45,814 nt of DNA, from the IMG/VR virus record IMGVR_UViG_3300047284_000529, positions 1 to 45,814 of that record; one strand, written 5' to 3'. This document shows positions 1 through 45,814 of this stretch, piece by piece; position 1 is the first letter of the stretch; each line of letters starts with the position of its first letter. The DNA is from a virus. The position numbers were made by a program, and so were the translations under genes. The notes beneath the pieces were generated by a model. It did no database searches. It worked only from the letters and a program-made list of their open reading frames with translations, and was not told the origin of the DNA.

Positions 1-3000
1 CTGCAAGAGCAGTATATAGTGAAGATAGGTCACTATTTGTATCATCAGCAGTAGTTCCTTGAGCTGCAGTAGCATATGCAGTGCTATTTGTTGTAGCTGC
101 AGTTCCTAGACCAAGTGTTGAGCGAGCCGCAGCTGCATCAACATCATCAATTAGAGATTCACCAAAAGAACTAATATTAGGACCAGTGTATGTAATAACA
201 CCAGTTGAACTGCTATATGTTAGTGATCCTGCTCCACCAGCGTCAGTAACACTGATTGATGATCTAGCATCTGCTGTTTTGAAAGTAGTAACGCTGAATA
301 CACCAGTTGATGAGTTATATGACAAATCACCTGCTGCACTAACAGACGATCTTGCTCTAGCTGTAGTGAAGTATTGATTTGTTCCTTCTACAATATTTGT
401 AGTTGAAAATTCAGAAAAATCAATAGCAAGAGTAAGCGATCCAGCACCATCTGCATTATCTGAATATGTGGATGATATTCCAGTTCCACCAATAATTAAA
501 TTGGCAACTCTATCATCAACTCTTTCGTTGGTGAAATATAGATTTGTTGTTCCCTCTGCAAGATCATCAGTATTGTGATTACTAATATCACCAACCTGCG
601 ATTGACCAAATAATACGTTTCCAGTGACATTCAAGTTACCTTCAACAGTAAAGTCTGTGGTCGATCTGAAGTTTGAAACTTGTAAAGTATTTGTAGAAGG
701 ATTATAAGTTAAGTTATCCGAGTCTGTTCTTATTTCTGAATATCCAGTTGTAGCAGAAACGAATGTTGGATAGTAAGTTAAGTTTGATGATGTTGTATTT
801 GTAATAGCAGCAAGATTTGATTTGTCTGCAGTTCCAGTTAAATTACCAGTAACATTTCCAGATACACCACCACTTGCAGTTAATAATCCAGTTACTCCTA
901 ATGTTCCACTAAGCGTAGTGTTTCCAGCTACGCCTAAAGTTCCAGCAACTGAGGTATTACCAGACGCAGCAACAACACTAAACTTATTAGTGTTTATATT
1001 GAAGTTTCCTAGTAAACCTAAAGATGAGTTTAGAGTTGCAGCTCCAGTAACAGTAAGAGATGATGATAGTGATGTAGCTCCAGTTACATCTAGGGATCCA
1101 GCAACTGAAGTATTACCTGAAGATGCAATTACATTAAACTTATTAGTGTTAACTGCAAAGTTACCTGCAGTCGATAGAGTTCCAGCAACTGAAGTGTTTC
1201 CAGTTGCTGCAGTTACTGAAAACTTATCAGTATTGACAATTAAAGAACCAGCAACATTTATTGTTGATGAAGCTACAATAGCTCCAGTTACGTTTAATGA
1301 GCTAGAAAGAGTAGTTGCTCCCGTTACACCTAAAGTTCCAGTAAATAGTGCATTACCAGTAGTTCCAGAAATAGAAGCCTTGGCTGTCGCACCACTAGAA
1401 GTTTTTCCGAGAATTAAATCTCTTCCTAGTTGTATATCTGTTCCAACTGATACACCACCATATGCTCTAATATTTGCATTATTATCCGTGGAGAATGTTG
1501 GAGTGTAAGATACTAAGCTTCCAAAGAAACCTTTATATCTTACAGTTACATTGTTTAGTGTAGAACCAGTTGTTCCTCCAGTATCTTTAATCTTTAGTTC
1601 ACCTGCAACATAAACGTCGTCGGCAAATAATACTTGACCTGCAACATAACCTCCACCATCAAATCTAAAAGAACCATAGTCTGAGCTTAAAATTGCAAAG
1701 TTTACAGCATCAATAGTAGGATTATCGATACTTTCTAATCTTACAAGACCAGCTACATTTAGGCTAGAATTTAGATCTGCAGCTCCAGTTAGCGTTAAAC
1801 TGCTACTTAATGTAGTTGCTCCAGTTACACCTAAAGTTCCAGCAATGCTAGTGTTTCCAGAAGCAGCAATTACATTGAACTTGTTAGTGTTGACACTGAA
1901 ATTGCCTACAATATTTGCTGTGTTGTTTAATGTAGTTGCTCCAGTAACGCTTAGGGTTCCAGCAATAGCAGTATTACCAGAAGCAGCAATTACATTGAAC
2001 TTGTTAGTATTAACTGAAAAATCATTAACAATATTAGCAGTTCCTGTAATTGTTGTATTACCAGTTATTGAAGCTGTTCCAGTTACATTAAGTAATCCAC
2101 CAACATAAAGATCTAATCCAACTCCAACACCACCACCAACAATTAATGTTCCAGATGCAGAATTGGTAGAATTTGTAGTATCAAATAATTTAATGCTGCC
2201 AGCATCGATACCTGATCTAGTTCCAGTAAATACCTCTGCTGAATTAGTTGCAGCATGTAAAAATACATACCTTGATGCAGAGTCATCCCATCCAAAGAAT
2301 CCAAGTCTTGCTTGAGTATCAAAATATCTAAATTCAACTCCACGATCTTTGTTATCATCTGATGCTGGAGCAGTATCACCACCGAGAGTAATAATAGGAT
2401 CATCTACTGTGATGCTAGTTGAATTTACAGTTGTGGTAGTTCCATTTACTGTTAAATTACCAGTGATTGTGGTGTTACCCCCAACCAATAAATTCTGACC
2501 AGACGATAATGTTACTGGTGCATTAAATGTGGTAGTAGAATTAACAGTCAGAGCATCTGTAGATGCATCACCGATAGTAACATTTCTATTTGCAAATAGA
2601 TCGCGGTTTAGTGTTACATCTCCATGAACGGTTAATGTTCCTACGCTATTTGATCCCTGACCAGTTCTACCAATTGTAGTATTACCAGATTCTCCGAGAA
2701 TCTCAAACTCTACGGTATCGGTGGATCCTTCTTTACCAACATAGAAATCATCACCAACATGTAAATCTTGAACGACACCTAAGCCCCCAGCGATTCTTAC
2801 ATTTGCTGAAGGGTCATTAGCATAAGTTGCATTTTGAGCGTTAGTTGAACCAAAATATGCATGATATCTTACATCAACATTGTTTAGTTTTGATGGTGCA
2901 GTTCTAGCTGTTCCACTATCCTTTACATCTAAAGCGCCTGAAATATATAAATCACCACCAATTAGAACATCTTGAGCAATATAAGCACCACCATCATGAC

Positions 3001-5635
3001 GTAATGAGCCATAATCACCACCAACAATAGTAATATCAGTTGCCGAAGATGTATCAACTGTTATATTATTTGTTGATTCAAAGTAAATATTTTGAGCAAC
3101 GTTTAAATTACCTTCAATATCAGTGTTACCAGTTGTTGATGTTACTTGGAATTTATTTACACTACCATTTGTTATAGTGAAAGTCTTTCCAGTTGTATCT
3201 AATACAATATTGTTATGGATTGTAGTAATACCATCAATTTCCACATTAGCATTAAAATCTGCCTTTGCATCAACATTTAATGTGCTATCAAAATCTACTC
3301 CACTTACAACATTGAGTGTTCCTTGGATTGTAGTATTACCATTATCTGTATCAACTACAAATTTATTAACACCTGCAGCAGTTCTAATGATAAATTCTTT
3401 ATTATCTGCAGCAACTATTAAATTATCAGTAATTCTAGATTCCAATTGAACATCTAGTGTTCCTTCAATTACAGTATTACCATTGTCATAATCGACAGTA
3501 AATTTATCTACACCAGCAGCAGTTTGAATTTTAAAGTCTCTATTATCAGCCTTTAAAATTAAATTGTGATTAAATTCACCTTGGCTAGTAAATACTGAAT
3601 TTCCAGCAACGTTTAAATTCTGAGAAATTCCAACACCACCTGTAACAACAAGAGAACCAGTAGTGCTACTAGTAGACCCAACGTTGGAGGTAAGAGCAAG
3701 ATTACCAGCAACGATACCAGCATCAATACCAGAAAAGACTTCTGAAGTATTCGTAGCATTATATAAGAAACGATATCCACCAGTCGTGCCAGCCAATGTC
3801 GTATAGCTTTCATCCCAACCATAGAATCCAAGTCTTGCTTGTGTGTCATAATACTTAAACTCTATACCTCTATCTTTATTGTCATCTACAGTTGGTGTAG
3901 TATCACCACCAAGAGTAATGATGGGGTCATCAACAGTAATAGTTGTGGAGTTTACAGTTGTAGTAGTTCCATCTACTTGTAGATTTCCTTTAATTTGAAC
4001 AGTTCCCGTATTATCATCAATCCCTGCAGGATCGAGAACTATTGTAGAATTTGTTGAGCTAATAACATTATTGATGATGTAAAAATCTTCAATTCTTACA
4101 TCGTTTTCTACCGACTCTAAGTAAATTTGACCATCAGCTCTTATATTAATTTGGGATGAACCAGATCCTATATTTTGTGATATAATTTCTAAAGTTCTAT
4201 TTACTGAAGAATTGACATTATGGAAAATTTTTAAATCTCCAGCAGTTCTTTCGATAGTTTGTAGTGGAGACGTTCCAGGTCTATCGAGAATAATATTAGC
4301 TGCAGAGATATTAGTATCTACATTGATATCAACGCCCCCAGCCCCAGAATTGTCAACATTGTTAGCAGAAAAAAGAAGGGTTCCAGATACATCATTGACT
4401 TTAACGTAATTTAGGTAATTAAATCCTCTATAACCAGATGTTGATGTTAACTCTTGATCTAGTTCAAAATCTTCTTTGCTGTTTCCATCAGCAAATGAAA
4501 TTCTGTTATTTTGTAATTGAGTATTATCAATTCCTCGATCAGCAATAGTTACATGACCATTTGCATCAACATCAAAATCTTCCTGATCGAAAGATGCTAA
4601 TCCTTTTTGTTCGGTTAATGCACTTCCTAGATATCTCCACCCATTAGTATCAGAAGTATCAGTATGATTTGGCTCAGCTCCACCAGAAGAAATACTTCTA
4701 ATCGATTGATATAGTCTTCCAGCTGCTGTTTTTACTTTTGAGTATCTAGCGTATGTAGTAGCAGAACTAAATAATGCATCTTTTGTTCCCTGAGTTGCGG
4801 TTGCAATAGGAACTGTTAGTGCAGCAGTTAATCTACCATAACGGTCTACAGTAAATTTTGGTGTATTTACTGTTTCTTGAGGAGAAGCAGATCCAGCTCC
4901 CAAAGGAACTGAAGTTTTAGATTCTGTGTTATATGATCCTACAATAACAGTAGTATCTGCTAGATCAATTGTTGGGTTACCACCAACACCATCAGAATTA
5001 GAGGTTAAAATTCTTCCTGCTGATCCAGCAATTGACCTAGTAACAGCAACACCAGTTGCTGTTCTTGTAATTAGACCCTGAGATGTCAATCCTGCGATTG
5101 CTGATAGATCAGAGTCTAAAGGTTGAGCATCAGTAATACCATATTGTGCTAATGTATTTGGGCTGAATGCGTTAACAATTCTTCCCCTTGAATCAACCTC
5201 AAATTGTGTATATGTTCCAGTCGCACCTAAATTCTGAGCATCATAGTGAGGTAAACTTGTAACATAGCCCAATTCTGCAACAAGAGTTAAGTTAGCAGAA
5301 CCATCAAATGTTCCGCTACCTGTCATGTCTCCAGATAATGTAATTAGACGAGCGTTCGCAAGTCTAGTTGATGTTGCAGCGTTTCCAATTAAGTTTGCAG
5401 TAATAGCACCAGCAGAAAAATTACCATCAGCATCTCTTTTGACTAGAGTATTTGCAGTATTGGTTTCTGTTTCTACTGGTCGCTCATATTTTAAAGAATT
5501 CCATGGAGTAACGCCATCTCCAATTTTAATTCTAGATGTATCAATTTCAATACCAAGCTCACCCTGTGCAAGAATTGGATTGACATTTGCCCACTGCTGA
5601 GCACCATCTCTTCTTAACTGAATTCTATTTGCCAT
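1..5635 (-). CDS. Large tail-fibre/adhesin protein with Mtd-type N-terminal domain (3' end beyond left edge)
   Basis: This frame is open from the ATG at 5635 to the left edge, giving about 1878 residues with no stop. Residues ~1-55 read as RRDGAQQWANVNPILAQGEL followed by GIEIDTSRIKIGDGVTPWN. That is the pattern of the major-tropism-determinant N-terminal domain (Mtd_N) found at the base of many phage receptor-binding fibres. The rest is a long Thr/Ser/Asn/Gly-rich array of short beta repeats such as NVTGNTTITG, TNKFNVIAASGNT and AGTLGVTGATTL, which suggests a trimeric beta-fibre. A two-module unit is present twice (see the repeat entries). A T4-type late promoter lies 38 bases upstream of the start, and no good Shine-Dalgarno sequence is seen. 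The product is probably an extended fibre or adhesin contacting the host surface. Its C-terminal tip, where specificity usually lies, is not in the window. The fibre role is inferred from the domain and repeats. Confidence 0.85.
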   Translation of the reverse strand, partial: MANRIQLRRDGAQQWANVNPILAQGELGIEIDTSRIKIGDGVTPWNSLKYERPVETETNTANTLVKRDADGNFSAGAITANLIGNAATSTRLANARLITLSGDMTGSGTFDGSANLTLVAELGYVTSLPHYDAQNLGATGTYTQFEVDSRGRIVNAFSPNTLAQYGITDAQPLDSDLSAIAGLTSQGLITRTATGVAVTRSIAGSAGRILTSNSDGVGGNPTIDLADTTVIVGSYNTESKTSVPLGAGSASPQETVNTPKFTVDRYGRLTAALTVPIATATQGTKDALFSSATTYARYSKVKTAAGRLYQSIRSISSGGAEPNHTDTSDTNGWRYLGSALTEQKGLASFDQEDFDVDANGHVTIADRGIDNTQLQNNRISFADGNSKEDFELDQELTSTSGYRGFNYLNYVKVNDVSGTLLFSANNVDNSGAGGVDINVDTNISAANIILDRPGTSPLQTIERTAGDLKIFHNVNSSVNRTLEIISQNIGSGSSQINIRADGQIYLESVENDVRIEDFYIINNVISSTNSTIVLDPAGIDDNTGTVQIKGNLQVDGTTTTVNSTTITVDDPIITLGGDTTPTVDDNKDRGIEFKYYDTQARLGFYGWDESYTTLAGTTGGYRFLYNATNTSEVFSGIDAGIVAGNLALTSNVGSTSSTTGSLVVTGGVGISQNLNVAGNSVFTSQGEFNHNLILKADNRDFKIQTAAGVDKFTVDYDNGNTVIEGTLDVQLESRITDNLIVAADNKEFIIRTAAGVNKFVVDTDNGNTTIQGTLNVVSGVDFDSTLNVDAKADFNANVEIDGITTIHNNIVLDTTGKTFTITNGSVNKFQVTSTTGNTDIEGNLNVAQNIYFESTNNITVDTSSATDITIVGGDYGSLRHDGGAYIAQDVLIGGDLYISGALDVKDSGTARTAPSKLNNVDVRYHAYFGSTNAQNATYANDPSANVRIAGGLGVVQDLHVGDDFYVGKEGSTDTVEFEILGESGNTTIGRTGQGSNSVGTLTVHGDVTLNRDLFANRNVTIGDASTDALTVNSTTTFNAPVTLSSGQNLLVGGNTTITGNLTVNGTTTTVNSTSITVDDPIITLGGDTAPASDDNKDRGVEFRYFDTQARLGFFGWDDSASRYVFLHAATNSAEVFTGTRSGIDAGSIKLFDTTNSTNSASGTLIVGGGVGVGLDLYVGGLLNVTGTASITGNTTITGTANIVNDFSVNTNKFNVIAASGNTAIAGTLSVTGATTLNNTANIVGNFSVNTNKFNVIAASGNTSIAGTLGVTGATTLSSSLTLTGAADLNSSLNVAGLVRLESIDNPTIDAVNFAILSSDYGSFRFDGGGYVAGQVLFADDVYVAGELKIKDTGGTTGSTLNNVTVRYKGFFGSLVSYTPTFSTDNNANIRAYGGVSVGTDIQLGRDLILGKTSSGATAKASISGTTGNALFTGTLGVTGATTLSSSLNVTGAIVASSTINVAGSLIVNTDKFSVTAATGNTSVAGTLSTAGNFAVNTNKFNVIASSGNTSVAGSLDVTGATSLSSSLTVTGAATLNSSLGLLGNFNINTNKFSVVAASGNTSVAGTLGVAGNTTLSGTLGVTGLLTASGGVSGNVTGNLTGTADKSNLAAITNTTSSNLTYYPTFVSATTGYSEIRTDSDNLTYNPSTNTLQVSNFRSTTDFTVEGNLNVTGNVLFGQSQVGDISNHNTDDLAEGTTNLYFTNERVDDRVANLIIGGTGISSTYSDNADGAGSLTLAIDFSEFSTTNIVEGTNQYFTTARARSSVSAAGDLSYNSSTGVFSVTTFKTADARSSISVTDAGGAGSLTYSSSTGVITYTGPNISSFGESLIDDVDAAAARSTLGLGTAATTNSTAYATAAQGTTADDTNSDLSSLYTALA
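1400..3995 (-). repeat. Duplicated two-module unit (order A-C-B-D) in the fibre gene
   Basis: Reading N to C terminal, module A (about 3995-3600; VDDPIITLGGDTTPTVDDN, then DTQARLGFYGWDE) is followed by module C (about 3060-2735; DYGSLRHDGGAYIAQDVLIG, then LNNVDVRYHAYFGS). A second pair then follows. Module B (about 2460-2100; VDDPIITLGGDTAPASDDN, then DTQARLGFFGWDD) resembles A. Module D (about 1740-1400; DYGSFRFDGGGYVAGQVLFA, then LNNVTVRYKGFFGS) resembles C. The unit therefore looks duplicated, with an offset of about 1.3-1.5 kb. Boundaries are approximate. Confidence 0.8.
1857..2008 (-). repeat. Exact 32-bp direct repeat with 120-bp period inside the fibre gene
   Basis: Bases 1857-1888 and 1977-2008 are identical (CCAGAAGCAGCAATTACATT and the next 12 bases) and sit exactly 120 bp apart, which is 40 codons. 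The flanking sequence (GTAGTTGCTCCAGT at 1818 and again at 1938) keeps the same period. Looser copies of the same codon block occur near 981, 1137 and 1221. The repeat encodes the TNKFNVIAASGNT beta module, so it is a coding tandem duplication and not an intergenic element. Confidence 0.85.
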
Positions 5636-5673
5636 TTTTAAGTAAAACTAAATTGGAGACAGTTCTTCTGGTT

Positions 5674-5681
5674 TATTTATA
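5674..5681 (-). promoter_or_regulatory. T4-type late promoter (TATAAATA)
   Basis: The minus strand reads TATAAATA, an exact match to the T4 late promoter -10 box. It lies 38 bases upstream of the fibre ATG at 5635 and overlaps the stop of the preceding oxygenase gene. T4-like phages recognise this box with the gp55 sigma factor and sliding clamp. The exact match and placement support the call, but such an AT-only octamer also arises by chance in this genome. Confidence 0.7.
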
Positions 5682-6195
5682 TTGATAAAATATCCTTAAG
5701 TGAGGGTATCTCATATGGATGAGACTGAAAAACTAAACTAAATCTTCCTGGAGCTGGGCAAGATGATACAGGAGGTCTTGCTGAATGTAATATATTTGAT
5801 TGGAATTTAATTATCCGACCAGGAATTGGATTAATTGATCTTATAATATTTCCACTATCTGCAAATACTGTCTCACCTCCCCAATTAATATCCCAGTGGG
5901 TATTAAGATATATTAATATGGTTATACCTTCATCACCATTAGAATCAACATGAAATTTAGGTGAATCGCCATGCCTGAAAAAATTATATATGCACTTTTT
6001 ATAAGAGCCATCAATATAATTTAAAAATTTCAATGCTAATGGTTCAAACTCTTCTGAGTCGAAGACTTTGCCGAAAGATGCATTTGTATTGTCTCTAATA
6101 TTATCAATCAATAAATCCCAAGAATATCTTAAGAAATAAGCTTCAGCTTCCTCTATTAAAGAATATGGTATTATGTTGTCGTATATTTCAATCAT
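5677..6195 (-). CDS. 2-oxoglutarate/Fe(II)-dependent oxygenase (prolyl-4-hydroxylase-like)
   Basis: The 172-residue product carries the marks of the 2OG-Fe(II) dioxygenase fold: H82-x-D84 (KFHVDSNGDEG), the WGGETVF segment at 105-111, a distal iron ligand H137 (NILHSARPP) and R151 (PGRFSLVF) as the likely 2-oxoglutarate carboxylate ligand. Enzymes of this family hydroxylate proteins, small molecules or nucleic acids. Such genes are common in marine T4-like phages, where the substrates are mostly unknown. It sits directly behind a strong terminator and before the fibre gene, among virion genes, so modification of a structural protein is one guess. Another is a host metabolic role. The ATG at 6195 has no visible Shine-Dalgarno sequence because the terminator hairpin occupies that stretch. 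All key residues are present, so it is probably active. Confidence 0.85.
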   Translation of the reverse strand: MIEIYDNIIPYSLIEEAEAYFLRYSWDLLIDNIRDNTNASFGKVFDSEEFEPLALKFLNYIDGSYKKCIYNFFRHGDSPKFHVDSNGDEGITILIYLNTHWDINWGGETVFADSGNIIRSINPIPGRIIKFQSNILHSARPPVSSCPAPGRFSLVFQSHPYEIPSLKDILSI

Positions 6196-6198
6196 ATT

Positions 6199-6218
6199 AA
6201 AAAGGGGCTTGCGCCCCC
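6199..6218 (-). terminator. Intrinsic terminator with GCAA tetraloop
   Basis: The minus strand reads GGGGC-GCAA-GCCCC followed by TTTTT, a 5-bp all-GC stem with a GNRA tetraloop and a U-tract. It lies between the coiled-coil gene ending at 6225 and the oxygenase starting at 6195, so it would end transcripts coming from the baseplate genes. The plus strand has no T-tract on the other side, so it should act only on leftward transcription. Confidence 0.9.
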
Positions 6219-6224
6219 AATAAA

Positions 6225-6434
6225 TTATTCTTCTACTTGAGCTTCAACTTCAGATCCATCTTTTGTTAGATATTCTAGAGTTTCGATTGCACCAAGAAGC
6301 TTAAGTGCAGTATTTTCGTTTTCTCTTAGCTTAGCTGAGAGTTGTCTATTTTCATTGACAATATTCTCATATCTAGAACGAAACTGTTGGAGAAGTTCTT
6401 CCTTTTCCATTACTTCAGTATTATCAATTGTCAT
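6225..6434 (-). CDS. Small acidic coiled-coil protein, unknown function
   Basis: A 69-residue product starting MTIDNTEVMEKEELL. I chose the ATG at 6434 over an in-frame TTG at 6449 because GAGGA (6447-6443) sits 8 bases before that ATG. Residues ~8-50 are rich in Glu, Lys, Gln and Leu in a heptad-like pattern (EELLQQFRSRYENIVNENRQ), which predicts a coiled coil. The tail is very acidic (GSEVEAQVEE). It overlaps the end of the upstream small gene by 11 bases, so the two are probably translationally coupled. It is the last gene before the terminator. Small proteins of this type are common near the baseplate genes of cyanomyoviruses, but I do not know a function. Confidence 0.75.
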   Translation of the reverse strand: MTIDNTEVMEKEELLQQFRSRYENIVNENRQLSAKLRENENTALKLLGAIETLEYLTKDGSEVEAQVEE

Positions 6435-6669
6435 TTTTCTTATCCTCAATTAATTTAACTAATAGAGCTTTAATATCACTCATTTCTGATTTTAGCACAG
6501 AAACATCACTTTGCAAATCTTGAAATTTTTTCTTATTTCTTTGCCTTGCATTGTATGCTTCGATGTATTTATCATATTCTAATTGGTTGCCATATACGAT
6601 AGCATTTGTTTTTGCATCTCGAAACCAACCATCTGCATTTTCTACAGGTATTAAATTTTCATCCATCAT
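6424..6669 (-). CDS. Small cyanophage-type protein with C-terminal coiled coil
   Basis: The 81-residue product begins MMDENLIPVENADGWFRDAK, with a short globular start (DGWFRDAKTNAIVYGNQLEY) and a charged helical second half (residues ~40-77) that looks like a coiled coil (LQSDVSVLKSEMSDIKALL). The ATG at 6669 overlaps the stop of the DUF4815 gene as ATGA, so translation is probably coupled. A second ATG at 6666 would remove only one residue. From memory, similar proteins recur in T4-like cyanophages without an assigned role. Its position in the baseplate operon suggests an assembly or virion-associated protein, which is inference. Confidence 0.75.
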   Translation of the reverse strand: MMDENLIPVENADGWFRDAKTNAIVYGNQLEYDKYIEAYNARQRNKKKFQDLQSDVSVLKSEMSDIKALLVKLIEDKKNDN

Positions 6670-9600
6670 GATGCTAATGCAATAGATCTAAACTCTTTAA
6701 CTTGGGGAACAATTGCCTGATTTGTGCTGGTCATTACAATCTTAATTTGATAAGTATCAAACGTTAAGTTGTTAGCAAAGAACTCATAATCTTTAAACGA
6801 ATTTACAGTTTCTGATGGAGATGGATTATTTTTTCCTTCAGGTGGATTCATTTCTACCCACTTAATTTGATTTGGATTTGTTGTTCCAGATGCCAAGTAT
6901 GCCTTATAGTAAACTTTGATTTCATTTTGTGGTGATCTATCTGCAGCAAAATCAACCTTAATTGACTTCGATGGTGATAGTAATTTGGCTGGCTTTGTGA
7001 TATAGATAGCTTCGTTTTGATCGCCATATGGATCAGTAGAAGTATCACCAAATGGATCACCATAACCGTAACCAGCATCACCAGTTCCACCGCCAACCCA
7101 GTTATTAATTCTATTAGTTGTTGTGATGATAGAAGTTCTATCTAAGTCAATAATTGGAGAAAGTGTATCTTTTGTTGTAGTTAATATAATATTCAAGGTC
7201 ATTGATTTATCGCCACTAAGCTTATTATCTTCATTTACTTTAGAGCATATGAGCTTAGGATTACTAAAGTAGTTTGTATCATTTAATACTACATCATCAT
7301 ATTCGCCAGTGTTAACAAAAGAAGCTTGATCAATAATAGAAGTTCCATCACCGATAGATGTTCCTCTAGTTGTATTAACTCTTGCAGTAATATTTGTTTC
7401 TGGGAAATTTAAAGTAGCAATTCTTGGAGTTAGTAATTCAAATTGAACATTTTGAGTAGCGTAGATATTATCTCCACCACCAAGAATACCAATGCTAGCC
7501 ACAGAATTAGTAGACAGTAAGTATTGATCTAAAGTTGGATTTTCAATTGCAGTATGAACTTTATTAATTTCAATTAGTGGAATTCCATCTAAGTTATAAC
7601 ACTCAACTACAGAACCACTAGGGTGATTTGATTCTGAAGTTCCAGCTGCAGCTCTTCCAGATGTAGCTACAGTAATTATTTGACCGTTAGTTGATATTGC
7701 AGAATATTGAATAATTTCATTATTGATTTTAATATAACCAGGATTCAAGTTACCAATTGCCTGAGCATTAATAACTTTGTGGAAAGCCGTAGCATCCTGA
7801 ACGGTAATTGAGTTAGATCCAATATTTAAATCTGCAGTCAATACAGTAGCAGGAACTTCAGAAATTACACCACTAATTTCTACATTATTTTGTCTGCTAT
7901 GCATACAGTGATTATTGTGTGACACAATAATTGCTTTATCTTCAACTCTTGCTGTTGGTGCTGAGGCTGGATAACCATTTACACTATCACCAGAATATGT
8001 ATCCGATGAAATTGTTGCACTAACTCCAGATTCGTTTGATAGTGTATCTGAAGAATCAAATTCACCATTCATGTAATTTAACTCTAAAGTCAATGATCCA
8101 CTTGTATATGAAGTAACAACACCAGTTGTTCCACTATTACTTCCTGTAATAACATCACCAATTGCAAATGTTCCATTTTGTATTGTTGATAGAACAACTG
8201 TAGCTAAAGATTGGGATGATTTTATATTTTGGAATATTGCCCCATCACCTTGAACGAAACCAGCAGCCCAAGTTCCAGTAATATCAGTTATGGTAATAGT
8301 ATTATTTGCTCCAAGTGTGCTAAATGAAACTACTGTTGCCTCAGCATTACTTGGCTCTTGGATTAATCTTGCACCAATAGTGTATGAATATGTATTGCCT
8401 GTTGGTAAATTAATTACTCTCTTTGGATTAATTGTTCTAATTGAATTTTCTGCTAATTTAGCAATACCACCATTACCAATACCTAATTCTGAGTTATTGA
8501 AAATTACGCTACCAGTATTAGTATTAAACTTAGCTCTATACATTGAGAACTTCAAATCTTCATACTGGTCTGCAGTCCAAGTAGAAGCATTCTGTGATTT
8601 AAACAGAACACCAGCATAAGGTTGCTCAGAAATCGTTCTATTTCCCGAAACGTCAATATCACCCATTCTAGAAATCCAGACCCTATATTCATTTGAGTCG
8701 GATAGTAATACGAAACAATGCTCTTCAGATTGTTTAATATATACAGGAGCCTTGAATCTAAATCTAGTAGGTATTGCAGCGTTATCTGAAATTTCAATTT
8801 GGTCTGGTGTTAATGTAATATCAGAAAATGGCAAAATAATTTTAGATGGATATCCATTTTCCATTGTTCGAACTTGCATTGAAATTGGAACATTGGAATC
8901 TTTAGTTGCAAAATAAACATCGACACTAGTTAAGAATACACCGCCAGGCTCATCAGAAATGAACGATTGTGCTAGTGGGTCATACCAACCACCAACTCTA
9001 ACTTCAGTTCTAGTTGAAGAAATAACCCTACTATCACTGACAGTATCTCTAACCATTGATGCATTGCGAATAGCAAGAACATTTTCTTGAACAGTATTTA
9101 ATGTTCCAGATGCAATATACTCAGTTTCTGCAGAAGTATCTACAGTTCCAGGAACTCTACTATCAGTTAAAGATGTAGTAAATCTTAGAGTTCTTGTTCC
9201 TGTTGCCCATCTTGGATTCGAATCTAAAGCTGGAGATGGAATAAAGAAAGTTCCAGAAATAGATCCAACATTATCAGTAATTAATCTTCTATCTTTAACT
9301 ACTGCTCTAGCACCAGAAGTTAAACCAACTAATATTTCTCCAATTGCTACATTACCAAAATAATTTGGGCTGATAGTTTCTGATAGTCTAACAGTATCAA
9401 TATTCAGAACACTCGTTTGTGATGCATAAGATTCTGGTAAATCTTCTTCAGTTAAAGAATATGGATTTTTAACGACACCATCATTTGGTGGAGTTACTAG
9501 TAGACGGCATCTGCTAGTTTGACCAACGACAGTTTCACCAATAACAAATGGAGTTTCATTGGTTCTAATATCTTGACCACTATTTTTTACCAATTCAATC

Positions 9601-12600
9601 ACTTTAGGTGTGATATAATTATCAATTAAGATACCATCAAAGAATGCATGGAGTCTAGTTCTTGGCTTCATTCTTTCTGCAGTAAATGCAATATTTCTAG
9701 AACGTATCCAAGGAACATTAGTTGAAGATAAGAGAGTATCACCTAGCGATTGTTCATCAACTCTAGGTAGAACTCTGGTTCTAATACCAGTTCTTGCTTG
9801 ACCAGAAGTAGATGTAGTTGTAGTCGCCCAAACATTACGAATTGGAATATTACCTTCTCTCCAAGAATTAGTCCATGATGCTACTCCAGTCCAGGTAGTT
9901 TGCCATGATCCCCATTCAATAGGAGCAAAACCATTATTATCAATATTCAGTCTTCTTGCAGTTGCCTCAAAGTTACCTTCAACTGAAGTAACTCTTCTAG
10001 GAACACGATTTGTATCAATCCAATCGTCTGAAGATGGAACAAGATCAATTCTACCCAAATAAGTAAAGACGTTAAATGGGTTTACATTTTCTTGTCTAGA
10101 TGCATATGGCTGCTCGATGATTTTAAGATCAGTATATGGAAGAGTTATTAATTGATCTGTTTTTTGAATATTTGATGATTGTTGATCATTAAATGCTAAT
10201 GCTACATTAGTTGTATAATGAGAAGGTCTTAAAATATTAGCAGTAAAATCAATCGATGCTTTGTAATCTTGGTTTTGAATATCAGCAATTCCTTGATCAC
10301 TGAAGTCATCTACAATAAAACCATTCTTAAGTCTATCAAATCCATCTTCATCTTTAATTGATGTATTTTGAGTCTTCATCTCCAAAAGAGATAGAGATGT
10401 ATAGTATTCTACATTACCTAAACGCTTATCAATATCACCGATATCCCTCATGGTATATCTTCTATTTTTCTCTCTTAAAATTGCAACATCATTTACAACA
10501 TCATCTAAGTATGCAGCATAGGATAATGTTGCTAATAGCATTGCATTTTCAATTTTAGATGGCAATTGCTTTTGCTCTTCTGGCTTACCTAAAGCAACAA
10601 CAAGATTACCTTCTGAATTAATATAAAGCTGGTCAATTCTAGGTAGATAATATGAATAGTCACATCTAAACTCCTCTTCGACTTTCATTAAATCGAATAT
10701 AGTTGATGCACCAGCACCACCAGCAGTAGAAAATACTCTGCTATTAAAGTCTAAAGTGGCACATGTAACAATAAAAGGAGAACCTACAGTTCCAGAACCA
10801 GAAGCCAATTCACCAACTGCTGGTCTAAAATCAATAACATCTCTTGTTCTCTTAGTTGAATTACCTACAGGTATATTTGGAATTTCTGAAAACTTAACTC
10901 CAGTATATGATTGATTACTAAAGTAATCGCCCGAAGCTTCGTGCAGGAAATAGTCAAAGACTACAGAAATTTTTCTTCTTGGTGGGGTAATACCTCTACG
11001 TCTTACTAATTTAGAAACATCATAGAAATATGAATTTTGATTAGAATCTAAGTAGAATTGATTTGTAATATTTTTACTTCCTAGTTCGATTGAAGTCTCA
11101 GTATCTTCAATCAAAGCAGTTAGTGATGAAGTGTCTGCAGCTTCACCTGTAATCTCTTCCCCTGGTAAAAATGGAATACTATTCAATGAGACATTGTATA
11201 GTTTTAAGTCAGATGCATTGAAAGATATCACTCTAGCTCTAGCGCCAGATTTACTTCCAACAATTACTGTTCCAGTAGCGAAGAATACAGTATCAGCAAG
11301 GGTTACATATGGAATCTTAGGATCATTATCATCTAAAGATTCATAAACAGCATGAAGCTTATAAGCATCATTTACACCTAGAGATATTTCTGGGTCTTCA
11401 ATTCTTGTTCCATATAAATTACCATACGCCAATCCAAACTTCTGAACATCATTATTCGATTGAGTTCTAACTGCCTTCAGAACACGCATCTTAGATGCAG
11501 TTTTGATTTTTTTCGTAACAACGTTTTTAGAAACCGCTGCAGTTAGTGTAACTGTATTGACGTTAGTTAATCCAGAGATTGTTATGCTTTGTCTAGTTGC
11601 ACCAAAGCTTACAGTTAATGTTCCGAGAGTGTTTAAATTATCAATATCTAAATTATCGCCAACATCCCAAACTGACCCAGTTTGGGATGTAATTGTTAAC
11701 ACATAATTTTCAGAATTTAGAGCTGCAAACTGTTGATTTTCTGGAAGAGATAAAGTTATACCTCCAGCAATTACAGTTTTATTTGCAAACTGCTGCATGG
11801 TTACAAAGCTTTCATCATCTATTGCACGAATTGCCTCTTTTGGCATATCAATCGTCAAGTCACCAGAATCATCAACTTTTGTGAATAGAATAGGTCTCAA
11901 TCTAACAACACTATTGTATGATCCATCTGCTACGGTTCCAATAGTTTTTGCAACATCTAAATCTGCATGTTGAACGAGATAATCAAAAATTGGATCAGTT
12001 CCACCATATTGATTTTGAGAAGTTATTTGAATCGCATCTTGATTTACTAGCTCAACTCTAATGGTATTATTTCCAGAGCTATTTGATGCCGAAACTGCTA
12101 GAACATCTCCAGGTCTTAGATCATTTTCAAATTTAGATAAGAAACCTTCAATTCTGTTATTTGTCGTTTTATCAATCTTAAATGATTGACCGACCATTGG
12201 ATATGCACCATTTAAGCTTAAATTAGCAGAGAATGTAATTTGGCTTAATGTATTTCTACCAACAACTTGTTTAGTATCGGTAAATTCATAACTAAAGTTT
12301 GCTCTAACTTCTGCCAGAACTCTACTATCTCTTTCTATAATTTCATTGTTTACAAATTTACCACTAACCTCAATTAATTTAATAGTAGTTCCAGTTGAAC
12401 TAGAATCGATAAATCCTCTTGCTCCAGAAGTTCTTCCAACAATAAGATCACCAGCAGAAACTTGAACAGATGATCCCAAATTCAGAACAGTATACATCTG
12501 AATATCCATCAGATATAAATTATATTCTGTATTTTGTTGCATTAACTGAATAGCTCTTGCCTTTCCAATTACGCTTCCAGCAGTAGAGCCTCTAACCGAA

Positions 12601-13886
12601 TTCCAGTTATCTCTTAGTTCTAAAGTTTGATATGCATTGGCAACACCACTTCCAGTTAAGTTAGGCCAGCCAAATACATTATAAACTTTTACAAATTGAC
12701 CTAATTCGAATGGGATAATTCCATTCTGAACAGACTCTGAAGTTCTTGGCTTAGGAATGGAAACGTATTTTGGAGTAAGAAGATCCATTCTATACCCCTG
12801 AACATAAGCAATTCCAGGAGAAACTTCAATTGCAGCGTAATCCTCACTTGCAGTTACACCATCTGGAGAAACTGTTCCTCTAGGATAAACGCCATTATTG
12901 AAGAAATCGTCTAAGTGTTCGCGGAGATTAATTTGGAATGGCTTAACAACATAATCACCAGAAGTTTCATATGTTCTTCTAGCTAAAGCTTTTTCTAATT
13001 CTGAATATTCTGTTTTATTTACAAATTGCTCTACTTTTGAATTATTGAGTCTTAACAGTTCAATAAAGTTTTTATCTGTATCATCATTTAAAGCTTTCTT
13101 AACTAAAGAAGTTTTAATGCGGAATCTATGAGATCCTGGAGCCGAATAGTTTGAAGATCCAATTGCATTATCATTTAGAGATGGATCATCTTCTGGTGTA
13201 ATAATAGATTCAGAAACTTCTAATCCGATTCTGTAAGATGGATTATTTGTATACTGGTCTAGAATTAGATATGATGAAGGAACATCAACAAAATGACCTC
13301 TAATAAAATAAACCCCAGCATTAATATACGCTACAGATCCAATTGCGCTCGATTTTGTTGGAAGCATTTGAGCGAATGGTGACCCAATCTCAATAAGAGT
13401 ATTACCAAAAGTAATTTCAGTCTCTGCAATTAATTGTTCGTTATCTACAAACTTTTTATTTGAAGTCGATGAATAGTTATCTGCGGAATCCAAATATTTC
13501 ACATATAATGAAATATATCCTCTGCTGGATTCTGTTGCAGGAATACTATATAATACCTTTGCCCTAATATCCGTTGTTAACCCTTTAATAATTTTCCCTG
13601 TTAATTGTTCTCTATAAGTTTCAACATTAACACCCAAGAAATTCTGTTGTAATAGAATTACACTAACATTCAGGTCATATCCAACTTGACCAGGAATTAC
13701 CATCGCACCTTCTTTGAAGAAGTGCTGACCGATGTTCTCAATCTGATTCTGTAGAATAGATTGAAGCGTGGTTAATTCTCTAGCCTGAATTGGGTATCCA
13801 GGTCTAAATAAAACTCTATAGAAATTTTTAGCCTTATCGAAATCGTCAAAATATGGGCTAATATTTAAATTGGTATCCTGGGGCAT
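6666..13886 (-). CDS. DUF4815-containing tail/baseplate structural protein (2406 aa)
   Basis: The N terminus (MPQDTNLNISPYFDDFDKAK, then NFYRVLFRPGYPIQARELTT and FFKEGAMVIPGQ) is the hallmark of the DUF4815 family, large structural proteins of T4-like cyanophages. Around residue 1405 it has KPRTRLHAFFDG, and around 1635 DPLAQSFISDEPGG with VYFATKDSNVPISMQVRTME, segments typical of large phage tail and baseplate proteins. In between and after lie several beta modules of the type VG.TSGA.A.V (for example GLTSGARAVVKD). It follows the gp8-like gene by 4 bases, in the place where T4-like phages carry gp9/gp10, so it may be the gp10-type wedge or fibre-attachment protein. I give no symbol because the homology to T4 gp10 is not visible. 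A weak TAAG precedes the ATG. Confidence 0.85.
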   Translation of the reverse strand: MPQDTNLNISPYFDDFDKAKNFYRVLFRPGYPIQARELTTLQSILQNQIENIGQHFFKEGAMVIPGQVGYDLNVSVILLQQNFLGVNVETYREQLTGKIIKGLTTDIRAKVLYSIPATESSRGYISLYVKYLDSADNYSSTSNKKFVDNEQLIAETEITFGNTLIEIGSPFAQMLPTKSSAIGSVAYINAGVYFIRGHFVDVPSSYLILDQYTNNPSYRIGLEVSESIITPEDDPSLNDNAIGSSNYSAPGSHRFRIKTSLVKKALNDDTDKNFIELLRLNNSKVEQFVNKTEYSELEKALARRTYETSGDYVVKPFQINLREHLDDFFNNGVYPRGTVSPDGVTASEDYAAIEVSPGIAYVQGYRMDLLTPKYVSIPKPRTSESVQNGIIPFELGQFVKVYNVFGWPNLTGSGVANAYQTLELRDNWNSVRGSTAGSVIGKARAIQLMQQNTEYNLYLMDIQMYTVLNLGSSVQVSAGDLIVGRTSGARGFIDSSSTGTTIKLIEVSGKFVNNEIIERDSRVLAEVRANFSYEFTDTKQVVGRNTLSQITFSANLSLNGAYPMVGQSFKIDKTTNNRIEGFLSKFENDLRPGDVLAVSASNSSGNNTIRVELVNQDAIQITSQNQYGGTDPIFDYLVQHADLDVAKTIGTVADGSYNSVVRLRPILFTKVDDSGDLTIDMPKEAIRAIDDESFVTMQQFANKTVIAGGITLSLPENQQFAALNSENYVLTITSQTGSVWDVGDNLDIDNLNTLGTLTVSFGATRQSITISGLTNVNTVTLTAAVSKNVVTKKIKTASKMRVLKAVRTQSNNDVQKFGLAYGNLYGTRIEDPEISLGVNDAYKLHAVYESLDDNDPKIPYVTLADTVFFATGTVIVGSKSGARARVISFNASDLKLYNVSLNSIPFLPGEEITGEAADTSSLTALIEDTETSIELGSKNITNQFYLDSNQNSYFYDVSKLVRRRGITPPRRKISVVFDYFLHEASGDYFSNQSYTGVKFSEIPNIPVGNSTKRTRDVIDFRPAVGELASGSGTVGSPFIVTCATLDFNSRVFSTAGGAGASTIFDLMKVEEEFRCDYSYYLPRIDQLYINSEGNLVVALGKPEEQKQLPSKIENAMLLATLSYAAYLDDVVNDVAILREKNRRYTMRDIGDIDKRLGNVEYYTSLSLLEMKTQNTSIKDEDGFDRLKNGFIVDDFSDQGIADIQNQDYKASIDFTANILRPSHYTTNVALAFNDQQSSNIQKTDQLITLPYTDLKIIEQPYASRQENVNPFNVFTYLGRIDLVPSSDDWIDTNRVPRRVTSVEGNFEATARRLNIDNNGFAPIEWGSWQTTWTGVASWTNSWREGNIPIRNVWATTTTSTSGQARTGIRTRVLPRVDEQSLGDTLLSSTNVPWIRSRNIAFTAERMKPRTRLHAFFDGILIDNYITPKVIELVKNSGQDIRTNETPFVIGETVVGQTSRCRLLVTPPNDGVVKNPYSLTEEDLPESYASQTSVLNIDTVRLSETISPNYFGNVAIGEILVGLTSGARAVVKDRRLITDNVGSISGTFFIPSPALDSNPRWATGTRTLRFTTSLTDSRVPGTVDTSAETEYIASGTLNTVQENVLAIRNASMVRDTVSDSRVISSTRTEVRVGGWYDPLAQSFISDEPGGVFLTSVDVYFATKDSNVPISMQVRTMENGYPSKIILPFSDITLTPDQIEISDNAAIPTRFRFKAPVYIKQSEEHCFVLLSDSNEYRVWISRMGDIDVSGNRTISEQPYAGVLFKSQNASTWTADQYEDLKFSMYRAKFNTNTGSVIFNNSELGIGNGGIAKLAENSIRTINPKRVINLPTGNTYSYTIGARLIQEPSNAEATVVSFSTLGANNTITITDITGTWAAGFVQGDGAIFQNIKSSQSLATVVLSTIQNGTFAIGDVITGSNSGTTGVVTSYTSGSLTLELNYMNGEFDSSDTLSNESGVSATISSDTYSGDSVNGYPASAPTARVEDKAIIVSHNNHCMHSRQNNVEISGVISEVPATVLTADLNIGSNSITVQDATAFHKVINAQAIGNLNPGYIKINNEIIQYSAISTNGQIITVATSGRAAAGTSESNHPSGSVVECYNLDGIPLIEINKVHTAIENPTLDQYLLSTNSVASIGILGGGDNIYATQNVQFELLTPRIATLNFPETNITARVNTTRGTSIGDGTSIIDQASFVNTGEYDDVVLNDTNYFSNPKLICSKVNEDNKLSGDKSMTLNIILTTTKDTLSPIIDLDRTSIITTTNRINNWVGGGTGDAGYGYGDPFGDTSTDPYGDQNEAIYITKPAKLLSPSKSIKVDFAADRSPQNEIKVYYKAYLASGTTNPNQIKWVEMNPPEGKNNPSPSETVNSFKDYEFFANNLTFDTYQIKIVMTSTNQAIVPQVKEFRSIALAS

Positions 13887-13890
13887 TTTC

Positions 13891-15426
13891 TTAGAACTCG
13901 ACTACAATTTTGATGTCTTCAATCTGATCGTTGGCGCGGGAAATCGCTCTTCTGTTATCTATATAGATAATCTGACCAGAGTTCTTTTTGATTTCTGGTT
14001 TAGCATAACCATTTGTAAAACTCATACCAAGGTCATATTCAGTGTTATTAATGACTCTTGTTGATGCTCCAGAAACAATTGGGAAGTTAATATCTGGATC
14101 TGCAGAAACACCAGAAGAAGAGCCAGTAATTGTGTTTCCTCCTTCAAATTCAATCAAGCTTCCAGTAATTTCTGGGAAAATACCATCAACCCTATCTTGA
14201 TAGTATTTCAATACTTTGGTTGTTGAATTCCAGCTTACAACTCTTCCTCTAGCTGTTACTGATTGACCACCAACAGTTCTTGACTGGGTAATAATTTCAT
14301 CTGTCTGGAAATTACCCGTAAATGATGGGGAGAAAATTACAGCTCTTGTTCCAGACAAAGTTAATTCTGTAGTCAACTCTTCAGTTCCATACTTAAGAGG
14401 ATTTAGAAGCAATCCGATTCTTCTATAATCATTATCTACAGGGAAATCTCCAGAACCTTCATCATATGTAAACTTAGTATTGATCATAATTCTATAACCA
14501 CCAAGCTCATCTACTGGATCTTCACCATGACCACCAGCAGGTGGAATCACAACGTTAATTTGAGCCCCCGAACCAGTTCCAGAACCAATACCATTAATTT
14601 CATCAATAATAATTTTTCCAAATGAGTAATTCGATCCACCAGAAGTAACAGTAGCACTTACAACTTTACCTCCGTCTACAACAATAGACACTCTTCCACC
14701 AATACCATCACCTTTAATGGGAACGTTTTCATATGTTCCATTATTGTAGCCAGATCCAGAAGATGTAATAACTACAGTATCAATTTCTCCTGCTGCAGCA
14801 TCAGATTGAACTGCACTGTCACTTAAAACAGGCATATAATCGCCAGAGAAGAATTTTAAAACTTGACCAACTGGAATAGTGTAAAGGTATTTCCATCTAT
14901 ATCCATCTGCTGTAGTAATGATAGATGTTGAAGTGCCAGTTGGTTCTACTGTAGATGGCTTTCCATTTGGATCTGAAGGTGATGTTCCGTTGTATATACA
15001 CTTATATACTTGATACGAAGAATTCACCACATAGAAATCCGCATCATATAGCTTTGTAGCACCAGAAGATGCTGTTTTCAGTGAAGAATAGTCATGGCTA
15101 TACATGTCATATACATAACCCAATCCTCCAGTTGTTTGCTCTGGTGGAATCCAGTCAATTCTTCTGACTACTGGAACCACATCATTAGCAAGAACTCTTT
15201 TCATAGAGATCAAATCATCATAAACGTCTGTAAATTCCTGAAAAGAATCTACAGGAGTTGGTGGGTTATTTTCATTATCCCAATCATATGGTCTACCAAT
15301 AAACACATATAGACGGTCACGATTTGTTCCCGCAGCAATATCGCTCTGAGTTTTATCAGATCCTTCAAGAGCTTTGATAAACTTTTTTGCGGTAAAAATT
15401 CTAAATTGGTCAGTTAATAATGCCAT
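13891..15426 (-). CDS. 8: Baseplate wedge protein, gp8-like
   Basis: The 511-residue product begins MALLTDQFRIFTAKKFIKAL, with RLYVFIGRPYDWD at ~39-50, YDADFYVVNSSYQVYKCIYN at ~127-146 and DGYRWKYLYTIP at 174-185. This is the signature of the protein annotated as baseplate wedge gp8 in T4-like cyanophages. T4 gp8 is 334 residues, so this version is extended. A glycine-rich insert (~residues 215-300, with SSGSGY and GSGTGSGAQI) resembles the repeats of its neighbours. The wedge protein would sit in the outer baseplate with gp6, gp7 and gp10. Its start follows a late promoter (15459-15466), so it can be transcribed independently of the genes upstream. I recognise the family from cyanophage proteins, not from T4 gp8 directly, so the symbol is probable and not certain. 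Confidence 0.7.
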   Translation of the reverse strand: MALLTDQFRIFTAKKFIKALEGSDKTQSDIAAGTNRDRLYVFIGRPYDWDNENNPPTPVDSFQEFTDVYDDLISMKRVLANDVVPVVRRIDWIPPEQTTGGLGYVYDMYSHDYSSLKTASSGATKLYDADFYVVNSSYQVYKCIYNGTSPSDPNGKPSTVEPTGTSTSIITTADGYRWKYLYTIPVGQVLKFFSGDYMPVLSDSAVQSDAAAGEIDTVVITSSGSGYNNGTYENVPIKGDGIGGRVSIVVDGGKVVSATVTSGGSNYSFGKIIIDEINGIGSGTGSGAQINVVIPPAGGHGEDPVDELGGYRIMINTKFTYDEGSGDFPVDNDYRRIGLLLNPLKYGTEELTTELTLSGTRAVIFSPSFTGNFQTDEIITQSRTVGGQSVTARGRVVSWNSTTKVLKYYQDRVDGIFPEITGSLIEFEGGNTITGSSSGVSADPDINFPIVSGASTRVINNTEYDLGMSFTNGYAKPEIKKNSGQIIYIDNRRAISRANDQIEDIKIVVEF

Positions 15427-15458
15427 AACTGAGATTAAAAATTATTTCTTATACTGTA

Positions 15459-15466
15459 TATTTATA
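15459..15466 (-). promoter_or_regulatory. T4-type late promoter (TATAAATA)
   Basis: An exact TATAAATA on the minus strand, 32 bases upstream of the gp8-like ATG at 15426, mostly in the 41-base gap after the preceding gene starts its last codons. Spacing leaves room for a start site about 6 bases downstream and a ~25-base leader. Confidence 0.75.
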
Positions 15467-15467
15467 G

Positions 15468-17309
15468 TTATTCTTCCTCATTTCTAGCATATACTGGATA
15501 TGATCTTTGAACTAAAGTTGCAGTTGCCCCTGAAGAATTGCCAACTAAAGATTCCCCAACAGAGAATAGATGATTTCCATTATATTCTACGGGAGATTTC
15601 AATGTTAATATTGATGTTGTTCTATTAAACGATACAACCTCAGCAGAAACAGTAGAAGTTCCTCCAATGACGGTTTCTCCTATAACATAACTAATAGTTG
15701 AGATATTTCTAATCTTAAATTCAAGTATAGCTTCATACGAATCGCCATCATTTAACTGACCAGCAGATGATACAGATGCTAGTAGTTTAGAGCTACTAGA
15801 ATCAAATATTTTGTCTCCTTGCTGGAATAATGTTGTGCTTTGACCTCCTACCGTCTCTTCAATACCATATAATGATGTTGAAATGCCGCCATCTAAATTA
15901 ATTTTATTTTCATATTCAGTTGTAGCATTAATCAAATCTGCTATACCATCAGGCTGCCCATTTAAGTTAATATCAAGAAATGCACTATTGGGTAGTATTG
16001 TTATAGGGCTTGTAAATAAGAAAATTCTAGAATTTTCTTTTTCTACTACAGTATGTGGTGCAACACCAGTAGCTGATGAATTTGCTGTTCCTCCAGTGAA
16101 TGAAATAACTGCAGATTTTTCTCCAGATCTACCTCCATCAATAAACGCCAATTCATCAACTTCAAATATAATGTATAATGCTCTATTAATTGGATCCCAA
16201 TCATAAACTTTTGCTACTTTATTATTTGAAGATTCAACTTCTCTGATAATTTTATCAGCTACATTAAAATTATAATTTGAGATTCCAGTTTCTGGATCAT
16301 TTGCCAAATCATCAAGTATTACCTTTTGGTCAAATTTAAAGTTGACGCCCCTATCGCATCCAGTAAATTGAGTGGATGTTTTTCCAGTATAACGAATAAT
16401 TTCTCTTCCTAATAAAATTTTACCAGAACCTGGATATGGGTCAGTAGTTTCAACATCAATAAAGTTTTGACTTGGAGAAATATCCTTAGTAATACCTGTT
16501 AAATTATATAAAATAGCATTTAGTGATTGTCTATTTCTGGTTGTTTTTATTAGATTTGTATCTCTAGTAAAAATTACTTGAGGTGGGTTTATAAATCCTC
16601 CACCAGGATTTGTAACGGTAATATCAGTAAGCGAACCAAGATCAATTGATGCTTTAGCTTGCGCACCAGATCCTCCACCACCGATTAATTGGATTAATGG
16701 AGGAGTTTCAAAGAACTCTCCAGCATTAGATATATTGATATCTGTAACTACACCAAATTCGTCAACATTAGCTACACCAGCTGCACCTTGACCACCACCT
16801 CCAGATATTACAATAGTTACATCACCAAGTTCATAGTTTTGCCCAGGATTTTCTAAAGATAAGCCAGTAACTAATCCAGTTATTGGAACTAATTGAACAC
16901 CTGAGCCACCGCCACCTCTAATGTATGCTCTAGCTGAATTAGAGCCAAAATAACCATCTCCATTTTCAAATACTTGAATATAACTTATAGATCCACTTGG
17001 ATTTAATACGGCTCTAGCTTTTACCTTAGTTGCATTTTGAACCAAAGGCTCAACAATAACTTCTAATGGTAAATATCCTTCACCAGGATCTATAACTTCA
17101 ACAGCTTGGATTTTACCATCAGTTTTATTAATAACTGGTCTAAGTATTGCTTCTCTTAAAGGGGTTCCACAGTTTGAAATGGTTAATCGTGGTGGATTAT
17201 CAGGATCATATCCTTCTCCACCATCGATAACCACAATATCCTTAACCCCATATATGCTATTGAATATGGGTTCAATGACTGCACCGCTTCCAGGAACTGT
17301 TCTTGCCAT
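15468..17309 (-). CDS. Glycine-rich beta-repeat virion protein (613 aa)
   Basis: The product is built largely from repeats of the form V.NPG.GY..PP.V.I.GGGGSGA.A.A.I (for example IRGGGGSGVQL, LIGGGGSGAQAKASI). These occupy about residues 20-245. A second half contains DPYPGSGKILLGREIIRYTG, a beta module also present in the giant gene 20431-38496, plus VGGTSTVSAEVVSF and VGNSSGATATLV modules near the C terminus. Around residues 445-460 DINLNGQPDGIADLIN resembles a thrombospondin type-3-like calcium loop. It lies 3 bases after the cupredoxin protein and before the gp8-like gene, so a virion or baseplate-attached role is likely. I recognise no enzyme. An extended beta-solenoid-like fibre is an inference from repeat content. 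Confidence 0.75.
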   Translation of the reverse strand: MARTVPGSGAVIEPIFNSIYGVKDIVVIDGGEGYDPDNPPRLTISNCGTPLREAILRPVINKTDGKIQAVEVIDPGEGYLPLEVIVEPLVQNATKVKARAVLNPSGSISYIQVFENGDGYFGSNSARAYIRGGGGSGVQLVPITGLVTGLSLENPGQNYELGDVTIVISGGGGQGAAGVANVDEFGVVTDINISNAGEFFETPPLIQLIGGGGSGAQAKASIDLGSLTDITVTNPGGGFINPPQVIFTRDTNLIKTTRNRQSLNAILYNLTGITKDISPSQNFIDVETTDPYPGSGKILLGREIIRYTGKTSTQFTGCDRGVNFKFDQKVILDDLANDPETGISNYNFNVADKIIREVESSNNKVAKVYDWDPINRALYIIFEVDELAFIDGGRSGEKSAVISFTGGTANSSATGVAPHTVVEKENSRIFLFTSPITILPNSAFLDINLNGQPDGIADLINATTEYENKINLDGGISTSLYGIEETVGGQSTTLFQQGDKIFDSSSSKLLASVSSAGQLNDGDSYEAILEFKIRNISTISYVIGETVIGGTSTVSAEVVSFNRTTSILTLKSPVEYNGNHLFSVGESLVGNSSGATATLVQRSYPVYARNEEE

Positions 17310-17312
17310 GTA

Positions 17313-18809
17313 TTATCTGATTGTAATGGTTCCGATCATTCCACTATGAATGGTGCATTGATATACAATGCTATTTGGAGCATCCATTGGAACAGTCCAG
17401 TATTGATAACCAGTTTGAGTGCCAGTTAATCCACCAGTATAGTCTACTCCACCGCTATTAACATCTGCAGTTCTTAGTGCAAATGGATGAGATGCTCCAG
17501 TCATATTATTGAAGATATAAGTAAAGCCTCTGTATACAATTAAAGTTGGATCATCAGTAGTGTTACTTAATCCAGGACCAGTAAATCTATATGCAGACTG
17601 CCCATTTGATGATATCGAATAGTATAAAACTGGGCTAGGAGCGTCTTCCCAATCTTGAAGATTTTTCCATAAAGAACTTCCTGTTGTTGGAGCAGAAAGA
17701 GTAACATCAGTTAATGTATCCAAGCTTGATATTACATCTCCACTATAACCAATTACTAGTCTTCCATTACTGTCTATATTTGTTGCAATACTTTGACCGC
17801 CAACAACAGATAAGCTAGAAGTTGCAGTTGTAGCAGCAATTGGTGTTCCAGTATCAGCTATAACTGAAGTGAATGTATTTTGAATTACATTTGGTGAACT
17901 ATTTGTAATAGTTAATGTTTTGCCACTAACAGCAGTTGTAATCCCAGTGCCACCATTGACTGTTAATGTGTCAGTAGTTGTAGTTGCACTAGTGCTTCCA
18001 GACTGACTACTTATTGTTTGGAATACATTTTGTGATAATGCAGCATTAATAGTTAATGTATCTCCAACAATTGATGTAGTAACTCCAGTTCCACCTCGAA
18101 CATTTAAAGTATCATTAATTGCAGATGCTGTTGTTGTTCCACTATCTGCTGTGATTGTCTCCCATAGATTTTGATTTATACCAGTTCCTTCACCAGTATT
18201 ATCATTTCCAGGGATCCATTTTCCCGACGTTGAGTTCCACTTTAAAACTTGACCATTAGCTGGAACAATAGATGTATCTACATCTGATAATTCATTTATT
18301 GAAGAATTTGTGTCTAGTAATTGTGTCCAATTGCCAGAATGCGCAAAATAGCTATGTGCAGTTCCATGAACATGGGCAAACATACCATGATGCTCTCCAG
18401 CATTTGGCAAATCAGAAATTGACTCATAAAAGCATGAATATTTCAGATTGCCATCTAATCCATCAATATAAACTTTCGCTTGTTCGCTACTACCTGTGTG
18501 TAATTTGATATCTCCAGAACCACCAGGCCTTAGCCTAATATCAGTATTTGTTGAAGAAGTTATCAATTTGCCATTAACATTCAAATCTGCACCAAGAGTA
18601 TCATAATGCCCTGGCGCAAATTGACTTCCATTCCATTTTAATACATGATATGCAGCTGCATTATCTGTATTAATTTGAATATTGCTACCGTCACCAATTA
18701 CATTATATAATTCATCAAATACAGTGTTGATTTTGATAGCACCGTCTCTAAGACTATCGCCAGTTCCATCATTAGCTATGCCGCCTATGTTTATATTTTG
18801 CTTTGCCAT
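17313..18809 (-). CDS. Fibre-like virion protein with C-terminal cupredoxin (type 1 copper) domain
   Basis: The 498-residue product starts MAKQNINIGGIANDGTGDSL, then GAIKINTVFDELYNVIGDG, an N-terminal pattern common in marine phage structural proteins. Residues ~190-370 hold repeated TITADSGTTTA/TLTVNGGTGITT beta units typical of phage fibres. Residues ~405-498 look like a single cupredoxin domain, with H441 (GASHPFAL) and then C485-x2-H488-x2-M491 (YQCTIHSGMIGTITI). This is the full His-Cys-His-Met type 1 copper set, and the C-x2-H-x2-M spacing is that of amicyanin. Copper binding or electron transfer is therefore possible, but the fold may serve only as a beta-sandwich adhesin. AAGG lies just before the ATG. 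Neighbours are all virion proteins, so it is probably part of the particle. No signal peptide is seen. Confidence 0.75.
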   Translation of the reverse strand: MAKQNINIGGIANDGTGDSLRDGAIKINTVFDELYNVIGDGSNIQINTDNAAAYHVLKWNGSQFAPGHYDTLGADLNVNGKLITSSTNTDIRLRPGGSGDIKLHTGSSEQAKVYIDGLDGNLKYSCFYESISDLPNAGEHHGMFAHVHGTAHSYFAHSGNWTQLLDTNSSINELSDVDTSIVPANGQVLKWNSTSGKWIPGNDNTGEGTGINQNLWETITADSGTTTASAINDTLNVRGGTGVTTSIVGDTLTINAALSQNVFQTISSQSGSTSATTTTDTLTVNGGTGITTAVSGKTLTITNSSPNVIQNTFTSVIADTGTPIAATTATSSLSVVGGQSIATNIDSNGRLVIGYSGDVISSLDTLTDVTLSAPTTGSSLWKNLQDWEDAPSPVLYYSISSNGQSAYRFTGPGLSNTTDDPTLIVYRGFTYIFNNMTGASHPFALRTADVNSGGVDYTGGLTGTQTGYQYWTVPMDAPNSIVYQCTIHSGMIGTITIR

Positions 18810-18827
18810 AACCTTAGGGTTTTTATC

Positions 18828-18835
18828 TATTTATT
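18828..18835 (-). promoter_or_regulatory. Possible late promoter (AATAAATA, one mismatch)
   Basis: The minus strand reads AATAAATA, one base from the T4 late box, in the short gap before the cupredoxin-protein ATG at 18809. It overlaps the stop of the upstream YHYH gene. A start about 6 bases downstream would leave a leader of only ~12 bases, so the call is tentative. Confidence 0.35.
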
Positions 18836-20418
18836 TAAGTTGCGTCGAAAGAAACGACAGTGGTATCTAGAGTAGTGTTAGTGTCATCAAATGTTGTTCC
18901 TGCACCTTGACCAATTCCAGTTACAGTTAGAACTGCAGCATTTGAAATTAATGGCGAATTTGTTGCCTGAGGGGTAATTCCAACAGGTCCTCTAACTTGA
19001 CATCTAAATCTATATCCTGTCATATAGGAAATAGTTGTCAGGGAATATGTAGAAGATGTTGCCCCATTAATATTTGACCAGGAGAATCCATTATCCGTTG
19101 ATCTTTGCCATTGATATGCTTTATTCCTGTCTTCGGGTTCAATTGCAGCTGCAATTGAAAATGTTGCAATTTCTCCAGAACTTGTAGTTACATTTTGTGG
19201 CTGTAACGTAATTACTATTGTAGAAGGACCAGAAACTGGAGGCTCTACTGGAGGCTCATCAGGATCAATTGGATTGGCGCCATTATTTAATGGTGCTTGA
19301 ATAGTTTCTCTAGTAGACAACCCAATAATAAAGGGAAATTTAGGAACATCTACATCTTCCGAATCGACAGTTATAAAGTATGCATAAGTTCCATTAGGAT
19401 ATTCTGGAGTTCTACAAAATCTTCCATTATGTGAATCCAAATCTCCAAGATTTACTAGATATTCCCAGTCTTGTATAAATGAACCATTCGGTATAGACTG
19501 ATAAGTTGGTCTACCAACAGTAAGGGTAGTTTTTAGGCGATATGATGAAACCATAGTTCTCACTTCAGATCTATTATTCCATGGTTCATCATAAGAATAA
19601 GGTCCGTATATTGGAAAGCCATCAAAAGATATACCCAAAACCTTACTATGACCATCTGGATGCCTTAGATAGTCATTATTATATTGACTAGAACCATAAT
19701 AATCATTATATGTTCTCATGGAATTTACTTGATTCCAACAAGAAATAAAGTTTCCATCGTCGTAATGATATTGCCCAGAATCATCTGGATTACCACCACA
19801 TAAATCTTCACCAAAAGAAAGATATGCAGAATCACCAGCAGCAACATAATTAAATCCTTGTGGTGGATTTCCCTCAATACCAGCAGAAGAATTGAAAAGT
19901 ATTACACCATTTGCAGATATTCCAATTGCACCCAAAGGCAGCAAATTGGATTGAGCTTCATCATAATACATGTATGTACCAGATGCAGTCTGATTATAGC
20001 TACAATTAAATGTTAATGTGGTATCTGTAGATAACCAAAATGTTCCAGGAGTAGATATACTTACTGTTCCATTATAACGATAAACTCTAGATACATTTGT
20101 ATTATAGAAATTAAAATATACCAAATCATTTACATTTATATCACTCAAATTATCATCATCTTGAAATTTAGGAAGATCTTGAGGATCAATTTGAATAGTT
20201 ATTGTAGTTCCAGTCTGAGACCAAGTATTAGATACAAAGGTTTTCCCAGTACCAAATGTTCCACCTCTATACAGAAATGCATGTGAAAAATTTTGAGCTA
20301 ATACTCTATTTTCGTTTTCTGTATTAGGAAATGTTCCATAAATTACTGGAGATGGCAATCCATCTCCAGTAACAGAAAGCTGGTTTGTGGATATATTTAA
20401 TGAAGCAGTGGCTGTCAT
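18835..20418 (-). CDS. YHYH-domain protein with C-terminal Ig-like domain
   Basis: Residues ~160-365 match the YHYH domain: GQYHYDDGNF at 215-224, HSKVLGISFDGFPIYGPYSY at 257-276, SSYRLK at 291-296, and GDLDSHNGRFCRTPEYPNGT at 325-344 followed by YAYFIT. The eponymous YHYH reads YHYD here. A proline-rich linker (DPDEPPVEPPVSGP, ~385-398) joins it to an Ig-like domain at ~399-499 with the YQWQRSTDNGFSW and YRFRCQV strands usual for surface Ig folds. The YHYH domain is found in bacteria and other organisms; its function is not well known. A closely similar YHYH domain and a related Ig domain occur in the giant protein upstream. The gene lies 12 bases after the giant gene and probably encodes a virion decoration or adhesin. 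No Shine-Dalgarno sequence is evident. Confidence 0.8.
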   Translation of the reverse strand: MTATASLNISTNQLSVTGDGLPSPVIYGTFPNTENENRVLAQNFSHAFLYRGGTFGTGKTFVSNTWSQTGTTITIQIDPQDLPKFQDDDNLSDINVNDLVYFNFYNTNVSRVYRYNGTVSISTPGTFWLSTDTTLTFNCSYNQTASGTYMYYDEAQSNLLPLGAIGISANGVILFNSSAGIEGNPPQGFNYVAAGDSAYLSFGEDLCGGNPDDSGQYHYDDGNFISCWNQVNSMRTYNDYYGSSQYNNDYLRHPDGHSKVLGISFDGFPIYGPYSYDEPWNNRSEVRTMVSSYRLKTTLTVGRPTYQSIPNGSFIQDWEYLVNLGDLDSHNGRFCRTPEYPNGTYAYFITVDSEDVDVPKFPFIIGLSTRETIQAPLNNGANPIDPDEPPVEPPVSGPSTIVITLQPQNVTTSSGEIATFSIAAAIEPEDRNKAYQWQRSTDNGFSWSNINGATSSTYSLTTISYMTGYRFRCQVRGPVGITPQATNSPLISNAAVLTVTGIGQGAGTTFDDTNTTLDTTVVSFDAT

Positions 20419-20427
20419 TTTTAATTT

Positions 20428-20435
20428 TATTTATT
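20428..20435 (-). promoter_or_regulatory. Weak late-promoter-like box (AATAAATA)
   Basis: This octamer is one mismatch from TATAAATA and lies across the stop of the giant gene. It is only ~10 bases from the YHYH-protein ATG at 20418, which leaves almost no leader. It may be a chance AT-rich match. Confidence 0.2.
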
Positions 20436-23400
20436 CGTCATTGAATATTTGAACTGGGCTAAACGCTGCCAACACTGTGGCACCAGTTTGAACCGATAGA
20501 ATTGCAGAATTACTATAAACTGGAATGCAACCAATAGCTGTTATCACAACTCTATATTCGTCTTCATTATCAATTTGTTGTGTTGGTGATGTAGTATAAG
20601 TTGCTTGATTGGCTCCAGGAATGTTATTCCATGTTGTAGTTGCATAATCTTTCTTCTGCCATTGATAGCTAAGAGTAGATGTATTATCTACCGTTGCAAC
20701 GACAGTAAACGATGCAATTTGACCTTGACTTACAGTTAAATTGTGTGGCTGAGATGTGATGTTAATAACACCAAGATCAATAATAATTGGATTTCCATCT
20801 TCATCGATACCTTCTCCAGCTAGTAAATCAAATCCATTATTAATAGGAGCACCAACAGGAGATTCGAAATCATCAGGAACTGTAGTTTCAACAGATACTA
20901 CAGGTAATGAATATCCGATACCAGAAGATTTAACATCAATACGAGAAACACCAACTAAAGCTTTAGCTCTACCATTAAATCCTGTTGATGAGATGATATC
21001 AACTTGTGGTCTTTCTTCATAACCACTTCCAGAAGAAGTAAGAATAACTTCTTCAATACGACCCTTAGTAATTTGAGCTATAGCTAAAGCATTTCTACCT
21101 TTAACTGTTCCCGTATATTCAAATGTAGTCAATGAGTTCGAAGACTCAATAAGTGCTACTGTTCTATTTCCAGTTTCACCTTCAATCTGTAGAAGATCCC
21201 CAGCCTCAACTGGTGGAATAATGTCTGCAGATACAACGTCAGCATCAGAACCAACATATGAGAATGCAACGAAAGTAGATCCAGCTCTAGGAACTTCAGC
21301 AAATATAATTCTAGAACCAACTAACTCAAAGCCAACTCCTGGTTCTTGGAGAACACCATTGACAGAAACAATAATATTATTTTCTGGTCTAATGGTATTA
21401 GATTGAACACCATCAGTTAATGTTAGTGAGTAGAATACACCATTCAACTTTAAGTTGAATGAATTTCTAAGAGAGTCAAAGTCAAATGATATATCATCGA
21501 GCTGCCTTAACTTACCAACATAGAATCCAATGAATTCTGAGTTAGCTGATGGAGGCTCAGTAAATTGAATTTGATCTGAGAATGCAGTAAATGCATTATT
21601 ACCACCAGGAGGTTGTAAAATACCATTTACAAACACCAATAAGTGACCAGCTGGATCTGGGAAGTATGGTTGACCGTTCGCAATCGATAATTTAAATGTT
21701 GTCTGAGAACCATCAAATCCACGGAAATATCTAGAAACTCTTGCCATCAAGTCTTTTGCTGTAGCTACAGCAGCAGACCATCCATTATTACCAACAACAG
21801 TCATGTTGTCATAAAATTCACCTCTTACATCTTGCAGCCAAATTGTGGAATTGTTTCCAAGTTTATCAATTTTTACTACCTTACCATAAGAAATTGCATC
21901 TGTTCTATCAATTCCTGAAATTAGAGAGTAAATTACTGGGAAGTTAGATCCAGCAAATTTACCAACAAAAACTCCAGGTGTTAGAAGATCTTCAATAGTT
22001 GCTTCATCACTTACATCAATAGCAGAATATTGAACATCCGCAATATAAAGATCGTGTATACCTTCTAATGGTCTATAATCATATTTTGTAACTGTTGCTT
22101 TCCAACCAGGATTTTTCTTAACTGCTCCTTGTAGAAGGAATACCTCATCCCCTGGATTATATGTAGCTGCAATACCAGTATCTACTACGTTATTAGAAAT
22201 TGATAATTTAATTATTTCAGTTCCATTAATGTAGTCACCTAGAACTAATTCTGTAGAGCTATTATCATACATTACTAATATTTTTTCAGTTATAGAACCA
22301 TATACAACTTCACTTACATTCCATGATCCATTTACAGTTTCTACATCTAAAGTTAATTTACCACCAACAGTAGATACGATGCTTCCATAAGAAGGCATGT
22401 AATTGGAAATTGTAGCCTCAACCGAATCTTCTTCTTTGAAAATTACATCACCTGCGACAAACTCACCCATGAATGGATTTATCAACATATTATTGCTTAC
22501 AGAAGAAATTGTTGCAGTAGTTCCAGTTTCTAAACCTTCAATAATATTTCCAACTGATATCGTTCCAACAATATCAATCAAATTGATATATGTTGAGCCA
22601 TTGGTTTCATAAACTACCCCTCTATTAGTTGTTGATCCTTGAACAACGACAGTTTCCCCATTTGCAAACCCAAAGTTTTCTGGAACATTGGAAATTACAA
22701 ACTTACTATAAAGTTTTACAATCTTAGCTTTGTTGTAAGTTACAAAAATCAATTCACTATGTGCATCACTAGTAGTTCCGTAAATTACGTCAGCGGGATT
22801 AAATCCACCTGAAATTGGAGTTGGGGTCTTACTTCTATCACCATTGTATGTTGCAACTCTCTCAATACCAGTTCTTCTGGAAATTCTTAATTGCTGAGAT
22901 GCATTGTTTGTATTTCCAATATTGAAAGGTCTATCTTGAGATTTTATTTCAGGCTTAATTGTAAACGAAGATGCAGTTACATTTGTAACATAGAAATAAT
23001 CGTTAGCTACTAACGATGTAATTGATTCACCTAAAGGAATATATTCTAATATATCACCAATTACAAATTTATGAGTTCTATTGATCGTTGATCCAGTGGA
23101 AGCAACGTCGCTAGAAGCAATGAAAGTTACAGAATTTGTAAGAGGTAACTTGCTATATCTCAATGAATAATCATAAAGATTGAATAATGATCTTAATTTA
23201 AATTCTAAAGTTTCAATATCCAGCAATTCCATCGATATTGGATATTTTTCATTAATATCAAAATTATCTGGAAATACCCAAGATGGCTCAAATGTTATTG
23301 GTGATGGGTTTGGAAGTGTTTGATTACATGCACTCAAAGTCAGAGTTTCAATACTATCTAAGTGTGCTAGCAATCTAGTTCTATTGATATTTGCGAATGC

Positions 23401-26400
23401 AATAAAATTGCCCTCACCATCAAACCAACTGTTAATATGTTTGATTGTATTTGCATTACCGCCAGTAACCAAATCATGTCTTATTGACTTAATAATTTCA
23501 TCTGCAAAATCAACGGTTCCAGTATAGGATGGATTATTTAATAGAACTTGGGCATATGACTCTTCTCTGATGTAGCGGTCATTATTATGAATTAGGCGTG
23601 ATGCATTCTTTTCGGTTCTTCCTGCGGGAACCAATGTCTCAATCATAGTATCAAATAAGATACTAATTGCAGATCTTACATTATCGCAAGTGTATTCTTG
23701 ATACTCTGTATTACCAGAATATGGTAACGTCTTTGTGATAGATGTGAGATAGTTTACATTATTCTCTGCATTTTCTACAGTTTCAATTAAAATATTAGAA
23801 AGAGTAAATACTGCACTAATCACATCTGCACAAACTTGACCCCAAGATGGAGCAGATGTGTCATATACAACTGTCACATCTCTCTCTACACTTCCAGATG
23901 AATACTGAACGGGCCAGATAGTTGGAAGAGTAAATGGTATAGTTCCATTAGTAATTGAGATAGGATTATTGATAGTATCCGTAATTACTGACATTAAGCT
24001 AGTAATTGACGATGCTACAGCCTGACAAGTTGGATTTTGGGTATCTAGAGTAGGAACAGGAGAATAGAATGTTTGTGTTATACCATGAGTTCCCTGAACA
24101 CTAATGGTAGTATTTCTCATTACGCTAATAGCCAAATCACGAGCCTTATTGAAAATCCAGATAGATTCTGCCGCTTGTGATGTGATGTGCTGTAAATTAT
24201 TTGAAGAATTTACATACTCATTTGCAGCATAGAATACCCAATTATTTCCACCATACTGAAGATTAAAGACTAATGCCTTTAAGACATCCTTAACATCATC
24301 AACACAATTTTGACTTCCACCAGGAATTACTAATCCTGGATATTGTTGTGTTCCTAAGTATACAGCTTCATTTGCAATAAAATTAATATTCTTTTCAATA
24401 ATTCCTGCTGCATCGAGATGACTATCAGATACTGCATTTCGCATGTAGGTTTCAACAGGCTCATTTTCATTTCCTCTGATGTTGTCTCTACCAAATCCAT
24501 TTCTTATAGTTACTGCAGCAATGTCACGAACTAGCTTAAATACTTGCTTAGTTGCCTCAGCTTCAGATTCAATATATAATAATCCATTATCTTCTGGATC
24601 AATATACATTGATGCTGCTTCATATGTTCTAGAATTTCCACCGAATCTAAGATCGTGGATCATTGCATCTAGAATATCTTCAACATCATCAGTGCAATTA
24701 ACTCTACCACCAGGAACTTCAAAAGTATGATACTTAGTGAAGTTCTGCATGGTCAACACAGCTTCTTCTGCAATAACTTTTTTATTTCTCTCTAGAGCAT
24801 TAGCTGCATCGATGTATAGATTATAATTAGAACGTGATGGATCATAACCTTTAGGATCTACAGTAATTGTTGGATCTCTATAAGGCTGCTTAATAGTATA
24901 TGCTGCTGAATAATAATCATCTTGATATGTAACTGGTGTTCCAGCAGGATATACTTCACCTTGTGCCGATAATAGATTGTTTATTGCCTTCAGAGTTAAG
25001 AATTTAGTAAATTCTAATGCATCTGACATAGCAAGCAATTCATCCTCAACCAATACAACATTTTCATCTTGATCAATATAGAAATCAATTGCATTATTGG
25101 TTGCCGAGTTTCCACCAGTTATTATATCTGTAATTATAGCTGGTAAGATATATTCTCTAATATCTCTAGCACATTTACCAGGGAGACCTGGCATATTTAA
25201 TTTATCTTCATTGACGCTTCCTACAGTTACTGTATAGCGATCTTCTAACCAACCAACAACTTCATCAGCAATGAAGTCTCTATTGAGCCAAATTAAATCA
25301 CCAGCATCTCTAAATCTATGCCCAGTTGGAGCTAGATGATCAACAATAATATCTCCAAGAGCAATTATTTCATCAAGTATAGTTTGTGATATGCTGGTAG
25401 TTAAAATTCCAGGAACTCTAAGAATATTTGTATACTCTCCTTCCAGTGGATCCGTGTCTGCTTTTTCTAAAAGCTCAACACATAATTTTACAGTTTCTCT
25501 CCAAGCATAAACAGATTGTAATAATTCATTTGAAATATATTCGACAGAATTATTTCTATTAATATAGCCTTTAGCTGCAATTATGCTATTGAAATTACCA
25601 CCATACTTAATATCGGATATTATGGCAGGAAGAATAAATTCCTTTGTATCACGAATGCAATAATCCAATCCACTTCCATATGAAGGATATGTGAATCCAG
25701 GATATCTATTTCTTAATCTACCAACGACTTCTTCTGCGATAAAATCTATATTCTTTTCGATAACAGAAGCTGCAATTCTATGGTTATCTCTGGATAAATC
25801 AACATCTTCAATTAGGATTATACTATTTTGTGTATCAATTGATTTGATAGTAGTAGATGATGCAGTTCTTCCACTATATTGAGCATATACTTCATGCTCA
25901 GCAAGAATGAATGGCTTGTTTGCAGCTAAACCAAATGATAATGCATCATCATCATTATCATATCCAGTATTTGGTGTGAAGTTTGCATTGTAATCCGCAA
26001 TACCTTTCTTGATTTGTATGTTACTCATGTAACCATACAATCCATTTCCACCATTAAATGCAGCACCAATAACAATTTGTTTATTTGAATAATTATTAGT
26101 ATCTGTATATGTTGTAGCTGCTACAGTTCCATTATGATAGAGTTTTAATACCCCAGAGCTTCTTACTAAAGCAATATGCTTCCAAGTATTAATAGTAACT
26201 GCAGAAGATAACTGAATTAATAGAATACCAGAATAGTATACTTTTAAATCTGCATTATCTAATATAATGCGAAGGGCAGTATCACTAGCACCACTAGTTC
26301 TAGTATCAATTAGAGTTTGAGTTAAATTATTTCTAGAAGTTCTATACCAGAATTCAATAGTAAAATCAGAAGATGCGCCAAATGCTACTCTATCACTTGA

Positions 26401-29400
26401 TGGATAACTTAAATATTGAGCGCCAGCAGAAAATGCAAATGAACCAGTCGCTGATGGTGCAATATTTTTTGAAGTTGTGACACCAACATTAGTAATTAAA
26501 CTATTAGTGATGTATTCATCCTGTGTATATGAACCAGAAATATTTTTAGTGTAAATCCACTTGAAAGCAGTATTCACACCAATCACCGAAGCTGTAGCTC
26601 CAGAAGTAATACCTTTTATAGTATCTCCAAATGCAAATAATCCTGCAGATTTATTTGCATATGAAATCTTATTGCTTCTTATAGTTTCACCTTGTAAGAA
26701 ATTACCAGTCAATGAACCATACTTTACCTTAGTATTTTTAATGGTTTCTTTCTCATCAAATGCACCAGTTGCTCCAGTATAGATAACCTCAATATTTCTA
26801 GCCTCTTCAAAATCTAAGAAATCATCGTTAATTAATACTTCAGAATCATATAGTTTTGTTGGATTGATTACTGTTTTTGAGATATCATCGAGAATAATAT
26901 TTGGGTTTGTGGTAGAAACTAATCTTTGGAAGATTAATCCAAAGAATGATGATCCAGAACTAATTTCTACAGTATCAACTACACCATCCGTAACTGGATC
27001 TCTATATGGTGCAATAAATGTAACTTTAGCTGCAATTTTAGAACTTAGTGAATAAATGATATCATTTAATTTGATATTAAATTTACCAGATTCGAATTCT
27101 GCAGTTCCAGATGTTCTACTAATAGCAATTTCATTAGTAATTACACCATCATCCAGATTGGATTCTTCTACAATAGCAATATCGCCCTTAGTATTTGTTA
27201 TTGTTTCCTTAGTTTCTAGAATTGTTTTACTTGTTACTGGTGTTACCGATACTATATTTGCTTGGAATCCATATGCAGTTGCTAATAGAATTTCATTAGT
27301 TTGGAAATTGCCTTGAATTTCTACAACATCAATAGTAGTAGTTCCACTGTCAATGACAGTAGCTATAGATTCAGTAGTCAAGCCACTAACTTTAGCACCC
27401 AATTCTGGGAAAATGCCACTAATATTATCTAATTCAATTCTGTATATTTGAAGTTGATTGAATCTAGCAGTTCTGTATACAACTTTTGATGGGGGCTTAG
27501 GTGGTTCAGTGAAAATAATATTTGCACCATCAGTTACGAATGCTTGACCTGGAGCCTGAATAATACCATTCAATGTAATCATTATCTGATTAGCATTTGC
27601 AATTACTTGCTCACCCTCAACATAGATTGGGAATGAAGTTCTAGCTCCATCGAAGTCTAAACTAATATCATCAATTTTTTTGACAATTGAAGTCAGAATT
27701 TCCTCTGAAGATGTAAGTCTCTTCTTTCTGAAAAGAACTTCAGTGTTATTATATGTTGTATAGATTGGCTGCGCTGCAGCAAATGAAGTTATCTGATTCG
27801 AATTTGCATAGTTTGTAATATTAACTTGTTTTACTGCATCAGTAATTACTTTTCTACCAGAAATATCTTTACCACCTGAAATTTCTAACTGACCAAACAG
27901 CTTAAATCCAACGGGGTGATTATTTTCGAGAACGGTATTTTTCCAGTTGTTAATTGGAATACTTGATTTAATGATATACGAGAAGTTCTGATAGAAGAAC
28001 GAATCTTGAATTTTTTGAACAATTTCAGATGGCTTTCCAATATCATCGATAAACTTACCTGGAGTAGTGGTAATTGAATCGATATTCAACACACCTCTAG
28101 CATTGCTTAAGTTGTCAATAACACCAGATGCTCTAGAAATAATACCAGTTACCTTTTCACCTTCTTTCCAATCTCCCGTATAATTTTCAATCTTTAAGAT
28201 CTTAGGACCAATTTGCCAGCCACTATTCTTCGAAACATATCCAAATGCTGAAGCTGTTTCTACATTGTCACCTTGATATACCCTTTCACCTTCTAAGAAT
28301 CTAGAAGTTTCTACAATAGCTTCAGCTTTACCACCAAACACTTCTGTTAAGATTACCTGTCTTCCTGAACCTTGAGTTAAGAAAGTAATTGCGTTTCCAC
28401 TTAATGCATCAGCTAAAGTTAATGCAATTTTCAATTGGTCAGATTCTAATGAATTTTCATCACCAGAAATTGCATAGTATACCTGACCAGCAATAAGTGC
28501 AGTCAAACCAGCAGATGATGGCTGAGGTAAGATTCCAATTTCAGAACCAATATTTTCTGCTCTCAATTGAACCTCAGATCCAGTTGTAATACCATGAGGA
28601 ACGTTAAACTGAAGATAACCTAAGTCTACGTTAACAACATAGTTAAACTCAGATTTCAATGTAACTGTAGGCTCAGAAGAGTATCCAGATCCTGGATTTT
28701 TAATTAAAATTTCAGATAGTCTGTTATTTTTAACAATTGCTTCTGCTTCTGCTCCAGATCCACCACCACCTTCGATTACTACTACTGGAGCTGAACTATA
28801 ACCAGAACCTGGATCTATAATTTTAATTTGTGATAGAATTGAAGTATTGAATAATTGTAGGTTGATTGGGAATGTAATTTCTGGTTTTAATGTATAATCA
28901 TGTGAATATCCAAAGCCAAATTCATTATTCTTTAATTTCTTAATCTTACCGATATTCTTACCTGTTAAGAATACTGATGCACCACTTCCCTCATCGGGAA
29001 TAACTACATTCAATTCTGCACCAGAACCACTTAAACTAGGCCCTAAAATACCAGGAATGCCGTCGATATCGATAGATGCAAACGTATATCCCTTTCCAGG
29101 GTTAGTTACAAGAGCTTCAGTTATAACACCTGTGTCTAAAACAGGATCATTCGTAACTGTAATTTTTGCGAGTGCTCCCTCACCATCTCCAAGAATTGGA
29201 ACTTCATAGTATACTCCTGGAGCATATTCAGATCCACCACTTACAATAACTACCTTTTCAATTTGTCTAAATGATGCAATATCAGAGACGATAGGTAATT
29301 TTTGATAGAATCCACCACCATTAATTAACTTGATTGAATTGATAGGTCCAATAGCTCTTGGTGAAGTAGTAGAATATTTGGTAATCGGATTTCCATTTGA

Positions 29401-32400
29401 ATCATCTTGAACTATTGCGCTGCTAAATTCAGGTTCGTTTTCTAGTAAGAATTTGAACGAGAATACAGAAGGAACTTCGGTAATTCTAAATGTTCCTGCA
29501 TATGGTGTATCAATAACGTCGATAAACGAATTTGCACCAATAGGAGAGTTTTCTTCTGTTCTAGATGGGTCAAAATAATAAGAAATATTAGTAACTTCAC
29601 CTGCGACAATAAATCTTACAAATGGTTCATTTCCAGAAGAGCTAACTCCAGGAATACCACTTCTAATGATATTATTGAATGAATATTCGAGTTTATATTG
29701 GTTATCTTGAGAGAATGATAGATAGAATCCAAAATTTGAAGGGTCGCTTAGGTCAAAGACATACTGATGCCCTCTAACAAAGAGAAGTTTAGGATGCTTG
29801 GTGTAGAAGTTTACACTACTAATTACACCCTGAACATAATTGGGATCCTGAGATGCTATAGATCTTAGTTTAAACGTGAAATCTCTACTAGAAAATACCT
29901 CTTCAACAAAGAATGATCCGTTAAATTGTGCGGTTGAGAATCCTTCTACAAATAGAATATCATTCTTCTCATAGTTATGACGACTATTGGTTGAAATATA
30001 AAGAAGATCTGTTCTATCTGAATCAATAACCTTTACATCCTTTTCTAAAAGAACACGAACAGAAATACTCTTTACTTTATCTAATCCACTTACTCGTATT
30101 ACCTTTTCAGTATCATCATTTGGCGCAAAATCTACAGTAATAGTATTTCCAATACTTACAATATCATTAGGTATAAAATTAGAACCAGAATATACTGTTA
30201 ATATTTGAACAATATAAACTCCTTCAGAATATGGCTTAAATCTTGTATAATCTGCATAAGTTGTTGATTGACCTTCAGGATAAGTGAAGTCATTTAAATC
30301 AATATCGAAATAATTTGCAGTTTCAACAAATGCCCAAGTCACAACACCATCCGTTACTGTTCCTGTTGTATGCGTTGGTGGAATAGTTCCTCCAGTTCCT
30401 GCACTTTGCGCCTCATAAATTTTACCATCATTAAATACACGATTTCCAACAGAATATACAGCAGAAGATGACCACAATTCTTCAGTTCTAGCAACAGTAA
30501 ACGTTGCTGACATCTCATTGACGTTATTTGCCGAAGATCTTAAGTATTTTGTAGTGCTAACTGTATCAAAAGTTGATCCTGCAGGGAATACTTTACCTAC
30601 ACGATAAGTAACTTGATTTTCATCATTGACCGTTGGAGCATCAACAATTGTTCCAAATACTGATACTACTTTTTGACCATTAATTATAGAATACTGTTCT
30701 AGTATTGAACCTTTTGTGAATAATGCATTTTGATTTAGAGTTAATTCTCTAACATTATCAATTTTAGATACAGTAGAATCTTTAATATAGAACTTCTCAA
30801 TAACTTTTGGTGTAAGCTTTAACTTTTTACCTAGAGGTGATGGGATAGTTGCAGTTTTACTATCAAAAATTTCAAATTCACTTGAAAGCGAATATATTCC
30901 AGGAACTGCTGTAGAAACAACATCATTATAGTCTAAGCTTTGTAATCCACCAGCACCAAGTTCATATGAAGCTATGTTTGCACTAAAATTAGTTACAGAT
31001 AAAGCATTAGTGTCATTTTCAATAATTGCAGTATCAATATCTAAATCTGAATTAGTTAATACCCAAGTTCCAACTTTAGTATGCTGTCTATCAAATTTGC
31101 TAATAATTACATTACTCTTTTGAGTTGTTAATACAAAAGAACTTGTTCTTGGTGTGAACGCAACGGATTCATTATACATTGCATATGGGGCAACAACTAA
31201 GTCATCTGCTCTACCAATCCAAGAATTTGCAGATGTTGGCGTTGCAGGGCCAAAGAATCTAACATCATTTACATTTACACTATTTGTAGTTGTATACTCT
31301 ATAACTTTTGAACCATTAAAGTATACTCTATAGACATAATTGCCCAAAGATGGATTTGTTTTTTCTAATGTAAATAAATTGAAATTGTTGACACCAATAG
31401 TGTTCCAATACGATGTTGAAGTGGAACTGACCAATACAGTATTAACGTCTGCAGAATTTGCAGAAATTAGCTGAATTTTTCCATAATTTGCGCTAGTTGT
31501 GTCGCCATCAACAACAACTTTGTATTTAATTACATCAGATACTCCAACACTTATTACCTCTGGCTTATGATTTATTGCATGACGAGCAGATTCCATCTGG
31601 AAGAATCCTTCGACCGTCCATTCTTTGATTTCTGCTGTATTAATATCTGCAAGAGAAAGTGAATTCTGTGCAGTAGTTTTTACTGACTTTCCACCAAACT
31701 TAAAGAATGATGAATCATATTCTACATTAGAAGAATTGAACCATGTTGTAACCCCTAGACTTCTCTTTGATGAATCCGTAGGAGTAGCAATATTTGCAGT
31801 ATCATTAAACTCATAGTATGCCAGTTCTTTAGATATTTCTTTTTCTGATGTGATAATAATATCACCAGAGTTATCTACAGAATGAGATTTTGCAATTAAT
31901 CCTGCAAAATTTGGTGTTTTAATTGTAGATTGATTTAGAATTGTTCCATCATACTTAATTGTAGTAACTGCAATTTGCTTATCTACAACTCCATAATTTA
32001 TAGAAGTTACTAATGCAATATTACCAAAGATATCTGTTTTGATATTTGCATGTTCAATTGAGTTGTACGCAAGAGAAGGAGTAAACGACTTACTCCAAAT
32101 TAAAGTATTTGGATTTTCTGGATTAAATTTAAATACTACTACTTTTTCACGCTTTTGTGTGCTGCTATTGATAGCATTAAATGTGACATAATAATCCCCT
32201 TCTTCATCTTTTACTATTCTTGGATTATTTACGACAGTTGCATTAAATGCAACACTATTCATGTATTCAACTTCAATATTAGCTCCATCATAGAATATTT
32301 TTCCTAATAGTAAGGTTCCAAGTGTAACTGAAGTTCCAACGAATAAGAGTTCATTATCGGTCAACCAAATAATATCATTTAAACGCTCAGAACCAGATGT

Positions 32401-35400
32401 TGAAGCAATTTTTCTCTTTTCTTTAACATCACCATCATTGTTCATCTGGATGATCCACATATCATCGGGATTTAATGAATTAGTATCAGTATATCCTCCG
32501 ATATAGACATTTTTATCCTGATCCAGAACAACACTAGTTACATAGTCTCTTCTGGTTAATCCAGAAATACCAGCAATTTCTTTTTTCCAAACTATAGATC
32601 CAATTGGATTGTTAGCAAAATCTACTGTTGATTCATATTTTGCTACAAATACATCAGGATTATAGTTTAAATTAGTTACGTTTGGATAGGTTTCACCTAC
32701 AACATAAATCGTATCATTTTCTCCTGGATTAGTATCTACATATAATTTTTTAAAGAAGCACTTTTTGTTGCCAGATTCTGGAACAGCAGGTATTAATGTT
32801 CTCCACCAAATTAATTTTCCTTGATCGTCATATTTTGCTAGATAGCTAACAACATTACCATTAGTTTCATTAATGTTTCCACAAACATATAACTCACGGT
32901 TTAATGTGACTGTAGAATCAGCAACTTCAAATTTACTTCCATTGCTTTCTTTTAAGTCAGAGAAGAAATAACGAGCTTTTTTGTATACCTGAGGATGGGT
33001 AACTCTTATTTGTGGTGGATTTGTAGTGCTATAATTATTACCAGAATTGATAATATCAACAGTTCTAATATTACCAGTAGATTCTAAATTAATTTTAAAA
33101 TCTGCATCTTGACCTTGAAAAGTTATTAATTCATATACTGGTGGGATGTCATCAATATATCCAACACCTTCCTGGGTCACTTCAATTGTTTCGATGCCAG
33201 ATACAACTTTAACTTTGAATCTCTTGTCTGTTGCATCAAGCAATGGATATGTATCAACAATAACTTCATCACCAACTCTTAACTCATGCTCTCCTTCAGT
33301 TGTGATCGTTCCATATGGTTGATCATTTACTAAAGATTTGTTATACGAAACTACTTTATTACCAACAATAGACTCGATTTCTGCAGAAGCACCGAAACCT
33401 TGAGTATCTGTATTGTCGAAGAATAAAATATCACCAACTTGATATGATACCCCTGGATTTTCAATAACAAATCCATCAATTTTTGCATCTTCAAATTTAG
33501 TTGTAGTTTCTACTTCAATATCAACTTGAGATGCCAAGCTAACGGCTGGGAAATAATCAAAGATTTGTAACGTTTGCTCTTCGATTAATACTACAATATC
33601 ATCTTCTTCTACTGGAGAAATTACACCATCTCTGTTCAAATCTTCTAATTCTAGAATTATTGCATCTCCAGTTTCCAGTGTTAACCCATCTTGTGCTCTA
33701 TTTGGCTGTCTTTCAATATCAATGTCAACATTTTCATATGGATCTCTATATCTAACAACACCAGTTGGGATGTTTTCTTGGATTGCACTTTGGCTGAAAT
33801 TCCAATCATCTGGTAGTGAATTGTAGTTAGGACCTAAAATATATGGGAATACTGGTAGACCTGCTTCAGAAGCATCAATAGTAATGAAGTATGCATAAGT
33901 TCCTTCTGGATATTCTGGAGTTTTACAGAATCTTCCATTATATTGGTCTAAATCACCATATTGGAATCTAAATTCATAGTCATTAATAAATGTTCCAGCT
34001 GGATACTCACTTAATGAAGGACCATCAATTCTGGTTGGTTGTGGATTAGTATCAGGATCATATATTAAATTCTCCTTTATTGCATAAGAAGAATTCATCC
34101 TCTTTATGCCTTGAGTTGGTTCAGTAGGATTTAAATATGCATATGGGCCATATATTGGATTTCCATCAAATGCCCATCCGATAATTGGAGAATGCTTATA
34201 GTTACTAGATACTTCTTTGAATCTATTGGTTTGTTGATCTAAGAATACGTTATCACCAACAACATATCTCAGTTCCTTAGGATCGGAAATATGTGCATAT
34301 TCCCCGCCGTATTGATTATTATAACCAGAGAATACATATCCTCTTGCCTTATCATACTTACCATTTAATAAGTATTCTTGGTTTTTAATCCAGCTAAAAA
34401 TTTCAGCCTCAAAAGTAGCAGACTGACCAACAGCTTCTAACCTAATAGTAGTGTTCCCTTGAGTATATCCAATACCCTTATTAGTAATTTGAACACTGAT
34501 TACCTTTCCTTTATCTTCACCTACTGTTCCAATAATTGCCTTAGCCTGAGCACCAAAACCATCACCATTGATAATAACATTTGGTGGGCTAGTGTAACCT
34601 TGACCAGAATTGATAATAGCAATTGATACAATTCTGCCATTGATAATTACAGGTTGAGCTAGAGCATCTTCACCAGATGAAAGAATAATTGATGGTGGAG
34701 AAGTATATCCTTGACCTTCACTTAAAACTTCAATTGACTGAACGGGACCTCTTACTTGAGCAGTAACTTCAGCACCACTTCCACCACCACCAGTGATTGA
34801 AACTGTAGGTTGTGAAGTATATCCAGATCCAGGATTTTCTACTAATACTCTGCTAACTCTACCATTAGTAATTACTGCAGTAGCAGTAGCTCCAGCTCCA
34901 CCACCACCAACAATTGAGATAAGAGGGGAAGATGTATATCCAGAACCACCATTAACAACATCAAAGCTATACAGACTGCCGTTAATAGTAACACGAGCCG
35001 TAGCTCCAGATCCGCCACCACCTACAATACTTAGATTTGGAACAGTTCCTGCATCATAACCTTGACCTGGGTTAACAATAGAAACTGAGGTGATACCACC
35101 AAATAAGACCTTTTCATTTGCCTTATAAGACCAGACTGAAACGCCATTAATTAATGATGCAATTGGTCCTGGTAATATCTCTCTTCTATTAGATACTGTA
35201 AGAGGTTTTCTTGGGAATCTATATAATTTTCTTTGGTTACCAGGGATTAATGCCGACCCAACAAAAGGACCTACTTTATAATTAGGCAATCCAGAAGCTG
35301 CAATATAAACATACTCAGCATTGAAAAATGCATTTTGTATATTTGTTGTATAATCTGAGATGGTATTGTTTATTGATAAAACATCTGACTTACCACGATT

Positions 35401-38400
35401 TAAGTCAACAGAAACTAAAATATTTCCCTGAGGGGCAATGTTAGATGGTTGTGGGATTTGATAGCTAAAAGTAAATTCGTCAAGTCTTGAAGTAACAAAG
35501 AACGTTCCATTGTAAATTACAGGATTTGCACCATATATTGTTACACTATCTCCAACCAATAGACCATGAGGATTTGAACATACAACCGTTGCAGTTTGTT
35601 GATTTGTTCCAACATCAATACTACCAGGAGAGATGCTTACTACTCTAACTAATTTCTTAACATTATACAGCCAAGTTTGTAACCTTTCATCAGTCGCAGA
35701 TGATCCTAATTTTGATACAGTTAGTTTATCTCCAGGGAGATAATATGAACCAGTATCATCCAAAACTGTGGTATTTGCTTCAGCAATACCTAGGATACGC
35801 ATTTTAACTTCTGATGAAGTTCCTCTATTAACATAAACAAAAATATCAGAATAGATAGGAGTTCCTGGATCCCAATCTTCAACCAATCCATTCTCGGATC
35901 TGGTGCATTCAATAAATTGGTTTAATGTTTTTTCTTTATACTGAACTTCCTCTTCGTTATCTATTAAGATAGTTCCGTTTCTAGCTGGCCAGCCGATAGT
36001 AGAATCGACTGTAATTATTTGATCATCTACACTTAATGGCTCAACTAATGTAGTTTTATATGGAATGACAAAATTACCAACTAATGTCTCTTCTGAGATT
36101 GCTAATTCATAAATTGTAGAATTTTCTTGATTGATAGCAATTACGTTTTCTACCAATGCCGAAGCATCTTTTACATTCTGATCTACTTCACTATCATATT
36201 GAATCAATTGCGATTCTTTGATGTTTACGGGATCACCAGAAATTACTTCAACGCGAATGATGGTATCGATAGACCAAGTTGCAGCAGATGGTGAGATGAT
36301 TTCATCTCTAGGATATGCAACATCGGCATTCTCACCAAATAAGATTTTGAATATGAATTGAGTTGAAAGCTTGGTGCCCTTTGAAGTATAATATTGACGG
36401 ATATTCTTAATAATCTCTGCAGGATTAATAGAACTAATGTCAATATTTGAATTTGGAATATATTGATTTAAGAATTTCTTTAAAAGATGCTTTACAAATA
36501 ATGAGTCTAAATTAGTTACTGTTGATCCTTGAGGATGTGAGCTTTGGGTTAAGTCAGACTCTTTTTTGAATACCTGATGACCATTTAGGTCAAAGCTGGT
36601 TACACCACTTACTCCTCTCTTACATCCAACTAAAGCAGAAGGTTCGTAATTTTGACCATTTTCAATAATCTTAAAACCAGTAACCTCATTGAAACCAACT
36701 TCACATGAAGCCTTTGCTGCTGATGGAGATGCGATGAAAATGGAAGGTGGTTCAGTTTCACTATAACCACTACCAAAATCTAATACATTAATATCAGTAA
36801 TGCGACCATTAAAAATAGTAGCTGCAGCTTTAGCACCAGTTCCACCAATAGGATTGCCATTGGTATCTTTTCTGTTATCTACAATGTAAATTGATGGAAC
36901 ATCTTCGTATCCCTCTCCACCAGTTAATAACTCAATATCAGTAACGTTGCCATCAACAACTCTTACATCTAAAACCTGAGCCCCAACAGGATCAATAATA
37001 GATACTCTAGGAATAGAGGTATATCCTCTTCCACGATTGATTATATTGATAGAAACTACAGTTCCATCTGCACTAATTACAGCTTCAGCTAAAGCTCTTA
37101 TGCCACCTTCTGGTGCAGGATCAATATAAACTGCTGGTGGATTTTTATATCCAGAACCACCAGCAATTACTTGAATAGATCCAATATTAACTCTACCTAA
37201 AGAATCAATGGTCGGCTTTGATATTTTTGCACCACCAGGATTTCTAAAAGTTATAGCAGGGATAAAATCATATCCACTACCACTATCTTCTACATTTAGC
37301 GTAGAAATTTTTCCAGTAACATCATCAACTTCTAGTGAAATTCTAGCAGCAGTTCCATTAGGATTTGTTGGAGGTTCAACTACAACATATGGTGGGTTAT
37401 ATGAGTTATAACCAAAACCACCATCAATAAGTGCTACTGATTTTACTCCAGATACTAAAGAAGTTGCTGTCGCACCAAAACCACCGTTATTTGTTCTGGA
37501 AATTGTTACCTTAGGCGTAAAATTCAGATCATATCCAGAGCCACCATTCTTTACTATTAGTTTACCTAATCTGTGATCGGAAGTAATTTCTGCAATTGCT
37601 TCTGCGCCAGATCCAACAATTGGTGTTGCAAATTCTATAGTTCTGATATGAACTGTTTCTGTATTGTATACATTATTTTTGAAAATGATTAAATTCTCAA
37701 AAATGCTAAAATCTATGTAAGGTCTTTGTAATACACCATTTCTAATAACAATAGCAGAAATTTCTGAAATAATGCTATATGGTTGGGAATTTAACTTAGT
37801 AGAATAAAATTTAGTATTATTCTGAGTATTATTGTCTAATGTTCTAATAGTGGAATCAGAGAAACCAATTAAGTATATAATTTTGGTAGAACCTTCTGAG
37901 TCTGTTCCTACTCTTTCTCTAGGTGCAACTGCAAATCTAATTTTATCTCCTTCGAGGAAATAATCAACATTAGGAATTAATGTTTCACCATAGATTGTAA
38001 CAATAAGGTGCTCTTCACTTACTGGAGTTACTGGATTACCTAAGAGTCTAAGATCAAATAAATTTTTTGTTCCATCTAGTTGTAGGAAAATATTCTCTAG
38101 TTCTTGCTGTCTCTTTAAATATTCAGCAGAGCTAATTCCTGGCGTAATTACAACTTCAGGACCTTTTGAGATTCTATCATAATAGATAACTTCATCATCA
38201 ATTATGACAGTTCCATCAAATTCTAAAAATCCACTAACATTTTCTACTTGAATAACATCATCATAAACACCAACATCATTTAAAGTTGTTGTTGTTGCAT
38301 TTAGTGTTTTGAAGTCATAATTTTCGACATCAAGTAGGCTCAATAGGTTATTGAGTATATAAACGGGCTTACCTACTTTCTCTTGTGATTTGTAGTAATT

Positions 38401-38496
38401 TTTTAATAATTCTACAAACTGTCTATCTTCCTCTCTAATAAACTGAGGAATTTGTGACTCAACTCTATCGGAAATCTTAACACTATTTGTTAGCAT
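20431..38496 (-). CDS. Giant multidomain virion protein (6021 aa) at the gp7 position
   Basis: A single 18-kb frame encodes ~650 kDa. The N terminus (IPQFIREEDRQFVELLKNYY, then VYILNNLLSLLDVENYDF) looks like the start of large cyanophage baseplate proteins, and the slot after gp6 is that of gp7. In order I see: glycine-rich GxGY/GGGSGA repeats (~290-620 and ~1130-1350); a YHYH domain (~1390-1555, with FDGNPIYGPYAY and GDLDQYNGRFCKTPEYPEGT); an EF-hand-like loop (DLNRDGVISPVE, ~1618-1629); a propeller-like region of seven blade motifs (~1863-2479) with a LamG-like insert (~2220-2452); VNG-x2-Q-x-PG modules (~3610 and ~5585-5770); a second LamG-like domain (~4010-4180); five helical repeats (~4235-5058); and a C-terminal Ig-like domain (~5912-6005). 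It is probably an outer-baseplate fibre or adhesin. The gp7 link is positional, and I see no direct T4 gp7 similarity. Confidence 0.85.
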   Translation of the reverse strand: MLTNSVKISDRVESQIPQFIREEDRQFVELLKNYYKSQEKVGKPVYILNNLLSLLDVENYDFKTLNATTTTLNDVGVYDDVIQVENVSGFLEFDGTVIIDDEVIYYDRISKGPEVVITPGISSAEYLKRQQELENIFLQLDGTKNLFDLRLLGNPVTPVSEEHLIVTIYGETLIPNVDYFLEGDKIRFAVAPRERVGTDSEGSTKIIYLIGFSDSTIRTLDNNTQNNTKFYSTKLNSQPYSIISEISAIVIRNGVLQRPYIDFSIFENLIIFKNNVYNTETVHIRTIEFATPIVGSGAEAIAEITSDHRLGKLIVKNGGSGYDLNFTPKVTISRTNNGGFGATATSLVSGVKSVALIDGGFGYNSYNPPYVVVEPPTNPNGTAARISLEVDDVTGKISTLNVEDSGSGYDFIPAITFRNPGGAKISKPTIDSLGRVNIGSIQVIAGGSGYKNPPAVYIDPAPEGGIRALAEAVISADGTVVSINIINRGRGYTSIPRVSIIDPVGAQVLDVRVVDGNVTDIELLTGGEGYEDVPSIYIVDNRKDTNGNPIGGTGAKAAATIFNGRITDINVLDFGSGYSETEPPSIFIASPSAAKASCEVGFNEVTGFKIIENGQNYEPSALVGCKRGVSGVTSFDLNGHQVFKKESDLTQSSHPQGSTVTNLDSLFVKHLLKKFLNQYIPNSNIDISSINPAEIIKNIRQYYTSKGTKLSTQFIFKILFGENADVAYPRDEIISPSAATWSIDTIIRVEVISGDPVNIKESQLIQYDSEVDQNVKDASALVENVIAINQENSTIYELAISEETLVGNFVIPYKTTLVEPLSVDDQIITVDSTIGWPARNGTILIDNEEEVQYKEKTLNQFIECTRSENGLVEDWDPGTPIYSDIFVYVNRGTSSEVKMRILGIAEANTTVLDDTGSYYLPGDKLTVSKLGSSATDERLQTWLYNVKKLVRVVSISPGSIDVGTNQQTATVVCSNPHGLLVGDSVTIYGANPVIYNGTFFVTSRLDEFTFSYQIPQPSNIAPQGNILVSVDLNRGKSDVLSINNTISDYTTNIQNAFFNAEYVYIAASGLPNYKVGPFVGSALIPGNQRKLYRFPRKPLTVSNRREILPGPIASLINGVSVWSYKANEKVLFGGITSVSIVNPGQGYDAGTVPNLSIVGGGGSGATARVTINGSLYSFDVVNGGSGYTSSPLISIVGGGGAGATATAVITNGRVSRVLVENPGSGYTSQPTVSITGGGGSGAEVTAQVRGPVQSIEVLSEGQGYTSPPSIILSSGEDALAQPVIINGRIVSIAIINSGQGYTSPPNVIINGDGFGAQAKAIIGTVGEDKGKVISVQITNKGIGYTQGNTTIRLEAVGQSATFEAEIFSWIKNQEYLLNGKYDKARGYVFSGYNNQYGGEYAHISDPKELRYVVGDNVFLDQQTNRFKEVSSNYKHSPIIGWAFDGNPIYGPYAYLNPTEPTQGIKRMNSSYAIKENLIYDPDTNPQPTRIDGPSLSEYPAGTFINDYEFRFQYGDLDQYNGRFCKTPEYPEGTYAYFITIDASEAGLPVFPYILGPNYNSLPDDWNFSQSAIQENIPTGVVRYRDPYENVDIDIERQPNRAQDGLTLETGDAIILELEDLNRDGVISPVEEDDIVVLIEEQTLQIFDYFPAVSLASQVDIEVETTTKFEDAKIDGFVIENPGVSYQVGDILFFDNTDTQGFGASAEIESIVGNKVVSYNKSLVNDQPYGTITTEGEHELRVGDEVIVDTYPLLDATDKRFKVKVVSGIETIEVTQEGVGYIDDIPPVYELITFQGQDADFKINLESTGNIRTVDIINSGNNYSTTNPPQIRVTHPQVYKKARYFFSDLKESNGSKFEVADSTVTLNRELYVCGNINETNGNVVSYLAKYDDQGKLIWWRTLIPAVPESGNKKCFFKKLYVDTNPGENDTIYVVGETYPNVTNLNYNPDVFVAKYESTVDFANNPIGSIVWKKEIAGISGLTRRDYVTSVVLDQDKNVYIGGYTDTNSLNPDDMWIIQMNNDGDVKEKRKIASTSGSERLNDIIWLTDNELLFVGTSVTLGTLLLGKIFYDGANIEVEYMNSVAFNATVVNNPRIVKDEEGDYYVTFNAINSSTQKREKVVVFKFNPENPNTLIWSKSFTPSLAYNSIEHANIKTDIFGNIALVTSINYGVVDKQIAVTTIKYDGTILNQSTIKTPNFAGLIAKSHSVDNSGDIIITSEKEISKELAYYEFNDTANIATPTDSSKRSLGVTTWFNSSNVEYDSSFFKFGGKSVKTTAQNSLSLADINTAEIKEWTVEGFFQMESARHAINHKPEVISVGVSDVIKYKVVVDGDTTSANYGKIQLISANSADVNTVLVSSTSTSYWNTIGVNNFNLFTLEKTNPSLGNYVYRVYFNGSKVIEYTTTNSVNVNDVRFFGPATPTSANSWIGRADDLVVAPYAMYNESVAFTPRTSSFVLTTQKSNVIISKFDRQHTKVGTWVLTNSDLDIDTAIIENDTNALSVTNFSANIASYELGAGGLQSLDYNDVVSTAVPGIYSLSSEFEIFDSKTATIPSPLGKKLKLTPKVIEKFYIKDSTVSKIDNVRELTLNQNALFTKGSILEQYSIINGQKVVSVFGTIVDAPTVNDENQVTYRVGKVFPAGSTFDTVSTTKYLRSSANNVNEMSATFTVARTEELWSSSAVYSVGNRVFNDGKIYEAQSAGTGGTIPPTHTTGTVTDGVVTWAFVETANYFDIDLNDFTYPEGQSTTYADYTRFKPYSEGVYIVQILTVYSGSNFIPNDIVSIGNTITVDFAPNDDTEKVIRVSGLDKVKSISVRVLLEKDVKVIDSDRTDLLYISTNSRHNYEKNDILFVEGFSTAQFNGSFFVEEVFSSRDFTFKLRSIASQDPNYVQGVISSVNFYTKHPKLLFVRGHQYVFDLSDPSNFGFYLSFSQDNQYKLEYSFNNIIRSGIPGVSSSGNEPFVRFIVAGEVTNISYYFDPSRTEENSPIGANSFIDVIDTPYAGTFRITEVPSVFSFKFLLENEPEFSSAIVQDDSNGNPITKYSTTSPRAIGPINSIKLINGGGFYQKLPIVSDIASFRQIEKVVIVSGGSEYAPGVYYEVPILGDGEGALAKITVTNDPVLDTGVITEALVTNPGKGYTFASIDIDGIPGILGPSLSGSGAELNVVIPDEGSGASVFLTGKNIGKIKKLKNNEFGFGYSHDYTLKPEITFPINLQLFNTSILSQIKIIDPGSGYSSAPVVVIEGGGGSGAEAEAIVKNNRLSEILIKNPGSGYSSEPTVTLKSEFNYVVNVDLGYLQFNVPHGITTGSEVQLRAENIGSEIGILPQPSSAGLTALIAGQVYYAISGDENSLESDQLKIALTLADALSGNAITFLTQGSGRQVILTEVFGGKAEAIVETSRFLEGERVYQGDNVETASAFGYVSKNSGWQIGPKILKIENYTGDWKEGEKVTGIISRASGVIDNLSNARGVLNIDSITTTPGKFIDDIGKPSEIVQKIQDSFFYQNFSYIIKSSIPINNWKNTVLENNHPVGFKLFGQLEISGGKDISGRKVITDAVKQVNITNYANSNQITSFAAAQPIYTTYNNTEVLFRKKRLTSSEEILTSIVKKIDDISLDFDGARTSFPIYVEGEQVIANANQIMITLNGIIQAPGQAFVTDGANIIFTEPPKPPSKVVYRTARFNQLQIYRIELDNISGIFPELGAKVSGLTTESIATVIDSGTTTIDVVEIQGNFQTNEILLATAYGFQANIVSVTPVTSKTILETKETITNTKGDIAIVEESNLDDGVITNEIAISRTSGTAEFESGKFNIKLNDIIYSLSSKIAAKVTFIAPYRDPVTDGVVDTVEISSGSSFFGLIFQRLVSTTNPNIILDDISKTVINPTKLYDSEVLINDDFLDFEEARNIEVIYTGATGAFDEKETIKNTKVKYGSLTGNFLQGETIRSNKISYANKSAGLFAFGDTIKGITSGATASVIGVNTAFKWIYTKNISGSYTQDEYITNSLITNVGVTTSKNIAPSATGSFAFSAGAQYLSYPSSDRVAFGASSDFTIEFWYRTSRNNLTQTLIDTRTSGASDTALRIILDNADLKVYYSGILLIQLSSAVTINTWKHIALVRSSGVLKLYHNGTVAATTYTDTNNYSNKQIVIGAAFNGGNGLYGYMSNIQIKKGIADYNANFTPNTGYDNDDDALSFGLAANKPFILAEHEVYAQYSGRTASSTTIKSIDTQNSIILIEDVDLSRDNHRIAASVIEKNIDFIAEEVVGRLRNRYPGFTYPSYGSGLDYCIRDTKEFILPAIISDIKYGGNFNSIIAAKGYINRNNSVEYISNELLQSVYAWRETVKLCVELLEKADTDPLEGEYTNILRVPGILTTSISQTILDEIIALGDIIVDHLAPTGHRFRDAGDLIWLNRDFIADEVVGWLEDRYTVTVGSVNEDKLNMPGLPGKCARDIREYILPAIITDIITGGNSATNNAIDFYIDQDENVVLVEDELLAMSDALEFTKFLTLKAINNLLSAQGEVYPAGTPVTYQDDYYSAAYTIKQPYRDPTITVDPKGYDPSRSNYNLYIDAANALERNKKVIAEEAVLTMQNFTKYHTFEVPGGRVNCTDDVEDILDAMIHDLRFGGNSRTYEAASMYIDPEDNGLLYIESEAEATKQVFKLVRDIAAVTIRNGFGRDNIRGNENEPVETYMRNAVSDSHLDAAGIIEKNINFIANEAVYLGTQQYPGLVIPGGSQNCVDDVKDVLKALVFNLQYGGNNWVFYAANEYVNSSNNLQHITSQAAESIWIFNKARDLAISVMRNTTISVQGTHGITQTFYSPVPTLDTQNPTCQAVASSITSLMSVITDTINNPISITNGTIPFTLPTIWPVQYSSGSVERDVTVVYDTSAPSWGQVCADVISAVFTLSNILIETVENAENNVNYLTSITKTLPYSGNTEYQEYTCDNVRSAISILFDTMIETLVPAGRTEKNASRLIHNNDRYIREESYAQVLLNNPSYTGTVDFADEIIKSIRHDLVTGGNANTIKHINSWFDGEGNFIAFANINRTRLLAHLDSIETLTLSACNQTLPNPSPITFEPSWVFPDNFDINEKYPISMELLDIETLEFKLRSLFNLYDYSLRYSKLPLTNSVTFIASSDVASTGSTINRTHKFVIGDILEYIPLGESITSLVANDYFYVTNVTASSFTIKPEIKSQDRPFNIGNTNNASQQLRISRRTGIERVATYNGDRSKTPTPISGGFNPADVIYGTTSDAHSELIFVTYNKAKIVKLYSKFVISNVPENFGFANGETVVVQGSTTNRGVVYETNGSTYINLIDIVGTISVGNIIEGLETGTTATISSVSNNMLINPFMGEFVAGDVIFKEEDSVEATISNYMPSYGSIVSTVGGKLTLDVETVNGSWNVSEVVYGSITEKILVMYDNSSTELVLGDYINGTEIIKLSISNNVVDTGIAATYNPGDEVFLLQGAVKKNPGWKATVTKYDYRPLEGIHDLYIADVQYSAIDVSDEATIEDLLTPGVFVGKFAGSNFPVIYSLISGIDRTDAISYGKVVKIDKLGNNSTIWLQDVRGEFYDNMTVVGNNGWSAAVATAKDLMARVSRYFRGFDGSQTTFKLSIANGQPYFPDPAGHLLVFVNGILQPPGGNNAFTAFSDQIQFTEPPSANSEFIGFYVGKLRQLDDISFDFDSLRNSFNLKLNGVFYSLTLTDGVQSNTIRPENNIIVSVNGVLQEPGVGFELVGSRIIFAEVPRAGSTFVAFSYVGSDADVVSADIIPPVEAGDLLQIEGETGNRTVALIESSNSLTTFEYTGTVKGRNALAIAQITKGRIEEVILTSSGSGYEERPQVDIISSTGFNGRAKALVGVSRIDVKSSGIGYSLPVVSVETTVPDDFESPVGAPINNGFDLLAGEGIDEDGNPIIIDLGVINITSQPHNLTVSQGQIASFTVVATVDNTSTLSYQWQKKDYATTTWNNIPGANQATYTTSPTQQIDNEDEYRVVITAIGCIPVYSNSAILSVQTGATVLAAFSPVQIFNDE
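23320..25790 (-). repeat. Five degenerate helical repeats in the giant protein
   Basis: Five units of ~105-125 residues share a pattern of I..N..FIA.E.V, a cysteine-aspartate or aspartate step (YCIRDTKEF, KCARDIREY, NCTDDVEDIL, NCVDDVKDVL, DFADEIIKSI) and a GGN motif (SDIKYGGN, TDIITGGN, HDLRFGGN, FNLQYGGN, HDLVTGGN). A conserved helix follows. GGN positions are near 25605, 25115, 24645, 24255 and 23462. The larger spacing before unit five holds an inserted segment. The rest of the giant protein is mainly beta, so this predicted helical block stands out. I do not recognise the family. Confidence 0.8.
34440..35100 (-). repeat. Tandem GGGGSGA / GxGYTSPP beta repeats in the giant protein
   Basis: Seven or so units of about 35 residues follow the pattern V.NPG.GYTS.P.VSI.GGGGSGA.A.A.I.NG.V. 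A similar, more diverged array lies at about 36600-37640. The same unit occurs in the neighbouring 613-residue protein, in the gp8-like protein and in the right-edge protein. It looks like a building block for an extended beta structure. Confidence 0.8.
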
Positions 38497-38508
38497 CTTA
38501 TCTACTTA

Positions 38509-40572
38509 CTAGAAACAAGTATCAATTTCTGGATACTCAAATGTGGTAGTTGGAATATCAATGATATTTATACCTCCAGGCTGATAGTTAAATGCATCAA
38601 AATTATTTGGATCAAATACTGGAACCTTGAAATCAGTTAATGTATAGTCTACTGGAGTTATATTTGGATTGAATAATGTTGGATCGACATCTCTAGGAAT
38701 ATCAATTCCACCCCCACTTGGTAATACGACTACAGGCAGTCTTGGAGTTCCATCAGGAGTGCTTGTCACTTTAATAGGACCTACGCACACTTCACCTGTA
38801 GAATAATTAACCGAGCCTACATTTGAATTTAAAATGATCTCATTTTCATCTGATATAGTAGCTAAAACTAAATTCCCCTTGCCGTCATCTCTGACATAAA
38901 CTGGCAATTGAAATTGAGAATTGGCTACAACAAATTCTTGAGTTACATCAGAAGCTGATAGATTTACTAAACTATCGAAAGCTGCAGATGTGTAATCTTC
39001 GGAATAAAATATTCCACTTTTTACTGTAGAGAACTTAGGAGAACAGCTACCACCTGAATTAGAACCCGAAAAATCTCCAGCATTAACAATAGGATTATTA
39101 AAGTTGATGCATTGTGAGAATGTAGTATTGAAATCAAATTGATCTAAATTTTGACCGAGCCTAATTTGAACAGTGGTGCCATTAATAGATGTATCGACAT
39201 TATTGACAATTCCACTTAAAGTAGATGAGTCTAATCTTCCACCAAATCTATTGGTAGATTCATTTTCATTAAATGTGTTTAATGTGTCTAACGCTTTAGT
39301 TCTTAATCCAGAGTTGTCTAACGTTGTTTTATTACTATCAAAGAATGGATATACATTAGGTAGAATGTAGAAAGATCTAGGATCTATAATTTCAGTTTGG
39401 ATAGATGCGATTGCATATTTTTCCAAAGAGTTCTTAATTCTTTTTTTGGTGGTTTCGTTTAACTTAGTTCCACCTTTATTTCTAATTGAAATGAAAACTT
39501 TTCCATATACTGGAGGATTTAATTTTTCTCCTCCAAAAGCTCTAACCGAAACTGCCTGAGGATATATTTGTGATGTTATGTATTCGTAGTCTGCTTCTGT
39601 AACTGCTCTATTTTGAGTGGTAAATGCTCTTGGGGCTCTATATTTTATAGATTCAATGCTTTCTCTCTCTTCTCCATCCTGAGAGGCATCAATAGTTGCC
39701 ATAGACACAGAATTTGGTGCTATAGCTCTTCCTAGATTATCTGTAATTACGCCAATATAATTGAACTTTACACAACCATTTGCGCTTGCTCCTTCAGTTC
39801 TAACATATTTCAATTGGATTAATTCACCACTGATTAATTTTCTTCCAATAATACCATCACCAAAAATTACGTTATATCTAAGATCGTCAGTTTCTTCTAA
39901 GAAATAAATTCTGGATGTGCTATCTAATGTAGTAATATTGCTTGCGAGTGAATACTGGTCAGACTGTGTTGATTGAACGTTTGGGCTGATAATTACCTTC
40001 AATAATTCGGTATCAACATTTTCAGATGGTATTAAGTATAAAAATCTATTTGGATCTGTTACAACATAACTATACTCTAATAAGTTACCTTGATAAATTA
40101 CAACTTTTTCGAATGAAGCAATACCAGTTTGTTGATCAACGGTTGTAACAACGTCGTCTAATAATGCAAAGGTATATGTTCCAAAATTATTAGAACTTAT
40201 AAAAACATCTCCCTGCTTTATAGTAACGAAAGATGGATATCTATCACCATCTAGAGAAGTTTGAACATCAAAGCGCACACAAGCCTTTGGTGCTTTAATT
40301 GATTTAGGAGTATAGTTTAATTGCTTAGCAATTTTTACAATATTATCTCTAACTGAAGCGGTTTCTAAAAATGCTTCATTTAATGCCATATTTGCATTAA
40401 ATGCGAGATAATATGTATTATAAGATAAAATATCAAGTAAGTATGATGCTGCTGAACCGTCAAAATCATAATCTGTGAATTCTTCTCTAGTTCTGAGATA
40501 AGAACGAATCGATTCCTTGATTTCAAAGAAATCAATTGCAGTTAAATTTGATGGAACCGAGACTTGTGCCAT
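38509..40572 (-). CDS. 6: Baseplate wedge protein gp6
   Basis: The 687-residue product matches gp6 of T4-like phages (T4 gp6 is 660 residues). Conserved stretches include DFFEIKESIRSYLRTREEF (~14-32), DILSYNTYYLAFNANMALNE (47-66) running into AFLETA, and FGDGIIGRKLISGE (237-250). The last is the segment shared with baseplate J-type proteins. gp6 dimers link the wedges into the ring that surrounds the hub and changes shape during sheath contraction. It follows gp25 with one base between stop and ATG and precedes the giant gene by 12 bases, the usual wedge order. The C-terminal ~80 residues are Pro/Asp/Asn-rich. Translation is likely coupled to gp25. Confidence 0.93.
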   Translation of the reverse strand: MAQVSVPSNLTAIDFFEIKESIRSYLRTREEFTDYDFDGSAASYLLDILSYNTYYLAFNANMALNEAFLETASVRDNIVKIAKQLNYTPKSIKAPKACVRFDVQTSLDGDRYPSFVTIKQGDVFISSNNFGTYTFALLDDVVTTVDQQTGIASFEKVVIYQGNLLEYSYVVTDPNRFLYLIPSENVDTELLKVIISPNVQSTQSDQYSLASNITTLDSTSRIYFLEETDDLRYNVIFGDGIIGRKLISGELIQLKYVRTEGASANGCVKFNYIGVITDNLGRAIAPNSVSMATIDASQDGEERESIESIKYRAPRAFTTQNRAVTEADYEYITSQIYPQAVSVRAFGGEKLNPPVYGKVFISIRNKGGTKLNETTKKRIKNSLEKYAIASIQTEIIDPRSFYILPNVYPFFDSNKTTLDNSGLRTKALDTLNTFNENESTNRFGGRLDSSTLSGIVNNVDTSINGTTVQIRLGQNLDQFDFNTTFSQCINFNNPIVNAGDFSGSNSGGSCSPKFSTVKSGIFYSEDYTSAAFDSLVNLSASDVTQEFVVANSQFQLPVYVRDDGKGNLVLATISDENEIILNSNVGSVNYSTGEVCVGPIKVTSTPDGTPRLPVVVLPSGGGIDIPRDVDPTLFNPNITPVDYTLTDFKVPVFDPNNFDAFNYQPGGINIIDIPTTTFEYPEIDTCF
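38565..38572 (-). promoter_or_regulatory. Possible late promoter (TATAAATA) inside the end of gp6
   Basis: An exact TATAAATA on the minus strand lies in the last codons of gp6, 69 bases upstream of the giant gene's ATG at 38496. It could give the giant gene its own late transcript. It also encodes part of GGINIIDIP, so it may be a chance match in AT-rich coding DNA. Confidence 0.4.
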
Positions 40573-40573
40573 T

Positions 40574-40987
40574 TTATGTTCTTTCTAGTAGGAATTCTAC
40601 AGTTTGGATAATTGATTGACCGACAATAGTGTAATCAATTTCAACATTTAATTCATTATTATCTTCAGCAGAATAGATCCTAACATCTTGTAATTGAACT
40701 CTAGGTTCTAATCTTTGAACTGTATTATATATTTCCTCTTTAATATCTTCTTCTAAAAATGCATCATATGGCTCAAACAAAAGACCAGCTAATTTGGATC
40801 CAATTTCTGGCTGGAAGGGTCTTTCTCCTAAACTAGTCAACAACAGATTTCTAATAGATTGCTTTATTGAATTTTCATTTTTAACCGTACCAAAATCATT
40901 AGTAGCTGGATTTTGTGAAAATGATATCGATAGATCTCGAAATCCCCTACTTGTAAATTTTTCTGATCGGAATCTATATGATGCCAT
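40574..40987 (-). CDS. 25: Baseplate wedge protein gp25
   Basis: The 137-residue product belongs to the gp25/TssE family (T4 gp25 is 132 residues). It has TSLGERPFQPEIGSKL at 51-66 and the EPR motif at 94-96 (RLEPRVQLQDVRI), both hallmarks of the family. gp25 is the sheath-initiating wedge subunit that binds gp6 and gp53 and connects the baseplate to the first sheath ring. The ATG follows directly after the TAA of the 67-residue gene. It is in an operon with gp6 downstream, as in T4-like phages, and lies ~265 bases downstream of a late promoter (41251-41258). Confidence 0.95.
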   Translation of the reverse strand: MASYRFRSEKFTSRGFRDLSISFSQNPATNDFGTVKNENSIKQSIRNLLLTSLGERPFQPEIGSKLAGLLFEPYDAFLEEDIKEEIYNTVQRLEPRVQLQDVRIYSAEDNNELNVEIDYTIVGQSIIQTVEFLLERT

Positions 40988-41191
40988 TTATTCGGTTAAC
41001 CACTCTGCGTAGTCATCAAATCCACCTTTACCTCCACACGGTCTAGAATATCGATTAATTGGGGGTAAATTTGGTGCAATTTGAAGTTTTTTAAGTATAA
41101 TATCTGATTTTGGATCTGTAATTAAAACACAAGTTCCAAAATCTCTTTCCATTAACGAAGGAACCGTTTCAGGGTTTGGATTTATTGCCAT
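40988..41191 (-). CDS. Small protein of unknown function upstream of gp25 (67 aa)
   Basis: The frame is open further upstream, but I place the start at the ATG at 41191 (MAINPNPETVPSLMERDFGT). The upstream extension would cover the late promoter and overlap the preceding gene's 3' end, and its sequence is not protein-like. A weak GAGA precedes the ATG. The product has a hydrophobic core (CVLITDPKSDIILKKL) and a C-terminal CGGKGGFDDYAEWL. It stops one base before gp25 starts, so it is the first gene of the 67aa-gp25-gp6 late unit. I do not recognise the family; a baseplate accessory or chaperone role would be a guess. Confidence 0.75.
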   Translation of the reverse strand: MAINPNPETVPSLMERDFGTCVLITDPKSDIILKKLQIAPNLPPINRYSRPCGGKGGFDDYAEWLTE

Positions 41192-41250
41192 TTTTTTCTC
41201 TATAAAGGTAAAAAATGGAACTTTTATAGTGGTTGCTATCACTTTAAAAA

Positions 41251-41258
41251 TATTTATA
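41251..41258 (-). promoter_or_regulatory. T4-type late promoter (TATAAATA)
   Basis: The minus strand has GTATAAATATTTTTAAAG in the 70-base gap between the ATP-grasp-like gene and the 67-residue gene. TATAAATA lies 60 bases before the ATG at 41191. It is the cleanest late promoter in the window and would drive the gp25-gp6 unit. Confidence 0.8.
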
Positions 41259-41261
41259 CGC

Positions 41262-41858
41262 CTATTTAATGAAAAATCCTCTTCTTTTGAAGTCTTCACT
41301 AGCAATATATCGATACTCATCAGATGGTGGAGTGTCATTTTCATCCCAAACTGGCACTGCGACACTATTCCCATGTTCAAAATCAGGATTATGCCTCAAA
41401 TGCACTTCTATTAGGTGATCTCCAATGAACTCACAGTTTATTTTTGGATAATTACCAACTAATTTTTGTAAAATTTTTGGAAAATCGATGGTTTTTTCCA
41501 CTTTTTCCCATTTTTCCCACAGATAGAGGTTTTCATTTTGGCTCCTATAGCCTTTAACTGTAAGAATTTGCTCTTTATTCAAATAATCAACACTAATATG
41601 CTCCCCTTCAAAGACTTGACACCAAAATTCTCCAGGATGAAGGTCTGAAGTCTCACTTTCAATCCAAATAATTCGGGCATTTCTACCCATTCCAAGAACA
41701 TTTGTTATTGGTCTGACAATATAAAAGTCGGGCTTGGGCACAAGTGCTCCCGCAGGACCACAAGTGTAACCCAATTCCCGACTTAAAATCAGTTTATCGA
41801 AAATCCAAAGGTCTTCATTACGACAATCTAGCCAGGCTAGATCATCTCTATCGTTCAT
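41262..41858 (-). CDS. Possible ATP-grasp-like protein, conserved in cyanophage baseplate operons
   Basis: The 198-residue product starts MNDRDDLAWLDCRNEDLWIF. It has features that recall an ATP-grasp ligase: PKPDFYIVRP at 41-50, a glycine-containing NVLGMGRNARI at 53-63, FEGEHISVDYL at 83-93, and INCEFIGDHLIEVHLRHNPD at 140-159. The last is like the metal-binding end of ATP-grasp enzymes, with E143 and E151 as possible metal ligands and H153 where Asn is usual. If real, it would ligate a carboxylate to an amine, for example a peptide or an amino acid on a protein. It is short for the family and lacks an obvious N-terminal domain. It overlaps the basic-protein gene by 4 bases (ATGA), so the two are coupled. 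The name is tentative; it could equally be an unrelated conserved hypothetical. Confidence 0.5.
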   Translation of the reverse strand: MNDRDDLAWLDCRNEDLWIFDKLILSRELGYTCGPAGALVPKPDFYIVRPITNVLGMGRNARIIWIESETSDLHPGEFWCQVFEGEHISVDYLNKEQILTVKGYRSQNENLYLWEKWEKVEKTIDFPKILQKLVGNYPKINCEFIGDHLIEVHLRHNPDFEHGNSVAVPVWDENDTPPSDEYRYIASEDFKRRGFFIK

Positions 41859-41983
41859 CCTTGCCCCCTATAGCGTTTTTTTGCATTATTGCGAGAAGTC
41901 GCAGCATATTTTGTGTTTTTACCAGTTCCCTGACGTGACTTTTTGGGCTTGCCAGGAACAAACGATGTGTTTTTGATTGCCAT
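41855..41983 (-). CDS. Very small basic protein (42 aa), unknown function
   Basis: The true start is the ATG at 41983 (MAIKNTSFVPGKPKKSRQGT), supported by GGAGGT at 41992-41987, the best Shine-Dalgarno sequence in the window. A longer TTG-type start would overlap the PAAR gene and add unconvincing residues. About a third of the residues are Lys or Arg (KPKKSRQG, NNAKKRYRGQG), with no acidic residue. Such a protein could bind nucleic acid or an acidic protein surface. I recall similar short proteins in cyanophages with no assigned role. It is translationally coupled to the ATP-grasp-like gene downstream (ATGA overlap). Confidence 0.8.
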   Translation of the reverse strand: MAIKNTSFVPGKPKKSRQGTGKNTKYAATSRNNAKKRYRGQG

Positions 41984-41986
41984 AAT

Positions 41987-41992
41987 ACCTCC
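41987..41992 (-). promoter_or_regulatory. Strong ribosome binding site (GGAGGT)
   Basis: GGAGGT ends 3 bases before the ATG at 41983 and settles the start of the 42-residue basic protein. Most other genes here have weak or no Shine-Dalgarno sequences. Confidence 0.8.
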
Positions 41993-42000
41993 AAGAGACC

Positions 42001-42534
42001 CTATGATGATAGCACATTTGGTGACCCATATGCAACCACTGAAGAGCATGGATATGATTTTCCTGGCTTGCCTGCTCCAAGAGGGTCTAGCGCCCTAGCT
42101 ACAGGTCTCTTCAATGCAAATACTTTAGCTGTAGTAGCTTGAACTACTCTAGGGTGACCTTTTCCCATCCCATCTTCTGTTGTAAGTAAGCTACAATTAA
42201 CAGGAGTTGGAACTGGGCAAACTGAGTTACCACATGGGCACATATAAACAATAATATTTGTGCATGGTGAAATATGAGGTGTAAATTTATCCCCATGTAA
42301 CATAATTGGGATTCCATTAACTAATACTGTAGCGCGTCTAACATCTACAGCAGCTTGAGGAATTAATGGAAACGGAGGCCAAAAGCAACTAAAGTTTTTT
42401 ATTCTTATAGATTTTGGTCTAGGTGGAGATTTGCATGGCTGAACACTATGCTGAACAGGAGGCAGACATAGACCATGCCCACTACATGGTAGACCATTTA
42501 GAGATGCTACTGGCTTTTTAAACCCGTATGCCAT
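42001..42534 (-). CDS. 5.4: PAAR-like spike-tip protein, cysteine-rich
   Basis: The 177-residue product has PAAR-type elements: RRATVLVNGIPIMLHGDKFT at 66-85, HPRVVQATTAKVFALKRPVA at 127-146 followed by RALDPLG, and a closing CSSVVAYGSPNVL. PAAR proteins form the sharp metal-binding cone that caps the central spike of contractile tails (T4 gp5.4, 97 residues). Here there are ten cysteines (including CPCGNSVC at 99-106) and several histidines, so one or more bound metal ions are likely. The N-terminal ~60 residues are Pro/Cys-rich and extra to the simple PAAR fold. The ATG overlaps the upstream stop by one base (TAATG). The symbol follows the T4 analogue and is tentative. Confidence 0.7.
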   Translation of the reverse strand: MAYGFKKPVASLNGLPCSGHGLCLPPVQHSVQPCKSPPRPKSIRIKNFSCFWPPFPLIPQAAVDVRRATVLVNGIPIMLHGDKFTPHISPCTNIIVYMCPCGNSVCPVPTPVNCSLLTTEDGMGKGHPRVVQATTAKVFALKRPVARALDPLGAGKPGKSYPCSSVVAYGSPNVLSS

Positions 42535-45500
42535 TATTCACACTCATCAAAGTATGGATTGCCAAAATTATTTATTGATCGAGCAAAAGCATAAGTTGCT
42601 CCCGATGCCCAATTTTTAACAATGAAATCACCATCATAAGAACCTAAAGGCATAATTAGCTCATCTGTTATTCGTTTTGGTTGAACAGCTATAGCTACGG
42701 AATTAACTGTATCCAATGCCCAACAACTAAATCCAAAATATCCATATCCACCAATCAGTTCTGGCACCTGACAATACGTTTGCCCTGCTATTGGATCTCC
42801 ATTGGCATCCCAACCACAATAAACATCCAATACACCATTAGGATTACTTGCTGATCTAACATAGCTATCCCAACATTCATTGGGTGGTATACCACTTCCA
42901 TTACATTGCTGAACTTGAATTTGAGTTACATTATATGATTGACCTGGGAGTGGCTGACCAGTATTTGGATCAACAGCAGTTGAACTTGTAACTCTAGTTC
43001 CATATGAAAATTGACTTAAGTTACCCCTCAACCACATTTGAAATTGTTGATATTCGGAATAGTTATCTTGGTCATAATCAAAAGTATTTTCATCCAATCC
43101 AATTGGAACAAATATAATATCATTTTGATTTACGGGATTTCTATAACATCTTCCATTGACTCCATTTCTGGTGCAGTGCCAAGTTTTATATCCACCTGCA
43201 GCTCTCTTGGGCGTTAGTTTAGCTGCTGGTAGATTCTTAAGGAATGACATGAAGTTTTGACCCTGAGGACCAATAGTATGACCTTCTATATGAAGAGACA
43301 CTTTAAATGATGCATCAGTTGCTGGAGATGCACAATACTTATGAACCATCCAACCTACAGCAGTAACTTTATTTGTTTCTGGATCTAGTTCTCTAGTTGG
43401 GCAAGGAAGATCAACAAATCTAGTTGCATTGTATAATTTTGGTTGATCAATATCTGCACATCTTTGACCACCTTGGAAACCATAAACACCATTAAAACGT
43501 GATCCAATAATATCTGCATTTGCACTGGCTTCAAATATACTTGGAAACCTTTGGGAAACCATATCGGAAGTTTCTTTTGATGCAGAAGTGAATCTCTGCA
43601 TAAACTCTTCATCTAGATAATTATCTAAATTTGCAATTCCTGGAAACTCTATACTAGCGCAAGAACTATTGATAGTTTGGCAAATTCTAGTTTTACTGTC
43701 TGGATCAATTTCCGCTACTTTGATATATGATGTTGGATAATCTAACGACGTTCCTTCAAACATCGTATTGATCGCATTAGTAACTGCTTCCTGTGGGCTA
43801 GCAACATATAAGTTTTTAAACTTATCCATACCAGGCATAAAATCATCAAATTGCCCAGATAGCTTATCGAGATCTGTTCCTTGATAATTATCTTTCCTGG
43901 TATCATATTCAGGATCAACAATAAAAACTTTTGGTGGATTATCTGCTCTATATCCAGAACCAGGATTTGTAATGTTTATTGATAATATTCTACCCTCTGG
44001 GCTTAGATTAGCAACCTCAGCAGTTGCAGTTTGCATTATCCTATTTCCATCAGAAGCAGTATCTTGAGCCCCCTGATTACCATAGCTATATGCTGCTACT
44101 TGAATGCTCTGCAATCCTAAACTGGATAAGTCATCGGATTCCTTTTTAGCAATAAAATCACCATCATTGGTAATTGACCTAGCAACTTGATTTGCTGCAT
44201 CTTGTGGGCTATAAGGTTCTAATCCTTCTGGTGTAGATATAGTAATCTTAGGGCTTTTATATCCTGTGCCTGCATTGATTATATTAATACCAACCACCTT
44301 TCCATTTTCGATGATTGCTTCAGCTTCAGCTTCATCCAAATTTCTATGAGGTATTAATGCCTTTTCATCTAAGAAAACTTTATAGTATGAAAGCTTTTTA
44401 GGAAATTCATAAACTCCAAAAAACGCTGCTTTATTTTTAATTCCATAACCAGCCATAACAATAGCAGTCGCACCATCAGCACTTGTTATTGTTTGGTTCG
44501 CAGAAAATATTTGACCATTTCCTGTAGCAGGATCAACTTCAGTTAATGAGATATAACCACACTTCAACTCATCACCAAAATAACGTATCTCAGAGATTAA
44601 CCAACCATTAAGGAATTCACCTCTTTTAAATGCCCCAGTTGAAGATGTATACCTAAAGAATATTCTTTTGGTTTCAGTGTCTGCTGTCCAGAAAGATTCA
44701 TTTACTCTTCTAGACTTAATATCAGTTAGTGTGATTTTAGATTTTGTCGTTTGCCAAGAGTCTGGTCTAACTTGATAGAAATGACTTTTGTAGACATACT
44801 GAATGTCAATAATATTTCCATTCTCATCTACAGGAGCACAAGGAACGTTATTCAAAGAATAGTTAATTCCAAATATAGGACCATTCCATGGATATGTGGT
44901 ATCATACACATAATAAACAAACTGAGATTCATATGCAGTCTCAAACCCTAGGAATCTAGGAACAGCACCTTTAACTGCTCCATTCAATCCATAAGACCAT
45001 TCAAAGTTTGCTTCGTCGCTTGTAATAGCAACAATATTAGCTTCTCCCCAACTTAATTGGTTTGGTATTTGCTGCAATCTTCTATAGCTAAAATAGCTAT
45101 ATGGGCTATCATCATTTCCTGCATATAGATACCAACCAGACTTATCAACACATTGACCAGTCGGACCTAATTGACCGATATCCGCGATGGTTCTTCTTTC
45201 GCCCAATCCATAGGGATCCATGAACACATAGCCTAGTGTTCCTTGATATACATAATCTCCAGCAAATACTTGACTAGGAGATCCTGGAACAGGATGTGGC
45301 TGAAGATTAACTTCCTCTTGCGCACTAGTTGTATAGAAGTCATCAATCTTTCCATTCTTATTATAACGATAATGATATAATGGTCTAGCAGCTTCACCTG
45401 GCTTTAGATACGGTGCAGCATTACCAGCAGAAGATGCAATATAACCAGCAAAAATTACAAGACTATAACCAGAGTCTGGAGTAGAACTGGTTGTTAATCT

Positions 45501-45814
45501 TGTATTATTAGCAGAGGCACTATAATGAATATAGATGGGAATCAACCCTGTGCCTGGCTTAGTTATGAAATAGAAAATAGGTCTACCACTATGTGGTTCT
45601 TTATTATAACCACGCAGTTTATTTTTTAAATCATTCGTTTCACCAGGAAGATCTTCAATATCTAATTCCTGATCTATAGAATACTTATGATCTAAATGTC
45701 TACCATTATACCAACGATAAATCGATTGTCTGGATCCATTACACCCAGCAACACAAACAGATTCTTGAGATCCAATATAAAAGACCTCATCCTTACCTAA
45801 AGGAAGAGATCCAG
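42534..45814 (-). CDS. Large virion protein with DUF5648-like repeats (5' end beyond right edge)
   Basis: The frame is open from the right edge (first full codon at 45812) to the stop at 42534, giving at least 1092 residues. A TTG at 45545 is internal and not a likely start, because the frame continues with good protein sequence upstream (FYIGSQESVCVAGCNGSRQS, then IYRWYNGRHLDHKYS). The visible N-terminal part has three units of the type seen in DUF5648 lectin-like repeats (SIYRWYNGRHLDHKYS, PIYIHYSASANNTRLTTS, PLYHYRYNKNGKIDDFYTTS). Then come GxGY/SGA-type repeats (INAGTGYKSPKITI, ITNPGSGYRADNPPKVFI) and a Cys/Trp-rich C-terminal third. The next gene is the PAAR protein, so it may be spike- or hub-associated. 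I see no gp5-type lysozyme or beta-helix here, so I do not call it gp5. Confidence 0.8.
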   Translation of the reverse strand, partial: GSLPLGKDEVFYIGSQESVCVAGCNGSRQSIYRWYNGRHLDHKYSIDQELDIEDLPGETNDLKNKLRGYNKEPHSGRPIFYFITKPGTGLIPIYIHYSASANNTRLTTSSTPDSGYSLVIFAGYIASSAGNAAPYLKPGEAARPLYHYRYNKNGKIDDFYTTSAQEEVNLQPHPVPGSPSQVFAGDYVYQGTLGYVFMDPYGLGERRTIADIGQLGPTGQCVDKSGWYLYAGNDDSPYSYFSYRRLQQIPNQLSWGEANIVAITSDEANFEWSYGLNGAVKGAVPRFLGFETAYESQFVYYVYDTTYPWNGPIFGINYSLNNVPCAPVDENGNIIDIQYVYKSHFYQVRPDSWQTTKSKITLTDIKSRRVNESFWTADTETKRIFFRYTSSTGAFKRGEFLNGWLISEIRYFGDELKCGYISLTEVDPATGNGQIFSANQTITSADGATAIVMAGYGIKNKAAFFGVYEFPKKLSYYKVFLDEKALIPHRNLDEAEAEAIIENGKVVGINIINAGTGYKSPKITISTPEGLEPYSPQDAANQVARSITNDGDFIAKKESDDLSSLGLQSIQVAAYSYGNQGAQDTASDGNRIMQTATAEVANLSPEGRILSINITNPGSGYRADNPPKVFIVDPEYDTRKDNYQGTDLDKLSGQFDDFMPGMDKFKNLYVASPQEAVTNAINTMFEGTSLDYPTSYIKVAEIDPDSKTRICQTINSSCASIEFPGIANLDNYLDEEFMQRFTSASKETSDMVSQRFPSIFEASANADIIGSRFNGVYGFQGGQRCADIDQPKLYNATRFVDLPCPTRELDPETNKVTAVGWMVHKYCASPATDASFKVSLHIEGHTIGPQGQNFMSFLKNLPAAKLTPKRAAGGYKTWHCTRNGVNGRCYRNPVNQNDIIFVPIGLDENTFDYDQDNYSEYQQFQMWLRGNLSQFSYGTRVTSSTAVDPNTGQPLPGQSYNVTQIQVQQCNGSGIPPNECWDSYVRSASNPNGVLDVYCGWDANGDPIAGQTYCQVPELIGGYGYFGFSCWALDTVNSVAIAVQPKRITDELIMPLGSYDGDFIVKNWASGATYAFARSINNFGNPYFDECE

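Follow-up and report, generated by a model that had tools for sequence, protein, structure and literature searches.

A predicted cupredoxin-fold domain with a type 1-like copper ligand set at the C-terminus of a gp9-like baseplate protein of a marine cyanophage

Introduction

Cyanophages encode plastocyanin (petE), a type 1 copper protein. A reading frame of 498 codons in the virus record IMGVR_UViG_3300047284_000529 of IMG/VR raised the question of whether a protein of the virus particle may itself end in a copper site. The whole stretch of DNA that was analysed, 45,814 nucleotides in length, is called the window below. A preliminary description of the window proposed that a fibre-like virion protein ends in a cupredoxin domain with a complete type 1 copper ligand set. 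Here we ask which virion protein this is, whether its last domain has the fold and the ligands of a cupredoxin, how these ligands have been kept among homologues, and what the site might do for the phage.

Results

The reading frame encodes a gp9-like baseplate protein

The N-terminal domain of the protein belongs to the T4 gp9/gp10 family: PF07880 (T4_gp9_10_N) matches residues 3-72 above its cut-off (E 5.7e-11, 43.2 bits against 25). The family PHROG 677, annotated as baseplate wedge tail fiber protein connector, covers the whole protein with an E value of 2.3e-135. Genes for gp25-, gp6- and gp8-like proteins belong to the same wedge cluster (Table 1), and the gene order around the reading frame is common to the gp9 regions of S-SZBM1, P-TIM40 and S-WAM1. 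The window is therefore part of the genome of a T4-like marine cyanophage, from which its host is inferred.

The top database match of the protein was SSZBM1_206, the gp9 of S-SZBM1, with 48% identity. LC-MS of CsCl-purified S-SZBM1 virions detected 9 peptides of this homologue, covering 24.9% of its sequence (PMC9146016). This homologue in virions supports the structural role that had been proposed for the protein, but it is not a generic fibre, because PF07880 and PHROG 677 both point to a gp9-like connector. AlphaFold2 performed poorly on the full-length protein (pLDDT 53).

Other genes of this region were also annotated. Directly upstream of gp9, a gene encodes a protein with a YHYH domain, which other work predicted to be a zinc-dependent hydrolase (PMC7824862), and a YHYH-like segment was also visible by eye in the next reading frame. 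The latter, a single frame of 6021 codons within the baseplate cluster, is rich in repeated SGYTSPP-like units; its syntenic counterpart in S-SZBM1 has a similar size and is annotated as baseplate wedge initiator. A 2OG-Fe(II) oxygenase-like protein is encoded next to structural genes.

Table 1. Features of the window, with strand and the basis of each assignment
Feature	Position	Strand	Basis
gp9-like baseplate wedge / tail-fibre connector, 498 aa	17313..18809	(-)	ORF, PF07880, PHROG 677, synteny
C-terminal cupredoxin-type domain, residues 392-498 (~107)	17313-17636	(-)	AlphaFold2, Foldseek, profile vs PDB
H441 codon, predicted N-terminal His ligand	17487..17489	(-)	sequence; invariant in three homologue alignments
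C485 codon, predicted Cys ligand	17355..17357	(-)	100% conserved in clustered homologues
H488 codon, predicted C-terminal His ligand	17346..17348	(-)	100% conserved in clustered homologues
M491 codon, predicted axial Met ligand	17337..17339	(-)	97-99% conserved at 60-90% clustering
gp25-like wedge gene	40574-40987		same wedge cluster as gp9-like ORF
gp6-like wedge gene	38509-40572		same wedge cluster as gp9-like ORF
gp8-like wedge gene	13891-15426		same wedge cluster as gp9-like ORF
YHYH-domain protein gene	18835-20418	(-)	PF14240, E 6.9e-36
Long repeat-rich ORF, 6021 aa	20431-38496	(-)	ORF
2OG-Fe(II) oxygenase-like protein gene	5677-6195	(-)	PF13640, E 1.1e-9

The C-terminal domain is predicted to have a cupredoxin fold

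The domain was modelled separately from the rest of the protein. With 30 window and viral-contig sequences as input, AlphaFold2 predicted residues 388-498 to form a beta-sandwich with a mean pLDDT of 93.1 and a pTM of 0.84. The domain had been placed earlier at positions 17313-17600, corresponding to residues 404-498; this location was right, but the domain starts slightly earlier, at about residue 392.

When the model was compared with the PDB by Foldseek, 71 matches were found at E<=1e-3, and among the best 50 of these 71, which are the matches listed, all 50 have the cupredoxin fold. The E values of these 50 ranged from 1e-5 to 7e-4, with TM scores of only 0.40-0.60 and high rmsd. They included copper nitrite reductase (CuNIR), rusticyanin, amicyanin, plastocyanin and pseudoazurin, as well as laccases and other multicopper oxidases, AcoP, a CuA/amicyanin chimera and factor VIII. 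The cupredoxin fold that had been expected from the letters was thus recovered by structure prediction.

Independently predicted structures of cyanophage homologues in BFVD agreed with our model with TM scores up to 0.91, and no copper-protein name was found on any of the named BFVD models of cyanophage homologues that match the domain. Two BFVD entries from relatives of Pithovirus and Marseillevirus, A0A481Z6J5 and A0A481YWX9, which are named 'Beta-sandwich proteins', also matched the model structurally with E values of about 1e-6.

Sequence similarity to cupredoxins rests mainly on the C-terminal motif

A single-sequence phmmer search of the PDB returned only auracyanin and plastocyanin, with E values of 0.3-0.4. 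A profile built from 18 diverse homologues matched 50 PDB sequences at E<=1, and 49 of them have the cupredoxin fold, the exception being an antibody chain. The top matches were copper nitrite reductase (1.2e-4), plastocyanin (5.5e-4) and amicyanin (2e-3), the E values for these three kinds of protein ranging from 1.2e-4 to 1e-2, and the best matches were aligned through the His and the CxxHxxM motif. The profile search that the preliminary description had suggested as a check thus led to cupredoxin families. After the last strand and CxxHxxM were removed, the profile gave no significant match in the PDB, which indicates that the sequence homology to cupredoxins rests mainly on this C-terminal motif.

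The window domain did not reach the cut-off of PF00127 (14.4 bits against 21.2, E 0.051), so by sequence it is not a member of that family as defined. Similarity to PF00127 was seen in 8 of the 18 homologues, with a best E value of 0.0014. The domain was not recognised by NCBIfam profiles, and no second match to a cupredoxin profile was found within the 45,814 nucleotides. A misannotated viral nirK was also considered, as CuNIR was the top profile match, and was rejected: the published viral nirK encodes a complete enzyme that closely resembles bacterial NirK (PMC8115048).

The four predicted ligands are in the order of a type 1 copper site

The motif HPFAL begins at residue 441 and YQCTIHSGM at residue 483, which places C485, H488 and M491 exactly where they had been numbered, together with H441. 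C485 is the sole cysteine of the domain. In the model, H441 (H54 in model numbering) lies just before the strand 56-59, C485 (C98) ends the penultimate predicted strand 93-98, and H488 and M491 (H101 and M104) are in the loop before the strand 105-110. The predicted topology of the ligands is canonical for a type 1 copper site. Homologues with the set likewise follow the canonical order of His, Cys and His plus an axial residue, Met or Gln. A point against the copper reading is the Pro that follows H441, a position at which Asn is usual in classical cupredoxins. By its predicted fold together with this ligand set, we assign the domain to the cupredoxin superfamily.

The ligands are kept together or lost together

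The ligands were invariant in homologue alignments reaching down to 31-35% identity. In an extended set clustered at 60-90% identity, C485 and H488 were conserved in all members, M491 in 97-99% and H441 in 91-94%, the last value reflecting ligand-less copies of a neighbouring protein. The ligand columns were among the most conserved of the about 104 columns of the alignment. The claim of a complete His-Cys-His-Met set with the C-x2-H-x2-M spacing of amicyanin therefore holds well beyond the window.

Of 254 distinct complete copies, 203 kept all four ligands (202 with Met and one with Gln). Two of these 203, recognised by eye, have Phe in place of Tyr two residues before the Cys, and their first His is in GHP. 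The change from Met to Gln was the sole axial replacement seen; axial Gln also occurs naturally, for example in stellacyanin. The other 51 copies lacked the Cys, His and Met together, with an occasional stray His near the site. A partial set of Cys, His and Met was found in none of the 254. The ligands had been suggested to co-vary if they form a site, and no loss one by one was observed. Such an all-or-none pattern across the sequences is what a metal site predicts.

The 51 ligand-less copies, however, apparently represent one orthologous slot, located in a long protein whose gene neighbours gp9 in S-SSM5-like phages, and they probably go back to a single evolutionary event. The long protein is SSSM5_096, of which only the first ~828 residues were within the loci examined. 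The profile nonetheless matches these copies, which suggests that the cupredoxin-like fold persists without the metal, and that the site is kept elsewhere by selection. Its retention outside this slot speaks for selection on metal binding as such, whether for stability, contact geometry or redox.

In loci L026, L029, L071 and similar ones, tandem cupredoxin-like copies were seen in the long reading frame after gp9, and one of these tandem copies had lost Cys, His and Met together but kept the family signature. In other cyanophages (loci L018, L020 and L023), a cupredoxin-like copy was seemingly inserted inside the YHYH-like domain of the protein next to gp9.

The four residues could also have been kept for folding or for a use other than copper, such as binding of zinc or iron, packing, or a disulphide that joins subunits through C485, with the site normally free of copper. 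The weak sequence homology outside the motif and the small amount of free copper in the cytoplasm, where assembly occurs, would fit this explanation. A disulphide, however, would account for C485 only, and packing explains neither why Cys, His and Met are missing together from copies that keep the domain nor why Met-to-Gln is the only axial change, whereas Cys, His, His and Met in this topology are the type 1 copper set. We therefore regard a copper-free role as quite improbable.

The domain occurs in several unrelated virion proteins

In a tblastn search, the domain was found in 332 phage records, of which 329 are named as Synechococcus, Prochlorococcus or cyano-phages and three as marine viruses. 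The full 498-aa protein had matches in 844 records; those of enterobacterial T4-like phages did not reappear in the domain search. Most copies of the domain form the C-terminus of gp9.

Other contexts were found as well, each with the four ligands. The domain lies near the N-terminus of a protein of the podovirus P-SCSP2, in tail fibres of two SAR11 phages, in a virion protein of S-TIM5 encoded near the portal gene, and in a tail spike of P-SSM2. In locus L187 (4578-6986, (+) strand), it is inserted in a subtilase (PF00082)-like protein; in BFVD, S8 peptidases of phages ACG-2014e and ACG-2014h were also seen with a matching fold. Outside phages, the domain with its ligands was found in a 149-aa protein of Bdellovibrionales and in a CHRD-containing protein of Flavobacterium, both with a lipoprotein-like N-terminus by eye. 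Four other genome matches resemble phage tail proteins in metagenome bins. Because the module is present in several unrelated virion proteins and in putative bacterial lipoproteins, we conclude from these sequence comparisons that the cupredoxin-type module behaves as a mobile domain.

This distribution bears on whether the site serves electron transfer. A redox-active blue-copper carrier or sensor might exchange electrons with the host surface or the environment and so trigger or gate adsorption, for example in a light-dependent manner. It would agree with the complete type 1 ligand set including the axial Met, with a distribution centred on phages of photosynthetic hosts, and with the light-dependent adsorption reported for cyanophages (Jia et al. 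2010, as cited in PMC7112961). The module is, however, also present in SAR11 phages and putative bacterial lipoproteins and is thus untied to photosynthesis. Neither a partner protein nor a path for electrons was identified, and the plug-in use of the module across many structural proteins suggests a structural or adhesive role. We consider a redox function unlikely.

Discussion

We propose that the C-terminal domain of gp9 is a cupredoxin-fold domain whose mononuclear type 1-like copper site is intact and which serves as a metal-stabilised contact module, with a probability of roughly 0.6. Stability and contact are ranked first because the structural proteins that contain the module are unrelated to one another, and so are the hosts concerned. 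The gp9-like protein would be made in the host cytoplasm and then assembled into the baseplate. Copper might be taken up at baseplate assembly or, more likely, after lysis, since free copper is very scarce in the cytoplasm. Metallation would then stiffen the domain, which may contact the tail fibre, neighbouring baseplate proteins or the host envelope. The same module recurs as a plug-in in several virion proteins of marine phages that are otherwise unrelated. Such a contact module would not need electron transfer. Because nearly all related cyanophages keep these four residues, their particles probably contain copper. With six gp9 trimers, the number in T4, there would be about 18 sites per particle.

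Copper might instead be a cargo, either recognised by a metal-uptake receptor of the host in analogy to the Ferrojan model, or held by virions acting as a dissolved copper ligand of seawater. For iron, tail fibres that carry the metal have been documented or predicted (HxH motifs; T4 gp37; PMC11705849), and gp9-type proteins link the tail fibre to the baseplate. Against this, no copper receptor on hosts emerged from our analysis, and binding a receptor is not usually the task of gp9. Type 1 sites also let go of copper slowly, and we hold a carrier role to be the least probable of the explanations considered here.

A more far-reaching version of the contact module is that most T4-like marine cyanophages bear type 1 copper sites on the baseplate, loaded at or after lysis, and that adsorption or contraction is switched by the redox state or loading of the copper, during maturation or on sensing the host. 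This version is speculative and seems to us very doubtful.

In the open-access literature, we found no relevant paper on cupredoxin, plastocyanin-like or blue copper proteins in a cyanophage or a virion, and neither the annotation libraries searched nor any named viral structure entry labels the domain as cupredoxin. Cupredoxins have been known as secreted electron carriers and as domains of enzymes; no open-access paper that we found describes such a domain, with its copper site intact, as a recurrent building block of virions. Should copper be bound, the particles of a whole abundant class of marine viruses would carry the metal, with a bearing on phage attachment, particle stability and the copper chemistry of seawater. 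Phages for direct testing are already in culture, namely S-SZBM1, S-SSM5 and S-RIM8.

Comparison with known systems

The domain is like amicyanin and plastocyanin (PF00127) in its predicted fold class, in the order His...Cys-x2-His-x2-Met with amicyanin spacing, and in consisting of one domain of ~105 aa. It differs from them in falling below the Pfam cut-off, in having HP and not HN at the first His, and in being fused to a virion protein instead of being a free secreted protein. The best profile and structural matches were domains of copper nitrite reductase and multicopper oxidases, with which the CxxHxxM copper loop is in common, whereas the window protein has a single cupredoxin domain without type 2 or trinuclear sites or an enzyme context.

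With T4 gp9, the protein shares the PF07880 N-terminal domain and a place among wedge genes for gp25-, gp6- and gp8-like proteins, but the C-terminal cupredoxin-type domain was found only in marine phage records in the tblastn search of phage records. The iron-binding HxH tips of tail fibres, such as those like T4 gp37, have in common the idea of a metal on a phage tail protein (PMC11705849), but the fold, the ligands and the metal are different, copper being predicted here. Finally, the plastocyanin of cyanophages is likewise a type 1 copper protein encoded by these phages, but petE is a free-standing auxiliary metabolic gene whose product does not belong to the virion, whereas the domain described here lies within a virion protein.

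Follow-up and report, generated by a model that had tools for sequence, protein, structure and literature searches.

Phycobiliproteins are known as antenna proteins, together with a few globin-like relatives. Their bilin-attachment cysteine is Cys84, and their X-Y helices serve alpha-beta assembly in phycobilisomes. It has also long been noted that cyanophage adsorption depends on light. The bilin cysteine of many phycobiliproteins is carried by a CXRD motif, and bilin-binding globins can load bilin without a lyase (PMC10151467). In smURFP, an evolved allophycocyanin, C52 and D55 attach and hold biliverdin (PMC10338489), and the position on which T-type lyases act in beta-phycocyanin is Cys153 (PMC10452541). 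For phage cpeT and the cyanophage bilin synthesis genes, the role has been described as unresolved (PMC3037559).

The window, by which we mean the whole 45.8-kb virus record that was analysed, carries on its minus strand part of a gene cluster for a T4-type baseplate. Members of this cluster encode a PAAR-like protein, gp25, gp6, a giant protein of 6021 aa, a YHYH protein, a gp9/10-like protein and gp8. The giant protein, which belongs to phrog_701 in PHROGs (virion structural protein), contains an array of five repeat units, and its features are as follows (residue k of the giant protein starts at window position 38496-3(k-1)).

20431..38496, minus strand: giant 6021-aa virion protein (phrog_701), at the position of T4 gene 7 (gp7), between the gp6 gene and the gp8 and gp9/10 genes
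26011..26421, minus strand: Laminin_G_3 (concanavalin-like lectin) domain, residues 4026-4162, directly N-terminal to the array, E 9.7e-14
25477..25773, minus strand: unit 1, residues 4242-4340; CIRD motif; Cys84-like C4280 at 25657-25659
24976..25308, minus strand: unit 2, residues 4397-4507; CARD motif; C4442 at 25171-25173
24499..24810, minus strand: unit 3, residues 4563-4666; CTDD motif; C4601 at 24694-24696
24112..24414, minus strand: unit 4, residues 4695-4795; PGG...CVDD; C4731 at 24304-24306; source of the PF00502 match
23947..24039, minus strand: Cys-helix module following unit 4 (PTCQAVASSITSL), with C4824; corresponds to the Cys153 region and last helix of beta-phycobiliproteins
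23761..23841, minus strand: second Cys-helix module (QVCADVISAVFTL), C4889
23611..23697, minus strand: third Cys-helix module (YTCDNVRSAISIL), C4937; immediately before unit 5
23320..23607, minus strand: unit 5, residues 4964-5059; Asn and GGN kept, Cys and Asp at +3 lost

Several other features of the window were noted. In residues about 1140-1340 of the giant protein (window 34480-35080, minus strand), short beta repeats with the pattern GSGYTSxPxVxIxGGGGxGA are numerous, and the neighbouring proteins (13891-15426 and 15468-17309) contain motifs resembling them. The PAAR-like protein near gp25 (42001-42534, minus strand) matched phrog_281 (E 6.7e-25), with its Pfam match falling below the cut-off (E 0.0064); judged by sequence, it is a candidate tail-spike tip. 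Annotations conflict at 5677-6195 (minus strand), where Pfam gives a 2OG-Fe(II) oxygenase (E 1.1e-9) and PHROGs a DNA endonuclease V. (A protein named LamG-like in Syn30 also contains a unit match.)

The original prediction described a five-copy helical repeat at 23320-25790. Using a profile of 84 units that came from other phages and excluded the window and contigs nearly identical to it, we found exactly five units in the giant protein, with E-values of 1.6e-28, 8e-25, 6.1e-31, 7.5e-36 and 2.1e-14 for units 1 to 5, the last of these over residues 4964-5052, and so recovered every copy of the predicted repeat at 2.1e-14 or better. Searching 100 shuffled versions of the giant protein with the unit profile gave zero reported matches. 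When the units of the window were compared with each other by BLASTP, 9 of the 10 pairs aligned at E <= 0.01 (24-40% identity), and because these alignments cover 37-151 residues the similarity extends beyond the GGN motif. Confinement of the similarity to GGN is thus ruled out. The predicted positions were right and a cysteine is indeed present in four of the five units (C4280, C4442, C4601 and C4731), with unit 5 having none, but the unit had been cut too short; units 1 and 4, each taken with the segment that follows, form domains about 150 residues long. In a set of 80 non-redundant units, taken from the window, from viral contigs and from public phages, an Asn was present throughout (100%), and the Cys (91%), an Asp at +3 (94%), an Ile, a second Asp, a Gly-Gly-Asn and a Tyr were conserved. 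(In other phages, pieces matching only about the first 27-50 unit positions lie near complete units, for example at residues 1985-2019 of an ORF of L005, and also in L018, L024 and others. Their sequences suggest that these may be half-units or, alternatively, a repeated first helix pair.)

The repeat had been thought to belong to no known family, a claim that was overturned by a strong match of the array to Pfam PF00502 (Phycobilisome protein), at 29 bits against a cut-off of 22.2; single units alone were mostly below that cut-off. PF00502 was found at E <= 0.01 in 20 of 27 cyanophage genomes (above the cut-off in 6 of the 27) and, among 14 control genomes, only in Synechococcus elongatus. 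When a profile of 36 phage units was compared with all PDB sequences, the best 60 matches were all phycobiliproteins or their derivatives (best E 2.1e-5). Moreover, profile-profile comparison with 26 cyanobacterial phycobiliprotein-family sequences gave a probability of 97.4% and an E-value of 4.6e-11 over the whole unit. The reversed profile gave an E-value of 0.13 and 20 column-shuffled profiles gave values of 0.02-0.75, which rules out a chance profile match. In both the profile-sequence matches to the PDB and the profile-profile alignment, the unit Cys fell on Cys84 and the Asp at +3 on Asp87.

An AF2 model of unit 4, made without templates from an exclusively viral alignment, had a pLDDT of 84 and a pTM of 0.77. 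The best 50 structural matches of this model were phycobiliproteins or related bilin-protein designs, with a Z of 12-13 and an rmsd of 2.0-3.4 Å over about 105 residues, and Foldseek E-values were about 0.01. Note that a Z of 12-13 alone is at a level where helical bundles can mislead; we accept membership of the superfamily despite this modest score because the whole list is one family and because the sequence evidence is independent. A tandem model of units 1 and 2 (pTM 0.83) provides firmer structural support than the model of unit 4. In the tandem model, unit 1 and the segment following it matched residues 35-184 of phycoerythrin beta with a Z of 16.4 over 141 residues, which argues that the true domain is about 150 residues long and has no X-Y hairpin. 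Indeed, the structural match of the predicted structures began at phycobiliprotein residue 31-38 in nearly all cases. Because the N-terminal X-Y helices are absent, we do not class the array domains as light-harvesting phycobilisome subunits. The matches to phycobiliproteins in PDB sequence and in structure also rule out a new fold or solenoid, so that, of the new solenoid or helical-bundle repeat that had been proposed, the helical repeat survives but its novelty as a family does not. On the combined weight of sequence comparisons and models, each unit is almost certainly a phycobiliprotein-family domain, related to phycobiliproteins by common descent and without the N-terminal X-Y helices.

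We examined the positions of the pigment site in 179 non-redundant units, in which the Cys was kept in 90% and an Asp of the pigment-holding type at +3 in 92%. Loss of the Cys went with loss of the Asp at +3 (Fisher 7e-15) and of Tyr67 (1e-14), p-values that overstate the number of independent losses because the Cys-less units form about six groups, two of them large. Loss of the Cys was not coupled to loss of the fold residues N9, G55, G56 and N57. The Arg86 of CXRD was kept in 35% of units, with Asp equally common at this position, and in the window it is found in units 1 and 2 only. A second cysteine position lies beyond the unit itself: a Cys-x-x-Val helix motif was found downstream of 131 of 350 units, compared to 1.5 in shuffles, and profile alignment matched this motif to Cys153 and to the final helix of beta subunits. 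In the window no Cys153-like residue was found after unit 1 or unit 2, unlike unit 4. (The two Cys-helix modules at 23611-23841, minus strand, between units 4 and 5, have no full unit in front of them and are perhaps remnants of lost domains.)

At E 1e-5 the array query matched 361 public phage records, 360 of which are named cyanophages or Synechococcus or Prochlorococcus phages, the remaining one being named Marine phage. The best matches were Kyanoviridae, with Synechococcus phage S-SZBM1 at the top (49% identity), and it is from these matches that the window virus's own host is presumed. Querying viral contigs with the whole array returned only three near-identical contigs; more distant relatives among viral contigs were gathered with single-sequence queries. 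Units were present in 27 of 30 cyanophage genomes (as a single copy in S-SKS1) and were not found in the other three, P-SSM2, S-SSM7 and S-SM2. When the unit profile was run against 59 cyanobacterial genomes, matches were obtained in seven, with E-values from 4e-7 to 9e-4, and the matching ORFs were 163-187 aa long; since this is ordinary phycobiliprotein length, cyanobacterial genomes were rejected as a source of phage-like units. With respect to the place of the units in the virion, S-E7 carries units in a protein annotated T4-GC 969, and the S-SM1 member of T4-GC 969 has been detected by mass spectrometry in purified virions (PMC3037559). Gene order suggests that the array sits on the outer baseplate or fibre network.

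CpeT-family genes were found in 22 of the 30 cyanophage genomes with the Pfam model, and a phage CpeT profile added four, one of them weak (S-RIM14, E 0.03). CpeT was thus present in 26 of the 27 unit-bearing genomes, and all 26 genomes with CpeT have units. Neither the Pfam model nor the phage CpeT profile found CpeT in S-SKS1, which has units, and it was not found in the unit-less P-SSM2, S-SSM7 and S-SM2 either. The co-occurrence has a Fisher p of 0.001 with the weak S-RIM14 counted and 0.014 with Pfam alone, values that are uncorrected for the kinship of these related genomes. In six of the six genomes that have a full-length cpeT (S-PM2, S-RSM4, ACG-2014e, S-RIM32, S-RIM44 and Syn1), this gene lies upstream of a unit-bearing tail gene at a distance of about 0.4 to a few kb, a synteny that again rests on related genomes; the shorter CpeT versions, found in other phages, are not adjacent to unit genes. 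(In S-RIM44 and S-RIM32, cpeT and the unit gene have a 2OG-Fe(II) oxygenase gene between them.) Bilin reductases were found in 8 of 27 genomes, including both of the unit-less ones in that set, and a link with the units, which we had considered, is not supported by this presence pattern (Fisher p 0.08, in the opposite direction). Because bilin reductases do not follow the units, many phages would depend on bilins of the host.

We think it probable that the array consists of phycobiliprotein domains that bind bilin, or did so recently, and that have been built into the virion. Covalent attachment of bilin to at least some of the units, as suggested by the alignments, has in our estimate a slightly better than even chance, and since the pigment-attachment residues are mostly kept the virion may carry a light-absorbing pigment. 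The main rival is that only the structure of the fold is used. Captured from a host, the fold would provide the tail with a helical building block or a contact surface, without bilin, and its Cys and Asp would be kept for packing, helix capping or a disulfide. This rival, which we regard as possible but doubtful, accounts well for the conservation of N9 and GGN even in Cys-less units, for the absence of the X-Y helices from the predicted structures and for the occurrence of units without phage bilin reductases. It accounts less well for the roughly 90% retention of the Cys and of the Asp at +3 across a highly diverse set of units, for the tendency of these two residues to go together while the fold residues remain, for the second Cys at the Cys153 position and for the association of a cpeT lyase gene with the units.

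Cross-linking of domains through disulfides, or binding of metal, by cysteines in an extracellular tail was among the suggestions of the original prediction. The cysteine does remain functionally interesting, but because it aligns with the bilin-attachment Cys84 we have demoted cross-linking, which now appears very unlikely. Although the 831-residue array holds 9 of the giant protein's 17 cysteines (p 1.5e-4), as might be expected of such a site, a unit usually has a single conserved Cys at a fixed place with a conserved Asp at +3, which is exactly the arrangement of the bilin site; the unit contains no further conserved Cys or His (80 non-redundant units); and seven of the nine array cysteines are at Cys84-like (four) or Cys153-like (three) places. 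Least probable of all, in our opinion, is that the domains bind phycobilisome linkers or lyases of the host inside the infected cell, mimicking or capturing the antenna. Restriction of the family to cyanophages in the phage records searched, and its kinship with host antenna proteins, would fit such a role, but the domains are located in tail and baseplate proteins and the interaction helices X-Y are missing from the predicted structures. Moreover, the units are kept in phages of Prochlorococcus, an organism without phycobilisomes (PMC2984593), and 17 of 21 units in these phages keep the Cys.

If the units do bind bilin, the giant baseplate/tail protein of this marine T4-like cyanophage would contain a chain of bilin-binding globin-fold domains that lack the X-Y hairpin. 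In the infected cell a linear tetrapyrrole of host or phage origin would become attached to the unit cysteines, helped by the CpeT-type lyase of the phage or by a host lyase, and virions would then carry bilins on the tail. As a hypothesis only, the tail pigment could act at the cell surface, for example in light-dependent adsorption, or could stabilise the fibre network. If it were a light sensor controlling adsorption, a role we consider unlikely, the phage lyase (and in some phages also ho1, pebS or pcyA) would serve the virion rather than the antenna of the host. A lack of adsorption in the dark has been reported for P-HM2, in contrast to the podovirus P-SSP7 (PMC7112961), and P-HM2, the one phage of this pair whose unit content is known here, has units. 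The failure of unit-bearing P-HM2 to adsorb in the dark fits a light sensor; host photosynthesis offers an ordinary alternative explanation for the same behaviour.

The phycobiliprotein fold is already known, and its occurrence in virion proteins of cyanophages appears to be unreported, in that we found no earlier report of it in the searchable literature (most subscription journals lie outside this literature). Tandem phycobiliprotein domains are present, with their pigment cysteines retained, in tail proteins of most sampled marine T4-like cyanophages; phage CpeT gains a possible substrate inside the phage itself, and the units are a testable molecular candidate for light-dependent cyanophage adsorption. 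In addition, a large unannotated part of cyanophage virion proteins receives a family name.

Comparison with known systems places the array as follows. The virion structural proteins phrog_701 and phrog_18802 represent the same giant protein families as the protein of the window and have the array in common with it, and are annotated as virion structural protein only, with kinship to phycobiliproteins unstated there. The phage domains share with phycocyanin, phycoerythrin and allophycocyanin the fold over residues 34-149 (unit 4) or 35-184 (unit 1 and its segment), Cys84, Asp87 and the Gly-Gly turn, and in many cases Cys153. They differ in having only about 10-20% identity in structural alignment, in lacking the X-Y helices, in being fused in tandem within a giant virion protein and in the frequent replacement of Arg86. 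BBAGs (bilin biosynthesis-associated globins, PMC10151467), which we set beside the units by description, are non-antenna phycobiliprotein paralogs that bind bilins, some of them with CXRD and without a lyase. Unlike the phage domains, BBAGs are small bacterial proteins and not parts of virions, and their genes lie near haem oxygenase, FDBR reductase, V4R and Fe-S genes, whereas the window holds structural genes. The small allophycocyanin-derived domain of smURFP (PDB 7uqa; PMC10338489) is among the structural matches of unit 4. smURFP is laboratory-evolved, needs to form a homodimer and binds biliverdin without a lyase, and the +3 spacing of its C52 and D55 is equal to that of the phage Cys and Asp.

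Follow-up and report, generated by a model that had tools for sequence, protein, structure and literature searches.

A LamG-type domain nested in the seventh blade of a predicted beta-propeller in the giant PHROG 701 protein of T4-like cyanophages

Described propeller systems and the cyanophage locus

Ligand-binding domains nested in beta-propellers are already known: the integrin alphaI domain, of ∼200 amino acids, is inserted in a seven-bladed propeller (PMC12422189). It has a vWFA fold and lies between blades 2 and 3, whereas our model places the cyanophage LamG domain described here within blade 7, in the link from strand B to strand C; the two are not homologous. In the sialidase of Vibrio cholerae, one lectin-like domain is inserted in the propeller chain. 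The passage of PMC8865650 that cites Crennell 1994 describes this protein as a propeller with dual lectin-like domains. It is a six-bladed enzyme with sialidase motifs, which are absent from the cyanophage propeller. The folds closest to the LamG domain, domain 4 of AbnA (a GH43 arabinanase) and the lectin domains of trypanosomal trans-sialidases, also occur beside propellers. In these proteins, however, the lectin follows the propeller as a fusion and is not nested in it, as is also evident from the aligned chain ranges. The closest propeller structure is that of CylK, a cyanobacterial Friedel-Crafts alkylating enzyme; its aligned chain carries no LamG domain at the blade 7 site, and the sequence profile of the cyanophage propeller finds no match to it. 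One cyanophage adsorption protein, the tailspike of the cyanopodophage Pan3 (9vyh), is likewise known to have a LamG-like fold; this phage belongs to another family, and the matched range of its tailspike shows no propeller nesting.

The nearest described relatives are the giant proteins of Kyanoviridae grouped in PHROG 701 (T4-GC969, SSM1_102 of S-SM1; gp101 of syn9), which share the gene, its position and the full-length family with the open reading frame studied here. None of the deposited annotations examined for these proteins describes a nested LamG domain. A limited literature search recovered no account of a LamG domain nested in blade 7 or of a cyanophage propeller–LamG head, and no structure of a T4-like cyanophage baseplate. 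Several tail-fibre genes of T4 have no recognisable homologue in T4-like cyanophages (PMC2984593).

The window analysed here is an IMG/VR virus record of 45,814 bases, which encodes a T4-like baseplate cluster on its minus strand. The cluster includes gp6 (38509-40572; PF21379, E 9e-18), a gp9/10-type protein (17313-18809) and gp8 (13891-15426; PF09215, E 1.5e-17). Directly downstream of gp6, and inside the gp25-gp6-gp8 wedge cluster, lies a giant open reading frame of 6021 amino acids (20431..38496, minus strand, as are the features described within it below). Its membership of PHROG 701 is indicated by a profile match across the whole frame (4219 and 2136 bits for its two halves) together with the position after gp6. 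Of 21 phage loci that were fetched, 20 share the order gp25-gp6-giant; the exception, that of P-RSM1, is truncated where its record stops. The S-SM1 orthologue, SSM1_102, labelled T4-GC969, directly follows gp6, and its product was found by mass spectrometry in purified virions (PMC3037559). The giant protein is thus a virion component, as shown for the S-SM1 orthologue, and because of its gene neighbours it probably belongs to the baseplate. A search of PDB sequences with the first 800 amino acids returned no match beyond one chance hit, and no T4 baseplate protein. Deposited records name the giant protein variously as baseplate wedge initiator, gp7, gp8, YadA or structural protein; the S-MbCM100 record conflicts with this naming by giving the name gp7 to the upstream protein of ∼1000 amino acids (42534-45545 in the window).

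Predicted fold of the propeller and its insert

A preliminary description of the window, made from the sequence alone, had read seven propeller-like blades in this frame, with the last blade apparently interrupted by a LamG-like domain. All of the strings it quoted are present, in frame, in the giant open reading frame. We modelled amino acids 1801-2641 with AlphaFold2 from a 72-sequence alignment of the window and its IMG/VR relatives (pLDDT 86.4, pTM 0.81; the amino acid number is the model residue plus 1800). In the model, amino acids 1836-2468 form a closed seven-bladed beta-propeller, a ring in which each blade has four strands. The blades are more alike than their shuffled counterparts, with a mean pairwise score of 28.7 against 23.5 ± 1.1, a value reached in none of 300 shuffles. 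The Pfam family SBBP (PF06739) matches one blade of the window propeller alone, blade 3, at 22.2 bits (cut-off 20.5), and is matched by 19 of 46 relatives at E <= 0.01, with a best E of 1.1e-7. The seven blades that had been read from the sequence are therefore supported by the model, by blade similarity and by SBBP.

The propeller begins with an N-terminal strand, QVYKKARYFFSDLKE (32947..32991, aa 1836-1850; model strand 36-50), which acts as the velcro strand, that is, strand D of blade 7. Six blades follow: blade 1 (32791..32934, aa 1855-1902, model 55-102), with four strands in the model, blade 2 (32572..32763, aa 1912-1975, model 112-175), blade 3 (32407..32547, aa 1984-2030, model 184-230), blade 4 (32248..32388, aa 2037-2083, model 237-283), blade 5 (32077..32238, aa 2087-2140, model 287-340) and blade 6 (31918..32061, aa 2146-2193, model 346-393). 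Blade 7 is built from the N-terminal strand, from strands A and B (31831..31902, aa 2199-2222, ending in VDNSGDIIITSEKEI; model 399-407 and 413-422) and, beyond the insert, from strand C in the SNVIISKFDRQ region (31093..31125, aa 2458-2468, model 658-668). The post-insert strands span model residues 658-680, the last of them, a strand D with the sequence TWVL, being short and poorly conserved. The LamG/concanavalin-type domain occupies 31132..31827 (aa 2224-2455, model 424-655) and is, in the model, truly nested between strands B and C.

The assignment of strand 36-50 as the velcro strand and of strand 658-668 as strand C follows from VIA-align structural alignments, which begin before strand 55-63 and end past the insert: the match to solved seven-bladed propellers runs from model residue ∼41 to 671-673, spanning the LamG domain. 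The virginiamycin B lyase 2z2n aligns over 292 of 293 residues (2.6 Å, Z 28.0), WDR5 over 286 residues (Z 26.7), and CylK, the best structural match, over 354 residues (Z 32.7, 20% identity). It is these alignments that bear out the interruption of the seventh blade. We consider the whole arrangement, a closed propeller whose seventh blade holds a complete LamG jelly roll in its B-C loop, very probable on the model. The boundaries first proposed for the insert hold, but the propeller starts near 32991, about 80 bases earlier than the 32910 initially given; it ends at ∼31093 with strand C, or at 31057 if the weak last strand is included.

Predicted on its own, the LamG domain reaches a pLDDT of 93.8 and adopts a concanavalin-type jelly roll. 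Its nearest fold in VIA-align is AbnA domain 4 (5hon; Z 18.3, 192 of 206 residues, 2.9 Å), from a structure solved with an arabino-oligosaccharide, followed by the trans-sialidase lectin domains (Z 16-17) and the Pan3 tailspike (Z 16.1, 4.7 Å over 219 residues). Laminin_G_3 (PF13385) is matched by 64 of 72 family members, with a best E of 1.2e-13, and the family profile matches the solved LamG domain 4qvs at E 8e-6, so the type of insert suggested at the outset is upheld. The window copy alone falls below detection against Laminin_G_3 at E <= 0.001, being too divergent for a single-sequence Pfam match. Conservation within LamG is highest mainly at core positions that belong to the general LamG consensus, and marks no obvious binding site. 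Many Foldseek matches pointed to the binding domains of clostridial neurotoxins; we take this likeness to reflect the shared jelly roll only, and VIA-align ranks these domains under AbnA and the trans-sialidases. In S-CAM22 some 75 glycine-rich, repeat-like residues are inserted inside the nested LamG domain.

Distribution and divergence of the module

A tblastn search with the propeller recovered 292 phage records, all of them named cyanophages or Synechococcus or Prochlorococcus phages, and no relative outside the cyanophages at E <= 1 among 50,697 phage records. IMG/VR holds more than 500 relatives. One scan of bacterial and archaeal genomes found two contigs with a cyanophage-type propeller, one of 188 kb in a Nonlabens assembly and one in a euryarchaeal MAG; these are probably cyanophage sequences that were co-assembled or binned.

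All 258 fetched loci with a complete region carry an insert of 227-367 residues at the same site, flanked by an invariant [ST]GD before it and by the strand C motif K-x-D[KR] after it, the latter present in 258/258. Homologues without the insert, which had been proposed as a check, are absent from these 258 complete relatives, a sample gathered by a search that favours kin of the query and that an insert-free cousin could have escaped. Since every complete relative has it, the nested LamG domain appears to be a long-standing feature that these viruses have in common. Judged from the aligned sequences, the nested state is ancestral within the sampled family and not a recent interruption. BLAST alone had suggested that the LamG domain is confined to eight phage records; the multiple alignment showed that this was divergence and not absence.

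Propeller and LamG distances are correlated (r 0.95), and the two parts therefore mostly travel together. The LamG domain is the more divergent, with a mean pair identity of 0.315 against 0.40 for the propeller, and it is also more gapped. Compared with the closest relatives (∼95% identity), LamG and propeller both show a dN/dS of about 0.03, indicating strong purifying selection; this comparison gave no sign of positive selection in LamG.

In S-MbCM100 the two parts have separate histories. Its propeller groups with that of locus L257 in the trees, and its LamG domain with that of L170. The AU test rejects the grouping of S-MbCM100 with L170 on propeller columns (p 2e-9) and its grouping with L257 on LamG columns (p 0.012), p-values that are optimistic because the groups were named after the trees had been seen. 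By these sequence comparisons, the LamG domain of S-MbCM100 differs in ancestry from its propeller, and as this holds in at least one lineage, the module appears to be exchangeable. A second uneven pattern is seen in S-MS29: it shares 54% of residues with WH25-B in the blades, 76% in LamG and 65% after it, and its branch has a length of 0.65 for the propeller against 0.12 for LamG in the respective trees; the test of its clade on propeller columns gave p 0.44.

Candidate functions and other domains of the giant protein

Conservation in the propeller is concentrated in blades 2-4. Among the 258 sequences, 25 non-glycine positions are at least 97% conserved, and 14 of them fall in aa 1946-2037, in blades 2-4: N1946, P1947, D1948, K1971, S1978, R1982, D1984, T2003, N2006, D2012, K2027, R2028, K2029 and E2037. 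The corresponding stretch of invariant polar residues (32386..32661), with N1946 P1947 D1948, S1978 R1982 D1984, T2003 N2006 D2012, K2027 R2028 K2029 and E2037, is 99-100% conserved in these sequences. Ten of the 14 lie in B-C or D-A loops or no more than two residues away from one, whereas K1971 and the strand of K2027-K2029 do not. These two types of loop conventionally make up the top face of a propeller. The remaining loop invariants (D2097, D2155, F2157, Y2182, D2208, S2210 and D2212) belong to bottom loops, mostly A-B turns of the repeated blade motif. Because the standard propeller layout puts the B-C loop on top, we infer from the model that the LamG domain projects over the top face, the same face as the invariant patch. 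The patch is the best pointer to function, as a candidate binding, docking or catalytic surface.

We prefer a reading in which propeller and LamG together would act as an exposed binding head, since it best fits a conserved face combined with an exchangeable lectin. All these phages would make one and the same contact through the invariant propeller face, its partner being either a shared host-surface ligand or a baseplate docking site. The LamG domain, which evolves faster and is exchangeable, would add a second contact, most likely with a cyanobacterial cell-surface glycan. The faster divergence of LamG, its exchange in S-MbCM100 and the presence of the orthologue in virions support an exposed head. 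The purifying selection acting on LamG argues against contact with the host, since a host-range tip would be expected to diversify. LamG folds can bind proteins too, or bind nothing. Receptor or glycan binding by the putative head, as the preliminary description had proposed, is plausible; its label of a fibre for the giant protein is tentative. We put binding to the host surface at a little short of an even chance; that the ligand is a glycan is more tentative. A fuller version, in which the target of the invariant face is a ligand shared by marine picocyanobacteria and a LamG cassette exchanged between lineages tunes the contact, much as an alphaI domain was added to the integrin propeller, is a rather unlikely scenario.

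The main rival is structural docking, which is somewhat less probable than the exposed head. Here the invariant surface of blades 2-4 would hold a conserved baseplate partner, and LamG would be a spacer or an intra-particle protein contact with no host ligand. A patch that is nearly invariant across 258 sequences is easier to reconcile with an internal partner than with a host that varies, and both the low dN/dS and the position of the gene within the wedge cluster are consistent with docking. The exchange of LamG between lineages and its faster divergence, however, fit an exposed position better than burial. Catalysis is a lesser rival and appears improbable. The top face would then be that of a lyase, a hydrolase or a CylK-like enzyme, with LamG as a carbohydrate-binding accessory, making the protein a depolymerase. 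The best structural matches of the propeller do include CylK and virginiamycin B lyase, Foldseek adds GH43, GH32 and sialidases, and the invariant R, D, K and E residues would fit a catalytic site. A propeller is a fold and not a function, however; its profile has no sequence match to any solved chain in the PDB up to E 10, and repeats of the sialidase Asp box (S/T-x-D-x-G-x-x-T/W) are absent from aa 1836-2480, so that the region does not classify as a sialidase or neuraminidase. That LamG instead forms a separate bead beside a ring closed without any strand after the insert, an outcome that the preliminary description had named as fatal to its reading and that the weak post-insert strand D might favour, is very improbable, as solved propellers align past the insert with near-complete coverage and the strand C motif is retained throughout.

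The conserved head in the largest virion protein of these phages, with its named invariant patch and exchangeable lectin-type module, is a concrete candidate for host contact.

Other domains are recognisable in and beside the giant protein. A YHYH domain (PF14240) lies at 33871-34314 (aa 1395-1542, E 2.9e-29), and a second one in the adjoining open reading frame of 527 amino acids (18835-20418, E 6.9e-36). Another LamG domain, with no recognised propeller around it, is found at 26011-26421 (aa 4026-4162; PF13385, E 1.2e-13).

Four to five helical repeats resembling phycobiliproteins occupy 24001-25782 (aa 4239-4832), with a weaker copy extending to 23404 (aa 5031). A profile of 25 repeat units, searched against 177,635 distinct PDB sequences, gave 93 matches at E <= 10 (best E 1.4e-4), and the best 60 of these 93 are all phycobiliproteins or proteins of that fold, two of the chains, from 8u0f, bearing the name bacterial fluorescent protein. 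The Pfam family Phycobilisome is matched by 10 of the 25 units. The aligned part covers the C-x-R-D bilin-attachment motif, whose Cys and Asp do not vary across the alignment; in the phage set, CxRD is present in 37 of 91 units. As judged from these matches, phycobiliprotein-like domains in a virion protein of phages whose hosts bear phycobilisomes would be notable in their own right. Every cyanophage giant protein in the set carries two to nine such units, loci that are cut short counting fewer.
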